From assembly GCA_026225215.1 (NCBI GenBank), contig JAMFSI010000025.1, forward strand, positions 1 to 64,000: a stretch of DNA of 64,000 nt, written 5' to 3'. The DNA is from Sphingomonas palustris. GTDB lineage: Bacteria > Pseudomonadota > Alphaproteobacteria > Sphingomonadales > Sphingomonadaceae. The position numbers were made by a program, and so were the translations under genes. Numbering within the stretch: the first letter of the stretch is position 1; each line of letters starts with the position of its first letter. Below are positions 1 through 64,000 of this stretch, piece after piece. The notes beneath the pieces are model-generated. The model did no database searches. It worked only from the letters and a program-made list of their open reading frames with translations, and was not told the DNA's origin.

Positions 1-1
1 C

Positions 2-127
2 GACGAGGTGGTCGATTATTACCTCGATAGCGCGATGCGGCTGGTGCGTCCTGCCGAGCGGATCGATGCCGCGATTCCGCGCGCCACGGCCGAAGGTCTG
101 GTCGAGGAATGCTTGCGCGCAAGCTAG
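2..127 (+). CDS. 3' end of an unidentified CDS (partial, enters from upstream of window)
   Basis: Open frame from base 2 (DEVVDYYLDSAMRLVRPAERIDAAIPRATAEGLVEECLRAS*) ending at TAG 125-127; family not recognised. Confidence 0.5.
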   Translation, partial: DEVVDYYLDSAMRLVRPAERIDAAIPRATAEGLVEECLRAS

Positions 128-476
128 CCTGAAGGGCCCGCACGCTCGGCTGGCGCCAGCGCTGCGATGCCCAGCCTTTCCAGTCGTCATTCAGCTCAAT
201 CGCACGCAACGGCGCGGCCCCGTTCGCGCAGGTGGATCGTGGGCGGTGCCATGGCTGCTCCGACAGACATCGGCCGTTATAAAAATAATACATATATATA
301 TCAGTCTATTAAATAGGTCCAATGAGTTTCTTTGGCATATAAAATATTTATTGACGGCGTGAGCGGATTGGATGAGTAGTGGCGAAAGTCGCATCGTCGG
401 ATTCGCCCGAACGCCCGCGGCTCCAAGTAACGCGCTGACCGGAGCATAAGCCCCGGCGGCTATTCAGGGGGATGCC

Positions 477-3344
477 ATGAGGGAATTCAATGGTTTGCGG
501 ATGTCCGCAATTGCGGGCTTGCGGACGAGCGTAGCGCTGTCGGGCATTGCCTTGGCGCTGATCGTGCCCGGCATAGCGCTGGGGCAGGCGGCGCCGGTCC
601 CGACAGATCAGAACACCGTCGCGCCGCTCACCGGCGGTGGCGCGGTGGATAGTGCCCCGGCCAGTGCCGAGATCGTCGTCACCGGTACATCGCTGCGCGG
701 CGTCGCGCCGGCAGGCGCGGAAAGCATCCAATTGAGCCAGGCCGACGTGGTTGCCTCCGGCGCTACCAGCACCCAGGCGCTGCTTGCCGATATTCCCCAG
801 CTTAGCGGTTTCGGCACTGCGCCTTATTCGGGGCAGGGTGGCACGCAGCTTACGGTCAACCGCGAGAACCTGCGTAATCTGCCGTTGGGTACGGGCGGCG
901 GATCGCCGACGCTGGTTCTGATGGACGGCCATCGCTTCGCCGGTGACGGCATTCGACAGACGGTTCCCGATTCCGGGGTCATTCCGCCCGGTATGATCGA
1001 CCATGTCGAGGTGATTCTCGATGGCGGCTCGGCGGTCTATGGCGCGGATGCCATTGGCGGCGTGATCAACTTCGTCACCAAGCATGATTTCGACGGCATT
1101 CAGATCAATGGCAGCCATGGCTTCGGTGACGATTACAACACCACCAATATCGATTTTCTGGTCGGCAAAAAATGGGGCAGCGGCTCAATCTACCTCGGCT
1201 ACAGCTACGCTTATAATTCGGCGATCCAGAACGCCGACCGCAGCTATGAACGGCAGGTCAGCTATGCCGGCGGGACGGTCGCGCCGGCGGGGCTGCAGTG
1301 CAATGCGGGCAATGTCCAGAATCTCGATCCAAGCGCCGGCCTGGCGCCGGTCAGCACCTATGCGATCACCGGTACCAATCCGCTGACCTTTGCCGCAGGA
1401 AACCGGAATCTGTGTGACGCCAGTAAATATGGTGAGCTGTTCCCACAAGAGACCCGGCATTCGGTGATGGCGGGTTTCCGCCAGGATCTGACGTCATCGC
1501 TCGATCTGGAGGTCAAGGGCTTCTACTCGTTCCGCGAAGACAAGTTTAACTCCGGGACGCAGGACGGCTACACCGCTGATATCAACGCTGCGAGTCCTCT
1601 CGCTCCCGGCTACAACCCTGCCGGTTTCCAGTTTACCGGCCCTGTTACCGGGGCTTCCAGCTTCTTCGAAGCGGTCAGCGGCAATTTCAGTGCGGTGAAC
1701 GGCAATTATACCCCGCAAATTACCAAGCTTTCGACCTGGGGAATCACCCCGACGTTGAATTGGAAAATCGGCAAAGATTGGCACATGAAGGCTTTCTACA
1801 ATTACGGAGAGAGCCGTACCGTCGTGCATCAGCCCACGCTTAACACCACCCAACTGGCCGCAGATATCCTGGATAATACATTCAACCCTTATAATCCCGC
1901 CGCGGCCTCCAACGCTGCCGTCATACCGGCTTTGCTGAACTACGAGAATTACGGGCTCGGCGTCAGCAGCATGAGCAATGCCAAGGTGGTATTCGACGGA
2001 CCGGTGTTCCAACTGCCCGGTGGTGAGGTCAAGGCTGCGGCGGGCGGCGAATATCTCGGCGAGAAGTATCATGGCATCTTCCAGGCCACAGACACGCCGG
2101 AGAACACTGTAAATACCTCGCTGTATCCGCTTGCCTATTACAAGCGGCACGAGTTTTCAGGCTTTGCCGAAATCAACCTGCCTTTGATCAGCAGCTTGGT
2201 GGTCAACGCGCAGGAGCGCTACGACCATTACAGCGATTTCGGCGGCAATTGGGCGCCCAGCCTCGGTGCCCAGTTCAAGCCGGTGAGCTGGATCACCTTG
2301 CGCGGCAAATGGAACAAGGCGTTCCAGGCGCCAAGCCCGGCAAACCTTGCTAACGGCGGCGCTTCGTCCGCGCCATTTCCCGCAGCTTACCAGCAGTATG
2401 TTCCCCTGCTGGTCAATCCCACTGGCAATCCTGGTACCTTGGGTGGCGGCGGCAATGCCGGTGCGGTTCCCTATACCAATCCGATCATCGCCATTCAGGG
2501 GTCTGATCCCCATCTTCAGCCGCAACGTGCCACGACTTATGATCTAGGTTTTGACATCAAGCCACCAGCGGTTCCGGGTCTGGCGCTCCACGGGACCTAT
2601 TACCACATCGATTATCGCGGCACGATCGGCATGCCGCCACAGGGTTCGAGCTCGAGCTTCTGGACGCAGTTCCAAGGCAATTACGCGATGAATCCGACCT
2701 ATGCACAGGTGGTGGCGATCCAGCAGGCATTGGGCGTTTCGCCGAGCAATATTGCGTTAACACTGGCTGGTGCCAATTGCACGCCTACGTCCTGCAACAT
2801 TTATGCGATTTCGAATGCCATCACCACTAACCTAGGCGGAGCCAGAGTCTCGGGTCTCGATTTCGGCTTCGATTACCAACATCCGGTTTCGTTCGGTTCG
2901 ATCTATGGCAGTTTCAATGGTACCTATCTGCTGAACTACCAGACATCTCCCAATGCTACCGCCGCTTTTTCACCCAACGGGGCGGGCAACTCGCTGTCGT
3001 TGACCGGACTTGTTCCCCGGTTCAATTTTGTCGGTACAGTGGGCACGACCATCGGCGAGAACTTTCGGGCCCAGGTTAAGTGGAACCATCTCGATGGTGG
3101 CAATGTGGCCCCGTACAGTCTGGGCCTCGGGCAGGTCACCCAATCGGCGTTCAACACCTTCGACTTCTTTGCGAAATACGACCTGAGCCGGAGCAGCCTG
3201 CCGCCGATCAGCCTGACGTTGGCCATCACCAACATGTTCAACACCAGCCCCCCGATCTTCAACGGCGGGAATGGCATCACCAATGGCTACAACGAGAGCA
3301 CGGTCGGCCGGGTTATCCAGCTGGGCGCCAGCGTGAAATTCTGA
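477..3344 (+). CDS. TonB-dependent receptor
   Basis: 955 aa; N-terminal signal region, plug domain (EIVVTGTSLRG..., VEVILDGGSAVYGADAIGGVINFVTK), C-terminal beta-barrel ending in F (QLGASVKF). Confidence 0.93.
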   Translation: MREFNGLRMSAIAGLRTSVALSGIALALIVPGIALGQAAPVPTDQNTVAPLTGGGAVDSAPASAEIVVTGTSLRGVAPAGAESIQLSQADVVASGATSTQALLADIPQLSGFGTAPYSGQGGTQLTVNRENLRNLPLGTGGGSPTLVLMDGHRFAGDGIRQTVPDSGVIPPGMIDHVEVILDGGSAVYGADAIGGVINFVTKHDFDGIQINGSHGFGDDYNTTNIDFLVGKKWGSGSIYLGYSYAYNSAIQNADRSYERQVSYAGGTVAPAGLQCNAGNVQNLDPSAGLAPVSTYAITGTNPLTFAAGNRNLCDASKYGELFPQETRHSVMAGFRQDLTSSLDLEVKGFYSFREDKFNSGTQDGYTADINAASPLAPGYNPAGFQFTGPVTGASSFFEAVSGNFSAVNGNYTPQITKLSTWGITPTLNWKIGKDWHMKAFYNYGESRTVVHQPTLNTTQLAADILDNTFNPYNPAAASNAAVIPALLNYENYGLGVSSMSNAKVVFDGPVFQLPGGEVKAAAGGEYLGEKYHGIFQATDTPENTVNTSLYPLAYYKRHEFSGFAEINLPLISSLVVNAQERYDHYSDFGGNWAPSLGAQFKPVSWITLRGKWNKAFQAPSPANLANGGASSAPFPAAYQQYVPLLVNPTGNPGTLGGGGNAGAVPYTNPIIAIQGSDPHLQPQRATTYDLGFDIKPPAVPGLALHGTYYHIDYRGTIGMPPQGSSSSFWTQFQGNYAMNPTYAQVVAIQQALGVSPSNIALTLAGANCTPTSCNIYAISNAITTNLGGARVSGLDFGFDYQHPVSFGSIYGSFNGTYLLNYQTSPNATAAFSPNGAGNSLSLTGLVPRFNFVGTVGTTIGENFRAQVKWNHLDGGNVAPYSLGLGQVTQSAFNTFDFFAKYDLSRSSLPPISLTLAITNMFNTSPPIFNGGNGITNGYNESTVGRVIQLGASVKF

Positions 3345-3422
3345 TGTCCGCTTTATAGACCCAATCTGCCTATTGCCCGACCTGCGAATATGCGTCGGTC
3401 GGGCTTTTTTGAGGACGCCATC

Positions 3423-5603
3423 ATGCCCGTGTGGGACATCTCTTTGCTGCGCCGTTCGTCTATGCATCTGCGTAAAAGGCGGTTGCAGCTAGCTTGCTTT
3501 CCACTGCTCGCGGCGGGCTTGCTGGTGGGCGCCACGGCGCCGTCGTGGGGAGCCGGCGCGGAGTCAGCGACGCCAGTTGGCGCTGCCATCGATCCACTCT
3601 TCGCCCAGCCCTATATCGACAAGGACGAATGGCGCGATGCGCCAGTCCGCCATCGCTATGTCCATGGCGGCTTCAAGGGCACGGACACCCGCTTCTCCTT
3701 CTATTTCCCAGCAAAGACGCAATATCGCGGGCGGTTTTTCCAGCATGTGACGCCGGTGCCGGGCAGCGAGAATACTGCGCAAGCCGAGGCGGCAGGCGGC
3801 CAAAACAAGATCGGCTTCGCCATCGCCAGCGGCGCCTATTTCGTCGAGACCAATGAAGGCGGGCAAGTTGATATCGGCAAGGGCGGCGGCATCCTGCAAG
3901 CCGACCCGACGATCATTTCCTACCGCGCCAATGCCGCCGCGGCACAATATTCGCGGATCGTAGCCGAGCAGATGTATGGCACCGCCAAGCGCCCATACGG
4001 TTATGTCTATGGCGGTTCGGGCGGCGCCTACCATACCATCGCCGGCTTCGAGAACACCCATGGCGTCTGGGATGGGGCGGTGCCTTATGTCCCGGGCTCG
4101 ACCATGGCGATCCCCAATATGTTCACCGTTCGCATCCGGGCGATGCGTATCCTGGCGGATAAATTCCCGCAAATTCTCGATGCCGTGGAGCCCGGCGGCA
4201 GCGGTGATCCCTATGCTGGGCTGAGCCCCGAACAAGCCGACGTGCTGCACGAAGTCACGCGGATGGGTTTCCCGATGCGCTCATGGTTCGGCTACAAGAC
4301 TATGGGCATCCATGGGATGGCAGCGCTCTATCCCGGCATGAAGCTCGCCGATGGCAGCTATTTCACCGATTTCTGGACCAAGCCGGGCTATCTCGGCCAT
4401 GATCACCCCGAGCAATTCGTCGGCGCGCGGCTGCAATATCAAACCAGCGTCGCTGCCCTGGTCAGCGGCGCCGAGGCCGCGAATGACGGGCTCAACACCG
4501 ATGCCTCCAGCAATCGCAACCGGGGCGGGGTCAACAACGCCTTCCGCGCCGTCGGCGATGATGCCAACAAACGCATCGTCGGCTTGCGACTGGTCGGAAC
4601 CCCGCCGACCACGAATTTCATCGGCGGCGATCTGCTGATCCTGAGCGGGGCGGCCAAGGGCCAAAGCCTGCCGCTGGCGCATATCGACGGCAATGTCGTG
4701 ATCCTGGGGATCACCGACAAGGATGTCCTGGCCAAGCTGGCGCCAGGTGATGCCGTCCAGGTCGATAATTCCAACTTCCTGGCGCTAGAAACCTATCATT
4801 GGCATCAAGTGCCGAGCGCCGACTACAAGGTCTGGGACCAGTTTCGCGGAGCCGACGGCAAGCCGCTCTATCCGCAGCGTCCGATGCTGCTCGGGCCGCT
4901 GTTCCTGCGGGCGAGCTTCGGCCCGGTGGAAACGGGCAAGTTCGACGGCAAGATGATCCTGATCTCGTCGCTATGGGACCGCGAGGCGATGCCGTGGCAG
5001 GCCGATTGGTATCGCCAGCGGATCAATCAGAATTTCGGCGCCAGCGCCGATCAGCATGTGCGGCTGTGGTACACCGATTACGCGCAGCACGGCGATGAAT
5101 ACGCTATCGAAGACCCCACCCGCACCGTCAGCTATGTCGGCGAGTTGCAAGTGGCGCTGCGGGCGCTTTCGGCCTGGGTCGAGCACGGCACGCCGCCGCC
5201 CGCGAGCACCAGCTATCGCATCGACGATGGCCAGGTCATCGTGCCCGGCACGGCGGCGGAGCGCAGGGGCATCCAGCCGGTGGTCACCTTGACCGTGAAC
5301 GGCCACGATCGCGCCGATATCGCAGCAGGCCAGACGGTGGTTTTCACCGGCACCATCGCCGCACCGCTCGGCGAAGACAGTGTAGTGAACGCAGCCTGGG
5401 ATTTCGACGGCGCGGGAACCTTCCCGGAAAGCTCGCCGATCGGGCGCAGCGGGCGTTCGGTCACCGTCACTATCAGCCACCGCTTCGACAAGCCGGGAAC
5501 CTATTTCCCGACTTTGCTTGGTACGACCCAGCCCAATACCGCGCTCGGCACGCCTTATGCGCGGTTGCAGGATCTCGGGCGGGTGCGCGTCGTGGTGAAG
5601 TAG
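3423..5603 (+). CDS. Secreted hydrolase-like protein (possible tannase/alpha-beta hydrolase relative) with C-terminal PKD-like region
   Basis: Signal peptide (MHLRKRRLQLACFPLLAAGLLVGATAPSWGA; start could be 3462); GGSGGAYHT nucleophile-like motif; C-terminal AAWDFDGAGTFPE...ISHRFDKPGTYFPTL resembles a PKD fold. Confidence 0.6.
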   Translation: MPVWDISLLRRSSMHLRKRRLQLACFPLLAAGLLVGATAPSWGAGAESATPVGAAIDPLFAQPYIDKDEWRDAPVRHRYVHGGFKGTDTRFSFYFPAKTQYRGRFFQHVTPVPGSENTAQAEAAGGQNKIGFAIASGAYFVETNEGGQVDIGKGGGILQADPTIISYRANAAAAQYSRIVAEQMYGTAKRPYGYVYGGSGGAYHTIAGFENTHGVWDGAVPYVPGSTMAIPNMFTVRIRAMRILADKFPQILDAVEPGGSGDPYAGLSPEQADVLHEVTRMGFPMRSWFGYKTMGIHGMAALYPGMKLADGSYFTDFWTKPGYLGHDHPEQFVGARLQYQTSVAALVSGAEAANDGLNTDASSNRNRGGVNNAFRAVGDDANKRIVGLRLVGTPPTTNFIGGDLLILSGAAKGQSLPLAHIDGNVVILGITDKDVLAKLAPGDAVQVDNSNFLALETYHWHQVPSADYKVWDQFRGADGKPLYPQRPMLLGPLFLRASFGPVETGKFDGKMILISSLWDREAMPWQADWYRQRINQNFGASADQHVRLWYTDYAQHGDEYAIEDPTRTVSYVGELQVALRALSAWVEHGTPPPASTSYRIDDGQVIVPGTAAERRGIQPVVTLTVNGHDRADIAAGQTVVFTGTIAAPLGEDSVVNAAWDFDGAGTFPESSPIGRSGRSVTVTISHRFDKPGTYFPTLLGTTQPNTALGTPYARLQDLGRVRVVVK

Positions 5604-5656
5604 AGCTTTAGCTGCGGTGATCCTGACTGACGGGTCAGGATCACCGCAAACCGGTA

Positions 5657-6466
5657 TTATCCCATTGCCGCGATCACACCGCCATCGACCTTGACGTCGG
5701 ACCCGCTGACGAACGAGGCGCCGGGCGAGCATAGAAACGCCGCAACCGAGGCGATCTCATCAGCGGTGCCTTCGCGCTGAAGCGGCGTGGACTTACGCAT
5801 CTCGTCCATGATCGGATGGGCTTTCTTTTCGTCGCGGCCCATCTGGGTATCGATCAGCCCGGGCGAGATCGACATGATCCGCGCACCGCGCTGGCCGAAC
5901 AGCGCCGCCTGCTTTTCGACCATGCGATGGACGCCGCGCTTCGACACCGAATAGGCATAGCCCGAATTGTCGCCGGCAATTGCGTGCAGCGGCGAGGAAT
6001 CGTCGCTCAGGCCCAGCGCATCGATGGCCGCGTCGATGTCGGGCTTGGCGGCCGAATATCCCGCCGAGGATGCAATCAACACCGCGCAGGCGCCCGCGAT
6101 CATGCGCGGCTGGATCACGCGCAACAGCCGAATCGAGGCATCGTAATTGACCGTGAAAACCTTGGTGGCGTCGCCGCGCGTGGGCGACAGGCCGGCGGTA
6201 TGGACCACCGCGCTGATCTCACGATCCCCCAGCAGCTTGGTAAGCTGGCCTGGAAAATCCCCATGCGAAATATCGCCCGCCAGTACCTCGGCATTGGCAC
6301 CGGCCGTGCGCAGCGTGGCCGCCAGCGTATCAAGCCGGCCCGCGTCAAGATCGCACAGGATCAAATCATGGCCGGCGATCGCCAGCCGGATTGCCGAAGC
6401 AGATCCCATGCCGCCAGCGGCGCCGGTGATGATCGCGACGGGCTTGGGGGTGGTTTGCGTGGTCAT
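5657..6466 (-). CDS. SDR family oxidoreductase
   Basis: TGAAGGMGSASA nucleotide-binding motif, YSVSK catalytic motif, C-terminal VSGSDVKVDGG. Confidence 0.9.
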   Translation of the reverse strand: MTTQTTPKPVAIITGAAGGMGSASAIRLAIAGHDLILCDLDAGRLDTLAATLRTAGANAEVLAGDISHGDFPGQLTKLLGDREISAVVHTAGLSPTRGDATKVFTVNYDASIRLLRVIQPRMIAGACAVLIASSAGYSAAKPDIDAAIDALGLSDDSSPLHAIAGDNSGYAYSVSKRGVHRMVEKQAALFGQRGARIMSISPGLIDTQMGRDEKKAHPIMDEMRKSTPLQREGTADEIASVAAFLCSPGASFVSGSDVKVDGGVIAAMG

Positions 6467-7293
6467 GCCTTTTCCTTTTCGTTGATCTCTGCAATCAGTT
6501 TGCGGACTCCGGCAACACAGGCCCCGAGCCGCTCATGCGCGCTCTTGCCAGCGAGGGCGGCGCTGCGTTGCGGCACTTCAATGGCGTAAACGCGGTCCTT
6601 AGGCAGCACGCGCAGCCAATCGCGCAGCCCGAGTTCACCTTCGCCCGGCACCATGCGCTCGAACATCGCTTCCTCCATATAGCTGGCGATAGTTGGCACG
6701 CGCGGCGCGTCGGCCACCTGGATATAGTCGATGAGTTCGGGGTCGAGTGCGGCGATATCTGCGGGCGTCGATCCCGAGCGGGTAATATGCATGGTGTCGA
6801 TCAGCAGGCGGAAATCGGGGCGGCCGATGTGGCGGAGCGCGGCGAGCGCCTTGGGCAAATTATCGATCGTGAGCGCCGGAGCCAGTTCGGTGGTGATGCG
6901 CAGCCCGCGTGTCGCGCACATCTCGGCGAGCACGGCAAATTCATCGCAGGTGCGCGTGAAATCCGGGTCCATGCTCACGGTATTGATGCGCGGCGCGCCC
7001 AATTCGGCGAACAGATCTAGGTCTGCCGCGAAATCGCGCGCGCTCGCGCCTTCGCGGACGGTGCAGCCTTCGCCGAGCGAGATCGACACGCCGGTGTCGC
7101 GCATCGCGGCGATCATTTCGCGGCGCAGCGGCACATCGTCGCGCAACGAAAAAATCGGATAATCATGGACGCCGAAAGCAAAGCCCGTGAGCCCGGTGGA
7201 AATATGCTGGCAGCCAAGATCGGCGGCCAATTGGACGAATTCCACCGGCGGCATGCCGAACACGCTGATATTCTCGATTCCGATCGCGGGCAT
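6463..7293 (-). CDS. Sugar phosphate isomerase/epimerase-like TIM barrel protein
   Basis: Start MPAIGIENISVFG; xylose-isomerase-like TIM barrel pattern (LLIDTMHITRSG, GEGELGLRDWL); 4-bp overlap with the downstream SDR. Confidence 0.78.
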   Translation of the reverse strand: MPAIGIENISVFGMPPVEFVQLAADLGCQHISTGLTGFAFGVHDYPIFSLRDDVPLRREMIAAMRDTGVSISLGEGCTVREGASARDFAADLDLFAELGAPRINTVSMDPDFTRTCDEFAVLAEMCATRGLRITTELAPALTIDNLPKALAALRHIGRPDFRLLIDTMHITRSGSTPADIAALDPELIDYIQVADAPRVPTIASYMEEAMFERMVPGEGELGLRDWLRVLPKDRVYAIEVPQRSAALAGKSAHERLGACVAGVRKLIAEINEKEKA

Positions 7294-7501
7294 GGCATTC
7301 TCTCCAATCGGGCTGCCGTTTCGGCTATCAGTCCCGATGCGCAACATCACCTGCGCCGCCCCGTTAGCAACGGACAAAATTATCGAGTTAGGGCCATCTG
7401 TGCATCCGCCTAGCCATAATGCGGAAACGGGACCGTCGGCGTGCCGGAGTCAGGGAGCGAGGCGGCACAGACTATCCGAAACAAAGTTTCGGATCAGGCA
7501 C

Positions 7502-10240
7502 TCAAACGATCCGCGTGCCCGTCAATTTTGCCGAACCGAGCATGCCCAGCTTGACCTTGCCGCTGATGACATCGCCGTCGACCGTCAGATCGTATTTCAG
7601 CGTGATCTTCATCGGCTTCTCGACCTTCAGCTCGAACTTCACCTTGCCGCCGTCATAGCTGCCCGTGAACTCCTGTCGGCCTTCCGGGCTTTCCAGATAG
7701 CCACTGAGCGCGGTGCCGTCGGTGGCGAAATGTGCGGTCATTTCCTGTGGTGGCCCCATCGGCGGGACCATGGTGATCTGCCAGTCGCCATCGACGGAAG
7801 TAGAAGCAGCCGGAACAGGTGCCGCAACGGCAGCGACCGGTGCTTCGGCAACCGCGACCTCTACGGGTGCCGGTGCATGACTGGCTGCAGTTCCGGCCCC
7901 AGTTCCGGCAATATCGCGCCCCTCGATTACGCTCAGCAGCTTGGCCGGGGTCAGCGGCAGGTTCACCGGCACTTCACCGAAGGGCGCCAGCGCGTCGGTA
8001 ATGGCGTTGACCAGCGTCGGCGGCCCGATGATCGCGCCGCCTTCGCCGACGCCGCGCATCCCGCCCACCGACTGCGAGGGCGTGTTGGCATGAACGAATT
8101 CGAAGGTCGGGATGTCACTGATCTGCGGCAGCAGGTAATCCTTGTAAGTCACGGTGGTGGGATTGCCGCGCGCGTCGTAGTGGAAATCCTCGAGCAGCAC
8201 GGTGCCGATGGCTTGCGCCAGGCCGCCGGCAATCTGGCCCTCGACCACCGCCGGATTGATCACCGTTCCGCAGTCCTCGCTCGATATCCAGCGCAGGATT
8301 TTTACGAATCCGGTGTCGACATCGACCTCGACAGTGCAGGCATGGGCGGCGCTGGTGAAGGTCATCGGCGGCGGCGTGTAGCGATATTGCGCTTCCAGCC
8401 CGGCCTCGAAGCCTTCCGGCAAGCGCGCGGGCTCGCCATAAGCGATCTCGGCGATGCTGCGCAGGCTGCGCGACATTTCCGGCGCGCCGCTGACATGGAT
8501 CATGCCGTCGGTGATGGTGATCGTCTCCGGGCTGGCGTTGAGCAAATGGGCGGCAAGCTCCTTGACCTTGCTTGCCAGCAGATCGGAAGCCTTGATCGCC
8601 GCGCCGCCGCCGATCACGCCCTGGCGACTGCCCGCCGCGCCGGGGCTGAAGCCACCGCGCGAGCTGTCACCCTCGAATACGGTGACATCTTCATAAGCCA
8701 CTCCCAGCCGATCGGCGATCACTTGCGCCATCGTCGTGGCGGTGCCGTGGCCTTGCGAGTGCGTGCTCATCAAGGCGGTGACCTGGCCAGTCGGTTCGAT
8801 GCGCAGCTGCGCCAGTTCGCCGGTCATCACCGGCATGCTGCCCGCGCTGCCGGTGGGTTCGATATAAGCGGCGATCCCCAGCCCGAGATAGCGGCCGGCC
8901 TTGCGCGCTTCCGCCTGCTCGCGGCGAAAAGCGGCGACATCGAAATAGGCCAGCAATTTCTCCAGGCATTCGGCGGGCGTAATGTCCTCCAGCGGCAGCC
9001 CCATCACCGATGCCGCCGGCTGTTCTTTCAGCGTCAGCAGATTGCGGCGGCGCAATTCGATCGGATCGATGCCCATCTGCCGTGCCGCAGTGTCGAGCGC
9101 GGTTTCGCGCGCCAGCGATTCCATCGCCCAGGGGCCGCGATAAGCGGCCAGCCCGATCGTGTTGCTATACCAGCCGCGCGTCAGGAAACCGAAAGCGGGG
9201 ATCTTGTAAGCTCCCCACAAAAACATCTGCACCGCGACATTGGCATCGGCTCCTTGTGGATAAGCGCCGTTGTTCGAGCTGTAATCGGAATGGCTGGCCA
9301 GCAGCTTGCCATCCTTGTCGAAGCCAATCCGCAGCGTCATTTCCGCCTCGCGCGCCTGATTGGCGGCGGTCAGGTTTTCGTAGCGATCCTCGATCCATTT
9401 GAGTGGCCGGCCATAGAGCAAGGCCGCGACCACCGTCGCGGTTTCTTCCTTCCAGGGGGTATTCTTGAGTCCGAACGAGCCGCCGACATCCTTGGCGATC
9501 ACCCGGATCGCAGTTTGCGGCAAACCCAGCGCCATCGACATCCAGCGGGCGATGTTGGTCGGGCTTTGGCAAGTGATGTAGAGTGTCAGTTCTTCCGGGC
9601 CGTCGCGGCTGGCGACCACGCCCCGGGTTTCCATCGGCGATTGCGAAATACGCTGGTGCGTGACGTGATGGGTGATCTGATGCGCGGCGCCGTTCAGTGC
9701 AGCATCGAGGTCTTCGTCGATTTCCTCATCGCCCATCTCCTGGGAGATATTGTGCTCGGTGGTGGGATGCACCGGCGCCCCCGTCCGGGCATCGGCGATG
9801 GTGACCACCGGGTCTTCCTCGGCGTATTCCACCTCGACCAGCGCGGCGGCGTCCTCGGCGATATGGCGGCTATCGGCGATGATCAGCGCAATCGGGTCGC
9901 CGACATAAGCGACGCGTCCGTCCGCGAGCAGCGTCACCGGCACTTCGATCGGCATCAGGAAAAAGCTGAGCAGTTCGATCTTTTGTTTCGACAGATCGGC
10001 ATGAAGGAAAACGGCATGAACCCCCTCCAACTCGCGTGCTGCCGTCGTATCGATCGACAGGATACGCCCGCGCGCGATCGGGCTGCGCGCGAAAGCGACG
10101 TGAAGCATGCCGGGCAGGGCGATATCGTCGACGAATTGCCCACGCCCGGTCAGCAGGCGCGGATCTTCCTTGCGCAGCACTCGCTGGCCGATGTAGCGGG
10201 CCGCGCCGATGCCTGTTGCGCCGAATTCGGGAGCGTTCAT
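7502..10240 (-). CDS. Xanthine dehydrogenase family molybdopterin-binding subunit (CoxL-like) with an extra C-terminal beta-rich domain
   Basis: MNAPEFGATGIGAARYIGQRVLRKEDPRLLTGRGQFVDDI..., AYRGPWAMES, MRGVGEGGAIIGPPTLVNAI; Ala/Pro linker then GDWQITMVPPMGPPQEMTAHF... extension; ATGA overlap with the 2Fe-2S subunit. Confidence 0.93.
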   Translation of the reverse strand: MNAPEFGATGIGAARYIGQRVLRKEDPRLLTGRGQFVDDIALPGMLHVAFARSPIARGRILSIDTTAARELEGVHAVFLHADLSKQKIELLSFFLMPIEVPVTLLADGRVAYVGDPIALIIADSRHIAEDAAALVEVEYAEEDPVVTIADARTGAPVHPTTEHNISQEMGDEEIDEDLDAALNGAAHQITHHVTHQRISQSPMETRGVVASRDGPEELTLYITCQSPTNIARWMSMALGLPQTAIRVIAKDVGGSFGLKNTPWKEETATVVAALLYGRPLKWIEDRYENLTAANQAREAEMTLRIGFDKDGKLLASHSDYSSNNGAYPQGADANVAVQMFLWGAYKIPAFGFLTRGWYSNTIGLAAYRGPWAMESLARETALDTAARQMGIDPIELRRRNLLTLKEQPAASVMGLPLEDITPAECLEKLLAYFDVAAFRREQAEARKAGRYLGLGIAAYIEPTGSAGSMPVMTGELAQLRIEPTGQVTALMSTHSQGHGTATTMAQVIADRLGVAYEDVTVFEGDSSRGGFSPGAAGSRQGVIGGGAAIKASDLLASKVKELAAHLLNASPETITITDGMIHVSGAPEMSRSLRSIAEIAYGEPARLPEGFEAGLEAQYRYTPPPMTFTSAAHACTVEVDVDTGFVKILRWISSEDCGTVINPAVVEGQIAGGLAQAIGTVLLEDFHYDARGNPTTVTYKDYLLPQISDIPTFEFVHANTPSQSVGGMRGVGEGGAIIGPPTLVNAITDALAPFGEVPVNLPLTPAKLLSVIEGRDIAGTGAGTAASHAPAPVEVAVAEAPVAAVAAPVPAASTSVDGDWQITMVPPMGPPQEMTAHFATDGTALSGYLESPEGRQEFTGSYDGGKVKFELKVEKPMKITLKYDLTVDGDVISGKVKLGMLGSAKLTGTRIV

Positions 10241-10731
10241 GCGACCTCTCCGGCCCTGGCGCCGGCATCCGCGGCGAGACGTTTGGCGGCGCGACGGATG
10301 CCCTGATACCCGGTGCAGCGGCAGATATGTCCGGAGAGCGCACCGATCAGCGCTTCTTCGGTGGGGCGGGCATCGCCGGCGGTCAGCGCCGCCAGCGTCA
10401 TGACCACGCCGGGGGTGCAGAACCCGCATTGCAGCGCATGTTCCTCGCGCATCGTCTGCTGGACGGGGTGAAGCGTGCCATCGGGCTCGGCCAGGCCTTC
10501 GGCGGTGGTGACATCGCTGCCATCGGCCTGCACCGCCAGCATCAGGCAGCTGCGCACCGCTTTGCCATCGACGATCACCGTGCAGGCGCCGCAAACGCCA
10601 TGTTCGCAGCCGAGGTGGACGCCGGTATAGCCACCATCGATGCGGAGGAAATCGCCAAGCGACACGCGGCTCTCGACCTGGCCATGCAACGGCCGACCGT
10701 TAACGGTAACGGAAATCTGGTGCTCGCTCAT
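10237..10731 (-). CDS. (2Fe-2S)-binding subunit of molybdenum hydroxylase (CoxS-like)
   Basis: GCEHGVCGACTVIVDG and QCGFCTPGVVM ... CRCTGYQ motifs. Confidence 0.95.
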   Translation of the reverse strand: MSEHQISVTVNGRPLHGQVESRVSLGDFLRIDGGYTGVHLGCEHGVCGACTVIVDGKAVRSCLMLAVQADGSDVTTAEGLAEPDGTLHPVQQTMREEHALQCGFCTPGVVMTLAALTAGDARPTEEALIGALSGHICRCTGYQGIRRAAKRLAADAGARAGEVA

Positions 10732-11597
10732 GCGGCTTCCCCCAATGTCAGGATGGCGCCCAGCGTGCTGGCAAAAATGCGCTTGCCCACGGTACGGCGA
10801 TATTCTGCGGTGGCATGGTGGTCATCGAAGGGCGCGGTATCGGCGAGGGCCAGCGCGGCGATAGCGGCAGGATCGATGCTATCCAGCGATTGCCCGATCA
10901 GCGCTGCCTCGGCCTGGCGGGCCTTGATCGGGGTGGGCCCCATGCCGAACCAGGCGATGCCGGCGCGCGCGATGGCGCCGCCTTCGATCGCCAGCGCGCC
11001 GACCACGCCGACCAGCGCGAAATCACCGGGCCGCTGCGCCACTTCGCGGAACAGGGTGATGTGGTTTGCGGGCCAATCGGGAAAACGGATCGCGGTGACC
11101 AGCTCGTCGGGCTCGAGCATGGTCATGTAAGGGCCGAGGTAGAAGTCGTGCGCGGCAACCTGCCGTGTGCCGCGCACCGAGCTGACCTCGATCATCGCGC
11201 CGAGCGCGACCGAGGTCGCGGGCAGTTCGGCGGCCGGTTCGCCCAGCGCAATCGAGCCGCCGACGGTGCCGCGATTGCGCGTCTGGTGATGGCCGACATG
11301 GCGCACCGCCTGGACCAGCACGGGCAGATCGCGGGCGAGATCGGCGTTGGTCAGCACGTCGCATTGGCGCGTGACCGGGCCGACGCGCGTGAACCCGGTT
11401 TCCTTGGTGATGCCTTGCAACTCGGGGATCTTGTTGATGTCGACGAGGATGAATGGCTGGCTCATCCGCAGGTTGAGCAGCGGCATCAGTGTCTGGCCGC
11501 CGGCGATCACCGTGGCGCCGCCACCGGCCTCGTCGAGAATGGCGCAAGCCTCGGCGATGGTCGTAGGGGCGACATAATCGAAGGGGGCGGGCTTCAT
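10728..11597 (-). CDS. FAD-binding subunit of molybdenum hydroxylase (CoxM-like)
   Basis: MKPAPFDYVAPTTIAEACAIL, AGGQTLMPLLNLR, TRNRGTVGGSIALGEPAAELP. Confidence 0.95.
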   Translation of the reverse strand: MKPAPFDYVAPTTIAEACAILDEAGGGATVIAGGQTLMPLLNLRMSQPFILVDINKIPELQGITKETGFTRVGPVTRQCDVLTNADLARDLPVLVQAVRHVGHHQTRNRGTVGGSIALGEPAAELPATSVALGAMIEVSSVRGTRQVAAHDFYLGPYMTMLEPDELVTAIRFPDWPANHITLFREVAQRPGDFALVGVVGALAIEGGAIARAGIAWFGMGPTPIKARQAEAALIGQSLDSIDPAAIAALALADTAPFDDHHATAEYRRTVGKRIFASTLGAILTLGEAA

Positions 11598-12379
11598 TTT
11601 CGTGCTCCGTCGAGCAATTGACGCAAGAGCGCATTGTCGAGCACCACGGTGGGCGCGGCAGCGCGGCGGCCGTATTCGAAGGCAGCACCGGCCACCACGA
11701 TCACCAGCAGCCCGATGGCCACTCCCTGCCAGTCCTCACCGCCAAACCCATGGCCCTGGCCGATCAGCACCCCGGCGAGGACACCGCAGACCAGTGCCAG
11801 CACCCAGGCGATCGGAAAACCGCCGGAGGTCGCGACCGGCGCAGCAGCACGCGGAGCACTCGCAGTCGGGGTGGGAGCGGCGGTTGAAGCAGGCCCAGAG
11901 ACGGGCTGAGCGGCTGCGCCAGTAGTTGCCGTCTCGCTTGCCCCGGCGACGATTTCGCCGAACTTGCTGAAGAACTTGGCCGAAAGATTCTTGGCCGTGG
12001 CATCGATGATCGGCCCGCCCAATTGCGCCATGCGGCCGCCGACTTCGGCTTCGACCACATAGGTGATCAGTGTGCCGGCGCCATCGTCGCTCAACTGGAC
12101 CTTGGCGCTGCCCTTGGCGCTGCCGGCGATGCCGCCATTGCCTTGACCGATGATGGTATAGCCCTTGTCGGGTTCGAGATCGGTCAGGCTGACATCGCCT
12201 TTGAAGCGCGCACCGATCGGGCCGATCTTGACCTCGACCGTGGCGAGAAAGCGATCGTTGCCTTCCTTGGTCAGGGTCTGGCAGCCGGGAATGCTGGCGC
12301 GCAGGGTCTCGGGATCGTTCAATGCCTCCCAGACGCGCTGACGTGGCGCAGCGATGCGCTGCTCGCCGGTCATGTGCAT
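11594..12379 (-). CDS. CoxG-like SRPBCC family protein with C-terminal membrane anchor
   Basis: MTGEQRIAAPRQRVWEALNDPETLRASIPGCQTL; C-terminal hydrophobic helices (FPIAWVLALVCGVLAGVLIG, GVAIGLLVIVVAGAAF). Confidence 0.88.
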   Translation of the reverse strand: MHMTGEQRIAAPRQRVWEALNDPETLRASIPGCQTLTKEGNDRFLATVEVKIGPIGARFKGDVSLTDLEPDKGYTIIGQGNGGIAGSAKGSAKVQLSDDGAGTLITYVVEAEVGGRMAQLGGPIIDATAKNLSAKFFSKFGEIVAGASETATTGAAAQPVSGPASTAAPTPTASAPRAAAPVATSGGFPIAWVLALVCGVLAGVLIGQGHGFGGEDWQGVAIGLLVIVVAGAAFEYGRRAAAPTVVLDNALLRQLLDGARK

Positions 12380-12514
12380 GTCTCTTGCTCTCCACGATAT
12401 GAAACTATGTGTATTGCTTCTGCCCGCCTCGCATCGCCGCGACAAGCCGAGATGCTGTGACAGTGGAAAAATCTCTGGCCGGATGCGGGCTCGTCGCGAT
12501 AGGGCGCGGCCACG

Positions 12515-13249
12515 ATGAGCAAGCGGATCCGAGCCATACGGTTGAAACGAGCGGCATGGTGCGCGGGTCTGCTGGCGACAATGATCGCCCAGCCGGTATG
12601 GGCAGGGCCGCCTTATCTCACCGATGACCCGGAGCCGACCGACCTGCACCATTGGGAAATCTACAATTTCGTGTCCGGCGAGCGTGATCCCGGTGCTTCC
12701 AGTGTCGATCTCGGCGAAGACATCAATTACGGCGCGGCAAAGGATCTGCAATTGACCATGGTGCTGCCGCTCCATCAGGAGACGGGTGCGCCACTTGATG
12801 TGGGCAATGTCGAACTGGGCGCGAAGTATCGGTTTGCCCACCAATTACCCGGCACCGTATCGGCCGATGTCAGCTTTTTCCCCACCGTCATCTTGCCCAC
12901 CGGGCGTGGGGCGAGCCGGGCCCAGTTGTTGCTGCCGCTCTGGCTGCAGCGGGATTTTGGGCCGTGGAGCCTGTTCGGTGGCGGCGGCTACACGCTCAAT
13001 CCCGGACCGGGCAATCGCAATTTCGCCGCTGTCGGGGTGGTGGTCGCCCGCACCTTGCGGCCCGGTTTCCAATTGGGGCTGGAGGTGAACCACCAGGGTT
13101 CGACGGCGGTTGACGATCGGTCGGTGACCGCGCTGAACCTGGGCAGCACGATCCACATCAAGGGGCCGTTTTCCTGGCTGGCCTCGCTAGGGCAGGGGCT
13201 GAACCGGCGCCAGACAGTGTTCTACACTTCGCTGAAGCTGGATTTGTGA
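12515..13249 (+). CDS. Putative outer-membrane/transporter-like protein (Phenol_MetA_deg-like)
   Basis: Signal peptide then AGPPYLTDDPEPTDLHHWEIYNF; beta-strand-rich. Confidence 0.6.
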   Translation: MSKRIRAIRLKRAAWCAGLLATMIAQPVWAGPPYLTDDPEPTDLHHWEIYNFVSGERDPGASSVDLGEDINYGAAKDLQLTMVLPLHQETGAPLDVGNVELGAKYRFAHQLPGTVSADVSFFPTVILPTGRGASRAQLLLPLWLQRDFGPWSLFGGGGYTLNPGPGNRNFAAVGVVVARTLRPGFQLGLEVNHQGSTAVDDRSVTALNLGSTIHIKGPFSWLASLGQGLNRRQTVFYTSLKLDL

Positions 13250-13255
13250 GGTTAA

Positions 13256-13387
13256 ATCCTCCCCGGCACGGGGAGGGGGACCAGCGTAGCTGGTGGAGGG
13301 GGCCCGCCTCTCGGCCCGAAATAGCTTTACAACGATAGCTGGGCCCCCTCCACCATCCTGCGAATGGTCCCCCTCCCCGTGCCGGCT
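13256..13387. repeat. Large imperfect palindrome (arms of about 43 bp)
   Basis: CCGGCACGGGGAGGGGGACCAGCGTAGCTGGTGGAGGGGGCCC (13263-13305) against the reverse complement of 13341-13384. Confidence 0.85.
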
Positions 13388-13589
13388 ACGGGATGCACGG
13401 AAGTCTGGCGGCATCTCAAATCGGCTGCGCGGGCGAGGCGATGGCAAGTAATTTTGGCAAAATTCAAGTATTCGGTGAAGTATTTCAGGACCATGTGCCT
13501 CAGCCAGGCACACCAGAGAATGCAAGATTTTCTTCATCTTTCCAATATTTTGGAGACTTCCGTGCATCCCGTAGCCGTGCCGGGGAGGA
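13372..13589. repeat. MITE-like element with inverted termini
   Basis: CGGCTACGGGATGCACGGAAGTCT (13383-13406) is the perfect reverse complement of 13554-13577; homology extends outward through cctcccc-gtgcc/ggcac flanks. Confidence 0.75.
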
Positions 13590-13591
13590 AT

Positions 13592-15055
13592 TTAGCTTCC
13601 CGTCGGCAGCCAACCTCCAGCCGTCGCCACATACAGCCGCGCGACGTTGAGGAACTGCTTCCCCTGGGCATCGATCAGCGCCAGCCGGGCGCGTTCGTGG
13701 CTCTGATTGGCGGTCAGCACTTGCAGCACGCCGCTGTTGCCGATCTTGAAGCTCTTTTGCGACAGGTCGAGCGAACGCGCGCTGATCGCGTCGCTTTCGC
13801 GCTCTGCGACCAGCGTCTGTTGATCGGTAGCCATGGCGGAGAGCAGGTCGGAGACTTGCTGGAAGGCTTCGAGCACGGTTTCGCGGTAAGTCGCAGCAGC
13901 GGCGCGGGCATTGGCTTCGGCGCCGCGCTTTTCCGCCTTCAGCGTGCCGCCGTGGAAGATCGGCGCGGTTGCGCCGGCAAAGATGTCGAAGCCGCGGAAC
14001 TCTGGGGCGAATAGCGAACCGATGCTGTTCGCCGCTTGCGAATACGTCGCTCCCAGGTTGATGTCGGGGTAGAGATTTGCGGTGGCTACGCCCACCGCTG
14101 CGGTCGCGGCATGGAGCCGCGCTTCGGCGGTGAGAATATCCGGGCGCTGGCGAACCAGCGCCGAAGGCAGCGCCACCGGCACCCGCGCTGGCAGGGTGAA
14201 CTGCGAGAGCGTAAAATCGGTAGCGCCCAGTTCCGCCGGGGAGGTTCCGACCAGGATCGCCAGCATATTGCGCGCCTCGGCCAATTGCTGGTCGAGCGCG
14301 GGCAACTGGCTGTTGTCGTCGGCAAATTGCGCTTGTGCGGTCAGGACATCGACCAGCGTGCCCGACCCCAGAGTCTGGCGCAGCTTAGTCAATTCGACAT
14401 TGCGATTGCTGTCATCGAGCAGCGTATGCATCGCCGCGATATGGTCGCGGATGACCGCGATCGTCAGCACTTGCGTCGCCACTCGGCCGGCAATGGTGAG
14501 ATGGGCGGCGGCCGTCTGCTGGCGCTGCGCCTCGCCCTCGGCCCGTGCTTGCTCCAGCGCACGGACGTTGTGATGGAACAAGTCGAGGTCGTAGCTGATC
14601 CCGCCACCGACGGTGTAGAGATTGAAGGTCGGATTGCTGATCGCCACACCACCGCCCAGGGCAGCAGGGCTGAAGCCGAAAGCGGAAAGGTTGATTTCCT
14701 CGCGTTCGATCCTGGTATTGGCGTCGACTTGGGGCAGCCTACGGCCGGCGACGGCGACGATCTGCTGGCGGGCCTGTTCGAGCGTGGCGTTGCTTGCGGC
14801 CAGGGTCTGGTTGTTGATCAGCGCGCGTTCGACCAGCGCGTCGAGTTCGCGCGAGCCGAAACCTTCCCACCAGCGCCCGGCGGGCCCTTGGCCGAGATCG
14901 ACATGATCGCCGCCGGTGCCGGCATAGCCAGAAGTAGGCGCCGGTGGTGCGGGCGCGACGAAATTGGGCCCGACCGAGCAGGCGCCGAGCAGAGGTAGCG
15001 TCACTAGAGCCGAGGCCGCCAATAGGGAAAACCGCCCAGAAAACCACATTGTCAT
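13592..15055 (-). CDS. Efflux outer-membrane lipoprotein, NodT family
   Basis: Start MTMWFSGRFSLLAASALVTLPLLGACSVGPNFVAP (lipobox LGAC); TolC/NodT repeats; TAATG overlap with the upstream MFS gene. Confidence 0.92.
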   Translation of the reverse strand: MTMWFSGRFSLLAASALVTLPLLGACSVGPNFVAPAPPAPTSGYAGTGGDHVDLGQGPAGRWWEGFGSRELDALVERALINNQTLAASNATLEQARQQIVAVAGRRLPQVDANTRIEREEINLSAFGFSPAALGGGVAISNPTFNLYTVGGGISYDLDLFHHNVRALEQARAEGEAQRQQTAAAHLTIAGRVATQVLTIAVIRDHIAAMHTLLDDSNRNVELTKLRQTLGSGTLVDVLTAQAQFADDNSQLPALDQQLAEARNMLAILVGTSPAELGATDFTLSQFTLPARVPVALPSALVRQRPDILTAEARLHAATAAVGVATANLYPDINLGATYSQAANSIGSLFAPEFRGFDIFAGATAPIFHGGTLKAEKRGAEANARAAAATYRETVLEAFQQVSDLLSAMATDQQTLVAERESDAISARSLDLSQKSFKIGNSGVLQVLTANQSHERARLALIDAQGKQFLNVARLYVATAGGWLPTGS

Positions 15056-16578
15056 TACTCCATCGCCATGACCGCCGGGGGTGACGCGCGACGAGGCGAG
15101 CGCATCAGGAAAATGGCGGGTAGCATGATAAACGAGATCGCTGCGAGCAGCTGGTAAACGCTGATATAGGCCAGCATCGTTGCCTGACGCTCGACCAGGC
15201 CGGCCATCTGAGCGATGGCGGTGTTCGAGCCAAGGTTGAAATCGGGCATTTGCCATTGCAGCACCGGGCTGTCGGGCCGGACGGCCTCGGTCAGATGCGA
15301 TTGCGCCACGGCCTGCTGCTGAGTGAGCTGGCGCTGCAACAGCGAAATACCGAGCGATGCGCCGATATTGCGGGTCAGCGCATACATCGCCGCGCCCTGG
15401 TTGCGCAGATTGCCCGAGAGCGTGGAAAACACGATTGTCGATAGCGGCACGAAGATCAGCCCCGAGCCGATGCCTTGCACCAGCCCGTCGATCAGCAGGG
15501 TATGCGCGTCCACCGAGAGATCGATCCCGGCGTACATATATTGGCAGATGCCGGTCAGTGCCAGCCCTGTGACCAGCAGGATCTTGGTGTCGATCCGGCC
15601 GATCAGGCGAGTGACCAGGATCATCGACAGCAGCGTGCCGATCGCCCGGGGCGCGCCGATCATGCCGGTGCTCAGCGCGGTATAGCCGAGCAGGCTCTGC
15701 ATCATCACCGTCAGGATCGGGATCGTGGCAAAGGACACCACGCCGATCGTGCAACTGATCAGGCAGCCGACGGCGAAATTGCGATCGGCAAACATCTGGG
15801 GGTTGATGAAGCTGTCCTTGCGGGTGAACATCTGCACCGCGGTGAGGTAGACGCAGACCAGCAATAGCGCTGCCCAGATACGCACTTCGGTGGCGTCGAA
15901 CCAGTCGAGCTGCTGGCCGCGATCGAGCATCAGCTGAAACGAAGCCAGCGCGATCGACAGCGCGGCGAAGCCGAACATATCGAAGCGGGGGGGACGCACA
16001 TCGCGTGTTTCGGACAGAAATGTCGCCATGCCCAGGCCGGCGAGAATACCGAACGGCAGATTGATGAAGAACACCCAGCGCCAGGAATAGGTGTCGGTCA
16101 GCCAGCCGCCCAGCGTCGGCCCGACCAGCGGCCCCAGCATCGAGCCCAGCCCGTAAATCGCCATGGCCTTGGCCTGGTTTTCCGGCGGGTTGATATCGAG
16201 CAGCGTCGCCTGGCTGAGCGGCACCAGACCGGCCCCCGCAGCTCCCTGGATCGTGCGGGCCAGCACCAGCGTCGGCAGATCATTGGCCATCGCGCAGAGC
16301 AGCGAAGCGAGGGTGAAGCCGGCGACTGAAATCACCATCACCCGCTTGCGACCAAATCGACTGGCCAGCCAGCCCGACAGCGGCGTCGCGATTGCCGAGG
16401 CAATCAGATAGCTGGTCAACACCCAGATGATCTGTTCCTGCGACGCCGACATCGTCGATTGGATATGCGGCAGCGCGACATTGGCGATAGTCGTATCGAC
16501 CGCGACCATGGTCGCTGCGAGCATGGCCGAACCGGTGATCAGCCAGCGTCGCGTGCGATCGGGGTAGGGGGCGTTCAC
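15055..16578 (-). CDS. DHA2 family MFS drug efflux permease (EmrB-like)
   Basis: 14-TM-like; MVAVDTTIANVALPHIQ, GWLASRFGRKRVM, GPTLGGWLTDTYSWRWVFFINLP. Confidence 0.95.
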   Translation of the reverse strand: MNAPYPDRTRRWLITGSAMLAATMVAVDTTIANVALPHIQSTMSASQEQIIWVLTSYLIASAIATPLSGWLASRFGRKRVMVISVAGFTLASLLCAMANDLPTLVLARTIQGAAGAGLVPLSQATLLDINPPENQAKAMAIYGLGSMLGPLVGPTLGGWLTDTYSWRWVFFINLPFGILAGLGMATFLSETRDVRPPRFDMFGFAALSIALASFQLMLDRGQQLDWFDATEVRIWAALLLVCVYLTAVQMFTRKDSFINPQMFADRNFAVGCLISCTIGVVSFATIPILTVMMQSLLGYTALSTGMIGAPRAIGTLLSMILVTRLIGRIDTKILLVTGLALTGICQYMYAGIDLSVDAHTLLIDGLVQGIGSGLIFVPLSTIVFSTLSGNLRNQGAAMYALTRNIGASLGISLLQRQLTQQQAVAQSHLTEAVRPDSPVLQWQMPDFNLGSNTAIAQMAGLVERQATMLAYISVYQLLAAISFIMLPAIFLMRSPRRASPPAVMAME

Positions 16579-17768
16579 GGCTCGGCGGAGGTTCGCCCAC
16601 CCGCTTCAGTGCCGTTGGCGGGCACGCTGGCCGGCGTGTCGGAGCCGAACAGATGGCGCTTGTGGCCGGTATCCACCTCGACTTCGGTGCTGAGCCCGGC
16701 ATGCAGCGGCAAGCCCTGCGGCACTTCGTCGAGCGCGATTTCGACCGGCAATCGCTGCACCACTTTCACCCAGTTGCCGGTGGCGTTTTCGGCGGGCAGG
16801 ATCGAGAAGCTGTTGCCGGTGCCGGGGCTGAAGCTGGCGACACGGCCTTTGATCGTCACCCCCGAATAAGCATCGATAGTGACCGTCGCCGGCTGGCCGA
16901 CCCGCATGTAGGCGAGCTGGTTTTCCTTGAAATTGGCTTCGACCCAGAAATGCGTGCCTGCCAGCATGAACACCGGGCGCGAGGCGGTGACATAGCTGCC
17001 GAGTTGCAATTGATCGACCTTGGTGACGACGCCGTCGCGCGGCGCGCGCACTACGGTATGGGCGAGATCGATCTGCGCGGATTCCAGCGTAGCGGCAGCG
17101 CGGCGAACCGCCGGCTGGCTGTCTACGGTGCCGCTCAACCCGCCGGCGAGCGCTGCTGCCTTGCTGGCGGATTTGGCCTGGGCGGAGGCAATATCCTCTT
17201 GCGCGGTGCGTACCGCGAGCTCGGCGGAATCATATTGCGAACGCGAGGCAATGCCTTGCGCGAGCAGGGCTTTCTGACGATCCGCCTCGGCTTTGGCGAA
17301 GGTCAGCCGCACTTGCGCACCCGAAACGTCGGAATTGGATGCCTGAAAATCGGCACGTGTCGAGCCCACCCCGGCCCGCGCCGCGGCCAGTTGCGCTTGC
17401 GCGGCATCGACTGCGGCCTGAGATAGCGCCGGATCGATCCGGAACAGCACGTCGCCGGCCTTGACCTGCTGGTTTTCGTGAACGTCGATCTCGATGACCT
17501 TGCCGCTGACATCGGCGGCGATGCCTACCAATCCGGTCTGCAATTCGGCGTTATCGGTCGATTCATAGCGACCGCCGCTGAAATACAGCGCTGCCGCGCC
17601 GATCACGACGACCACGGGAGCGGCAATCAGCAGGGGGCCGCGCAGTTTCGACCGCGAAGAATCGCGTAAATCCAGGGGCTCGGCCCCAACTTCGCCTGCC
17701 GGCACGATATTCTCCCTGATGGGTCTGGCTTCATTGAATCCTATGCAGAGTGATAGTAAGCATGGCAA
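16575..17768 (-). CDS. HlyD/EmrA family periplasmic adaptor
   Basis: Single N-terminal TM, IDVHENQQVKAGDVLFRID, APRDGVVTKVDQLQLGSYV; ATGA overlap with the EmrB-like gene; exact start uncertain. Confidence 0.92.
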   Translation of the reverse strand: MPCLLSLCIGFNEARPIRENIVPAGEVGAEPLDLRDSSRSKLRGPLLIAAPVVVVIGAAALYFSGGRYESTDNAELQTGLVGIAADVSGKVIEIDVHENQQVKAGDVLFRIDPALSQAAVDAAQAQLAAARAGVGSTRADFQASNSDVSGAQVRLTFAKAEADRQKALLAQGIASRSQYDSAELAVRTAQEDIASAQAKSASKAAALAGGLSGTVDSQPAVRRAAATLESAQIDLAHTVVRAPRDGVVTKVDQLQLGSYVTASRPVFMLAGTHFWVEANFKENQLAYMRVGQPATVTIDAYSGVTIKGRVASFSPGTGNSFSILPAENATGNWVKVVQRLPVEIALDEVPQGLPLHAGLSTEVEVDTGHKRHLFGSDTPASVPANGTEAGGRTSAEP

Positions 17769-17845
17769 GTATCAATCGACGGTTGAAAAACGGCCGGTCG
17801 AAAATCGCGGGCCGGCCCGCTTCAAATCGCGAAGGCGACTGGTTT

Positions 17846-18655
17846 ATGGTGAGCGATTCGCGAGTCATCGAGTTCGATGGGATCCATAATTTTCGCGATT
17901 ATGGCGGCTATGCGGTGAGCGGGGGCGGTCACTTGCGCCGCGGTATCCTGTGGCGCTCGGGTCAGCACCACGAGGCCAGCGATGCCGATCTGGAGCGGCT
18001 GGCTGCGCTCGAACTGGCGGCGGTGTTCGACCTGCGGTCCGATCCCGAGCGGGTCACGCATCCGTGCCCGCGACCCGCCGGCTTTGCCGCCAAGGTGTTC
18101 ATCGCGACCGAGGAAAAGGCCCCGGTCGAGGCGGGTGCGGTCAGCGCCGCGCCGCATGTCGCGGCGGGGCAGAATCCCCGGGGCCGGGATGCTGCGGGGA
18201 TGAAGCTGTTGTTGCAGCACAGCTATAACACCATCCCCTTTCGCCCGGCGCTGATCGCCTCAATGCGCAGCTATTTTGCCGAATTGGCTGAGCACGGCAG
18301 CCCGAGCTTGATCCATTGCATGGCGGGCAAGGACCGCACTGGTATTGCCGTGGCCCTATTGCTCCGCGCGGCGGGGGTTCACTATGATGACGTCATGGCG
18401 GATTACCTGCTGACCAATACCGCCGGCAACGTCGAGGCGCGAATCATCGCGGGTGGAAAGGTCGTGCAGGAGCGTTCGCGAATGATGGACCCTGCAGCGC
18501 TGCGGGTGCTGATGAGTGTGGAGCCGGAATATCTCGATGCCGGTTTTGCTGGAATCGCTGAACGCCACGGCAGCGTGGATGCCTATCTGTCCGAGGTGCT
18601 GGGCGCGGATGAAGCGCTGCGTGAGAGATTGCGCGATCGGCTGGTAGAATCATAA
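17846..18655 (+). CDS. Tyrosine-protein phosphatase
   Basis: FDGIHNFRDYGGYAV, FDLRSDPER, HCMAGKDRTGIAVALLL P-loop (CX5R). Confidence 0.9.
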   Translation: MVSDSRVIEFDGIHNFRDYGGYAVSGGGHLRRGILWRSGQHHEASDADLERLAALELAAVFDLRSDPERVTHPCPRPAGFAAKVFIATEEKAPVEAGAVSAAPHVAAGQNPRGRDAAGMKLLLQHSYNTIPFRPALIASMRSYFAELAEHGSPSLIHCMAGKDRTGIAVALLLRAAGVHYDDVMADYLLTNTAGNVEARIIAGGKVVQERSRMMDPAALRVLMSVEPEYLDAGFAGIAERHGSVDAYLSEVLGADEALRERLRDRLVES

Positions 18656-18693
18656 ACCCTAAATCCTCCCCGTGCCGGGGAGGATTTAGGGTT
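18655..18693. terminator. Bidirectional hairpin terminator between convergent genes
   Basis: Perfect AACCCTAAATCCTCCCC-gtgcc-GGGGAGGATTTAGGGTT (17-bp stem, 5-nt loop) touching both stop codons. Confidence 0.75.
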
Positions 18694-19564
18694 ACAAAAA
18701 CGCCGTCACGTCTGCGATAAATCGTTCGAACTGGTCATGGTGTAGCCAATGCCCGGCCTGCTGATATTCGATCACTCGGGCGGTCTTGAAATGCTTGATC
18801 CGCCCATCGCGCTCGGGGTTCACCGCGAAGCTGTCGGCGCCGTACAAGAGCAACATCGGGCAGGTAATTGCCTCCCATAGCGCTTCCACTTCGGCGTGTG
18901 GAAATTCGGCGACACCCCAGACGTTGAGGTAATTGTCGAATTTCCAGCTGTAAGTGCCGTCTTCGTTGCGGCTCACTGCGTGCATGGTCAGGTCGCGGGC
19001 GCGTTCGTCGGTGAGGTAGGCGTTTTCCTCTTTCATCCGCGCATAGGCCGCCTCGATCGTCGGATAGCGGCGCGGCAAACGACCGGCGGCTTTGCGTTTG
19101 TCCAGAATCCAGTCGCGCAGCCGCTGGGCATAAGGCGTCGCTTCCTGTTGCGCGGCGATGTCGGGTGAGGGGCCGAGGCCTTCGATATTGACCAGCTTGG
19201 CGACCTTCTCCGGGTAGAGCCCGGTGAAGCGCGTGGCGATATTCCCGCCGAGCGAATGCGAGATGATCGACACCCGATCATAGCCCAGCGACTGCACCAG
19301 CTGCGTGAAATCATAAACGAAGGCGAACATCGAGTAATCGCCGTCGGGCGACCAGGCGCTGTCGCCATGGCCGCGCAGATCGGGGGCGATGACGTGCCAG
19401 TCTCGGCGCAATTCCTCAGCCACCCAATCCCAGCTGCGGCAATGATCGCGCCCACCATGCTGGAGAATCAGCGGCGGCGCCTCGGGATTGCCCCAATCGA
19501 CGTATTGCAGCCGCAGCCGTTGCGAGATGAAGCTGTGCGAGGTCGGGCCGGCGATGATGCTCAT
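18692..19564 (-). CDS. Alpha/beta fold hydrolase
   Basis: LILQHGGRDHCRSWDW, ISHSLGGNIA nucleophile elbow, C-terminal AGHWLHHDQFERF. Confidence 0.9.
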   Translation of the reverse strand: MSIIAGPTSHSFISQRLRLQYVDWGNPEAPPLILQHGGRDHCRSWDWVAEELRRDWHVIAPDLRGHGDSAWSPDGDYSMFAFVYDFTQLVQSLGYDRVSIISHSLGGNIATRFTGLYPEKVAKLVNIEGLGPSPDIAAQQEATPYAQRLRDWILDKRKAAGRLPRRYPTIEAAYARMKEENAYLTDERARDLTMHAVSRNEDGTYSWKFDNYLNVWGVAEFPHAEVEALWEAITCPMLLLYGADSFAVNPERDGRIKHFKTARVIEYQQAGHWLHHDQFERFIADVTAFL

Positions 19565-19658
19565 CGGTTGGGTGTGCTGGCCACTGGCGCGAAGGTCAAG
19601 AGGTGCTGGCCTTCGCGGCTGCCAATCCCTATCTGGTGCCCGAATAGGAGTTTAGGCG

Positions 19659-20624
19659 ATGACGACCCACACAACGCGCATGCTGATTATCGGTTCCGGT
19701 CCAGCCGGTCTGTCCGCTGCGATTTATGGCGCGCGCGCGGGGATGCACCCGATCGTGGTGCAGGGTCTGCAACCGGGCGGGCAGCTGACCATCACCACCG
19801 ATGTCGAGAATTATCCCGGCTTTCGCGACGTCATCCAGGGGCCCTGGCTGATGCAGGAAATGCAGGCGCAGGCAGAACACGTGGGCACGCGGATGCTGTG
19901 GGACACGATCGTCTCGGTCGATGTGTCGAGCTATCCCTTCCGCGCGATCGGTGACAGTGGGGACATCTATGAAGGTGATACGCTGGTGATCGCCACTGGC
20001 GCGCAGGCGAAATGGCTGGGCGTGCCGGGTGAGCAGGAATTGTCGGGCAAGGGCGTCTCGGCTTGCGCCACTTGCGATGGCTTTTTCTATCGCGGCAAGA
20101 AGGTGGTGGTGATCGGCGGCGGCAATACCGCTGTCGAGGAAGCGCTGTATCTCACCAATCACTCGCAGGACGTCACCCTGATCCATCGCCGCGATACGCT
20201 GCGGGCAGAACGGATACTGCAGGATCGGCTGGCCGCGCATCCGCATATCAACGTGTTGTGGAACCAGGCCGTCGATCATTTTATCGGCGATGCGACTGGC
20301 CTGACCGGGGTCGCGCTGATCGATACGGTGACGGGCGCGCGATCGGTCGAGCCGACGCAGGGCGCATTCGTGGCGATCGGCCATGCCCCGGCGACCGAAT
20401 TGTTCCAGGAGACGCTCGAACTCGATGGCAATGGCTATATCATCGTCGAGCCCGGCACGCCGAAAACCGCCATCCCCGGGGTGTTCGCTTGCGGCGACGT
20501 GATGGACCATACCTATCGCCAGGCAGTCACGGCGGCGGGCACCGGCTGCATGGCGGCGCTCGATGCGGAGCGGTTCGTCGCCGCGCGGGGCTTTGCCGCG
20601 GCACAAGCGACGGAACGGGTGTAA
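19659..20624 (+). CDS. trxB: Thioredoxin-disulfide reductase
   Basis: IIGSGPAGLSAAIYGARA, CATCDG redox motif, VIGGGNTAVEEAL, FACGDVMDHTYRQAVTAAGTGCMAALDAER. Confidence 0.96.
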   Translation: MTTHTTRMLIIGSGPAGLSAAIYGARAGMHPIVVQGLQPGGQLTITTDVENYPGFRDVIQGPWLMQEMQAQAEHVGTRMLWDTIVSVDVSSYPFRAIGDSGDIYEGDTLVIATGAQAKWLGVPGEQELSGKGVSACATCDGFFYRGKKVVVIGGGNTAVEEALYLTNHSQDVTLIHRRDTLRAERILQDRLAAHPHINVLWNQAVDHFIGDATGLTGVALIDTVTGARSVEPTQGAFVAIGHAPATELFQETLELDGNGYIIVEPGTPKTAIPGVFACGDVMDHTYRQAVTAAGTGCMAALDAERFVAARGFAAAQATERV

Positions 20625-20718
20625 TCAGATGGCGGGCATGAACTGCTGAGCGGCTGTAAACAATTGTTATCTATTTTGATTATTAAGCCGACATCAGATA
20701 TGCATCCCTGATCGACAG

Positions 20719-20943
20719 CAGGGCAATCGCATATGGAATCATGCCCAATTCGTCATCCTGACGGAAGTCAGGATCCATTCAGCTCAGTGTTCTTTGGCCA
20801 GCCGTTACCATTGGTTTTCACAACCAAGAGGTACGAAGAAACGCCATTTGCTTCCTCAGCCTGCCGAGAATGCGGATATAACCGGCGTAGCGAGAATGGA
20901 TGCTGACTTGCGTCAGCATGACGAGCCATATGCGATTGCCCTG
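20719..20943. repeat. About 225-bp palindromic intergenic element (MITE/REP-like)
   Basis: CAGGGCAATCGCATATGG (20719-20736) is the perfect reverse complement of 20926-20943; inner arms CGTCATCCTGACGGAAGTCAGGATCCATTC / GAATGGATGCTGACTTGCGTCAGCATGACG. Confidence 0.8.
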
Positions 20944-20984
20944 TGATCGGCAGGGGGTCGTGCAGCGGGCTTTGGTTCTTCGTT

Positions 20985-21034
20985 ATCGCATCGGTAGAGC
21001 GAAAAACTGCCCCCACTTTTTCGTGCGATGCGAT
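20985..21034. repeat. Palindromic repeat, copy A of a two-copy family
   Basis: ATCGCATCG...GCGATGCGAT; reverse complement resembles 52561-52608 (GCATCGxGxAAAAAGTGGG...GTTTTTxGC...CGATGCGA). Confidence 0.7.
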
Positions 21035-21066
21035 TGGCGCGCTGTGTGAATATCACGCAGCGCGCC

Positions 21067-21858
21067 TCATCCTTTCAAAGCGCGGAGAATCTGCTCTTCC
21101 AGCCAGGTCTGCGCGGCGGGCTCGACAAAGCTGTGGCTGGCGCCGGGGCAGATGTGCAAGCGCGGATCGCGTTTGTCCCATAGGCCCAGGAACAGCTGCG
21201 CGGTGCGATCCCGTTCGGCGAGCAGCACCCTCGTCGGCCCGGAAAAGCGAGCGAGGCCGGCGGTGATGTCCAGCGCGAGCGAACTCGGCGGAGGGGCTGG
21301 CGCCAAGGCTCGGCGAAGACTGCCGAGCAGTGCCGAAAGTGAGATCTTGCCCGTGAGCAGGCGCGCGAACGCGGCAGGATCGGTGAGACGCTGGCGGTAA
21401 TGCGCGCGCAGGGCAGGTGCCGATTGCGCATCGGCGCTGTCAGCCAAATCGTCCTCTTGAGCCACAGTCCAGGGATTTGCCAGCACCAGCGCGTCGGCAC
21501 CAGCACCACCGGCCAGCATCAAGGCGCTGGCGGCATCGCAATTGCCGAGGTCGACGACGCGGGTGAGTTGTGGCTGGGCGGTGCGAAAGGCAATGAGAGC
21601 AGCGTGAATATCGGCAGCGCTGTGGCGAAAGCCCAGGTTTGGCCCCTCGCTGTCGCCCACGCCGCGCCGGTCGAAGCGAAAGATCGGGAAGCCGCGCGTG
21701 GCGAGCCGCGCAGCCAGTTGCGCTTGCCCGGCCCAGGCGCCGCTGCGCACTTCATTGCCGCCCGAGACGATCAGCAGTCCGGTACTTCCGCTCGCGGCAT
21801 CCAGCGTCGCGTGGAGCGTGGAGCTTTCGCAGAGGAAGGTCGGGAAACTGCGGGTCAT
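21067..21858 (-). CDS. Hydrolase 1, exosortase A system-associated
   Basis: MTRSFPTFLCESSTLHATLDAASGSTGLLIVSGGNEVRSGAWAGQAQLAARLATRGFPIFRFDRRGVGDSEG; genomic context. Confidence 0.85.
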   Translation of the reverse strand: MTRSFPTFLCESSTLHATLDAASGSTGLLIVSGGNEVRSGAWAGQAQLAARLATRGFPIFRFDRRGVGDSEGPNLGFRHSAADIHAALIAFRTAQPQLTRVVDLGNCDAASALMLAGGAGADALVLANPWTVAQEDDLADSADAQSAPALRAHYRQRLTDPAAFARLLTGKISLSALLGSLRRALAPAPPPSSLALDITAGLARFSGPTRVLLAERDRTAQLFLGLWDKRDPRLHICPGASHSFVEPAAQTWLEEQILRALKG

Positions 21859-22541
21859 GCCGCTGCACTGGTCAGGCTTACGGCGATAATCGCAGCGAGG
21901 GCGTCGGCCTGCTCGCGGCTTTCGCCCGGTTCGGCACGCAACCATAGCCCGGCGCCGCCAAGCTCTTCCTGGGAGATCACCCGCTGTTGGGATGTCGCGA
22001 CTTCGAGCATCTGGAACTCGGTGAGGAAGGCGGCGCTCAGCCGATAGCCCGACAGTTCCAACCCCTCGGTTCCGCCCTGCGCCAGCAATTGCTCCTGAGT
22101 TTCGTTGCGTCCAGCCTCGCGTGCGCTGAGGATGCGCGCGCGCAACATCGCGCGCAGCAGGCCGGCACCGTTGGCCGGAGCGTATTGCCAACCGGGCAAA
22201 TGCGAGGGGGCGAGTAGGGCGCCGCCATGAATCGCCAACACCTGGCTCGCGCGAAAATGCGCGGCCGCAGCCGCCATCGCCGCGCGCCAACTCGAGGGAG
22301 TCTGTTCGGCTGGCGCCGCAAGGCTTTCGTTGCAGCCGGGCAGGTCGGGCAGAAAGCAGTCGATCCCGGCCCCGTCCAGCCGCCGCATCACCTCTATGGT
22401 AAAGCGGCGCATGCGGTTTGCGGCATCGAACAGCGCCGGGACGATCAACAGGCGATGAGCGCGGCCGGCATCGCAGATCAGCGCCAGCTCCTCGGTATGG
22501 CCGCCCTGTACACGCGGAGCAGGCCACAGGGCAGGGGTCAT
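21855..22541 (-). CDS. Hydrolase 2, exosortase A system-associated
   Basis: LLIVPALFDAANRMRRFTIEVMRRLDGAGIDCFLPDLPGCNES; ATGA overlaps on both sides. Confidence 0.85.
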   Translation of the reverse strand: MTPALWPAPRVQGGHTEELALICDAGRAHRLLIVPALFDAANRMRRFTIEVMRRLDGAGIDCFLPDLPGCNESLAAPAEQTPSSWRAAMAAAAAHFRASQVLAIHGGALLAPSHLPGWQYAPANGAGLLRAMLRARILSAREAGRNETQEQLLAQGGTEGLELSGYRLSAAFLTEFQMLEVATSQQRVISQEELGGAGLWLRAEPGESREQADALAAIIAVSLTSAAA

Positions 22542-22801
22542 GTCCGTTTGCGCTTGGCCTCGACAAAGTTGCGCAGCGATCCGAAGCTGCCCAGCATTTC
22601 GCCATCGACCTCGTCGTCGTCGATGACGATATCCAGCCGGTCTTCGATTTCGGTCAACAGTCCGGCGACCGCCATCGAATCGAGCTCGGGCAAATGCCCG
22701 AACAGGCCGGTCTCGGCGCTGAAACCAGCCACTCGATCGGGGCTCAGCCCCAAGACGTCGCTCAGGATCAGCCGCAAGCGCTGGTCGGTCGTGCTGTCCA
22801 T
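22538..22801 (-). CDS. Acyl carrier protein, exosortase A-associated
   Basis: GHLPELDSMAVAGLLTEIEDRLDIVIDDDEVDGEMLGSFGSL; phosphopantetheine Ser in LDSM. Confidence 0.9.
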   Translation of the reverse strand: MDSTTDQRLRLILSDVLGLSPDRVAGFSAETGLFGHLPELDSMAVAGLLTEIEDRLDIVIDDDEVDGEMLGSFGSLRNFVEAKRKRT

Positions 22802-22860
22802 AAACCTCCTCGAACGATGCTTGCGACTAACCCTTATCAAACGCCGCGAACGTGGCGCCT

Positions 22861-23940
22861 CTAAACAGGCTTGGCGGCTGCGGCAAGGCGGTGCAGCCCC
22901 AGCTTGATCATTTGCGGCCAATTTCGGGGATTTCTCGGGCGCAGCAGCGTCAATCGATAGCGCGGGCGCTGATATTCCATCCAGTCGCGCTTGTAGGGAT
23001 CATCGCCGGTGCCGAAATCGACCATACTCACGCGGTCGCGGTCGATGACTTGTTCGAACAGCGCGGCGGTGAGCGTGGTGCCGGGCGAGAGCGCCCTGGC
23101 GGCTTCGATATGCGCGAGCTTGTGAATGAAAGCGGTGCCGCCCTCTACTGTCCAGAATTGGGCGGCGATAGCGCGTCGAGCGCCGTCGATCGCGGCATGG
23201 GCTACGCCCAGTCGCAGCCGCCCCGCGGCGCCCTCGGCCTGGGCAAAGTCACGCAGGAAAGCGGGCGATCCTTCGCCGGGTTTCCAGCTTTCGCGATAGA
23301 TCGCCTCGTACTCGGCCCAGGCTGGCGCATCGAATTGGCGGTGAAGGGTGATCTCCACCTTGCTGCCCTTGCGCTTCAATGTCGTGCGCAGCGGCCCCGG
23401 CCTGGTGGCAAGATAAGCGGCAAAACTACGTCCGCCGATTTCGAGCACATGGTTGGTATCGCAGCGCTCAAGCACCGCATGCCAGCCGGCGGTGCGAAAG
23501 GCGCGCGCCAGGATCTCCGCTTCGCCATTCTCATCGGCCAGACCGCTCAAAGTGATACGATGCGTCTGGCGCGGCAGATCGCGGGCGAGGGCGGTCAGCA
23601 GGGCCGCCGCCTCGGCGCCGGGCGAGACGATCGGGCGGGTGCGAAAGCTGTACCAATTGGCGAGCGCCGTCAGCCCGCTCGCTGCGCGCGCGAGCGGCAG
23701 TACCGCAACTGCTTCGCCTTCGCGCGCCACCGCCAGCAGCGGCGCGATACCGCAATGATCGGCCAGTCCGCGCCACCAGGCCAGCCGATCGAAGGGGGCG
23801 GATTGCGCAGGCGAGTCCAGCAGGTGCGCCAGCACGGGATCACCTTGCACTTCCTTAAGATCGTGGTGATAGATGATCGCGACCAATGGAAATCCTCTTG
23901 CGGAGCCCGAACCCATTTCCGCTGCCAACCCCGATATCAC
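22861..23940 (-). CDS. GNAT/FemAB-like acyltransferase, XrtA locus
   Basis: LKRKGSKVEITLHRQF, GEGSPAFLRDFAQAEGAAGRLRLG, MVDFGTGDDPYKRDWME typical of GNAT/BioF2-like domains; start may be TTG at 23886. Confidence 0.75.
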   Translation of the reverse strand: MISGLAAEMGSGSARGFPLVAIIYHHDLKEVQGDPVLAHLLDSPAQSAPFDRLAWWRGLADHCGIAPLLAVAREGEAVAVLPLARAASGLTALANWYSFRTRPIVSPGAEAAALLTALARDLPRQTHRITLSGLADENGEAEILARAFRTAGWHAVLERCDTNHVLEIGGRSFAAYLATRPGPLRTTLKRKGSKVEITLHRQFDAPAWAEYEAIYRESWKPGEGSPAFLRDFAQAEGAAGRLRLGVAHAAIDGARRAIAAQFWTVEGGTAFIHKLAHIEAARALSPGTTLTAALFEQVIDRDRVSMVDFGTGDDPYKRDWMEYQRPRYRLTLLRPRNPRNWPQMIKLGLHRLAAAAKPV

Positions 23941-25447
23941 GATCCGGCCCCTCGACCATCTCGCCTTGCGGGGGGCTGCGGATGCGCCCGCGCTCGTGCT
24001 GCGCGACGGTGTGTTTAGCTATGAGGACTTAAGAGCGCGTGTCGCAACGCTTAGTGGATGGTTAAGGAGTCGGATCGAGGAGCCGGGCGCGAGAGTGGCG
24101 AGCTGGGCGGCCAAGGGCGAGTTGACTTGCCTGCTGCCGCTGGCAGCGGCCCGGGCCGGGCTGGTGCATGTACCAATCAATCCCCTGCTTAAGCACGCTC
24201 AGGTTGCCCATATCCTCGCCGATAGCGGCGCGCGTCTGCTGCTCGGCACCCCGGCACGACTGGCGACGCTGGCGGCGGACGATGTGCCCGATGGCTGCGC
24301 GATCATGGGCGAAGATGAAGCACTGGCGGCAGCCGCGCCAGCCGCCGCCTTGCCACCTTCAAGCGCCGATCCTGCCGAACTGGCGGCGATCCTTTATACC
24401 AGCGGTTCGACCGGCAAGCCCAAGGGAGTGATGCTGAGCCATGCCAATATGTGGCTGGGGGCCGAGAGCGTCGCCGGCTATCTCGGCCTCGCCCCTGACG
24501 ATCGCGCGCTGGCGGTGCTGCCGCTGAGTTTCGATTATGGCCAGAACCAGCTGCTGTCGAGTTGGTATGCCGGGGCCAGCGCCGCGCCGCTTGATTATCT
24601 GACTCCGCGCGATGTGGTGAAGGCCGTGGCGCGGTTGGGGATCACGACGCTGGCTGCGGTGCCGCCGCTATGGTTGCAATTGGCCGAGCAGGACTGGCCT
24701 GCTGAGGCTGCTGCATCTCTGCGAACCTTGACCAATAGTGGCGGCGCGCTGACCGTGGATCTGGTGCGGCGTTTGCGTGCGCAGTTCCCGACGGCCAAGC
24801 TGTTTGCCATGTATGGGCTGACCGAGGCGTTCCGCTCGACTTTCCTCGATCCGGCATTGATCGACAGCCACCCGACCTCGATCGGCAAGGCCATTCCCCA
24901 TGCCGAAGTGCTGGTGATCGGCGATGATGGTGCAGTGGCGGCGGACGGTGTCGAGGGTGAACTCATTCATTGCGGGCCGCTGGTCGCGCAGGGCTATTGG
25001 CACGATCCGGCTCGCAGTGCCGAGCGCTTTCGGCCCGCGCCGGCTGCGTCCCGCTATGGCGGTGTTGCGGTGTGGTCGGGTGACCGGGTCAAGCGCGATG
25101 CCGAGGGTTTGCTGCATTTCGTCGGTCGCCGCGACACGATGATCAAAAGCGCGGGCAACCGCATTTCGCCGCAGGAGGTCGAAGAGGTAGTGCTGGCAAC
25201 CGGGCTGGTCGCCGAGGCGGTGGCGCTGGGCATGGCTGATCCGCGTCTGGGCCAGGTGGTTCATCTGGTAGCGCGGCGGCGCGCGGGGGTGCTGGCGGAT
25301 GTCGCCGAGGCGGAGTTGCCGCGATTGTTGCAGCGCGAATTGCCCAATTTCATGCAACCGCGCGCGATCCACTGGCGCGACGTGTTGCCGCTGGGCGCCA
25401 ACGGCAAGATCGACCGTCAGGCGTTGCAGGCGGAGCTGGCGGCATGA
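23873..25447 (+). CDS. Acyl-CoA ligase (AMP-forming), exosortase A system-associated
   Basis: AILYTSGSTGKPKGVMLSH, YGLTEAFRSTF, GDRVKRDAEGLLHFVGRRDTMIKSAGNRISPQEVE. Confidence 0.93.
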   Translation: MIATNGNPLAEPEPISAANPDITIRPLDHLALRGAADAPALVLRDGVFSYEDLRARVATLSGWLRSRIEEPGARVASWAAKGELTCLLPLAAARAGLVHVPINPLLKHAQVAHILADSGARLLLGTPARLATLAADDVPDGCAIMGEDEALAAAAPAAALPPSSADPAELAAILYTSGSTGKPKGVMLSHANMWLGAESVAGYLGLAPDDRALAVLPLSFDYGQNQLLSSWYAGASAAPLDYLTPRDVVKAVARLGITTLAAVPPLWLQLAEQDWPAEAAASLRTLTNSGGALTVDLVRRLRAQFPTAKLFAMYGLTEAFRSTFLDPALIDSHPTSIGKAIPHAEVLVIGDDGAVAADGVEGELIHCGPLVAQGYWHDPARSAERFRPAPAASRYGGVAVWSGDRVKRDAEGLLHFVGRRDTMIKSAGNRISPQEVEEVVLATGLVAEAVALGMADPRLGQVVHLVARRRAGVLADVAEAELPRLLQRELPNFMQPRAIHWRDVLPLGANGKIDRQALQAELAA

Positions 25448-26685
25448 CGCTGGAACAGGCCAAACCGCTGGGACCGATCCCTGCGGGCTTTGCCACGAGC
25501 CATGGCGAACTGGCCATCGCCGGCATTGCCGCAAGCGATCTGGTTGCGCGCGCGGGAGATACTCCGCTGTTCGTCTATTCCGCCCAGGCCGTGCGCGAGC
25601 AGGTGGCACGGCTACGCGCCGCCATGCCTGAACGGCTGGCGCTGCATTATGCGATGAAGGCCAATCCCTTCAAGCCATTGCTCCGGCTGATGGCAGGGCT
25701 GGTCGATGGCTTCGACATCGCTTCGGGCGGCGAGCTGGCACTGGCGCGCGCGGCGGGGATCGATCCGGCGCGGATCAGCTTTGCCGGGCCCGGCAAGCGC
25801 GACCGCGAACTCGAGGTGGCGATCGCCGCCGGGGTGACGCTCAATCTTGAATCCGAAGCCGAGGCCGAGCGAGCGCTGGCGATCGCCGGGCGGCTGGGCA
25901 TCACCCCGCGGCTCGCCATCCGCGTGAATCCGGAGTTCGATCTCAAGGGCTCGGGAATGAAGATGGGCGGCGGGGCCAAGCCGTTCGGGCTCGATGCTGT
26001 GCGCGTTCCGGCGCTGGCACGGCACCTCGTTGCCAGCGGCGCGGATTGGCGGGGGTTTCATATCTTCGCTGGCAGCCAGGCGCTCGATGCCGAGGCGATC
26101 GTCGAAACGCAAGCGCAGACGCTGGCGCTGGCTGTGCGACTGGCGCGCGAGGCTGGGGTATCGCTGCCGCATTGCAATCTCGGCGGCGGCTTTGGCATTC
26201 CCTATTTTCCGGGTGATCGCCCGCTCGATCTCGCCCGCATCGGCGATGCCCTGGCCGAGAATTTCGCGGCTCTGCCTGATGAATGTGCGGATACGCGCTT
26301 CTGCATCGAACTGGGGCGCTATCTGGTCGGCGAAGCGGGGGTCTATCTGACCCGGATCGTCGAGCGCAAGGTGAGCCATGGCGAGATATTCCTGATCACC
26401 GACGGTGGTCTGCATCACCAATTGGCGGCATCGGGTAATTTCGGCACCGTCGTGCGCCGCAATTACCCGGTGGCTATCGCCAGCCGCTTCGACGCCGAAC
26501 CCGAGGAGGTTGCCAATGTCGTCGGCTGCTTATGCACGCCGCTCGACCGACTGGCCGACAAAGGCAGCTTCCCGCGCGCCGAAGTCGGCGATCTGATCGC
26601 GGTGTTCTGCGCCGGTGCTTATGGCGCGAGCGCCAGTCCTTCGGCATTTTTGGGGCAGGGGCCGGCGCTGGAAATCCTCGTTTAG
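25444..26685 (+). CDS. PLP-dependent decarboxylase (Orn/DAP/Arg fold III), exosortase A system-associated
   Basis: LHYAMKANPFKPLL Lys motif, DIASGGELALARAAGIDPARISFAGPGK, NLGGGFGIPYFPGD, CTPLDRLAD; ATGA overlap. Confidence 0.93.
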   Translation: MTLEQAKPLGPIPAGFATSHGELAIAGIAASDLVARAGDTPLFVYSAQAVREQVARLRAAMPERLALHYAMKANPFKPLLRLMAGLVDGFDIASGGELALARAAGIDPARISFAGPGKRDRELEVAIAAGVTLNLESEAEAERALAIAGRLGITPRLAIRVNPEFDLKGSGMKMGGGAKPFGLDAVRVPALARHLVASGADWRGFHIFAGSQALDAEAIVETQAQTLALAVRLAREAGVSLPHCNLGGGFGIPYFPGDRPLDLARIGDALAENFAALPDECADTRFCIELGRYLVGEAGVYLTRIVERKVSHGEIFLITDGGLHHQLAASGNFGTVVRRNYPVAIASRFDAEPEEVANVVGCLCTPLDRLADKGSFPRAEVGDLIAVFCAGAYGASASPSAFLGQGPALEILV

Positions 26686-26843
26686 AGTTGGTCGCTTGCT
26701 TGTCCCGGTTCGGGACAGGCCCCCGGAAACGGGCCAAGGCTAACGCAATGTTCACCTTTATCCCGGATAGCGGAGGCTGAAAAACCTTTAGCCGCGCGGT
26801 GACCCTGCCCGCGCGGACGGGGGTTCCTGCGAAGGACAGCCTG

Positions 26844-27488
26844 ATGCCGAGTTCAAAGTTTGCCCGTCTGCTTGCAGGAACAGCCATGGCCTGCGTGGCT
26901 CTCGGCGGCTGCGCGAGCAGCGGCAATGATCCGCATCTGCCATCCGCCAATTTCGTCTCGACGCAGGAAGGTCCGGGCGAGGACTATATCATTGGTCCGC
27001 TTGATGAATTGACCATCTTCGTATGGCGTAATCCGGAGCTGGGCGCCAAGGTCCAGGTCCGCCCCGACGGGCGCATTTCCACCCCGCTGATCTCGGATAT
27101 GCCGGCGGTAGGCAAGACCCCGTCGATGTTGTCCGAGGATATCAGGCTGCAATTGTCGCAATATATCCAGGACCCGCTGGTCTCGGTGATCGTCAACAAA
27201 TTCGCCGGCACTTTCAGCCAGCAAGTGCGGGTGGTCGGGGCGTCGGGTAAGGCGGCGTCGCTGCCGTATCGCGCCAATATGACCTTGCTCGATGCGATGA
27301 TCGCGGTCGGCGGGCTCAACGAATATGCCGCCGGCAATCGCGCCAAGCTGATCCGCTTCGACCGCGAAAGCGGCCATCAGAAGGAGTTCGCGCTGCGCCT
27401 CGCCGATCTTGTCAAGAAGGGCGACAGCCGGGCCAACGTCATGCTGATGCCGGGCGACGTCATCATCATCCCCGAAAGCATGTTCTGA
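26844..27488 (+). CDS. XrtA-type polysaccharide export protein (Wza/BexD family lipoprotein)
   Basis: Lipobox LGGCASS, DYIIGPLDELTIFVWRNPELGAKVQVRPDGRISTPLISDM, PGDVIIIPESMF. Confidence 0.93.
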   Translation: MPSSKFARLLAGTAMACVALGGCASSGNDPHLPSANFVSTQEGPGEDYIIGPLDELTIFVWRNPELGAKVQVRPDGRISTPLISDMPAVGKTPSMLSEDIRLQLSQYIQDPLVSVIVNKFAGTFSQQVRVVGASGKAASLPYRANMTLLDAMIAVGGLNEYAAGNRAKLIRFDRESGHQKEFALRLADLVKKGDSRANVMLMPGDVIIIPESMF

Positions 27489-27516
27489 GCGTGGCGCGGG
27501 GAGGAACATTGGCGCG

Positions 27517-29052
27517 ATGAACACGCTTTACGACGATATCCGCAGTTCGCTGTACTCTATCTGGCAGCGCCGCTGGCTGGCGCTGGGCGTCGCCTGGGGC
27601 GTTTGCCTGCTCGGCTGGCTGATGGTGGCGACGATCCCCAATACCTACCAGGCGCAGGCGCGCATTTTCGTCCAGCTATACGATCCCTTGTCGGCGCAAG
27701 TCGGTATCGGCGCCAGTGATCGCAAGAACACGCTCGATCAGGTGCGCGATACGCTGACCAGCGCGCAGCATCTGCAGCAGGTCATTCAGGGCACGCGGCT
27801 GGGCGAAAACATCACCACCCAGCGCCAGATGGAATCGGCGATTGCTTCGCTGGGCAAGACCATCAAGATCGTCGCTGACCAGGATAACATCTTCGAGATT
27901 TCGGCCCAGACCAGTTCGGGCAAGCTCTCCGACGCCGACAACGCCCGGCTCTCGCAGGCGATCGTGCAGAAGATGATCGACATCTTCCGTAACGAGAACC
28001 ACGCCGCGAACCGCGATTCAGTCCAGCAGACCATGGCTTTCCTCAACCAGCAGCTGGCTCAGCGCGGCGCCGATCTACAGGCCGCCGACCAGCACCGCGT
28101 CGCTTTCGAAGCGAAATATCCGGAGCTGGCCGCTGGCGGCGTCTCGCTGGTTCAGCGGCTCGAGACCAGTCGATCCGAATTGCGTTCGATCGAAGGCGAT
28201 CTCGCCGCCGCGCAAAGCTCGCTGTCGTCGATCAACGGGCAATTGGCCGGCACCCCGGCGACGTTGCCGGGCAGCAGTGGTGTCGTCGGCGGTACGCGTT
28301 CGGCGCTGGCGCAAGCGGAGGCGGAGCTTGCCGGCATGCGCGGGCGTGGTCTCACCGAGAACCATCCCGACGTGATCGAGGTGCGTAACCAGATTGCCAG
28401 CCTGCGCCAGCAGGTCGCGAGCGAAGGCAATGGCGGCGGCTCCTCGGGCAGCATCCCCAATCCCAGCTATACCTCGCTGCAGTCGATCAAGGCCGATCGC
28501 GAGGCCAATCTGATGGCGCTGCAGGCACGCAAGGCTTCGATCGAGGGGGATCTGAACCAGGCTGCTGCCGCTCAGGCGACGAACCCCGATGTCGCCTCCG
28601 AGGCGCAGACGATCAGCCGCGATTACGACGTGCTCAAGCAGCAATACGATAAGCTGCTGTCCGATCGCGAAGCGCTGAAGCTACGTGGCACCGTCGAAAA
28701 TTCCGACGACGGCGCCAAGTTCCAGGTGATCGATCCGCCGCGGATCCCGCGCACGCCGATCGCGCCGAACCGCGGCCTGTTGCTGCTTGCGGTGCTGGTG
28801 GTCGGGATCGGCGCGGGTGTGGGTGCGGCTTACGGCATCGGCGAATTGCGTTCGACCTTCGGCACCACTGCCAAGCTCGAACGCGCGACCGGGCTGCCGG
28901 TACTGGGCGCGATCTCGCGGTCGCTGACCGTGGACGGGCTGCGGCTGCGTCAGACGCGGCTCAAATATTTTCTCGCTGGGGTGGGGGGGCTCGGCGGGTT
29001 GTTCCTGCTGCTGATCGTGTTCGAATTCATCCTGCGCGGCTCGGTCGCATGA
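27517..29052 (+). CDS. XrtA-type polysaccharide chain-length determinant protein
   Basis: Wzz-like N-terminal TM, coiled coil, C-terminal PPRIPRTPIAPNRGLLLLAVLVVGIGAGVGAAY. Confidence 0.93.
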   Translation: MNTLYDDIRSSLYSIWQRRWLALGVAWGVCLLGWLMVATIPNTYQAQARIFVQLYDPLSAQVGIGASDRKNTLDQVRDTLTSAQHLQQVIQGTRLGENITTQRQMESAIASLGKTIKIVADQDNIFEISAQTSSGKLSDADNARLSQAIVQKMIDIFRNENHAANRDSVQQTMAFLNQQLAQRGADLQAADQHRVAFEAKYPELAAGGVSLVQRLETSRSELRSIEGDLAAAQSSLSSINGQLAGTPATLPGSSGVVGGTRSALAQAEAELAGMRGRGLTENHPDVIEVRNQIASLRQQVASEGNGGGSSGSIPNPSYTSLQSIKADREANLMALQARKASIEGDLNQAAAAQATNPDVASEAQTISRDYDVLKQQYDKLLSDREALKLRGTVENSDDGAKFQVIDPPRIPRTPIAPNRGLLLLAVLVVGIGAGVGAAYGIGELRSTFGTTAKLERATGLPVLGAISRSLTVDGLRLRQTRLKYFLAGVGGLGGLFLLLIVFEFILRGSVA

Positions 29053-29062
29053 GGGGCTTGCC

Positions 29063-30037
29063 ATGACTCAGAACAAACCCGAGGCGAAACCGCCGGTGCC
29101 CCAGGGCTCGCTGCTCGAACGGGCCATCCTGGCACTGGAGTCGGGCGCATTGTCGCGGCCGACACCGCCTGAGCTTTCCGCCACGGTATCCCGGCCCGGA
29201 TCGGCGCCCAATGCCATGGCAGCGGTGCTGGCGGGGGTGTTCCCGGTCGATCTTGCCCCACGCGCCGCTGCTCCAGCGCAGATCGCCGCGCCGACCCCGG
29301 CGGTGTTTCGCGGCGGGCGCTATCGCATCGACCGCGACGGCCTCGCCGAAGCCGGGCTGATCGTGCCCGAAAGCGGCATCACCGCGCAGCTCGAAGAGTT
29401 TCGCCTGGTCAAGCGGCAACTGTTGCAGCAGGCCGAGCAGATGCGTCGGCAAGGCGGCGGTGGTGCCGCGCAGCGCGTGCTGGTTACTTCGCCACTGTCC
29501 GGCGAAGGCAAAAGCTATTGCGCGGCCAATCTGGCGCTGTCGATCGCTGCCGAGCGCGATAGCGAAGTCGTGCTGGTCGATTTCGATGCCTCCAAGAACA
29601 CCGTGCTGGGCATGCTGGGTCTGCCCAATGGCCCTGGCGTGATCGATGTGCTGGCCGATCCGGGGCTGGATATTCTCGATTGCGTAATGACCACCGATAT
29701 TCCTGGTCTGGCGGTATTGCCGGGCGGGCATTCGACCAGTTCGGACAATGAATATCTCGCCTCGGCGCGAACGCATGCGGTGCTCGATCAACTGACGGCA
29801 GCTGCGCCTAACCGCATCGTCTTGTTCGATTCGCCGCCGACACTCGCGGCTTCGCTGCCGGTCGAACTGGCCAAGCTGGTCGGCCAGGTCGCGCTGGTGG
29901 TCATGGCCGACCGCACCAGCCAGGGCGGCATTGAGGATGCGGTATCGCTGCTGTCGGGCTGCCCCAACATCCAGCTGCTGCTCAACGCGGTTCAATTCAG
30001 CCCCAGCGGTCGCCGTTTCGGCACCTATTACAAGTAA
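29063..30037 (+). CDS. XrtA-associated tyrosine autokinase (BY-kinase)
   Basis: RVLVTSPLSGEGKSYCAANLALSIA Walker A, VVLVDFDASKNTVLGMLGL Walker A', C-terminal Tyr-containing FGTYYK. Confidence 0.93.
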   Translation: MTQNKPEAKPPVPQGSLLERAILALESGALSRPTPPELSATVSRPGSAPNAMAAVLAGVFPVDLAPRAAAPAQIAAPTPAVFRGGRYRIDRDGLAEAGLIVPESGITAQLEEFRLVKRQLLQQAEQMRRQGGGGAAQRVLVTSPLSGEGKSYCAANLALSIAAERDSEVVLVDFDASKNTVLGMLGLPNGPGVIDVLADPGLDILDCVMTTDIPGLAVLPGGHSTSSDNEYLASARTHAVLDQLTAAAPNRIVLFDSPPTLAASLPVELAKLVGQVALVVMADRTSQGGIEDAVSLLSGCPNIQLLLNAVQFSPSGRRFGTYYK

Positions 30038-30049
30038 GTGGAACGTTCG

Positions 30050-31978
30050 ATGCCACGCCTGTACCGCCACACTACTGCTCTCGCCGCCGTTCTGGCAGGC
30101 AGCGCATGGATGACTTCGCCCGCAGCCCTGGCGCAGAGCGCAGCGAATGCCCGTCTAAGCTACGCAGCCGTGGCGACTGCCGATGTGGCTGCGACCAGTG
30201 ACAATTCCGCCGCTACCTCTGCGCAGTCTTCTGGTGCTCAGTCAGCTAATGCAGACGCGGCCGGACAAGGCGCGGCGACTGGCGTGGCTGCGGTCACTGA
30301 ACCGGGTGTCAATATGCCGGTGGTCAGCGCATCGGATGTCCATGCCCCGGCTATGGGCGATGAAGCCGATCAGGCGGGCGTTCCGGCGGACGCGACCGGC
30401 GGGCAGGACGGGCCTCTGGTTCACGATTCCAGCGGCGGTCCCGACAATCGGCACCTCCATATTTCGCCTTATATCGAGGCGCAGCAAGTAGCGGATAGCG
30501 AACTCAGCCCGCATTCGGGCACGCTGACTTATACCGTTCTGGCGGCGGGGGTCGATGGTTCGGTCGATGAGCGCAATGCCCAGGGTTCGCTGTCGCTGCG
30601 CTATGAACGCCAGATCGGCGAAAGCGACGGGGCCGGCAGCGCCAATCTCGTCTCGGGCGTGGGCCGGGGCAGCGTGGCGCTGATCCCGGATGCCCTGCGG
30701 CTCGATGCGGCCGGCTATGCCAACCGTACTTATGTTCTCGGCACTGGCGCGGCGCTGCCCAATATCAACACCAATAGCGACGCGCTGACTCAGGTCTATT
30801 CGGTGATCGGTGGCCCGACCCTCAGCACCAGCGCTGGCAACGTCAAGCTCGATGGCCATTACCATGTCGGCTATACCTATGTCGGCGAGCCGGGTGATGG
30901 CACGGTGACGCCTGGTCAATTGCCGGCCAACATCGCCGAACACAGCACGATGCAGGATGCCGGCGGGCGCGCCGCGCTGAAGCCGGGCGATGTGCTTCCG
31001 GTCGGCCTCGCCGTCGAGGGCGGCTATTACCAGGAGAATGTCTCGGTGCTGGCGCAGCGCATTCGCGATGCGCATGTCCGCGGCGAAGTCACGATCCCGG
31101 TGAACAACAATGTCGAACTGGTCGGCGGCTTGGGCTATGAAAATGTCCAGGTGTCGAGCCGCAACGCGGTGCTCGATGCCGATGGCAATCCGGTGCTCAG
31201 TGCCAGTGGGGCGTTGAAGACCGATTATTCCGGCCCGCGTTATATCGCCTTCGACACCTCGGGGCTGATCTGGGATGCCGGGGTGCTGTGGCGCCCCAGT
31301 CCGCGCACCAGCCTCGAAGCCCATGTCGGCCGCCGCTATGGCGACATTGGCGGCTATGGTCTGTTTACCTGGCATCCGACTACGCGCCAGGCGCTGAATG
31401 TCGCGGTTTACAACAATATGTCCGGCTTCGGCGGCGACCTCGATAGCTCGCTGATCAATTTGTCGGATCAGTTCCAGGCCGTGCGCAATGGCTTGACCGG
31501 CAGCGTTTCGCCTTGCGTCAATTCGCTTGCGGGTGGCTGTCTGGCGGGGGCGCTGGGCTCGCTGCGCTCGACGATTTTCCGCAGTCGGGGCGTGATCGCC
31601 AGCTATAATCGCGAATTGGGCCGTATCCAGCTCGGCATCGGCGCCGGTTATGATCGCCGGGAATATCTTGCCGCCCCCGGCACCGTGCTCGCCATCGAAA
31701 ACGGCGAAGTCGATCAGAACTATTGGGTCACCGGCTTCGTCACTTACGAAATCGATCGCCGGTCCTCGCTCTCCGGGACGCTCGACGCCTATTGGTTCCG
31801 GACCGGATTGGCCTTGAATAGCGATCTGAATGCAGTAGGCGCCACCGCGGTCTACCAGCGCAAGATCGTGCGAAACCTCACCGCGAGCGCGGCATTGGGT
31901 ATCGACAGCATCAATACCCAGGCACTCCACGACGTCTGGAGCGCATCGGGCGAACTCGGCGTGCGGTATACTTTCTGA
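30050..31978 (+). CDS. TIGR03016-like PEP-CTERM system-associated outer-membrane protein
   Basis: Signal peptide, ISPYIEAQQVADSELSPHSGTLTYTVLAAGVDG, beta-barrel ending GELGVRYTF; position in XrtA operon. Confidence 0.85.
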   Translation: MPRLYRHTTALAAVLAGSAWMTSPAALAQSAANARLSYAAVATADVAATSDNSAATSAQSSGAQSANADAAGQGAATGVAAVTEPGVNMPVVSASDVHAPAMGDEADQAGVPADATGGQDGPLVHDSSGGPDNRHLHISPYIEAQQVADSELSPHSGTLTYTVLAAGVDGSVDERNAQGSLSLRYERQIGESDGAGSANLVSGVGRGSVALIPDALRLDAAGYANRTYVLGTGAALPNINTNSDALTQVYSVIGGPTLSTSAGNVKLDGHYHVGYTYVGEPGDGTVTPGQLPANIAEHSTMQDAGGRAALKPGDVLPVGLAVEGGYYQENVSVLAQRIRDAHVRGEVTIPVNNNVELVGGLGYENVQVSSRNAVLDADGNPVLSASGALKTDYSGPRYIAFDTSGLIWDAGVLWRPSPRTSLEAHVGRRYGDIGGYGLFTWHPTTRQALNVAVYNNMSGFGGDLDSSLINLSDQFQAVRNGLTGSVSPCVNSLAGGCLAGALGSLRSTIFRSRGVIASYNRELGRIQLGIGAGYDRREYLAAPGTVLAIENGEVDQNYWVTGFVTYEIDRRSSLSGTLDAYWFRTGLALNSDLNAVGATAVYQRKIVRNLTASAALGIDSINTQALHDVWSASGELGVRYTF

Positions 31979-31994
31979 GAAACGGAGCGTGTCG

Positions 31995-33188
31995 ATGTAT
32001 AGCGATTTCTATGGCTTCGCGGGCCGCCCGTTCCAGCTGACGCCGGACGCAGCCTTCTATTTCGAAAGCCAGACCCATCGCAAGGCGCTGTCCTATCTGG
32101 GCTATGGCCTGGCGCAGGGCGAGGGCTTCGTGGTGATCACCGGCGAGGTGGGCGCGGGCAAATCGACGTTGGCGGCGCATTTGATGGCGACCATCGATCC
32201 GGCCCGGCTGACCGCCGCGCAAGTGGTTTGCGCCAAGCTCGATGGCGACGAAATCGTCCAGACCGTCGCCCGCGCCTTCGGGCTCGCCGTGGAGGGCCGC
32301 ACGGCCAAGGCGGATGCGCTCGATATGATCGAACGGCATTTCCATGACGAGGCGCGCACCGGGCGTCGCTGTCTGCTGGTGGTCGATGAGGTGCAGAATC
32401 TCTCGGTCTCCGCACTGGAAGAATTGCGCATATTGTCCAATTTCCAGCTGGGCGCACATCCGCTGTTGCAGACGTTGCTGCTCGGCCAGCCCGAATTTCG
32501 CACAGCCCTGCAATCTCACCCCGATCTGGAGCAATTGCGCCAGCGGGTGATCGCCTCGCATCATCTCGAAGCGATGGAAGCGAGCGAGGTCGAGCGCTAT
32601 ATCGCCCACCGGCTCAAATGCGTTGGTTGGGCGGGCAAACCCAGCTTCGACCACCGTGTTTTCGCCGAGCTTTACACCGCAACCGGCGGCGTGCCCCGGC
32701 GCATCAACCAGATCGTCAACCGGCTGCTGCTGCTCGGTGCGATCGAGCAGAAAAGCCATATCGATAACGTCATGCTGTCGCAGGTGCTGACCGAATTGGC
32801 CAGCGATGGCGGCCTGCAGATTGCCAATGCCGAAGCCGCCGTCACGCCGGCGCAGGAACCCGCGCCGGTTAGTGCCGCCGCGCCTGCCGCTGGCGGCCTG
32901 AACGACAAGCAAGCACGGCAGGAATCGGCCACGCAATCGCCATCGTCCCTCGATGATGCCCTTGCCAGCCGCGATGTCCAGATCGCCGAATTGCAGCAAG
33001 CGGTGCTCGAACTTGCCGACACCGGTGAAGGCCATCCCCTGCATCACCGGATCGATATCACCGCTTTGCAGGAACGTCTGGCCAGCCTCGAAAGCCGGGT
33101 GATCGAGCAGGAACGGACCATCCGCCACACGCTGACCATGCTGATCGAATGGATCGAACGCGATGAAACCCACCGCGCCGCCGCTTGA
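31995..33188 (+). CDS. XrtA/PEP-CTERM system-associated ATPase (ExeA-like AAA)
   Basis: MYSDFYGFAGRPFQLTPDAAFYFESQTHRKALSYLGYGLAQGEGFVVITGEVGAGKSTLAAHLM; LLVVDEVQNL. Confidence 0.94.
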   Translation: MYSDFYGFAGRPFQLTPDAAFYFESQTHRKALSYLGYGLAQGEGFVVITGEVGAGKSTLAAHLMATIDPARLTAAQVVCAKLDGDEIVQTVARAFGLAVEGRTAKADALDMIERHFHDEARTGRRCLLVVDEVQNLSVSALEELRILSNFQLGAHPLLQTLLLGQPEFRTALQSHPDLEQLRQRVIASHHLEAMEASEVERYIAHRLKCVGWAGKPSFDHRVFAELYTATGGVPRRINQIVNRLLLLGAIEQKSHIDNVMLSQVLTELASDGGLQIANAEAAVTPAQEPAPVSAAAPAAGGLNDKQARQESATQSPSSLDDALASRDVQIAELQQAVLELADTGEGHPLHHRIDITALQERLASLESRVIEQERTIRHTLTMLIEWIERDETHRAAA

Positions 33189-33273
33189 ATTGATGATTCA
33201 TTTCCCGCCTCGACCGATCCGGGTCGACGCGATTCGCTTGTTCTGTCGTCCCCTGGTTTAAAGGATTACGCTC

Positions 33274-34191
33274 GTGCAATCCCCGCCGCTTGCCGACGAA
33301 CTGCTGCCCGTCAACGGGCTGTCGGTCGATGTCGAAGACTGGTTTCAGGTCGGCGCGTTCGAGAATGTGATCGCGCGCGATAGCTGGGATACGCTGACCG
33401 ACCGGATCGAGCGCAATTGCGCGGTGATCCTCGATCTTTTCGCCGCCGCCGACGTCAAAGCGACTTTCTTCACGCTGGGCTGGGTGGCCCGGCGCCATCC
33501 CGCCCTGCTCCGACGGATCGCCGATGCCGGGCATGAAGTGGCCAGTCATGGCTGGGATCACGAACGGGTTTTCAAAGGCGATGCCAAGAGTTTCGGTGAT
33601 GATCTTCGCAAGGCTCGCGAGGCCATCGAGGATGCCTGTGGAGTCAGGGTCACCGGCTATCGCGCGCCCAGCTTCTCGATCGATCAGCGCACCCCCTGGG
33701 CGTACATGGTCCTGGCCGAGCAGGGTTATACCTATAGTTCCAGCGTCGCCCCGATCGCGCATGATCATTATGGCTGGCGCGAGGCGCCGCGTTTCGCCTT
33801 CAAACCCCTGCCATGGTCCGAACTGATCGAAATTCCGGTGACGACGGCGGAATTTGGCAATCGCCGGCTGGCGGCGGGCGGCGGCGGTTTTTTCCGGGTG
33901 CTGCCTTACCGCTTTACCCATTGGGCGATCCGCAAGGTCAATACCCGCGACGAGCGTCCCGCAGTGTTCTATTTCCACCCCTGGGAAATCGATGCTGGCC
34001 AGCCGCGCGTGACTCAGGCACCGCTCAAATCGCGGCTGCGGCATTATACCAACATCGAGAAGATGGAAGAAAAGCTGCGACGCCTGCTCGGTGATTTTGC
34101 CTGGGGGCGAATGGACGTGCTGGCAAGCCGCGAAGCCTATCGCGCGGTGGCGCCGATTATGGCCCGTTCCGCCAAGGACCAGGCGGCTTGA
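33274..34191 (+). CDS. XrtA-associated polysaccharide deacetylase (DUF3473 type)
   Basis: NGLSVDVEDWFQVGAFENVI, ATFFTLGWVARRHPALLRRIADAGHEVASHGWDH, FYFHPWEIDAGQPR; GTG start. Confidence 0.94.
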   Translation: MQSPPLADELLPVNGLSVDVEDWFQVGAFENVIARDSWDTLTDRIERNCAVILDLFAAADVKATFFTLGWVARRHPALLRRIADAGHEVASHGWDHERVFKGDAKSFGDDLRKAREAIEDACGVRVTGYRAPSFSIDQRTPWAYMVLAEQGYTYSSSVAPIAHDHYGWREAPRFAFKPLPWSELIEIPVTTAEFGNRRLAAGGGGFFRVLPYRFTHWAIRKVNTRDERPAVFYFHPWEIDAGQPRVTQAPLKSRLRHYTNIEKMEEKLRRLLGDFAWGRMDVLASREAYRAVAPIMARSAKDQAA

Positions 34192-35282
34192 ACGCACCGT
34201 TTCGCCTGGCTACCGGCAGCCGCCTGCGTCTCGTCGATCCCGGCGATCCAGGCGAGGCGGCCCGGATTGAGCGCTTCGTTGGCGCACACCCCGAAGCGAC
34301 GCCGTTTCATCGCCCGGCATGGTTGACGGCGGTGGCGCGGGGCACGGGGAATCGCGCGCGGGCTATGGTGGCGGAGTACCCAGGCGGGCCGGTAGAGGAC
34401 GGCTTGGCGGCCTATCTGCCGCTGCATGAAGTGCATTCGCCGATCTTTGGCCGACTGCTGGCTTCCAGTGGCTTTGCCGTGGGTGGCGGCCTGCTTCTGG
34501 CGCCCGACATCGATCCGGCGCCGCTGTTCGCCGCGCTGGAGGAGCTGGCCTTGCGACTGTGCTGCCCGGCGGTCGAACTGCGCGGTGGCGTGTTGCCACA
34601 GGATCGGACGGGCTGGACGGTCCGCGATCGCTCGCATTGCGGCTTTGTCGCGCCGCTCGCCCGTGATGACGAGGCGCAATTGCTGGCCATTCCGCGCAAG
34701 CAGCGTGCCGAGGTGCGCAAGAGCCTGACCGCGCTGCTCGACGTCGATGTCGGCAATGGTCTGGCCCAGCGCGAGGCCCATTATGCGGTCTATGCCGAAA
34801 GTCTGCGCAATCTCGGGACGCCGGTCTTTCCCCGCGCGCTGTTCGATGCGGTGTTGGATGCCTTCGCAGAGGATGCCGATATCCTGACCGTGCGGCATCA
34901 GGGACGACCGGTTTCCAGCGTATTGTCGCTATATCACCGGGGCGCGGTGATGCCCTATTGGGGCGGCGGTACGCGCGAGGCGCGGCGACTGCGGGCCAAT
35001 GACCGGATGTATTATGCGCTGATGCTGCATGCCCGGGCGCGTGGTTGCAGCCATTTCGATTTCGGTCGCTCGAAGACCTGCAGCGGCGCTTACGACTTCA
35101 AGCGTAATTGGGGGTTCAGCCCGGAACCGCTTGTTTATGCGGCATGGACTGCACCTGGCGCCGAACGCCGCGACGCCGATCCCACCAGTGCCAAACATGT
35201 CGCGCAGATCGCATTGTGGCAGCGGCTGCCGCTGTCCGTGGCCAACCGGTTAGGGCCCTTCATCGCCAGAGGCCTTGGATGA
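34188..35282 (+). CDS. FemAB family XrtA/PEP-CTERM system-associated protein
   Basis: HPEATPFHRPAWLTAV, KQRAEVRKSL, FDFGRSKTCSGAYDFKRNWGF; non-ATG start (TTG), overlaps upstream gene. Confidence 0.92.
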   Translation: MNAPFRLATGSRLRLVDPGDPGEAARIERFVGAHPEATPFHRPAWLTAVARGTGNRARAMVAEYPGGPVEDGLAAYLPLHEVHSPIFGRLLASSGFAVGGGLLLAPDIDPAPLFAALEELALRLCCPAVELRGGVLPQDRTGWTVRDRSHCGFVAPLARDDEAQLLAIPRKQRAEVRKSLTALLDVDVGNGLAQREAHYAVYAESLRNLGTPVFPRALFDAVLDAFAEDADILTVRHQGRPVSSVLSLYHRGAVMPYWGGGTREARRLRANDRMYYALMLHARARGCSHFDFGRSKTCSGAYDFKRNWGFSPEPLVYAAWTAPGAERRDADPTSAKHVAQIALWQRLPLSVANRLGPFIARGLG

Positions 35283-36541
35283 GCCACGAAATCCTGTTCA
35301 TCTGTCATCGCATGCCGTTCCCCCCCGATCGCGGCGACAAGATCCGTTCGCACCATATTCTCAAGCGGCTGGCGCGGATCGCGCCGGTGCACGTCGCCTG
35401 CTTCGCCGATAGCGATGCCGATATGGCCGAGGAGGTGGAACTGGCTGCGCTGGCCGCCAGCTACCGGCTGGTTCGTCGCACCAAGCCGCTGGTGCTTGCC
35501 GGTCTGCAAGGGCTGGCGCGCGGCTGTTCGATCAGCAAGACCGCGTTCGAGGATCCGGCGTTAGCCAGCTACATTCGGCAATTGCTGGCGAGCGGAAAGA
35601 TCGGCACGATCTATCTGTTTTCGGGGCAGATGGGACAATATGTCCCGCAGGATTTCACCGGTCGGCTGATCGTCGATTTCGTCGATGTCGATTCCGCCAA
35701 ATTTGACGCTTTCGGCATGCAGAAACAAGGGTTCAGAGGATGGGTCGATGCCCGTGAGGGGCGCCGGTTGCGTCTGGAAGAGGCGGCGCTGGCCGAGCGC
35801 GCCGATGTCTGCCTGCTGGTCACGCACCAGGAGGTCGAACTGTTCGTTTCGCGGCTCCCCTCGGATTTGCGGCACTCGGTCGATGTGCGTGTGCTTCACA
35901 ATGGCATCGACAGCGTGTTTTTCGATCCCGGCCTGGTCAATCCCGAAGTTGCCCTGCAAGCGGTGCCGGGGCCGCGCCTGATCTTCACCGGGCAGATGGA
36001 TTATCGCCCCAACGCCGATGCCGCGCTGCGGGTGGTCGAGCGTATCCTGCCCATCATCCGGCGTAGCCTGCCCGATGCCAGCTTCCATGTCGTCGGCCGC
36101 AATCCCACAGCCGAACTGCTGGCGTATCATGGCCAGGACGGGGTGCATGTCTGGGGGCAGGTCGAGGATATTCGCTGCTGGATAAAAGCGGCGGACATTG
36201 CGCTGGTGCCGCTGGAGATCGCCCGCGGCGTGCAGAACAAGGTGCTGGAAGCGATGGCGATGGCATTGCCGATCGTGCTGACCGCGGCATCGGCGCTAGG
36301 CATCGACGCGCAGGCCGACCACCATTTCGTGCTGGCCGAGACGGATGACGAACTGGCGGCGGCGGTGATCAAGCTCGCGGCATATCCTCCTCGGGCCAAG
36401 GCAATCGGCCTCGCCGCACGGCGCTTCGTGGCCGAGCAGCAGAGTTGGCAAGGGACATTGGCGCGGCTTGCGGCGATCGTCAGCGATGGCCAGCGCGCCG
36501 CCGCGCCCAATCGGCGCGGCGTGCATCGCGATGCCGCCTGA
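35279..36541 (+). CDS. TIGR03087-like PEP-CTERM/XrtA system glycosyltransferase
   Basis: MSHEILFICHRMPFPPDRGDKIRSHHILKRLA, PRLIFTGQMDYRPNADA, VQNKVLEAMAMALPIVLT; ATGA overlap. Confidence 0.94.
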   Translation: MSHEILFICHRMPFPPDRGDKIRSHHILKRLARIAPVHVACFADSDADMAEEVELAALAASYRLVRRTKPLVLAGLQGLARGCSISKTAFEDPALASYIRQLLASGKIGTIYLFSGQMGQYVPQDFTGRLIVDFVDVDSAKFDAFGMQKQGFRGWVDAREGRRLRLEEAALAERADVCLLVTHQEVELFVSRLPSDLRHSVDVRVLHNGIDSVFFDPGLVNPEVALQAVPGPRLIFTGQMDYRPNADAALRVVERILPIIRRSLPDASFHVVGRNPTAELLAYHGQDGVHVWGQVEDIRCWIKAADIALVPLEIARGVQNKVLEAMAMALPIVLTAASALGIDAQADHHFVLAETDDELAAAVIKLAAYPPRAKAIGLAARRFVAEQQSWQGTLARLAAIVSDGQRAAAPNRRGVHRDAA

Positions 36542-38117
36542 AGGCGAGAGACTGGCCGGTCCCGAAATCCAAATGGCGGGATGGCGCGACCAGGGGCGGC
36601 TAAGCCAGCCCTGGCGTGGGGCGCTGATTCGCCTTGGCGCGATCTGGGTGGCGCTTATCCTGCTGTTCGCCGGGCAATGGCGGGCGATGGCCGATCAATG
36701 GTGGAATATATCCACTTACACGCATGTTCTGCTGATCCCGGCGATTATCGCCTGGCTGGTGTGGCAGCGCGCGGCTGAGCTCTTGCGCTTGTCACCGCAA
36801 GGCTGGTGGCCGGGTTTGCTCGGCCTCGCCGCAGCGCTGCTGGTCTGGCTGATGGGCACATTCGCCGGGCTGGCGGAACTTCAACAGGCCGGCGCCGTGG
36901 CGCTGCTGGTCGCGGCGGTGCCGCTGGTTCTGGGCGCGCGCGTGGCGGCGGGGTTGATCTTTCCGCTCGCCTATATGGCGTTCCTCGTGCCGGTGGGGGA
37001 CGAGGCGATCCCGTTTCTGCAAATCGTCGATGCCCGGCTGACCGTTTGGATGCTGCATCTCACCCATGTTCGGGCTGCGCTCGATGGGGTGTTCATCTCC
37101 ACCCCGGTCGGGCTGTTCGAGATTGCCGAGGCTTGTTCCGGGGTCAAGTTCCTGGTCGCAATGATCGCATTTGGGGTGTTGGCGGCGAATATCTGCTTTT
37201 TGAGCTGGCAGCGGCGGGCGGTGTTTCTGGTGGTGGCGGTCGCGGTGCCGATCATTGCCAACGGCGTGCGGTCATGGGGCACGGTCTATGTCGCGCAATT
37301 CTTCGGCGCAGCCTATGCCGGCGGGGTCGATCACATCATCTATGGCTGGATATTCTTCGCGATCGTCATTGGCAGCACGCTGGCCCTGGCATGGCCGTTT
37401 TTCGACCGCCCGGCGCATGCGCCGATGATCGATGCCGAGGCACTGGCGGCATCGCCGAGACTGGCGCGTCTCGAACGTCTGCGACTGGGGCCTTATGCGA
37501 TGCTGGCGGCGGTGCTGGGGCTGGCACTCGCTGCCTTGGGTTGGGCTGCGGCGGCTGAGCGGCTGGTGGCGCCGCTTCCGGCGCGGATCGATCTGCCCGA
37601 AGTGCCCGGTTGGCATCGCGTGGCATATACGCCGCAACCCTGGTGGGAGCCACGCGCGGCGGGCGCCGACCACCGCTTGCTCGGCCGCTATGCCGATGGG
37701 CGTGGCGATGTCGTCGATGTGTTTTTTGCGCTCTATGCCTCGCAAGGGACGGGGCACAAGGCCGATGGCTATGGCGAAGGTGCGGCACGGCGGGACAGCG
37801 GCTGGGCTTGGCAGGCAGCCGGACCGGTCGTGGCCGATGCCACCAGCGAGCGGTTGCAGGCCGCGGGCCCGGTGCTGCGGCTGGCCGAAACCACTTATGT
37901 TCGTGGCGATCTCGTTACCGGCAGAAAGCTGGCGCTGCGGTTGCGCAATTTGCAGGACCGGCTGGTGCTGCGCGCCGAGCCGACGATGATGCTGATCCTG
38001 TCGGCTGAGTCAGCGTCCGGTCGATCGCCCGAAGCCGAGATTGCGGCATTCCGGGCAGCGACGGGCCCAGCTCGGTTGTGGATGAGGCAAGTAGCACAGG
38101 AACGCGGACACCGCTGA
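36531..38117 (+). CDS. xrtA: Exosortase A fused to EpsI-type domain
   Basis: Multiple TMs; catalytic Cys in EIAEACSGVKFLVA, Arg in NGVRSWGTVYVAQ, His in GGVDHIIYGWIFF; C-terminal EpsI-like domain (LPEVPGWHRVAYTPQPWWEP...DVVDVFFALYASQGTGHK). Confidence 0.93.
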   Translation: MPPEGERLAGPEIQMAGWRDQGRLSQPWRGALIRLGAIWVALILLFAGQWRAMADQWWNISTYTHVLLIPAIIAWLVWQRAAELLRLSPQGWWPGLLGLAAALLVWLMGTFAGLAELQQAGAVALLVAAVPLVLGARVAAGLIFPLAYMAFLVPVGDEAIPFLQIVDARLTVWMLHLTHVRAALDGVFISTPVGLFEIAEACSGVKFLVAMIAFGVLAANICFLSWQRRAVFLVVAVAVPIIANGVRSWGTVYVAQFFGAAYAGGVDHIIYGWIFFAIVIGSTLALAWPFFDRPAHAPMIDAEALAASPRLARLERLRLGPYAMLAAVLGLALAALGWAAAAERLVAPLPARIDLPEVPGWHRVAYTPQPWWEPRAAGADHRLLGRYADGRGDVVDVFFALYASQGTGHKADGYGEGAARRDSGWAWQAAGPVVADATSERLQAAGPVLRLAETTYVRGDLVTGRKLALRLRNLQDRLVLRAEPTMMLILSAESASGRSPEAEIAAFRAATGPARLWMRQVAQERGHR

Positions 38118-38217
38118 CGTCACCTTCAGCTGACAGCGATTTGTTCGGGTAGGCTTTTATCAATTGACCGTGGTGTAAGCTCGCTGCGCTGCCAGACGGA
38201 AATTAGAACAACCAATT

Positions 38218-40113
38218 ATGTGCGGATTTGCCGGAATTTTTACGCCATCCGCCGCGCAGCCCGTCGATGGCGCGCGGCTTGAGGCGATGTGCGACGCCAT
38301 CGCTCATCGCGGGCCCGACGGCTATGGCATGTGGACTGCGCCGGGGGTCGGGCTCGGCCACCGCCGGTTGTCGATCATCGACATCGCCGGCTCGCCGCAA
38401 CCGATGGCCGCGAGCGATGGCCGGGCGATGCTGGTATTCAACGGCGAGATCTACAATTATCGCGAATTGCGGGCCGAACTCGCCGGGCAGGGCGCTCAAT
38501 TCCACACCGATGGCGATAGCGAGGTGATCCTTGCGGCTTATCAACGCTGGGGTGCGGATTGCGTGACGCGGCTGGCGGGGATGTTCGCCTTCGCCATCTA
38601 CGATCTCGACCGGCGCGAACTGCTGCTGGCGCGCGACCGGCTGGGCGTAAAGCCGCTATTCACCGCCAAATTACCCGACGGCAGCATCATTTTCGGCAGT
38701 GAATTAAAGGCGCTGACGGCCCATCCTCTATTACCACGCGAAGTCGATCCGCTCGCGGTGGAGGACTATCTGACCTGGGGCTATGTCCCCGACACCCGAT
38801 CGATCCTGAAGGGCGTCGAAAAACTGCCGGCCGCGCATATCCGCTGGCTGCGCCACGATGCCTCGCCGACCCCGCCGCAGCGGTGGTGGGATATCTCCTT
38901 TGCCGATCGCCGCAAAGGCAGTGCTGCTGACCTCGAAGCCGAACTGGTCGATCTGATGCGCGATGCGGTGCGCTCGCGGATGGTGGCCGATGTCCCGCTG
39001 GGCGCCTTCCTGTCGGGCGGGGTCGACAGCTCATCGGTGGTGGCGCTGATGGCCGAGGCCAGCGGCACGCCGGTGCGGACCTGTTCGATCGGTTTCGACG
39101 TCAAGGCGCTGGATGAAAGCGATTATGCCCGCCAGGTGGCCGAGCGCTTTGCCACCGATCATCGCAGCCGCATGGTCTCGCCCGATGATTTCGCGGCCAT
39201 CGACCAACTCGCCGGCATGTTCGACGAGCCCTTTGCCGATGCCTCGGCGCTACCGATGTGGCGGGTGTGCCAACTGGCGCGCGAGAGTGTGACGGTGGCC
39301 TTGTCGGGCGACGGCGCGGATGAGGCCTTCGCCGGCTATCGCCGCCATGTTTTCCACCATGGCGAGGAGCGGTTACGCGGGCTGCTGCCGCAAGCTTTGC
39401 GCGCGCCGGTCTTCGGCACGATGGGCCGGCTGTACCCCAAGGCCGATTGGGCGCCGCGCCCGCTGCGGGCGAAAACGACCTTGCTGGCGTTGGCTGGCAA
39501 CGGCGAGGCGGCTTATGCCCAGGCTTTGTCGGTTGCTCATCCGCTGTTGAGAGATCAGCTATATACAGCTGAATACAAAAAATTACGGGGCGATTATCGC
39601 GGCGAGCAGCCGTTTATCGAGCTGATGCAAAAGGCCCCGGCGCGGTCCGGGCTGGACCGGGCGCAATATGCCGATCTGGCCTTCTGGCTTCCCGGCGATA
39701 TCCTGACCAAGGTCGATCGCACCAGCATGGCGGTTGGCCTGGAGGCGCGGGAGCCTTTGCTCGATCACCGGCTGGTCGAATTTGCCGCCAGCCTGCCCGA
39801 AGCGATGCGCGTCCGGCGCGGCACCGGCAAATGGCTGATGAAACACGCCATGCGCTGCTATCTCCCTGACAACATCCTGTTTCGCCAGAAACAGGGCTTC
39901 GTCACGCCGATCGCGCAGTGGTTTCGCGGGCCATTGGCTGGCGCCGCCCGCGCCATCGGCACCAGCACTGCGCTTGGCCGAACCGGATGGTTCGATGCAG
40001 CGCGAATCGGAGAAATTGCCGAGGCTCATATCGCCGGCCGGTCGGATCATTCTCGGCTCTTGTGGCAATTGGTGATGCTCGACAAATCGCTGGCTGGCCT
40101 GGGCATCGCTTGA
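38218..40113 (+). CDS. XrtA/PEP-CTERM system amidotransferase (asparagine synthetase-like)
   Basis: MCGFAGIFTP Cys-2 glutaminase, HRGPDGYGMW, LGHRRLSIID, FLSGGVDSSSVVALMAE. Confidence 0.95.
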   Translation: MCGFAGIFTPSAAQPVDGARLEAMCDAIAHRGPDGYGMWTAPGVGLGHRRLSIIDIAGSPQPMAASDGRAMLVFNGEIYNYRELRAELAGQGAQFHTDGDSEVILAAYQRWGADCVTRLAGMFAFAIYDLDRRELLLARDRLGVKPLFTAKLPDGSIIFGSELKALTAHPLLPREVDPLAVEDYLTWGYVPDTRSILKGVEKLPAAHIRWLRHDASPTPPQRWWDISFADRRKGSAADLEAELVDLMRDAVRSRMVADVPLGAFLSGGVDSSSVVALMAEASGTPVRTCSIGFDVKALDESDYARQVAERFATDHRSRMVSPDDFAAIDQLAGMFDEPFADASALPMWRVCQLARESVTVALSGDGADEAFAGYRRHVFHHGEERLRGLLPQALRAPVFGTMGRLYPKADWAPRPLRAKTTLLALAGNGEAAYAQALSVAHPLLRDQLYTAEYKKLRGDYRGEQPFIELMQKAPARSGLDRAQYADLAFWLPGDILTKVDRTSMAVGLEAREPLLDHRLVEFAASLPEAMRVRRGTGKWLMKHAMRCYLPDNILFRQKQGFVTPIAQWFRGPLAGAARAIGTSTALGRTGWFDAARIGEIAEAHIAGRSDHSRLLWQLVMLDKSLAGLGIA

Positions 40114-40349
40114 CTTGATCGACCGAGTCCGGCGCATCCGAAAGGCGCGCTGATCTCGTTCTGGATATGAACGGTTTACCGCAAGCTCGCTCGGTGCTAC
40201 TTGAGATGGGGTTGCAAAGGGTAAACGGTCCGTTTTGAGACAGCCACCGAGCATAGAATTCACTTGCGAAGTAAGGTGTAAACGGCTCTAAATACATAAT
40301 ATTAGCCAAAGCCGATGCGCAGATCGGTCATTCTGACGATTGAGGGCGT

Positions 40350-41303
40350 ATGGATCGATTGTCTAGCGGGGTTGCAGGCAGGCATGAGGACGACGGGGAT
40401 GGTAGTGCCATTCCGCTCAACTCCTCCCATGAAGAGCTGATTGAGAAATCACTGGTCCGTCTGGCGGTGCCGGAAGAACTGCTGCATCTGCGAGAACTCG
40501 ATGTTCTCTACGAAGCCGAGCAAAAGACCTTGTGGACTTTCATGCGTCCGTCCGGACGTCCTAGTTTCACCCCTCCCATGCTGGCCGATTTCGAGGTCTG
40601 GCAGCAGCAGATCGGCCAGCATTTCGGTCCGAACGGCGTGCCGCTGAATTATCTGATCCTGGGCAGCCGGGCACCGGGCGTGTTCTGCTTCGGCGGCGAT
40701 CTCGAATTGTTCGATCGGCTGATTCGCGAGGGGAACCGCGAAGGCCTGGCGCGCTATGGCTATCGCTGCGTCGAGATTCTCCATCGCAATATGCATGCGC
40801 TCAACTTGCCGATGCTGACCATCGGCCTGGTTCAGGGTCAGGCGCTGGGCGGTGGCTTCGAAGCACTGTTGTCGTTTGACGTCATCATTGCCGAACGGGG
40901 TTCGACCTTCGGTTTGCCAGAGATCATGTTCGGCCTGTTCCCGGGCATGGGTGCGCATGCCATCCTGTCACGCAAACTGGGCACCGCGCTGGCCGAACGG
41001 CTGATCCAATCCAGCAAGAGCCACACGGCCGAGGAAATGTACGAGCTCGGGATCGTCGCCGAATTGGCCGAGCCCGGCTGCGGCGTGGAAGCGGTACGCC
41101 ACTATATCGAACGATCCAACCGCCGCCACAGCGGTTTGGTCCATGCTCGCCAGGCCATGCGCCGGGTTGCGCCGATCGAATTGACGGAATTGCGGGCTAT
41201 CGTCGATTTGTGGGCCGATGCCGCGCTGCATTTGAGCAATAGCGATCTCAAGCTGATGCGGCGCCTCGCGAGCGCGCAAGTACGGCACTCCACGGCGGCC
41301 TGA
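40350..41303 (+). CDS. Crotonase-fold protein resembling RpfF/DSF synthase
   Basis: FCFGGDLELFDRLIREGNREGLARYGYRCVEI, GLVQGQALGGGFEALLSFDVIIAERGSTFGLPEIMFGLFPGMGAHAILSRK; keeps the GGGFE and LPE glutamates of RpfF enzymes. Confidence 0.85.
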   Translation: MDRLSSGVAGRHEDDGDGSAIPLNSSHEELIEKSLVRLAVPEELLHLRELDVLYEAEQKTLWTFMRPSGRPSFTPPMLADFEVWQQQIGQHFGPNGVPLNYLILGSRAPGVFCFGGDLELFDRLIREGNREGLARYGYRCVEILHRNMHALNLPMLTIGLVQGQALGGGFEALLSFDVIIAERGSTFGLPEIMFGLFPGMGAHAILSRKLGTALAERLIQSSKSHTAEEMYELGIVAELAEPGCGVEAVRHYIERSNRRHSGLVHARQAMRRVAPIELTELRAIVDLWADAALHLSNSDLKLMRRLASAQVRHSTAA

Positions 41304-41489
41304 CGGGGGTATGCTGAGGCCGGGCTGCGAACGGCCACTTTCTGCGCTTCCGGGGCTCACGGCCCAAATGGCCGCTGCGCGCCGGTTCTCGAAAGCAGCC
41401 ATTCTCGCTCCGGCCTGAGCCAAATCTCAACACACCCCCACCATCCGCCAAGGTTCAGATATCCCGCAGCAGTAATAGCAGCGCCGTGT

Positions 41490-42191
41490 TTAAACCGCGT
41501 CTACCAGCACCAATTCCGCATCGTCGATCGCTTCCACCACGATCGCCGTTTCGCCGGTGATGGCGATGCCGTCACGGGGCTGCGCTTCCTGGCCGTTGAC
41601 GCGAATACGGCCCGTCGGCGCCACCAGATATTGGTGACGCATAGGATCGACCTGTTGCTCGATCCGCTGGCCCGCCGCCAAAGTCGCCGCCAGCACGTCG
41701 GCATCGGCGCGGATCGGCAAAATGCCGTCATCGGCGTTACCCTCGCCGCTGGCCAGGGTCACCCAGCGGCCGGCGCGAGTGCCGCGCGGAAATTCGCGCT
41801 GCCCCCAGCCCGGCTTCTCGCCGCTGCGATCAGGCTGAATCCAGATCTGAAACAGCGTGGTCGCCTCATCCTCGCGGTTGTATTCGGCGTGAACGATCCC
41901 GGTCCCCGCGCTCATCACCTGCACATCGCCTGCGCCGGTGCGGCCCTTGTTGCCCAGGCTGTCCTCGTGGGTGATCGCGCCGCTACGTACGAAGGTCACG
42001 ATCTCCATGTCCCGGTGCGGATGGGGATCGAAGCCGGTATGCGCGGCGATGGTGTCGTCATTCCATACCCGGATCGCACCCCAGCCCATGCGGTCGCGGT
42101 CGAGATAATTGGCGAAGCTGAAGTGGTGGCGGGCATCGAGCCAGCCGTGCTGGGCATGGCCAAGGCCAGCGAAGGGGCGGATGTCGATCAT
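41490..42191 (-). CDS. Pirin family protein
   Basis: MIDIRPFAGLGHAQHGWLDARHHFSFANYLDRDRMGWGAIRVWNDDTIAAHTGFDPHPHRDMEIVTFVRSGAITHEDSLGN. Confidence 0.95.
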   Translation of the reverse strand: MIDIRPFAGLGHAQHGWLDARHHFSFANYLDRDRMGWGAIRVWNDDTIAAHTGFDPHPHRDMEIVTFVRSGAITHEDSLGNKGRTGAGDVQVMSAGTGIVHAEYNREDEATTLFQIWIQPDRSGEKPGWGQREFPRGTRAGRWVTLASGEGNADDGILPIRADADVLAATLAAGQRIEQQVDPMRHQYLVAPTGRIRVNGQEAQPRDGIAITGETAIVVEAIDDAELVLVDAV

Positions 42192-42319
42192 GGCTATTCT
42201 CACTTCGGCGGGGTGTTGCCGCCGGTAAGCGCTGCAAGTGGGATGCCTCCCTCGTAAATTCAAGCCGGCCGGTCAGTGGGAAGGTAGCGCCGTTCCCCGC
42301 TGGCAGGGTGAAACCACAC

Positions 42320-42592
42320 CTACACCCATTTCCCGCTTTCCTCCTCGCGAAATACTTCACCGGTTTTTTCCCAACCGGGCCCATCTGGAGTGCCTGCGGG
42401 CGTCCGGCGATATCGGCTCTCGAACAGCGCCGACAGCACCAGAACCGCGCCGAAGATGATCGGTCCGGCGCCGGGCTGTGCCAGCGGCGCCAGCAAGCCG
42501 GCGGCAAGATCGGGGCGGAATTGCAGCAACAGCCCGAACAGGATCAGCAGCACGCCGATAACGACGACGGCGGTGCGGCCCCAGCGGCTCAT
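42320..42592 (-). CDS. Small membrane protein, unknown function
   Basis: 90 aa, two predicted TM segments (TAVVVIGVLLILFGLLLQF, GPIIFGAVLVLSALFE); ATGA overlap with upstream gene. Confidence 0.65.
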   Translation of the reverse strand: MSRWGRTAVVVIGVLLILFGLLLQFRPDLAAGLLAPLAQPGAGPIIFGAVLVLSALFESRYRRTPAGTPDGPGWEKTGEVFREEESGKWV

Positions 42593-42909
42593 AGCGGTTC
42601 GATCCGCACCGCCGTGCCATAAGCGACCACTTCGCTCATGGTCTGGCCGATTTCTCCGGAATCGAAGCGCATCATCACCACCGCATCGGCGCCCATCGCG
42701 CTGGCATTGGCGACCAGCCGATCGACGGCATGGCGCCTGGTATCCTCAATCAGTGCAGTATATTCCTTGATCTCGCCGCCGCCCAGCGATCGCAGGCCGG
42801 CCATGAAATTGCCGCTAAGCCCGCGGCTACGCACGACGACGCCGAATACCTGACCCAGGGTTTGGGTAATCCGGTGCCCGACCAGACCTTCCGTCGTGGC
42901 TACAATCAT
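42589..42909 (-). CDS. YbjQ/UPF0145 family protein
   Basis: MIVATTEGLVGHRITQTLGQVFGVVVRSRGLSGNFMAGLRSLGGGEIKEYTALIEDTR, GADAVVMMRFDS. Confidence 0.93.
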   Translation of the reverse strand: MIVATTEGLVGHRITQTLGQVFGVVVRSRGLSGNFMAGLRSLGGGEIKEYTALIEDTRRHAVDRLVANASAMGADAVVMMRFDSGEIGQTMSEVVAYGTAVRIEPL

Positions 42910-43174
42910 CTTGGCCTCCTCCGCTGTCGTTCAGCCTACATTAGCCTTGGGCATGGTCTGAGGCCAGTCCTGTGCGGGCCGATGGCGGTTGGTCCGTGAT
43001 GGCGACCGTCTTGCCAATGATGAATTGACAGATGATATAACATTACATTACCAAGGGCGCGTAACGAGAAAGCTGGATGCGTTCCAGTCGGCAGTCGATT
43101 GGCCGACCGGAAGCAAACCAGGCCCGGGTGCCGGCGCGGCAGGGGATATTCAAACTGTATTTTAAAGGTTTTTC

Positions 43175-45445
43175 ATGCGCGCCTCATTATTGAAATCATC
43201 GGCGCTGACGCTGGTCGTGCTCACTTCCGCTCCGGCCATTGCCCAGGATGCCCCGACCGCAGCCGCCGATCCCACGGCTTCCGCACCCGTGCCGGCTGCG
43301 CGCGCGTCTTCGAGGAAGACTCCGGCCCCTTCGGGTCGTGCCGGCTCGGAAATCGTGGTAACGGCTAGGCGGCTCAATGAGGCGCGCGAAAGCATCAAGC
43401 CCAGCCTCGGTGCCTCTACCTACACGCTGACCAATCAGGCCATTCAGAACCTGCCCGGCAGTGACAACCAGCCGATCCAGGATATCATCCTGCAGATGCC
43501 CGGCGTCAGCCAGGACCAGTTCGGCCAGTTCCACGTCCGCGACGAGCACAATGGCGTGCAATATCGTCTCAATGGTGTGATCCTGCCCGAGAGTATCGCC
43601 GTTTTCGGCCAGACGCTCAGCCCGCGCCTGATCGAGCGCATGGACCTGGTCACCGGCACGCTGCCTGCGCAATATGGGCTGCGCAGCGCCGGCATCATCG
43701 ATATCACCACCAAATCCGGGCTGAAGGATGAATCGACCTTCAGCCTGTACGGCGGCAGCCACGATACGATCGAGCCTAGCGCGCAGCTGAGCGGCAGCTC
43801 CGGTGGCACCACCTGGTTCGCCTCGGGCGATTACAAGCACAGTGATCTCGGCATCGACAACGTCAACGGCAATACCAAGGCCATTCACGACAAGACCGAT
43901 CAATTCAGCAGCTTTGGCTATATCGACCATATCCTCGGGCCGAACGACCGCATCGCCTTTACCGGCGGCTATTCCAACCAACACTACCAGATCCCCAATC
44001 CCACCGGGCTGGTTGGCGCGCAGACTGACGTCAACAGCAACCCGCTGTCGGTCGGTGGCGTCACCAAATATCCCAGCGAGCAATTGAACGAGCAGCAGTT
44101 GCAGACCTTCGGCTTCGGCGCGATCAGCCTGTTGCACAGCGCCGGGGCGTTCTCGTTCCAGGGCTCGGTCTTCGGGCGGCTGGCAACGCTCGACTATCAC
44201 CCCGACTATATCGGCGAATTGCTGTTCAACGGGCAGGCACAGGATGCCAGCAAGAAGGATGTCTCCTTCGGCACCCAGTTCGACAGCGTCTACAAGCTTA
44301 GCGATCGTCACACGCTGCGCGCCGGCCTGTACTTCGAGGACGCGCGCTCCAAGAGCTATACTAACACCAATGTGTTCCCGACCACCGGCGATGTCTGCGA
44401 TCCGTCCGGCATAAACTGCGTGCAGGGACCGATCGCTGCCAACGCCCAGCCGGAATCGCTGATTTACCAAAGCGACGTCACGCAGCGTACTTACAGCGCT
44501 TATCTGCAGGACGAATGGCATGTGCTCGATCACGTCGTGCTCAATTACGGCGCGCGCTTCGACGAGAACGACGGCGTGCGCAACGAGCGCCAACTCAGCC
44601 CGCGCGTCAACATGGTGTGGACGCCGCCCGCTACCGGATTGACATTCCACGCCGGCTACGCCCGCTATTTCTCGCCGGCGCCGTTCGAACTGGTGGCCAG
44701 CGCCAACCTCGCCCAAGTCTTCAACACAACCGCCTCGCCCAGCATCCGCACCGACAATCTCGCTTATGCCCAGCGCGAGAATTATTGGGATGCCGGCTTT
44801 CAGGAGAAGATCGGCCACTTCACGCTCGGGCTCGACGGCTATTTCCGCCGCTCGACGCATCTGGTCGATGAAGGTCAGTTCGGCGCCCCGATCATCCTGA
44901 CCCCGTTCAATTACGCCAAGGGCCGGATCATGGGCAGCGAGCTGAGCCTCAACTTCGCCCGCGGCGGTTTCAGCGCCTATGGCAACATTGCTTACGAAAA
45001 GGCGCAAGGCACCCAGATCGACTCCAACCAGTATAATTTCACCGCCGCCGACCTGGCTTACATCTCCACTCACTACATCTATCTCGACCACAACCAGACC
45101 TGGACCGGTTCGGGCGGCGCTTCTTACAAATGGAGCAGCGGCGCGCTGGCCAACTCGCGGATCAGCGCCGACATGGTATTCGGCTCGGGCCTGCGCAGCG
45201 AACTCGACCTGCCTGCCGGCAGTGCCTACCCCGATATTCCCAATGGCGCTTCGTTGCCCGATTATGTGACCTTCAATCTCTCGGTCGGCCATAAGTTCGG
45301 AAAAAGCGGCTTCGATGTGCGCGTCGACGTCGAGAACTTGTTCGACAAGATCTACGAAATTCGCGACGGCACCGGTGTGGGGGTCGGGGCGCCCTCGTTC
45401 GGGCCGCGGCGCGGGTTTTTCCTGGGAATTTCCAAGACTATTTAG
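43175..45445 (+). CDS. TonB-dependent receptor
   Basis: EIVVTARRLNEARESIKPSLGASTYTLTNQAIQNLPGSDNQPIQDIILQMPGVSQD; plug and barrel, C-terminal GFFLGISKTI. Confidence 0.92.
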   Translation: MRASLLKSSALTLVVLTSAPAIAQDAPTAAADPTASAPVPAARASSRKTPAPSGRAGSEIVVTARRLNEARESIKPSLGASTYTLTNQAIQNLPGSDNQPIQDIILQMPGVSQDQFGQFHVRDEHNGVQYRLNGVILPESIAVFGQTLSPRLIERMDLVTGTLPAQYGLRSAGIIDITTKSGLKDESTFSLYGGSHDTIEPSAQLSGSSGGTTWFASGDYKHSDLGIDNVNGNTKAIHDKTDQFSSFGYIDHILGPNDRIAFTGGYSNQHYQIPNPTGLVGAQTDVNSNPLSVGGVTKYPSEQLNEQQLQTFGFGAISLLHSAGAFSFQGSVFGRLATLDYHPDYIGELLFNGQAQDASKKDVSFGTQFDSVYKLSDRHTLRAGLYFEDARSKSYTNTNVFPTTGDVCDPSGINCVQGPIAANAQPESLIYQSDVTQRTYSAYLQDEWHVLDHVVLNYGARFDENDGVRNERQLSPRVNMVWTPPATGLTFHAGYARYFSPAPFELVASANLAQVFNTTASPSIRTDNLAYAQRENYWDAGFQEKIGHFTLGLDGYFRRSTHLVDEGQFGAPIILTPFNYAKGRIMGSELSLNFARGGFSAYGNIAYEKAQGTQIDSNQYNFTAADLAYISTHYIYLDHNQTWTGSGGASYKWSSGALANSRISADMVFGSGLRSELDLPAGSAYPDIPNGASLPDYVTFNLSVGHKFGKSGFDVRVDVENLFDKIYEIRDGTGVGVGAPSFGPRRGFFLGISKTI

Positions 45446-45475
45446 GGCTTTTGAGTAGGTTGAGAAGGCTAAGGT

Positions 45476-45495
45476 ACGAGGGGCAAACCCCTCGT
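45476..45495 (+). terminator. Hairpin downstream of TonB receptor
   Basis: ACGAGGGG-caaa-CCCCTCGT perfect 8-bp stem 31 bp after the stop; no clear T tract. Confidence 0.45.
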
Positions 45496-45630
45496 GCTCC
45501 CCGTCATTTTGTTTTGCTCAACCGATTGGCGTTGCGCCGGTGGCAAAGTGGTAATCGGGCTGTATTCCTTGAAGGCTTACCGCAAGAATGTCAGAAATTG
45601 GGTGGTTACCCGAGTTTCCTCCCAAACGTC

Positions 45631-45876
45631 GTCCCGGACTTGATCCCATAGGCGTTAAAATACAGTCATGGGACCGCTTGCGGTGCGCGAGGATCCACCA
45701 CCCCCCGCCCCCTCCTCCAAAGAGGAGGGGGAGTGAACAGCGCAATATCCGCAGCGGACGCCGCTAAAGCCCCCTCCTCTTCAGAGGAGGGGGTTGGGGG
45801 TGGTGGCGGTTCACGCAAACATGTCCCGCCAGCCAATAAGCCTATCTTAACGCCTATGGGGACTTGATCCGGGACC
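45631..45876. repeat. Nested palindromic intergenic element, about 245 bp
   Basis: Outer arms GTCCCGGACTTGATCCCATAGGCGTTAA (45631-) and TTAACGCCTATGGGGACTTGATCCGGGAC (to about 45875); inner arms CCACCACCCCCCGCCCCCTCCTC (about 45697) and GAGGAGGGGGTTGGGGGTGGTGG (to about 45807). Confidence 0.78.
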
Positions 45877-46145
45877 GGGCTTCTTTTGTTGTGTCGCAAA
45901 CTTCGTCGTTAAGATGAACGCCTGGCCCCGGGTCAAGCCCCGGGAGACGGAACGGTTTTGTACGTCCTCTATTATGTCGTTAGTGACGGGACGGCATCGA
46001 AATTTGATGACATATACTTTGAAAAGTAACGTCAGTTCAGTGTACCCTCAATGATATTACCTGCAGGAAGAGCCGTCCAGAAAAGGTGGGGGCTCAGCCT
46101 GTTCGGAATTGACGCGAGGCATGGTAACGCGAAAAGGGGAACAGG

Positions 46146-46478
46146 ATGAGCCAGAATATTCGGTTCCGGATTGGCGGGCTGATCAGCCTGATCGTTTCGG
46201 TTGGTTTCGGCTGGTTCTTTATCTGGCAGCCGTTACAGCAGGCCCAGCATCACGTCGCGACGGTCCAATATAGCATAAAGGCTTTTGTCGCCGTACCCGC
46301 CTTAGCCGTAAGCGGGTTGTTTCTGCTGCTGTTTGGCGACACCGTGCCGTATCGCAATGTCGAGAAAAAGACTCCTACCGCTGCTGGCTGGATATTGTTC
46401 CTCGTCATCGCAGCAGCAAGCGGCCTGAGCTTCTGGTGGTTTAAGGCGCAATTCGCCGCGCTTGGCTATTCGGAATAG
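46146..46478 (+). CDS. Small hypothetical membrane protein (about 3 TM)
   Basis: Hydrophobic segments LISLIVSVGFGWFFIW, ALAVSGLFLLLFG, WILFLVIAAASGLSFWWF; ribosome-binding-like AAAAGGGGAACAGG upstream. Confidence 0.6.
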   Translation: MSQNIRFRIGGLISLIVSVGFGWFFIWQPLQQAQHHVATVQYSIKAFVAVPALAVSGLFLLLFGDTVPYRNVEKKTPTAAGWILFLVIAAASGLSFWWFKAQFAALGYSE

Positions 46479-46538
46479 GATCGTCCCCGTTTCCGGCAAG
46501 CCGTCATAAAATCTGCAAATCCGCGCCTGACGGATTGC

Positions 46539-47657
46539 TCAGTCACCGCCGTGCCCGAGCGCCAGATAATCCTGGCTTTGCATTTCGAGCAGCCGGCTGA
46601 TCGTGCGGTCGAATTCGAAGCGCCCATCGCCTTTTTCATAGAGTTCTTCGGGCGCGGCAGCGGCGGTGGCGAAGAGCTTCACCTTGTTCTCGTACAGCGT
46701 GTCGATCAGCGTGATGAAGCGCATCGCCTCATTGCGATTTTCGGGGCTCATGACGGGAATCCCGACCAGGATCACGGTATGGTAAGCATGGGCGACGGCG
46801 AGGTAATCGGAAGCGCCGCGATTTTCGCCGCAGAGCCGTTTGAAGCTGAAGACCGCAACGCCCTTGAGGCTCTTGGGCACATGCAACTTGCGGCCGCCGC
46901 CGAGATCGAGATCGGCCGAGGGGACATTCGCCGAATCCTCGGGATTGTAGTCGGTCAGGCGGAAGAAGGCCTCGCGCACCTTCGCCGTGGCGGCATCGCC
47001 AAGCGGCGTGTGCCAGGTTGCCAATCCCTTGATGCGGTCCAGCCGGTAGTCGGTGGGGCCGTTCAACGGCACGACATCGAGTTCGCGTTCGATCAGCGCG
47101 ATGAAGGGCAGGAAATGCTCGCGGTTGAGCCCATCCTTGTACAGTTCCGACGGCGCGCGGTTCGAGGTGGTGACGACGGTGACGCCATGGTCGAGGATCA
47201 GCGCGGTGAACAGCCGGCTCATGATCATGGCGTCGGCGGAATTGTTGACCACCATTTCGTCGAAGGCGAGCACGCGCACGCCATCGGCCAGCGCCGCGGC
47301 GACTTGCGGGATCGGATCGCCGGTCTCCAGTTTGCGCACCTCGCGCATGCGGGCGTGAACCTCGAGCATGAAGGCGTGGAAATGAACGCGGCGCTTCTCT
47401 TTGATCGCCAACGCATCGTGGAACAGGTCCATCAGCATCGACTTGCCGCGCCCGACCCCGCCCCACATATATATGCCGCGCGGTCTGGGCGCCGGCTTGC
47501 GCCCGAGCAGCTTGCCGAGGAAACCGCCGCCCGCCGGCGCTTTCACCAGCTCGCCGCGCAGCGCGGCCAGCCGTCGCGCCGCAGCAGCCTGCTCGGGGTC
47601 GGGGCGCAGTTCACCCGCGGCGACAAGCTGGTCGTAGCGCGACACGATCTCGCTCAT
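46539..47657 (-). CDS. zapE: Cell division protein ZapE (AFG1-like ATPase)
   Basis: PRGIYMWGGVGRGKSMLMDLFHDAL, LAFDEMVVNNSADAMIMSRLFTALILDHGVTVVTTSNR. Confidence 0.95.
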   Translation of the reverse strand: MSEIVSRYDQLVAAGELRPDPEQAAAARRLAALRGELVKAPAGGGFLGKLLGRKPAPRPRGIYMWGGVGRGKSMLMDLFHDALAIKEKRRVHFHAFMLEVHARMREVRKLETGDPIPQVAAALADGVRVLAFDEMVVNNSADAMIMSRLFTALILDHGVTVVTTSNRAPSELYKDGLNREHFLPFIALIERELDVVPLNGPTDYRLDRIKGLATWHTPLGDAATAKVREAFFRLTDYNPEDSANVPSADLDLGGGRKLHVPKSLKGVAVFSFKRLCGENRGASDYLAVAHAYHTVILVGIPVMSPENRNEAMRFITLIDTLYENKVKLFATAAAAPEELYEKGDGRFEFDRTISRLLEMQSQDYLALGHGGD

Positions 47658-48124
47658 GGTTTCACGGGGTTCGATGGCTTGCGAATCGTGGCGGTGAAGG
47701 AGGAGACGAGGTCGTCATCCTGCACTACCAGCCCACGCAGGAAGCCCATGCGATGCGTTTCGCGCAGCACTTCCACCACCGCGTCGAGGGGCCGGGTGGC
47801 GTCGCCGCCGCCGATGAACTGGGTTTGCATGTCGAGCGTGACCGAGCCTGCCACCGGCACATCGCGCAACAGATACATCGCCGCGAATAGTGCCACGTCG
47901 ATCAACCCCAGCGTCACCCCGCCATGAATGCGACCGGCGGAATTGACATGGTGCTCGCGCGGGGTGAGGCGGACCCGGCAATGGCTATCGCCTTCGGCGC
48001 GGATGATCAGTTCGCCCAACACCGCGCGATTGTAGCGGGTGGCATCGGACAGCTCATAGCGATTCCAGCCCGGATGATCGGGGTGTGGTTCGCAGATGAA
48101 ATGGGCGGCTGCTTCGCTTGTCAT
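47654..48124 (-). CDS. PaaI family thioesterase
   Basis: HHVNSAGRIHGGVTLGLIDVALFAAMY hotdog signature; overlaps zapE start. Confidence 0.85.
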   Translation of the reverse strand: MTSEAAAHFICEPHPDHPGWNRYELSDATRYNRAVLGELIIRAEGDSHCRVRLTPREHHVNSAGRIHGGVTLGLIDVALFAAMYLLRDVPVAGSVTLDMQTQFIGGGDATRPLDAVVEVLRETHRMGFLRGLVVQDDDLVSSFTATIRKPSNPVKP

Positions 48125-48159
48125 GGCTGGCTGTGGAAAAAGCGATCTATGATCCGCCT

Positions 48160-48246
48160 CCGTCTACCCTGAGCTTGTCGAAGGGCTGCTTTTCTCTCCA
48201 TGCGGGAAAAGAAAAAGCAATCCTTCGACAAGCTCAGGACGGACGG
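48160..48246. repeat. Palindromic intergenic repeat (CCTGAGCTTGTCGAAGG family), copy 1
   Basis: CGTCTACCCTGAGCTTGTCGAAGGGCTGCTTTT ... AAAAGCAATCCTTCGACAAGCTCAGGACGGACGG inverted arms. Confidence 0.88.
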
Positions 48247-48275
48247 GGTTGGGGAGTGGACGACGACTGGTCGTG

Positions 48276-49058
48276 TCAGACCGCGCGCTCCGCCTGCATC
48301 TTCTTGATTTCGGCAATGGCACGTGCTGGCGACAGGCCCTTGGGGCAGACATTGGCGCAATTCATGATGGTGTGGCAGCGATAGAGGCGGAACGGATCTT
48401 CCAGCTCATCGAGGCGTTCGCCGGTCATTTCGTCGCGGCTGTCGGCCAGCCAGCGATAGGCCTGGAGCAGGATCGCCGGGCCGAGGAACTTGTCCGAATT
48501 CCACCAATAGCTCGGGCACGAGGTCGAGCAACAGGCGCAGAGGATGCATTCGTAGAGCCCGTCGAGCTTTTCGCGCTGTTCGGGCGATTGCAGCCGTTCC
48601 TTGCCCGAAGGCGTGGTCGAAACGGTCTGCAGCCACGGCCGGATCGAGGCATATTGCGCATAGAAATGGGTGAAATCGGGGACGAGATCCTTGATCACTC
48701 CCATATGCGGCAGCGGGGTGATGCGGATGTCGCCCTTGAGATCCTCGATCGCGGTAGTGCAGGCCAGGCCGTTGCGGCCGTTGATATTCATCGCGCAGGA
48801 GCCGCAGATACCCTCGCGGCACGAGCGGCGGAAGGTCAGCGTCGCGTCCTGCTCGGTCTTCATCGTGATCAGCGCGTCCAGCACCATCGGTCCGCATTTA
48901 TCGAGATCGATCTCGAAAGTATCGTAGCGGGGATTTTCACCACTATCGGGGTCATAGCGATAGACGGTGAATTTCTTTACCTTCGTGGCGCCCGAAGCCT
49001 TGTGAACCCGGCCCTTGCCGGTGATCTTGCTGATGGCGTTAGGGAAGAAATCGGCCAT
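48276..49058 (-). CDS. sdhB: Succinate dehydrogenase iron-sulfur subunit
   Basis: [67 protein letters not shown]. Confidence 0.97.
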
Positions 49059-49248
49059 GTGCGGTTCCTGGCGTTACGGCGCGCGCGCCCTGCATGCCCC
49101 ATCTAACGATTCGGTCGCCGGGAGCAAGAGGGTAGGGGTGCTTTAGGGTGTGATCCGAAACTTCGTTTCCGATAGACTCTCAGGCATAGCCCGGAAATGT
49201 ACCGACTCATACTTGCCGTCAGGGGGGCTGCACGTTTAGCTAGCAGGC

Positions 49249-50190
49249 ATGGCCGTATCCACCGATCCCGCTCCGCAAGAACCAACCGAGCCGGATTATC
49301 CGCCGGTGCCATCGCTGATTTCGATGATCCATCATGGCAAATTGCGGGTGCGCGCGGTGGGGCTGCCCGGAGGGTTCTCGCTCGACATCTATCATCGCTT
49401 GATGGCGCTGAGCTGGAAGGCGCTGGGGGCATTGTTCATCGGCTTGTTCCTGATGTTCAATCTGGTCTTTGCCGAACTCTACATGGTCGATCAGACCGGG
49501 CTCGCCACCTCGCATGACGTGCTGAAAATGCCGGTGTTCTGGCGGGATTTCTTCTTCAGCGTGCATACCGTGGCGACGATCGGCTATGGCAATGTCTATC
49601 CGGTGTCGCTGTGGGCCAATGTCGTGGTGGTGGTGGAGATCACCCTGGGGCTGATCTATTTCGCCCTCTCCACCGGCATTGCCTTTGCCCGGTTTTCGCG
49701 GCCGACGGCGCGCTTTGTGTTCAGCCATCGCGCGGTGGTCCGCGATGTCGACGGCGTGCCGACATTCATGCTGCGCGCGGCCAACCAGCGGCACAATGTG
49801 GTCTATTCGGCGCAGGCTCAATTGACCGTGCTGGTCGATGCCGACGTTGCCGGGGTGCGGATGCGGCGCTTCATCGATCTGCCTTTGGTGCGCAAGAGCA
49901 ATCCGGTGTTCGCGCTGACCTGGACGATCATGCATCCGATCATCGATGACAGTCCGCTGCGCCGCTGGCTGGACGGGGACAAGGAGAGCCTGGGTGAAGA
50001 GATCGTCGTCATCCTGTCGGGCGTCGATGAGGTCAGTGGACAAGTTATCCATGACCGCTGGAACTATGTCCCCGAGGATGTTCATCGGGACGCTCGGTTT
50101 GTCGATATCGTAAGCTCTACGCCCGACGGCACGCGCACCGTCGATTACAGCCGGTTTCATGACGTGCTGGGTGGCCAGAATATCGTTTAG
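49249..50190 (+). CDS. Inward-rectifier-type potassium channel (KirBac family)
   Basis: FFFSVHTVATIGYGNVYPVSLWAN selectivity filter, two TM segments, C-terminal Kir-like cytoplasmic domain (RLMLRAANQR-like segment TFMLRAANQRHNVVYSAQAQL). Confidence 0.93.
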   Translation: MAVSTDPAPQEPTEPDYPPVPSLISMIHHGKLRVRAVGLPGGFSLDIYHRLMALSWKALGALFIGLFLMFNLVFAELYMVDQTGLATSHDVLKMPVFWRDFFFSVHTVATIGYGNVYPVSLWANVVVVVEITLGLIYFALSTGIAFARFSRPTARFVFSHRAVVRDVDGVPTFMLRAANQRHNVVYSAQAQLTVLVDADVAGVRMRRFIDLPLVRKSNPVFALTWTIMHPIIDDSPLRRWLDGDKESLGEEIVVILSGVDEVSGQVIHDRWNYVPEDVHRDARFVDIVSSTPDGTRTVDYSRFHDVLGGQNIV

Positions 50191-50215
50191 AGAAAAATTC
50201 GAAAGGGAGTTGAGA

Positions 50216-50974
50216 ATGAACGGCATAGCGAAACACGCGCGCACCGCGGTGATTACCGGCGGTGGACGGGGTTTCGGCAAGGCCTTCGGTACGGCGTTGG
50301 CCGGGCAGGGGCTGCATGTCGTGCTGGTGGATATCGCCGGCGATGTCGCCGAGGCGGCAGCGGCAGAGATCCGCGTCGGCGGCGGATCGGCGCAGGGCGT
50401 GGGGGGTGACGTCACCGACGAAGCGCGGATGATTGCGGTCACGGCGGAGGCGGCGCGGGCGCATGGCGGGATCGATATTCTGATTAACAATGCCGGGCTG
50501 CACAGCGACGAATATGGCCAGCCGATCACCAAAATGGGCGTCGCCAAGACGCGGCGGCTATTCGATGTCAATGTGATCGGCACAGTGTGCTGCACGCTCT
50601 CGGCGCTGCCGCATATGAAGGGGCGGCCCGGCGCTAGCATCGTCAATATTTCCTCGTCCGCCGCGCATATGGGCGGCAGCGCTTATGGCGATTCCAAGCT
50701 CGCTGTCGCCGGGCTGACTTTGACCTTCGCCCGCGAACTCGGGCCCGATGGCATCCGGGTCAACGCGATCTCGCCCGGCCTGATCCTCACCGACACGATC
50801 CGCGCCGAACTGCCGCCCGCGACCAAGGCCCGCGTCAAGGCGATGCAGCTGATCGACGGCGATGGCGAGGAGCGCGATATCGTCGAGGCCATGCTGTGGC
50901 TGACCTCTGACAAGGCGCGCTTCGTCACCGGCGAAGTGCTGCGGGTGACTGGCGGGATGGGGGCGGGGGTTTAA
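50216..50974 (+). CDS. SDR family oxidoreductase
   Basis: VITGGGRGFGKAFGTALAGQGL, NNAGLHSDEYG, YGDSKLAVAG, FVTGEVLRVTGG. Confidence 0.92.
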   Translation: MNGIAKHARTAVITGGGRGFGKAFGTALAGQGLHVVLVDIAGDVAEAAAAEIRVGGGSAQGVGGDVTDEARMIAVTAEAARAHGGIDILINNAGLHSDEYGQPITKMGVAKTRRLFDVNVIGTVCCTLSALPHMKGRPGASIVNISSSAAHMGGSAYGDSKLAVAGLTLTFARELGPDGIRVNAISPGLILTDTIRAELPPATKARVKAMQLIDGDGEERDIVEAMLWLTSDKARFVTGEVLRVTGGMGAGV

Positions 50975-51054
50975 AGCCAGAATTCGCCGTCAAAATCCGT
51001 ACAAGGTGAAACCTCCGGACGGGCACCTATCGTATTCACACATTTGCTCTTTGT

Positions 51055-51142
51055 CGTCATCCCGGCGCAGGCCGGGATCCAGAACCGGCCAATCGTCAAT
51101 CGGTTAGGCTGAACTGGATTCCGGCCTTCGCCGGAATGACGA
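51055..51142. repeat. REP-like palindromic repeat
   Basis: CGTCATCCCGGCGCAGGCCGGGATCCAG ... CTGGATTCCGGCCTTCGCCGGAATGACG. Confidence 0.88.
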
Positions 51143-51314
51143 GAATTTATCCCTTTGAAAAAAGGTGAGAAATTTCATGGCAAGAAAGTGTGAATTCGGT
51201 AGGGACGGGGAGCGGGGGAGTCTGGGTCGATCAAGCTTTGGCAAATAACGCTGTTGCGGTTGCGGGCGCTCGTTTGCTGCGAGATGCTGGGTAACAAATT
51301 AATGGAGCATCACC

Positions 51315-51770
51315 ATGGCCAAGGGCAATATCGGCGCGGACAGGGCGAGGGTGGGGGGCAGCTCCTATCCGCCACCGCATGACGCCCAGCTGGAGGGTCG
51401 CAAAACCTGGTCGCTGACCAGCCAGTGGGGGCTGATGCAGTTCGGTGTGAACCGGGTGGAACTGCCGCCGGGCAAATGGTCGACCAATCGTCACTGGCAC
51501 AGCCGCAACGACGAACTGGTGGTGGTGATTTCGGGCGAGCTTACCGTCGTCACGGACGATGGCGAGGAAGTGCTCGGCCCCGGCGATAGCATCGGCTTCA
51601 AGGCCGGCGTGGCCAATGCCCATCATCTCCAAAACCGGGGCAGCGAACCTGCGGTCTATTTCGATGTCGGCGGCCGGGATGCCTGGGACAGGTCGATCTT
51701 TCCGGACATCGGCCTCGAAGCGCGGACGATGATGCATGTCGAGTTTCGCCCGATCAAGGATATCAAGTGA
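51315..51770 (+). CDS. Cupin domain-containing protein
   Basis: NRVELPPGKWSTNRHWHSRNDELVVVISGELTVVTDDGEEVLGPGDSIGFKAGVANAHHLQNRG. Confidence 0.93.
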   Translation: MAKGNIGADRARVGGSSYPPPHDAQLEGRKTWSLTSQWGLMQFGVNRVELPPGKWSTNRHWHSRNDELVVVISGELTVVTDDGEEVLGPGDSIGFKAGVANAHHLQNRGSEPAVYFDVGGRDAWDRSIFPDIGLEARTMMHVEFRPIKDIK

Positions 51771-51870
51771 TGATGAGTATGGCTCATCATCACTTGATAT
51801 TAGCCCGTGCGGCGTTTGAGCATCGCCACGGCGTGATGCGCATGCATCTTAGCGCCTTGGAAAAAACGCC

Positions 51871-52551
51871 ATGAGCCTGCAACTCTATTATTTCGGCACA
51901 CCCAATGGTCACAAGGTGACGATCGCGCTCGAAGAAATGGGGCTGGCTTACCAGTTACACATGATCGATATCTTGCGCGGACAGCAGACCAGCCCCGAGT
52001 TCCTCGCGATCTCCCCCAATGGCCGTATTCCCGCGCTGGTGGACGATCGCCCGGAAGGCCGGGTCGTGGTGTTCGAAAGCGCCGCGATCCTGCAATATCT
52101 TGGGCGCCTGAGCGGGCTATTCTATCCGGGGGACGAGCCGGGGCGCGTGGCCGTCGATAGCTGGCTGTTCTGGCAGATGTCGGGGCTCGGCCCGATGCTG
52201 GGTCAGGTCAACTGGTTCGCCCGCGCCGCGCGCAAGCCCGATCGCGATCCGGCCGAAACCAGCCTGGCGCTGCACCGTTTCCGCAAGGAATCGGCGCGGT
52301 TGTTCGCGGTTCTGGAGCAGCAGCTACAGGGGCGTGATTACATCTGTGGCGCATATTCGCTGGCCGACATGGCCTGCTGGCCATGGGTCGATAAATATCA
52401 TGCCAATGCCGGCGATCTCGCCCATTATCCGGCGATTGCATCGTGGCGCGCGCGGATTGCGGAGCGTCCGGCGGTGCAGCGCGCGCTGCGGGTCGGCGAA
52501 GGGCTGATTCAGCACGACGCCAGCGACCTCGCCACCGTGTTCCGCCATTGA
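51871..52551 (+). CDS. Glutathione S-transferase family protein
   Basis: LYYFGTPNGHKVTIALEEMGLAYQLHMIDILRGQQTSPEFLAISPNGRIPALVD, ESAAILQYLGR, SLADMACWPWV. Confidence 0.95.
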   Translation: MSLQLYYFGTPNGHKVTIALEEMGLAYQLHMIDILRGQQTSPEFLAISPNGRIPALVDDRPEGRVVVFESAAILQYLGRLSGLFYPGDEPGRVAVDSWLFWQMSGLGPMLGQVNWFARAARKPDRDPAETSLALHRFRKESARLFAVLEQQLQGRDYICGAYSLADMACWPWVDKYHANAGDLAHYPAIASWRARIAERPAVQRALRVGEGLIQHDASDLATVFRH

Positions 52552-52560
52552 CCAGCTAGA

Positions 52561-52608
52561 GCATCGTGCAAAAAGTGGGCGCCGGTTTTTTGCGCTAAGC
52601 GATGCGAC
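52561..52608. repeat. Palindromic repeat, copy B of a two-copy family
   Basis: GCATCGTGCAAAAAGTGGGCGCCGGTTTTTTGCGCTAAGCGATGCGA; resembles reverse complement of 20985-21034. Confidence 0.7.
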
Positions 52609-52620
52609 AACAAAAGCTTG

Positions 52621-52657
52621 GAGCGGGCAGGTGATCCTCATATCACGCTGCCCGCTC
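52621..52657. terminator. Hairpin, possible terminator after GST gene
   Basis: GAGCGGGCAG(GTGAT)...(ATCAC)G-CTGCCCGCTC inverted arms; no poly-T tract, so function uncertain. Confidence 0.5.
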
Positions 52658-52729
52658 TAGATTTGACCCTGCCGGTAAGCTGAGCTTCTGCCGCTATCGC
52701 CGGCAATCGCTGCGGTCTAGCTTCTACGG

Positions 52730-54886
52730 GTGCTCGAAACCCGCCAAACCTTCTGTCGCAATTGCAGCGCGGTCTGCGCGATGGAAGTGGATGTCGCGGA
52801 TGGCCGGCTGGTCGCGGCGCGGCCCGACAGCAGCGGCATCTCGCCTTACGGAGCTTATCTCTGCCCCAAGGGGCTGGCGGCGATCGACTTCCACAATGGC
52901 GCCGAGAATCGCTTGCTGGCGAGTCTGGCACGGCAGGCGGATGGCACGCTGGCGCCGATCGCGACCGACACCGCCATCAACCAGATCGCGGAACGTCTGA
53001 AAGCGATCGTCGAACGCCACGGGCCGCGCGCTGTCGCCTTCTATCATGGTACCGGCGCCTATCGCAGCGTACTCGGCGGGCTGATGGAGCGTGCGTTTCA
53101 AGGGGCGTTGGGCACGCCGAATTTCTTCTCGAGCATGACCATCGATCAATCCGCGAAATGGGTGACGATGGCGCGCATGGGGGTGATGGCGAGCGGGCGC
53201 CATGTCATGCGCGATGCCGATCTGGTGCTGCTGGCCGGCGGCAACCCGCTGGTTTCGCACCAGGGCGCGCCCTTCGCGTTGGCCGAGCCGGGCGCTCCGG
53301 CGCGAGGTTTCGCGGCGGTGAAAGCAGCGGGTGGTCGCGTCCTCCTAGTCGATCCGCGCCGCAGCGAAACCGCGCGTTTTGCCGATCTGCTGATCCAGCC
53401 GCTGCCTGGCCATGATGCCGAGATTTTTGCAGCTATAGCGCATATCCTGCTGCGCGACGGTACGTATGATGCCGAATTCGCCGAGCGCCATTGCGTGCAG
53501 CTCGACGAATTGCGCGCCGCTTTGGCCCCGTTCACTCCGGAAGTCGCGGCGGCACGCGCCGATGTGCCGGTGGAGCAGATCGAGACGGCGGCGCGCTGGC
53601 TGGGCGAGGCGCGGCGGCCGATCGTCGGCAGTGGCACTGGCCCATCGATGGCGCTTCATTCCAACCTTGCCGATCATTGTATCGAGGTGGTCAATGTCCT
53701 CGCCGGTGGCTATCGCCGCGTGGGCGACACGGTGCGCAATCCGGGCACATTGCGCCGGAAGCCGGCCTTCGAGATGGCGGTGTCGCCGACGCGCTCGTTC
53801 GAGCAGGAGCCGTTTTGCGTTAGCGCCGCCACCGGGCAGTTGATGGGCGAGATGCCGACGGCGCTGCTGCCGCGTGAGATCATGGCCGACAGCCCTGATC
53901 GCATCCGCGCGCTGATCGTTTTTGGTGGCGATCCGCTCATGGCGGTCGGCGATCCAAGGTTGGCCACGCCGGCCTTCGAGCAGCTCGACCTGCTGGTTTC
54001 GCTTGATTCCCGGCTGAATGCTACCGGCCGCCACGCGGATTATGTCATCGCCGCCTCGCAGCCCTTCGAGCGCCATGATATTTCGGTACCGGGCGATGCG
54101 CTCTACCCCACGCCGTTCGTGCAATATGCCACGCCGCTCGTCGCCAAACCCGCAGAGGTCGTCGATGACTGGGCGTTCTTCTGGCAGTTGGCCTCGGGCA
54201 TGGGCATTGCGCTGACTTTCAAGTTCTGGAATTACGGGCTGCGCTGGGCGGATATCGAGGAGGGCCTGCCGCTGGCGCTCGACACGCCGCCCGATCCCGA
54301 GGATTTGTGCCGTTTCCTGGCCAATGCCAGCAGCGTGCCGTTTGACGTCATCAAGGCTCATCCCGGCGGTGTCGTGCCCGAGCCCGCACTCGCGGTGATC
54401 CAGCCGGCTCCGGATGGCTGGCAAGGCCGACTGGAACTATGCCCGCCCGACGTGGCCGGCGAACTTACTTCGCTGATCACCGAGGCACCCGAAACGCAAT
54501 GGCCGTTTCGCTTGACCTGTCGGCGTATCCTTCATGCCGTAAATGGCGCGTTTCGCCACTCACGCGAGGCGACGCGGCGACATCCCGTCAACTCGGCCTT
54601 CTGCAATCCCGAGGATCTGGCCGAACTGGGGATAGATGACGGCGATCTTGTCGAAATATCCTCGCCACATGGCAGCATCCGCACGCTGGCCAAGGGCGAG
54701 GACCGGTTGCGCCGGGGCGTGGTTTCGATGACGCATATGTTTGGGCCACTGATCAGCAGCGACGACGTCCGGGCTGATGGCGGAGCCAATGTCGGGCAGT
54801 TGGTTTCGCTGTCCGAAACGATCGAGGCGATCAATTACATGCCGCGTTTGTCGGGCATACCCGTGTGCTTGCGCAAGGCGGGCTGA
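52730..54886 (+). CDS. Molybdopterin-dependent oxidoreductase with N-terminal 4Fe-4S site
   Basis: FCRNCSAVCAMEVDVADGRLVAARPDSSGISPYGAYLCPKG, FYHGTGAYRSVLGGL, LVDPRRSETARFADLLIQPLPGHDAEIFAAIAH; GTG start. Confidence 0.93.
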   Translation: MLETRQTFCRNCSAVCAMEVDVADGRLVAARPDSSGISPYGAYLCPKGLAAIDFHNGAENRLLASLARQADGTLAPIATDTAINQIAERLKAIVERHGPRAVAFYHGTGAYRSVLGGLMERAFQGALGTPNFFSSMTIDQSAKWVTMARMGVMASGRHVMRDADLVLLAGGNPLVSHQGAPFALAEPGAPARGFAAVKAAGGRVLLVDPRRSETARFADLLIQPLPGHDAEIFAAIAHILLRDGTYDAEFAERHCVQLDELRAALAPFTPEVAAARADVPVEQIETAARWLGEARRPIVGSGTGPSMALHSNLADHCIEVVNVLAGGYRRVGDTVRNPGTLRRKPAFEMAVSPTRSFEQEPFCVSAATGQLMGEMPTALLPREIMADSPDRIRALIVFGGDPLMAVGDPRLATPAFEQLDLLVSLDSRLNATGRHADYVIAASQPFERHDISVPGDALYPTPFVQYATPLVAKPAEVVDDWAFFWQLASGMGIALTFKFWNYGLRWADIEEGLPLALDTPPDPEDLCRFLANASSVPFDVIKAHPGGVVPEPALAVIQPAPDGWQGRLELCPPDVAGELTSLITEAPETQWPFRLTCRRILHAVNGAFRHSREATRRHPVNSAFCNPEDLAELGIDDGDLVEISSPHGSIRTLAKGEDRLRRGVVSMTHMFGPLISSDDVRADGGANVGQLVSLSETIEAINYMPRLSGIPVCLRKAG

Positions 54887-54920
54887 GGCGGCGATAAGGC
54901 AGGTCACGCCCCCACACTCC

Positions 54921-55007
54921 CGTCCGCCCTGAGCTTGTCGAAGGGCTGCTTTTTTCTACAGCTTAGGAGAAAGAAAGGCAGTCCTTCGACAAGCTCAGGA
55001 CATACGG
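54921..55007. repeat. Palindromic intergenic repeat (CCTGAGCTTGTCGAAGG family), copy 2
   Basis: CGTCCGCCCTGAGCTTGTCGAAGGGCTGCTTTTTT ... GGCAGTCCTTCGACAAGCTCAGGACATACGG; same core as 48160-48246. Confidence 0.88.
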
Positions 55008-55051
55008 GGGTATCATTACTGCAGGTTTGAGGGATCGCGGCCGCCAAGAAA

Positions 55052-55078
55052 AAGTCCGGAGCCTGAGGCCCCGGACTT
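55052..55078 (-). terminator. Rho-independent terminator of RNase E gene
   Basis: On minus strand AAGTCCGGggcctcaggctCCGGACTTTTTCTT: hairpin followed by T-rich run, just after the stop at 55102. Confidence 0.78.
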
Positions 55079-55101
55079 CTCTTATTTCGCGCTAAAACAG
55101 C

Positions 55102-58008
55102 TCAATTCCCGAAGGTGCGCTGCCACCAGCCGCGACGCGGTGCGCCAGAGTCATCGTCGCCTTCGCCGCTTGCTTCGCCAGCTGTGCCCGCCGTTTCATC
55201 CACCATATCGGCGGCGGGGCGCGGTGTTGTCGGCGCGTCCTCGCCGCTTGCTTCCGGGGCAACCGCGTCGGCCTTTTTGCGGCGAACGCGTTTAGCCGGA
55301 ACTTCCGTCACTTCGGGTGCCGGAGCTGCAACGGTAGCCTCTGGCTCGGCCTTTTTGTGGCGGCTGCGCTTGGGCTTTTCCTCGGGGGCCGCTGCTTCTG
55401 CGACAGCCTCGGTTGCCACAGCAACGTCAGCGACCTCAACCGGCGCAGCTACGGCCTTCTTGCGGCTTGCCCGCTTCTTTGGCGCAGGTGCATCGATGAC
55501 CTCGGGCCCGCTGACGGCTTCGGCCGGCAGCGGGGTAACAACCGCTTCGGCTTCACCGCTATCAAGGGCCGTTTCGCCGCTCTCCGATTGCTCGGCGTCC
55601 GCAGTTTCGCTGCCCGGTTCACCGCGATTGCGGCCACCGCGCCGACGGCGACCACGCCGGCGGCGCTTGGCCTGGGCTTCGCCGTCTTCGCCAGCGCCCT
55701 CGCCGACTTCAGTTTCGCCGTCCGGTTCACCGTGACGGTTGTCGCCAAATTCGCCGGTTTCACTTGGGGCTTCACCCGAGGCCTCGGTGGCTTCATCTTC
55801 GCCAGCATCTCCGGCTTCTTCGGTAGCGGTCTGCTCCTGATCACGGCCACGACCACGCCGGCGCTTGCGCCGCTTGCGCCGGCCATCGCCAGCGGCACCA
55901 TCCGATGCTTGATCAGCGCGTTCGCCCGCACGTTCGCCAGCGTCCTCGCGGCGCGGTTGGCGTCCTTCGTGCTCGTGATTCTCTTCGATCTCGTCTTCGA
56001 TCTCGTCCTCTTCCTCGGGAAGATCGTCGCCATCTTCTTCCTGGAAGGCGATGGGCTCGAATTTGGGGACGAATTCGTTGCGCGGGCCCGACGAGGCCAC
56101 GCGCATCTTGGCGCCCTCGTTCTCGCCCTCGGGGATCACTTCGACAGTGACCCCATAGCGCTCTTCGACCTCGGCGAGGTCGGCGCGCTTGGTGTTGAGC
56201 ACGTAGATTGCGGCTTCCTGGCTCGCGAACAGGGTGATGACGATGCCGCGACCCTTGGCCGCTTCTTCCTCGATCAGCCGCAGTGCCGACAGGCCAGCCG
56301 AGCCGGCGGTGCGCACCAGTCCCGAACCATCGCAATGCGGGCAGGAGCGCGTGGTCGCCTCGAGCACGCCGGTGCGCAGGCGCTGACGGCTCATTTCCAT
56401 CAGCCCGAAACCGGAAATGCGGCCGACCTGGATGCGGGCGCGATCGTTCTTGAGCGCGTCCTTCATCGCCTTCTCGACCTTGCGGACGTTCGAGCCGTAT
56501 TCCATGTCGATGAAGTCGATCACGACAAGGCCGGCCATGTCGCGCAGGCGCAGCTGGCGAGCGATCTCGCGCGCGGCTTCGAGATTGGTGTTGACCGCGG
56601 TCGCCTCGATGCCGTGTTCCTTAGTGGAACGGCCCGAGTTGATGTCGATCGAGACCAGCGCTTCGGTCGGGTTGATGACGATATAGCCGCCCGATTTGAG
56701 CTGGACGACCGGATCGTACATCGCGGTGAGCTGGTCTTCGGCGCCGAAACGCTGGAACAGCGGCACCGGATCGACATAGGCTTTCACCCGGCGCGCATGG
56801 CTGGGCATCAGCAGCTTCATGAAATCGCGGGCGAGGCGATAGCCGCCTTCGCCCTCGACGATCACTTCCTCGATATCGCGATTATAGATGTCGCGGATCG
56901 CGCGCTTGATCAGGTCGCTGTCCGAATGGATCAGCGCAGGGGCGCTCGAATGCAGCGTGACTTCGCGGATATCGTCCCACAGCCGGGCGAGATAATCGAA
57001 GTCGCGCTTGATCTCCGTCTTGGTGCGCTGCAATCCGGCGGTCCGGACGATGCAGCCCATGCTCTTGGGCAGCGCCATTTCGGCGATGATCGATTTCAGC
57101 CGCTTACGATCGGCGACCGAGTTGATCTTGCGGCTGATGCCACCGCCGTGGCTGGAATTGGGCATCAGCACGCAATAACGGCCAGCCAGGCTCAGGTATG
57201 TGGTCAGCGCCGCGCCCTTGTTGCCGCGTTCTTCCTTGACCACCTGGACGAGCAGCACTTGCCGGCGATGGATGACGTCCTGAATCTTGTAGCGGCGGCG
57301 CAGCGCCATGCGGCGCGCGCGCAGATCGTCGGCCTGGCCGCGATTATCCTTGGCCTGACCGCGCCCCTGGCGGCGGCCACGCTGGCGACCGCGCTGGCTG
57401 TCGCCTTCCTCGCCGCGCTCGTTGCTGTCTTCTTCGCCGCCTTCATCGTGGTCATGGCCGGCTTCGCGGTCTTCATTTTCAAAGCCTTCATCGGCGTCAT
57501 CGCCGCTGTCGAAACCATTCTGGACGAGGCCGTCCTCGATCGTGGCGACCTCGTTCTTTTCAGAAGTGTCGATTTCGATGACGCTGCCGAGGTCATCATC
57601 GCCGGCTGGGCCAAAGTCGTCGCCCCCATCGGCGTATTCGTCGGCATAAACGCCGCCGCTTTCGGCGTAGGCGTCTTCTTCGGCTTCCTCGGCGGCGCGC
57701 AGAGCGGCTTCTTCGGCGGCATGTGCGGCTTCTTCAGCCAGCAGCGCTTCGCGGTCTTCCTTGGGGATCTGATAATAGTCGGGGTGGATTTCGCTGAAGG
57801 CGAGAAAGCCGTGCCGGTTTCCGCCGAAATCGACGAAAGCCGCCTGCAGCGACGGTTCTACCCGAGTGACCTTGGCGAGATAGATATTACCCTTGATCTG
57901 CTTGTGATCGGCAGAATCAAAGTCGAATTCTTCAATCCGGTTGCCTTTGAGCACCGCCACCCGGGTTTCTTCCGGGTGGCGCGCATCGATAAGCATGCGC
58001 GTTGTCAT
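55102..58008 (-). CDS. rne: Ribonuclease E/G (RNase E-type with extended C-terminal region)
   Basis: MTTRMLIDARHPEETRVAVLKGNRIEEFDFDSADHKQIKGNIYLAKVTRVEPSLQAAFVDFGGNRHGFLAFSEI; VVIDFIDME; CPHCDGSG zinc-link; long charged C-terminal region. Confidence 0.95.
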   Translation of the reverse strand: MTTRMLIDARHPEETRVAVLKGNRIEEFDFDSADHKQIKGNIYLAKVTRVEPSLQAAFVDFGGNRHGFLAFSEIHPDYYQIPKEDREALLAEEAAHAAEEAALRAAEEAEEDAYAESGGVYADEYADGGDDFGPAGDDDLGSVIEIDTSEKNEVATIEDGLVQNGFDSGDDADEGFENEDREAGHDHDEGGEEDSNERGEEGDSQRGRQRGRRQGRGQAKDNRGQADDLRARRMALRRRYKIQDVIHRRQVLLVQVVKEERGNKGAALTTYLSLAGRYCVLMPNSSHGGGISRKINSVADRKRLKSIIAEMALPKSMGCIVRTAGLQRTKTEIKRDFDYLARLWDDIREVTLHSSAPALIHSDSDLIKRAIRDIYNRDIEEVIVEGEGGYRLARDFMKLLMPSHARRVKAYVDPVPLFQRFGAEDQLTAMYDPVVQLKSGGYIVINPTEALVSIDINSGRSTKEHGIEATAVNTNLEAAREIARQLRLRDMAGLVVIDFIDMEYGSNVRKVEKAMKDALKNDRARIQVGRISGFGLMEMSRQRLRTGVLEATTRSCPHCDGSGLVRTAGSAGLSALRLIEEEAAKGRGIVITLFASQEAAIYVLNTKRADLAEVEERYGVTVEVIPEGENEGAKMRVASSGPRNEFVPKFEPIAFQEEDGDDLPEEEDEIEDEIEENHEHEGRQPRREDAGERAGERADQASDGAAGDGRRKRRKRRRGRGRDQEQTATEEAGDAGEDEATEASGEAPSETGEFGDNRHGEPDGETEVGEGAGEDGEAQAKRRRRGRRRRGGRNRGEPGSETADAEQSESGETALDSGEAEAVVTPLPAEAVSGPEVIDAPAPKKRASRKKAVAAPVEVADVAVATEAVAEAAAPEEKPKRSRHKKAEPEATVAAPAPEVTEVPAKRVRRKKADAVAPEASGEDAPTTPRPAADMVDETAGTAGEASGEGDDDSGAPRRGWWQRTFGN

Positions 58009-58673
58009 TATAAATTCTCCAGGCGCGCGCATGCGCGGGCAAGCCCGGCGCTATGGCGCGATAATTGGTGGGAAGGTCACGCGCCGCGACCGGGATCAGT
58101 TCCCGGGGCTGTGACGGCGCGGTTTTATGGGAATAGCCGAGGCGATGTGGCGCAGGGTTGCGCTCGGTCACTTCGGCGGCGATGTGTGCATCTGCTGGAC
58201 CGAAAAGGCGCGGCGCGGTGAAGCGCGCTGGAACGATGGCCCCGATCTTCTCGGAAGGGTAAGCCGCGATCCGTCCATTTGCCAGCCAATCCGTCGACCA
58301 TGCTGCCGTGTCCCTTCGGGACTGCGGCAAATGGAACGGCAAACGGCTTTTCATGTCCTGCATCAACCTGTCGTATCCGGACGGTACCGACCCGGACAAT
58401 CCGGGCGAGTACCGGTCAAGCCCGATCCTTCCGAGAATGCGCGCCTTCCGCCGGAATGGCAGGCTTTTGCGCTTGGGGGATCAGGGCAGGAATGCCCGGT
58501 GCAGACTGACTAGCACCGCAATTCCGCCTCGGCAAGTTTATTGCTCGACGGAGAATCGAACGGGCCGGCAAGGTTTATGGACCTGCCGATCACAGCTTTC
58601 ACTGTAGCTGGTTATTGTTACCGGCCATTTACATTTGCACCACGCATTGCCGCGCTTTAGTGGGCGAATTGGA

Positions 58674-59555
58674 ATGCCGCGCAAACTATTGCTCGTTTTG
58701 ATCATGCTTGCACCACTGGCGGTGCTGGTCGCCATGATTGCGCTGGACAAGCATTTCGGCGCGGGCCGCGCGCTGGATTATGTCGTGCGCATTGAATTCC
58801 CGGCGCCTGGCGAAGAAGTCGGGCTCCCTCCGATCGAAGGGCCGCTCGATGCCAGTCGGCCGCTGGTGGTGATCGACGCCGGGCATGGCGGCCACGACCC
58901 CGGCGCGCATGGCGGTAATCGCAACGAGAAGGATTTGACGCTGGCACTGGCTAAGGCGCTGGAGGCGCGGTTGCTGGCCGGCGGCGGTATTCGCGTGGCG
59001 CTGACCCGTTCCGATGATCGCTATCTGTTGCTGGAGGAGCGCTCGGGGATCGCGCGGCGGTTGCGGGCGGATTTGTTCGTCTCGATCCATGCCGACAGCG
59101 CCGAGAATGCCGATGCTTCTGGCGCGACGGTCTATACTTTGTCCGACCGTGGCAGCAGCGAAGAGGCCGAGCGGATGGCGGCCAGCGAAAACCGTGCCGA
59201 TAGTATCAACGGCATCCAGCTTGGCGATACCAGCAATGCCGTCGATGCCATCCTCGTCGATTTGTCGCAGCGGCATACCGAGGCACAATCGAGCGAATTC
59301 GCCAGCCTGGTGCTGCGCGAAGGACAGGATCACATTGCGTTTCGCAACCGGGCGCTGCAATCGGCGGCCTTTGTTGTGCTAAAATCGCCCGATGTGCCTT
59401 CGGCGTTGCTCGAAGCCGGCTACATCAGCAATGCACGCGACGTGGCGTGGCTGTCCTCGGACGCCGGACGCACGGCCTTCGCCGACGTCGCCGACCATGC
59501 CATCCGCGTCTTCTTCGCGCGCCAGACCGAACCGGCGGTGCTGGCGACGCCGTGA
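58674..59555 (+). CDS. N-acetylmuramoyl-L-alanine amidase (Amidase_3)
   Basis: VVIDAGHGGHDPGAHGG, KDLTLALAKALEARL, FVSIHADSA, SALLEAGYISNARD. Confidence 0.95.
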   Translation: MPRKLLLVLIMLAPLAVLVAMIALDKHFGAGRALDYVVRIEFPAPGEEVGLPPIEGPLDASRPLVVIDAGHGGHDPGAHGGNRNEKDLTLALAKALEARLLAGGGIRVALTRSDDRYLLLEERSGIARRLRADLFVSIHADSAENADASGATVYTLSDRGSSEEAERMAASENRADSINGIQLGDTSNAVDAILVDLSQRHTEAQSSEFASLVLREGQDHIAFRNRALQSAAFVVLKSPDVPSALLEAGYISNARDVAWLSSDAGRTAFADVADHAIRVFFARQTEPAVLATP

Positions 59556-59630
59556 GGCAGCTATCTAAATATCCGCCTTCAACAAGCCCACTGGCAATCC
59601 CGCGCGTCGCCATGCTAGGGGCGAGCGACC

Positions 59631-62186
59631 ATGGCCGATGACCCTTCGGAAGAAAAGCTCAGCTACCGCATCCGGCGCAATGCCGGCGGGGTGATATCGC
59701 GATTGCATCTGTCTGAGGCCGCTGGCGCCTTCGCGCAGCAGTGGCGAGCGCATCGCTGGTTGCGCTGGAGCGGTTATGCACTGGGCGTGGTGCTGGCGAT
59801 TTATTTTCTGATCTGGGTGCTGGTCGCGCGCAATCTGCCATCCGCGGACAAGCTGCTCGATTACCAGCCGCCGCTGCCGACGATGGTGCGCGGCGCCGAT
59901 GGCAGTATCGTTTATTCCTATGCGCGCGAGCGGCGGGTGCAGTTGCGCTACGTCGATTTTCCCAAGCCGCTGATCAACGCTTACCTCTCGGCGGAGGACA
60001 AGAACTTCTTCTCGCATGGCGGCGTCGATTATGTCGGGATCGGCGAGGCGGTGCTGGATTACGGGCTGAAGTTCGGCTCGGGCCAGCGCGCGCGCGGCGG
60101 TTCGACGATCACCCAGCAGGTCGCCAAGAACATCCTGATCGGCAACGAATATTCGGTATCGCGCAAGCTCAAGGAAATGATCCTGGCGCGGCGGATCGAG
60201 CATGTGTTGAACAAGCAGCAGATCCTCGAGCTTTATCTCAACGAGATCGCGCTGGGACGGCAGAGCTTCGGCGTGCAGGCGGCGGCGCGGGCTTATTTCG
60301 GCAAGGATGTCGGCGATCTCAGCCTTAGCGAATGCGCCTTTCTGGCGATCCTGCCCAAGGCGCCGGAGGTTTATGGACGCGCCAAGAATGCCGATGCGGC
60401 GATGGAGCGGCGCAATTGGGTGCTCGATCAGATGGCCAAGAATGGCTTCGTCAGTAGCGCCGATGCCAATGCCGCCAAGGCACAGCCGCTCGGCCTGGTG
60501 GCGCATCGAATCGAAACTTATGATCCCTCGGTCGGCTATTTCGTCGAGGAAGTACGCCGCCGGCTGATCGATCAATATGGCGAGAACGCCGATGACGGCA
60601 AGAACAGCGTCTATGCTGGCGGGCTATGGGTGCGCACGTCGCTCGATCCCGAGTTGCAGAAGGCCAGCCTCGACGGGCTGCGCGCCGGGCTGATCCGCTA
60701 TTCGGCGGGCAAGAGCTGGTCGGGGCCGATTGCGCATATCGATATCGACCAGAACTCCTGGCAGGGTCAGTTAATCGGGCTGAACAAGACCGTCTCCTAC
60801 AAGGACTGGCGGGTCGGGTTAGTGCTCAGCCGCAGTGGTTCGTCCGCGAGCATCGGCTTTCCCGATGGTTCGACCGCGCCGCTCACCGGCTTGCCCGATC
60901 CGCTCCGTGCCGGCGACGTGATCGCGGCCGCGCCTGCCGGCAATAGCTGGGCGGTGCGGACGATTCCCGGTGTCTCGGGCGGTATGCTCGTCGAGGAGCC
61001 GTTCAGCGGTCGTGTGCTGGCGATGCAGGGCGGTTTCGACTCCGGCCTCGATTCGTTCAATCGCGCGACTCAGGCCGAGCGCCAGCCGGGCTCGACGATC
61101 AAGCCGTTCGTCTACGCCACCGGGCTCGATTACGGCATGACCCCGGCGACGATGGTGCCCGATGAGGCGTTCTGCGTTTTCCAGGGGGCGGCGCTGGGGC
61201 AGAAATGCTTCAAGAATTACGGTAATGAAGGCGGCGGCGGCATGCACACCATGCGCTGGGGCCTCGAGCAATCGCGCAATCTGATGACCGTCCATATCGC
61301 CAACGATACCGGCATGGAAAAAGTGGTGCGCACCTTCGACCGTGTCGGCATCGGCAAGTATCAGCCTTATTTGTCTTATGCGCTGGGCGCGGGTGACACC
61401 ACGGTCGGTCAGATGGTCAACGCCTATTCGGCGCTGGCCAATGGCGGGGTGCAATATGATGCCTCGCCGATCGACTATATCCAGGATCGCAATGGCAAGG
61501 TGATCTGGCGCGCCGATCAGCGGCAATGCGATGGCTGCAACATGCCCGACTGGGACGGCAAGCCGATGCCGCGACTGGCATCGCGCGGCAAGCAGGTGCT
61601 CGATCCGCGCACCGCTTATCAAACCGTCCACATGCTCGAAGGCGTGATCATCCGCGGCACCGGGATCGCATTGCACGATCTCGGTCTGCCCTTGTTCGGC
61701 AAGACCGGCACCACCTCGGGTCCGACCAACGTCTGGTTCGTGGGCGGATCGACCAAGATCATCGGCGGTGTCTATCTGGGCTATGATCATCCGCGCCCGC
61801 TCGGCGGTTATGTCCAGGGCGCCACTTACGCCGTGCCGATGTTCAAGCAATTCGTTCAGGAGTCGATTGGCCGCTGGGATCATACGCCCTTCGTTGCGCC
61901 CGCCGGAGTGCGCCTGGTCAAGATCGACCGGATCAGCGGCCAGCGGGTGTTCGGCGGCACCCCGAGCGATGATGCCAAGGCGCCGATTATCTGGGAGGCG
62001 TTCAAGCCCGAGACCGAACCGCAGCGTCCCACCCGGCAAAGCCAACTCGATGCCAAGCGGGAGGATCTGCTCGATGCCATCCGACGCGGCTTCGCGGCGC
62101 GTTCTCCCGTCGGCCCGGTCGCTCACCCCAGTGGCGAAGCCAGCCAACCGCAGGATTTCGCGGCCCAGCAGGGCGGGGTTTACTAA
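59631..62186 (+). CDS. Penicillin-binding protein 1A
   Basis: Transglycosylase motifs AEDKNFFSHGGVDYVGI, RGGSTITQQVAKNI; transpeptidase PGSTIKPFVY, KTGTTSGPTNVWFVGG. Confidence 0.96.
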   Translation: MADDPSEEKLSYRIRRNAGGVISRLHLSEAAGAFAQQWRAHRWLRWSGYALGVVLAIYFLIWVLVARNLPSADKLLDYQPPLPTMVRGADGSIVYSYARERRVQLRYVDFPKPLINAYLSAEDKNFFSHGGVDYVGIGEAVLDYGLKFGSGQRARGGSTITQQVAKNILIGNEYSVSRKLKEMILARRIEHVLNKQQILELYLNEIALGRQSFGVQAAARAYFGKDVGDLSLSECAFLAILPKAPEVYGRAKNADAAMERRNWVLDQMAKNGFVSSADANAAKAQPLGLVAHRIETYDPSVGYFVEEVRRRLIDQYGENADDGKNSVYAGGLWVRTSLDPELQKASLDGLRAGLIRYSAGKSWSGPIAHIDIDQNSWQGQLIGLNKTVSYKDWRVGLVLSRSGSSASIGFPDGSTAPLTGLPDPLRAGDVIAAAPAGNSWAVRTIPGVSGGMLVEEPFSGRVLAMQGGFDSGLDSFNRATQAERQPGSTIKPFVYATGLDYGMTPATMVPDEAFCVFQGAALGQKCFKNYGNEGGGGMHTMRWGLEQSRNLMTVHIANDTGMEKVVRTFDRVGIGKYQPYLSYALGAGDTTVGQMVNAYSALANGGVQYDASPIDYIQDRNGKVIWRADQRQCDGCNMPDWDGKPMPRLASRGKQVLDPRTAYQTVHMLEGVIIRGTGIALHDLGLPLFGKTGTTSGPTNVWFVGGSTKIIGGVYLGYDHPRPLGGYVQGATYAVPMFKQFVQESIGRWDHTPFVAPAGVRLVKIDRISGQRVFGGTPSDDAKAPIIWEAFKPETEPQRPTRQSQLDAKREDLLDAIRRGFAARSPVGPVAHPSGEASQPQDFAAQQGGVY

Positions 62187-62237
62187 CGTCATTCAAGAAG
62201 CTGGACCGATGCATTGGCGAGGTTTAGGCTACCTTGC

Positions 62238-62786
62238 ATGAAATACGCACCCATGTTGGCCATCGCCGCGCTCGCCGCTCTATCGTTCTCCGTTACCGCG
62301 CATGCGCAATTGGCGCCGGGGGCGAGGGCGCCCGATTTCGCCACACAAGCGGCGATGGGCGGGAATGATTTTCCGTTCAAGCTCAGCGAAGCGCTGAAAA
62401 AGGGGCCGGTGGTCCTCTATTTCTATCCCAAGGCCTTCACCCCGGGCTGCACCATGGAGGCACACGCCTTCGCCGCTGCGATCGATGATTTTCACAAGGC
62501 CGGCGCCACGGTGATGGGCATGTCCGCCGATGATCTGCCAACGTTGAAGCGCTTTTCGACCAGCGAATGTCAGAGCAAATTCCCGGTTGCAGTGGCCAGC
62601 CCGGCGATTGTCGAAGCTTACCATGTCGCCTTTCGCAAGCCTGACGGCACGCCGCTGCCAATCACCAACCGTACCTCTTATGTCATTGCCCGTGATGGCC
62701 ACATCAGCTTCGTCCATTCCAATCTCGACTGGCACGACCACGTCAAGCTGACCTTGGCGGCCGTGCAGGCGCTGCCGGCACGCTGA
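62238..62786 (+). CDS. Peroxiredoxin (AhpC/TSA, BCP-like) with signal peptide
   Basis: VVLYFYPKAFTPGCTMEAHAFAAAIDDFHKAGATVMGMSADD; N-terminal signal-like MKYAPMLAIAALAALSFSVTAHAQ. Confidence 0.93.
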   Translation: MKYAPMLAIAALAALSFSVTAHAQLAPGARAPDFATQAAMGGNDFPFKLSEALKKGPVVLYFYPKAFTPGCTMEAHAFAAAIDDFHKAGATVMGMSADDLPTLKRFSTSECQSKFPVAVASPAIVEAYHVAFRKPDGTPLPITNRTSYVIARDGHISFVHSNLDWHDHVKLTLAAVQALPAR

Positions 62787-62796
62787 GCCCGCTTAT

Positions 62797-62897
62797 CCCC
62801 CTCCCGCTTGCGGGAGGGGCTAGGGGTGGGCAGGTGGTTACACTGAGGTCGCGTGCAAAAATGCCCACCCCCGCCCCCTCCCGCAAGCGGGAGGGGA
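62797..62897. repeat. Palindromic intergenic repeat
   Basis: CCCCTCCCGCTTGCGGGAGGGG ... GTGGGCA ... TGCCCACCCCCGCCCCCTCCCGCAAGCGGGAGGGG nested inverted arms. Confidence 0.85.
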
Positions 62898-62998
62898 GTT
62901 CGAGCAACCCAATCGGGTGGCGTGGCGCTGCTCCCCGCCCTTTACTTTGACGGCAATCCGGCTAACGGGCGTGGCTTGCCTAGAGGAGAGATTTTGCC

Positions 62999-64000
62999 AT
63001 GCGTGCCGAGGGGCAGGCCCACATAGACCGTATCGAAGCGGCGCTGGCGCTGGTCCGCAAGTTTCTGGACTGGGATCGGGCGTTGCGTCGGCTGGACGAG
63101 TTGAACGCGCGCGTCGAGGATCCCAAGCTGTGGGACAATCCGCGCGGTGCCGAAGAGGTCATGCGGGAGCGGCGCCGGCTCGAAGCCAGCATCGGCACGG
63201 TCACGCAGATCGGCCAGGAGATGGCCGATGCCGTGGAATTCGTCGAATTGGGCGAGGCCGAGGGCGACGATGATACGGTTCAGGAAGGCCTGGCCTCGCT
63301 CGCCGCGCTGGCCGATCGCGCCGATTCCGACAAGGTCCAGGCTTTGCTCGCTGGCGAAGCCGACGCCAATGACGCTTATCTCGAAGTCCACGCCGGCGCG
63401 GGCGGCACCGAAAGCCAGGACTGGGCCGAAATGCTCCAGCGCATGTATTCACGCTGGGCAGAACGACATGGCTACAAGGTCGAAGTCGTCGATTATCATT
63501 CGGGCGAGCAGGCCGGGATCAAGAGCTGTACGCTGCTGATCAAGGGCGAGAATGCCTATGGCTATGCCAAGACCGAAAGCGGGGTTCACCGGCTGGTCCG
63601 CATCAGCCCCTATGACAGCTCGGCGCGGCGGCACACCAGCTTCAGCTCGATCTGGGTCTATCCGGTGGTCGACGACAATATCGAGGTCGATATCAAGGAA
63701 AGCGACCTCAAGATCGACACCTATCGCGCTTCGGGCGCGGGTGGCCAGCACGTCAACACCACCGATTCGGCGGTGCGCATCACGCATGTTCCGACCGGGA
63801 TCATCGTCGCCAGCCAAAGCGACCGCAGCCAGCACAAGAACCGCGCCACCGCGATGAACATGCTGAAGGCGCGCATCTACGAGGCCGAACTGGCGAAGCG
63901 CGAAGCCACCGCGCTGGGCGAATATGCCGCCAAGACCGAGATCGGCTGGGGCCATCAGATCCGCTCCTACGTGCTCCAGCCCTATCAGCTGGTGAAGGAT
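62999..64000 (+). CDS. prfB: Peptide chain release factor 2 (5' part, runs off window)
   Basis: MRAEGQAHIDRIEAALALVRKFLDWDRALRRLDELNARVEDPKLWDNP...ASGAGGQHVNTTDSAVRITHVPTGI; open for 334 codons to the window end. Confidence 0.95.
   Translation, partial: MRAEGQAHIDRIEAALALVRKFLDWDRALRRLDELNARVEDPKLWDNPRGAEEVMRERRRLEASIGTVTQIGQEMADAVEFVELGEAEGDDDTVQEGLASLAALADRADSDKVQALLAGEADANDAYLEVHAGAGGTESQDWAEMLQRMYSRWAERHGYKVEVVDYHSGEQAGIKSCTLLIKGENAYGYAKTESGVHRLVRISPYDSSARRHTSFSSIWVYPVVDDNIEVDIKESDLKIDTYRASGAGGQHVNTTDSAVRITHVPTGIIVASQSDRSQHKNRATAMNMLKARIYEAELAKREATALGEYAAKTEIGWGHQIRSYVLQPYQLVKD

Follow-up and report, generated by a model that had tools for sequence, protein, structure and literature searches.

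The gene at the downstream edge of the exosortase A (XrtA) polysaccharide cluster in the window, i.e., the whole 64,000-nucleotide stretch of DNA analysed here, encodes what sequence, tree placement and AlphaFold model concur in identifying as an RpfF-type (DSF-synthase) crotonase and not a catabolic hydratase. Its most constant partner is not XrtA, beside which it lies, but a membrane GGDEF-EAL protein. Taking these together, the joint reading, of an RpfF synthase, a membrane c-di-GMP receptor and relocation of the synthase gene to beside the exopolysaccharide cluster, would seem on balance to be the probable one. Were it true, sphingomonads would possess DSF-type signalling whose receptor is built differently and feeds directly into c-di-GMP, and one could then test how the XrtA polysaccharide is regulated. 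Where a sequence-only reading of the DNA had been content to place the sensor ‘elsewhere’, there is now one named candidate gene in the window's genome.

What kind of crotonase?

The open reading frame is stop-free, all the motifs quoted in the sequence-only reading are present in its translation, and the ATG at 40350 as start is backed by an M-D-R beginning kept in most relatives. The product matches Pfam ECH_1 and passes NCBIfam PRK08788/NF006452 with 349 bits (cut-off 177), a family that spans RpfF and DfsA, i.e., DSF synthases of proven type; an RpfF of Xanthomonas type (82% identical to the Xcc enzyme) and one of Burkholderia type (95% identical to DfsA), taken as controls, score 412 and 410 bits there respectively. 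The product fails the NCBIfam RpfF equivalog NF053515 (193.6 bits, cut-off 550). Does this argue against a DSF synthase? That argument was rejected since the Burkholderia-type control, close as it is to DfsA, is also below the cut-off at 184 bits, and so NF053515 fits Xanthomonas-type RpfF only and is not a definition of DSF synthases.

By sequence the nearest solved structures are four RpfF/DfsA chains (7zq7, 3m6m, 5fus and 6dgn, E 2e-49 to 4e-43), with the first hydratase after them at 7e-17. Where the proteins align, the window protein is 38% identical to Xcc RpfF and 32% to DfsA. The AlphaFold model has a mean pLDDT of 80, with residues 1–35 below 50, and in a fold search with it the top 12 PDB chains, of which 5fus is the best match, are all RpfF/DfsA (E 1e-23 to 1e-20); other crotonases appear from 3e-14 only, some six orders of magnitude behind. 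DspI, a crotonase of Pseudomonas aeruginosa, has been named as a homologue of RpfF in connection with a cis-2 fatty-acid signal (PMC4504480); unlike the window protein it (5wyd, E 2e-12) is among the generic hydratases in this search, far below RpfF. In the tree, on which the branches concerned are long, four crotonases of the same genome are separated from window RpfF by a branch with 100% support, and the window gene is the sole PRK08788 member among the crotonases of that genome. A second RpfF-like paralogue had been suspected at C145:26360, and was discarded as it is outside that family. The earlier view of the protein as RpfF-type rather than a generic hydratase is, then, borne out by structure matches, by tree placement away from its own hydratases and by fold search.

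What that view had leant on in part, two glutamates at catalytic positions, fared less evenly. E171 (in GGGFE) and E191 (in LPE) do align with the two glutamates of Xanthomonas RpfF and are invariant in 24 relatives, but at least half of the ordinary hydratases in this genome have them too, and because of that they do not discriminate RpfF. The positions that do so are W62, S106, F121, R130, C140, F197, M200, W288, R305 and Q310, ten marker residues common to the RpfFs of Xanthomonas, Burkholderia and the window clade and mostly missing from the hydratases of the window's own genome. RpfF enzymes convert 3-hydroxyacyl-ACP to cis-2-enoyl-ACP, with hydrolysis following (PMC4504480). To go by family and fold, the window enzyme most likely makes a cis-2-enoic acid: its substrate would be 3-hydroxyacyl-ACP, which it would dehydrate and then cleave as a thioesterase, releasing a cis-2-unsaturated fatty acid of the DSF family.

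Table 1. Features of the window and the candidate sensor gene elsewhere in the same genome
Feature	Position	Strand	Basis or remark
RpfF-type crotonase, candidate DSF-family synthase	40350..41303	+	317 aa; catalytic-position glutamates E171, E191; PRK08788, tree, fold
XrtA/PEP-CTERM system amidotransferase (TIGR03108), immediate upstream neighbour of rpfF	38218..40113	+	family match
Exosortase A (TIGR03109), EpsI-type C-terminal domain	36468..38117	+	family match
Remaining XrtA exopolysaccharide cluster	25444..36541	+	family matches
Putative own rpfF promoter: TTGCGA, 19 bp, TAAATA	40264..40294	+	inferred from alignment
Pirin-like downstream neighbour, conserved	41490..42194	-	named by sequence reading, without family search; start uncertain
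ZapE, conserved downstream backbone gene; marks occupied and empty rpfF sites	46539..47657	-	conservation
Candidate sensor in the window's own genome	L162:8052-9974; input domain G000:C174:33042-33689		contig 174; 640 aa, GGDEF and EAL matched

The place beside XrtA

The XrtA/PEP-CTERM cluster upstream of rpfF is complete, and its amidotransferase gene ends 236 bp before rpfF. Its remaining part (Table 1) holds a PLP decarboxylase, an export protein, a chain-length determinant, a tyrosine autokinase, a 646-aa unknown, an ATPase, a deacetylase, FemAB and a glycosyltransferase. The 646-aa protein (30038-31978, + strand), in mid cluster and with its position conserved in relatives, falls in no family of Pfam or NCBIfam under the thresholds applied. 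At 22541-23940 on the - strand there is a PP-binding acyl-carrier-type protein with a GNAT-type acyltransferase gene, divergent from an acyl-CoA ligase. As for its expression, rpfF appears to have a promoter of its own: when the window and 11 relatives are aligned upstream of rpfF they have one block in common, TTGCCA, with, in many, a TA-containing hexamer about 17–19 bp on, and the window copy is a weaker match than that of the relatives.

Is this a habitual location for rpfF? Among 151 sampled genomes of the window's family, 56 have a PRK08788 member, 99 the XrtA amidotransferase and 50 both (Fisher p 1e-6, ancestry ignored), and 49 XrtA genomes are without rpfF. It directly follows the amidotransferase in 31 genomes and is within 10 kb in 4 more; with three others (G112, G113 and G077), where it is at the XrtA locus and the amidotransferase is missing, cut off where the contig stops, or part of the locus is deleted, the XrtA-located set is 38 genomes, and in the remaining 18 of the 56 rpfF is elsewhere. 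A set of 80 named loci, mainly from Novosphingobium, Altererythrobacter, Erythrobacter and relatives, has rpfF immediately 3′ of the amidotransferase in 53 and with about 5 kb between in 13, the rest being short contigs or loci that have lost the amidotransferase. At empty sites the amidotransferase is followed directly by the pirin-like gene (G045) or by ZapE (G126). Conserved synteny with XrtA loci, anticipated by the sequence-only reading, is what was found, the window clade being at the XrtA locus wherever context is readable. In a phylum-level sample outside the family, rpfF and the XrtA amidotransferase are together in one genome only, and there on separate contigs.

Two other occupants of the region deserve mention. 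The insert of about 5 kb between amidotransferase and rpfF is mainly a feature of Novosphingobium, and in the one case examined (L203:4844-9864) it consists of HlyD-type adaptor and ABC-exporter genes. In two rpfF-less genomes of the window's genus, G026 and G108, the slot right after the amidotransferase holds an EAL-domain protein, of 752 and 764 aa (L113:4549-6807 and L114:4836-7130), one of them with a sub-threshold CHASE2 match, a hint that c-di-GMP genes may be favoured there.

Is rpfF strictly tied to exosortase A? It appears not to be. At six loci (L229, L231, L237, L257, L267 and L275) the polysaccharide block is deleted with rpfF kept at the scar, the sequence from decarboxylase to rpfF being contiguous and without N. 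There is no exosortase match anywhere in those six genomes, several of which are draft MAGs so that genome-wide absence is a weak result. Five of the six keep the sensor, and rpfF accordingly tracks the sensor more closely than the exosortase. Still beside rpfF at the scars are an ACP-like ORF, an acyl-CoA ligase and the PLP decarboxylase. Their candidacy as rpfF-specific partners was rejected as they are too widespread, the decarboxylase being in 130 of the 151 family genomes, rpfF present or not.

A membrane GGDEF-EAL protein as candidate receptor

The candidate sensor was sought with a profile built on its N-terminal membrane domain. By hydropathy this input domain has 5–6 TM segments; the copy in the window's genome has no Pfam match at E 0.1, and no PAS domain was found in the protein. 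The sensor is in all 38 genomes with XrtA-located rpfF, the window's included, either on a different contig or at a distance; it is in all 50 genomes with rpfF in the wider clade versus 9 of 95 rpfF-less genomes (Fisher p 8e-24 over all 151 genomes, ancestry ignored). Both same-genus genomes lack rpfF and sensor alike. The sensor tree mirrors that of rpfF, and in both quick trees the window protein is basal in the XrtA-type clade. Sensors of rpfF-less genomes are poorer matches to the profile (p 0.0005, uncorrected), and two of them have altered GGDEF or DDFGTG motifs. At the XrtA-located rpfF loci there is no RpfC-type hybrid kinase nearby, such kinases adjoining only six other copies in the family. 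The earlier surmise that the sensor is elsewhere or different agrees well with an unlinked membrane GGDEF-EAL candidate in every sampled XrtA-type genome.

Adjacency in relatives, co-occurrence and mirrored trees point to this protein as most likely the receptor. The cognate receptor would be the product of the contig 174 gene, with its 5–6-TM input domain, and binding of the signal to it would alter c-di-GMP synthesis or breakdown. Control of the XrtA polysaccharide by the candidate signal is plausible from the location of rpfF and the predicted c-di-GMP output. Larger genomes of alphaproteobacteria (family codes f9 and f11) also carry this membrane domain, for the most part within frames of some 780–805 aa. 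No PRK08788 rpfF was found in them, and because of this the sensor may respond to a different ligand. A fatty acid desaturase gene (PF00487, L162:5755-7008) lies shortly before the candidate sensor in the window's genome; it is absent from the neighbour clusters shared by relatives.

How did synthase and sensor genes come to be apart? Of the 18 rpfF genes located elsewhere than XrtA, 12 are convergent with the membrane GGDEF-EAL gene and 6 are beside an RpfC-like hybrid kinase. The XrtA-located rpfF genes form one clade (bootstrap/SH-aLRT 100/99), nested within a 100/99 clade all of whose other members are convergent with the sensor, and so sensor adjacency is likely older and the XrtA location derived. 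In the immediate outgroup, G020, the cluster of genes upstream of the sensor is that of XrtA-type genomes, and rpfF is on the sensor's other side, the position in which XrtA-type genomes have malate dehydrogenase and succinyl-CoA ligase genes following the sensor. Such an arrangement is to be expected if rpfF left its sensor, and G020 probably shows the ancestral pair. The two genes would have been convergent neighbours ancestrally, until rpfF was carried, in the ancestor of the Novosphingobium/Erythrobacter-type lineage, to the far end of the XrtA cluster, downstream of it and seemingly under a promoter of its own, the sensor gene presumably staying upstream of the mdh-suc genes. The joint reading has the support that convergent rpfF-receptor gene pairs are a known arrangement in Xanthomonas and Burkholderia (PMC4504480). 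Against it are that nine rpfF-less genomes keep the sensor, that identity to the proven synthases is 32–38%, and that the co-occurrence is uncorrected for ancestry.

Rival readings and known systems

What else might the arrangement mean? One alternative has rpfF as a functional part of the XrtA system, with signal production and exosortase polysaccharide as one coupled unit. One rpfF clade is indeed fixed at the XrtA locus across dozens of species, the XrtA amidotransferase is in most rpfF genomes (the ancestry-uncorrected association above), c-di-GMP output of the candidate sensor would fit exopolysaccharide control, and an EAL-domain protein has the same slot in two same-genus genomes. Nevertheless, rpfF is retained where exosortase is undetected and seems to be under its own promoter, XrtA without rpfF is common in the family, and the linkage is limited to this family; we regard such a unit as unlikely, though deserving of attention. 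The resemblance to an XrtA/PEP-CTERM exopolysaccharide locus is in the complete cluster directly upstream, from which the window gene differs in that rpfF is no standard member, as the 49 genomes lacking it illustrate.

Considerably less credible is a partnership of rpfF with the ACP, acyl-CoA ligase and PLP decarboxylase of the locus in which it would make or trim an acyl group for a small molecule or polysaccharide substituent, with no diffusible signal. The locus has an ACP-type gene, an ACP-like ORF stays beside rpfF with the ligase and the decarboxylase where the polysaccharide genes are deleted, and RpfF enzymes use ACP-bound substrates (PMC4504480); but the decarboxylase is indifferent to the presence of rpfF, rpfF in sister clades is away from the locus and paired with the sensor, and the co-inheritance of the sensor is left unexplained. 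Least of all is to be expected of an ordinary catabolic enoyl-CoA hydratase as chance neighbour of the XrtA cluster: the crotonase fold and the ECH_1 match are as such a protein would have them, yet its separation from the own-genome hydratases in the tree, the wide fold-search gap, the residues that RpfFs share and hydratases mostly lack, and its being alone in PRK08788 among the genome's crotonases make this very hard to sustain.

Returning to a DSF-type synthase with a membrane receptor, reviews recognize two core types of DSF receptor, RpfC and RpfR, of which RpfR is the c-di-GMP enzyme shown to bind the DSF signal (PMC4504480, PMC8846402). RpfR is a soluble protein that has FI and PAS domains (PMC4504480, PMC6361424). 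It is also this PAS-containing enzyme for which a 2022 census of c-di-GMP sensing gives direct evidence of DSF-family binding (PMC8846402), so that a membrane GGDEF-EAL receptor would be a new architecture. With Burkholderia/Cronobacter RpfF (DfsA) and RpfR there are in common the best fold match, the GGDEF-EAL output and the convergent pair in sister clades, whereas the partner in the window's genome has a membrane input domain in which PAS was not detected, and the genes are unlinked in the window clade. With Xanthomonas RpfF and RpfC/RpfG, the RpfF-type synthase, its fold, the catalytic-position glutamates and, in the window's relatives, a convergent sensor gene are shared; the differences are the 38% identity and the want of an adjoining RpfC-type partner in the window clade. 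Could the sensor itself be of RpfC type? This was rejected, as no relationship could be detected between its membrane domain and the RpfC-type 5-TM domain (about 1% probability on profile comparison). We know of no precedent for a membrane GGDEF-EAL protein as DSF receptor. In the openly licensed literature searched, no paper was found on RpfF and exosortase together, and RpfF with Erythrobacter has an incidental mention only. It may tentatively be suggested, with somewhat less than even expectation, that RpfF and a membrane GGDEF-EAL receptor with a non-Pfam 5–6-TM domain constitute a third core DSF type, in which relocation of the synthase gene, in one large lineage, to the border of the exosortase exopolysaccharide cluster would tie the signal to matrix production.

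The family has a further variation on the theme. At the six loci where rpfF adjoins an RpfC-like kinase (L078, L079, L080, L082, L088 and L092) there is a second gene, for a GGDEF-EAL protein, in L079 of REC-PAS-GGDEF-EAL form, and so in these the kinase is paired with GGDEF-EAL, whereas in Xanthomonas rpfC/rpfG the pairing is with HD-GYP.
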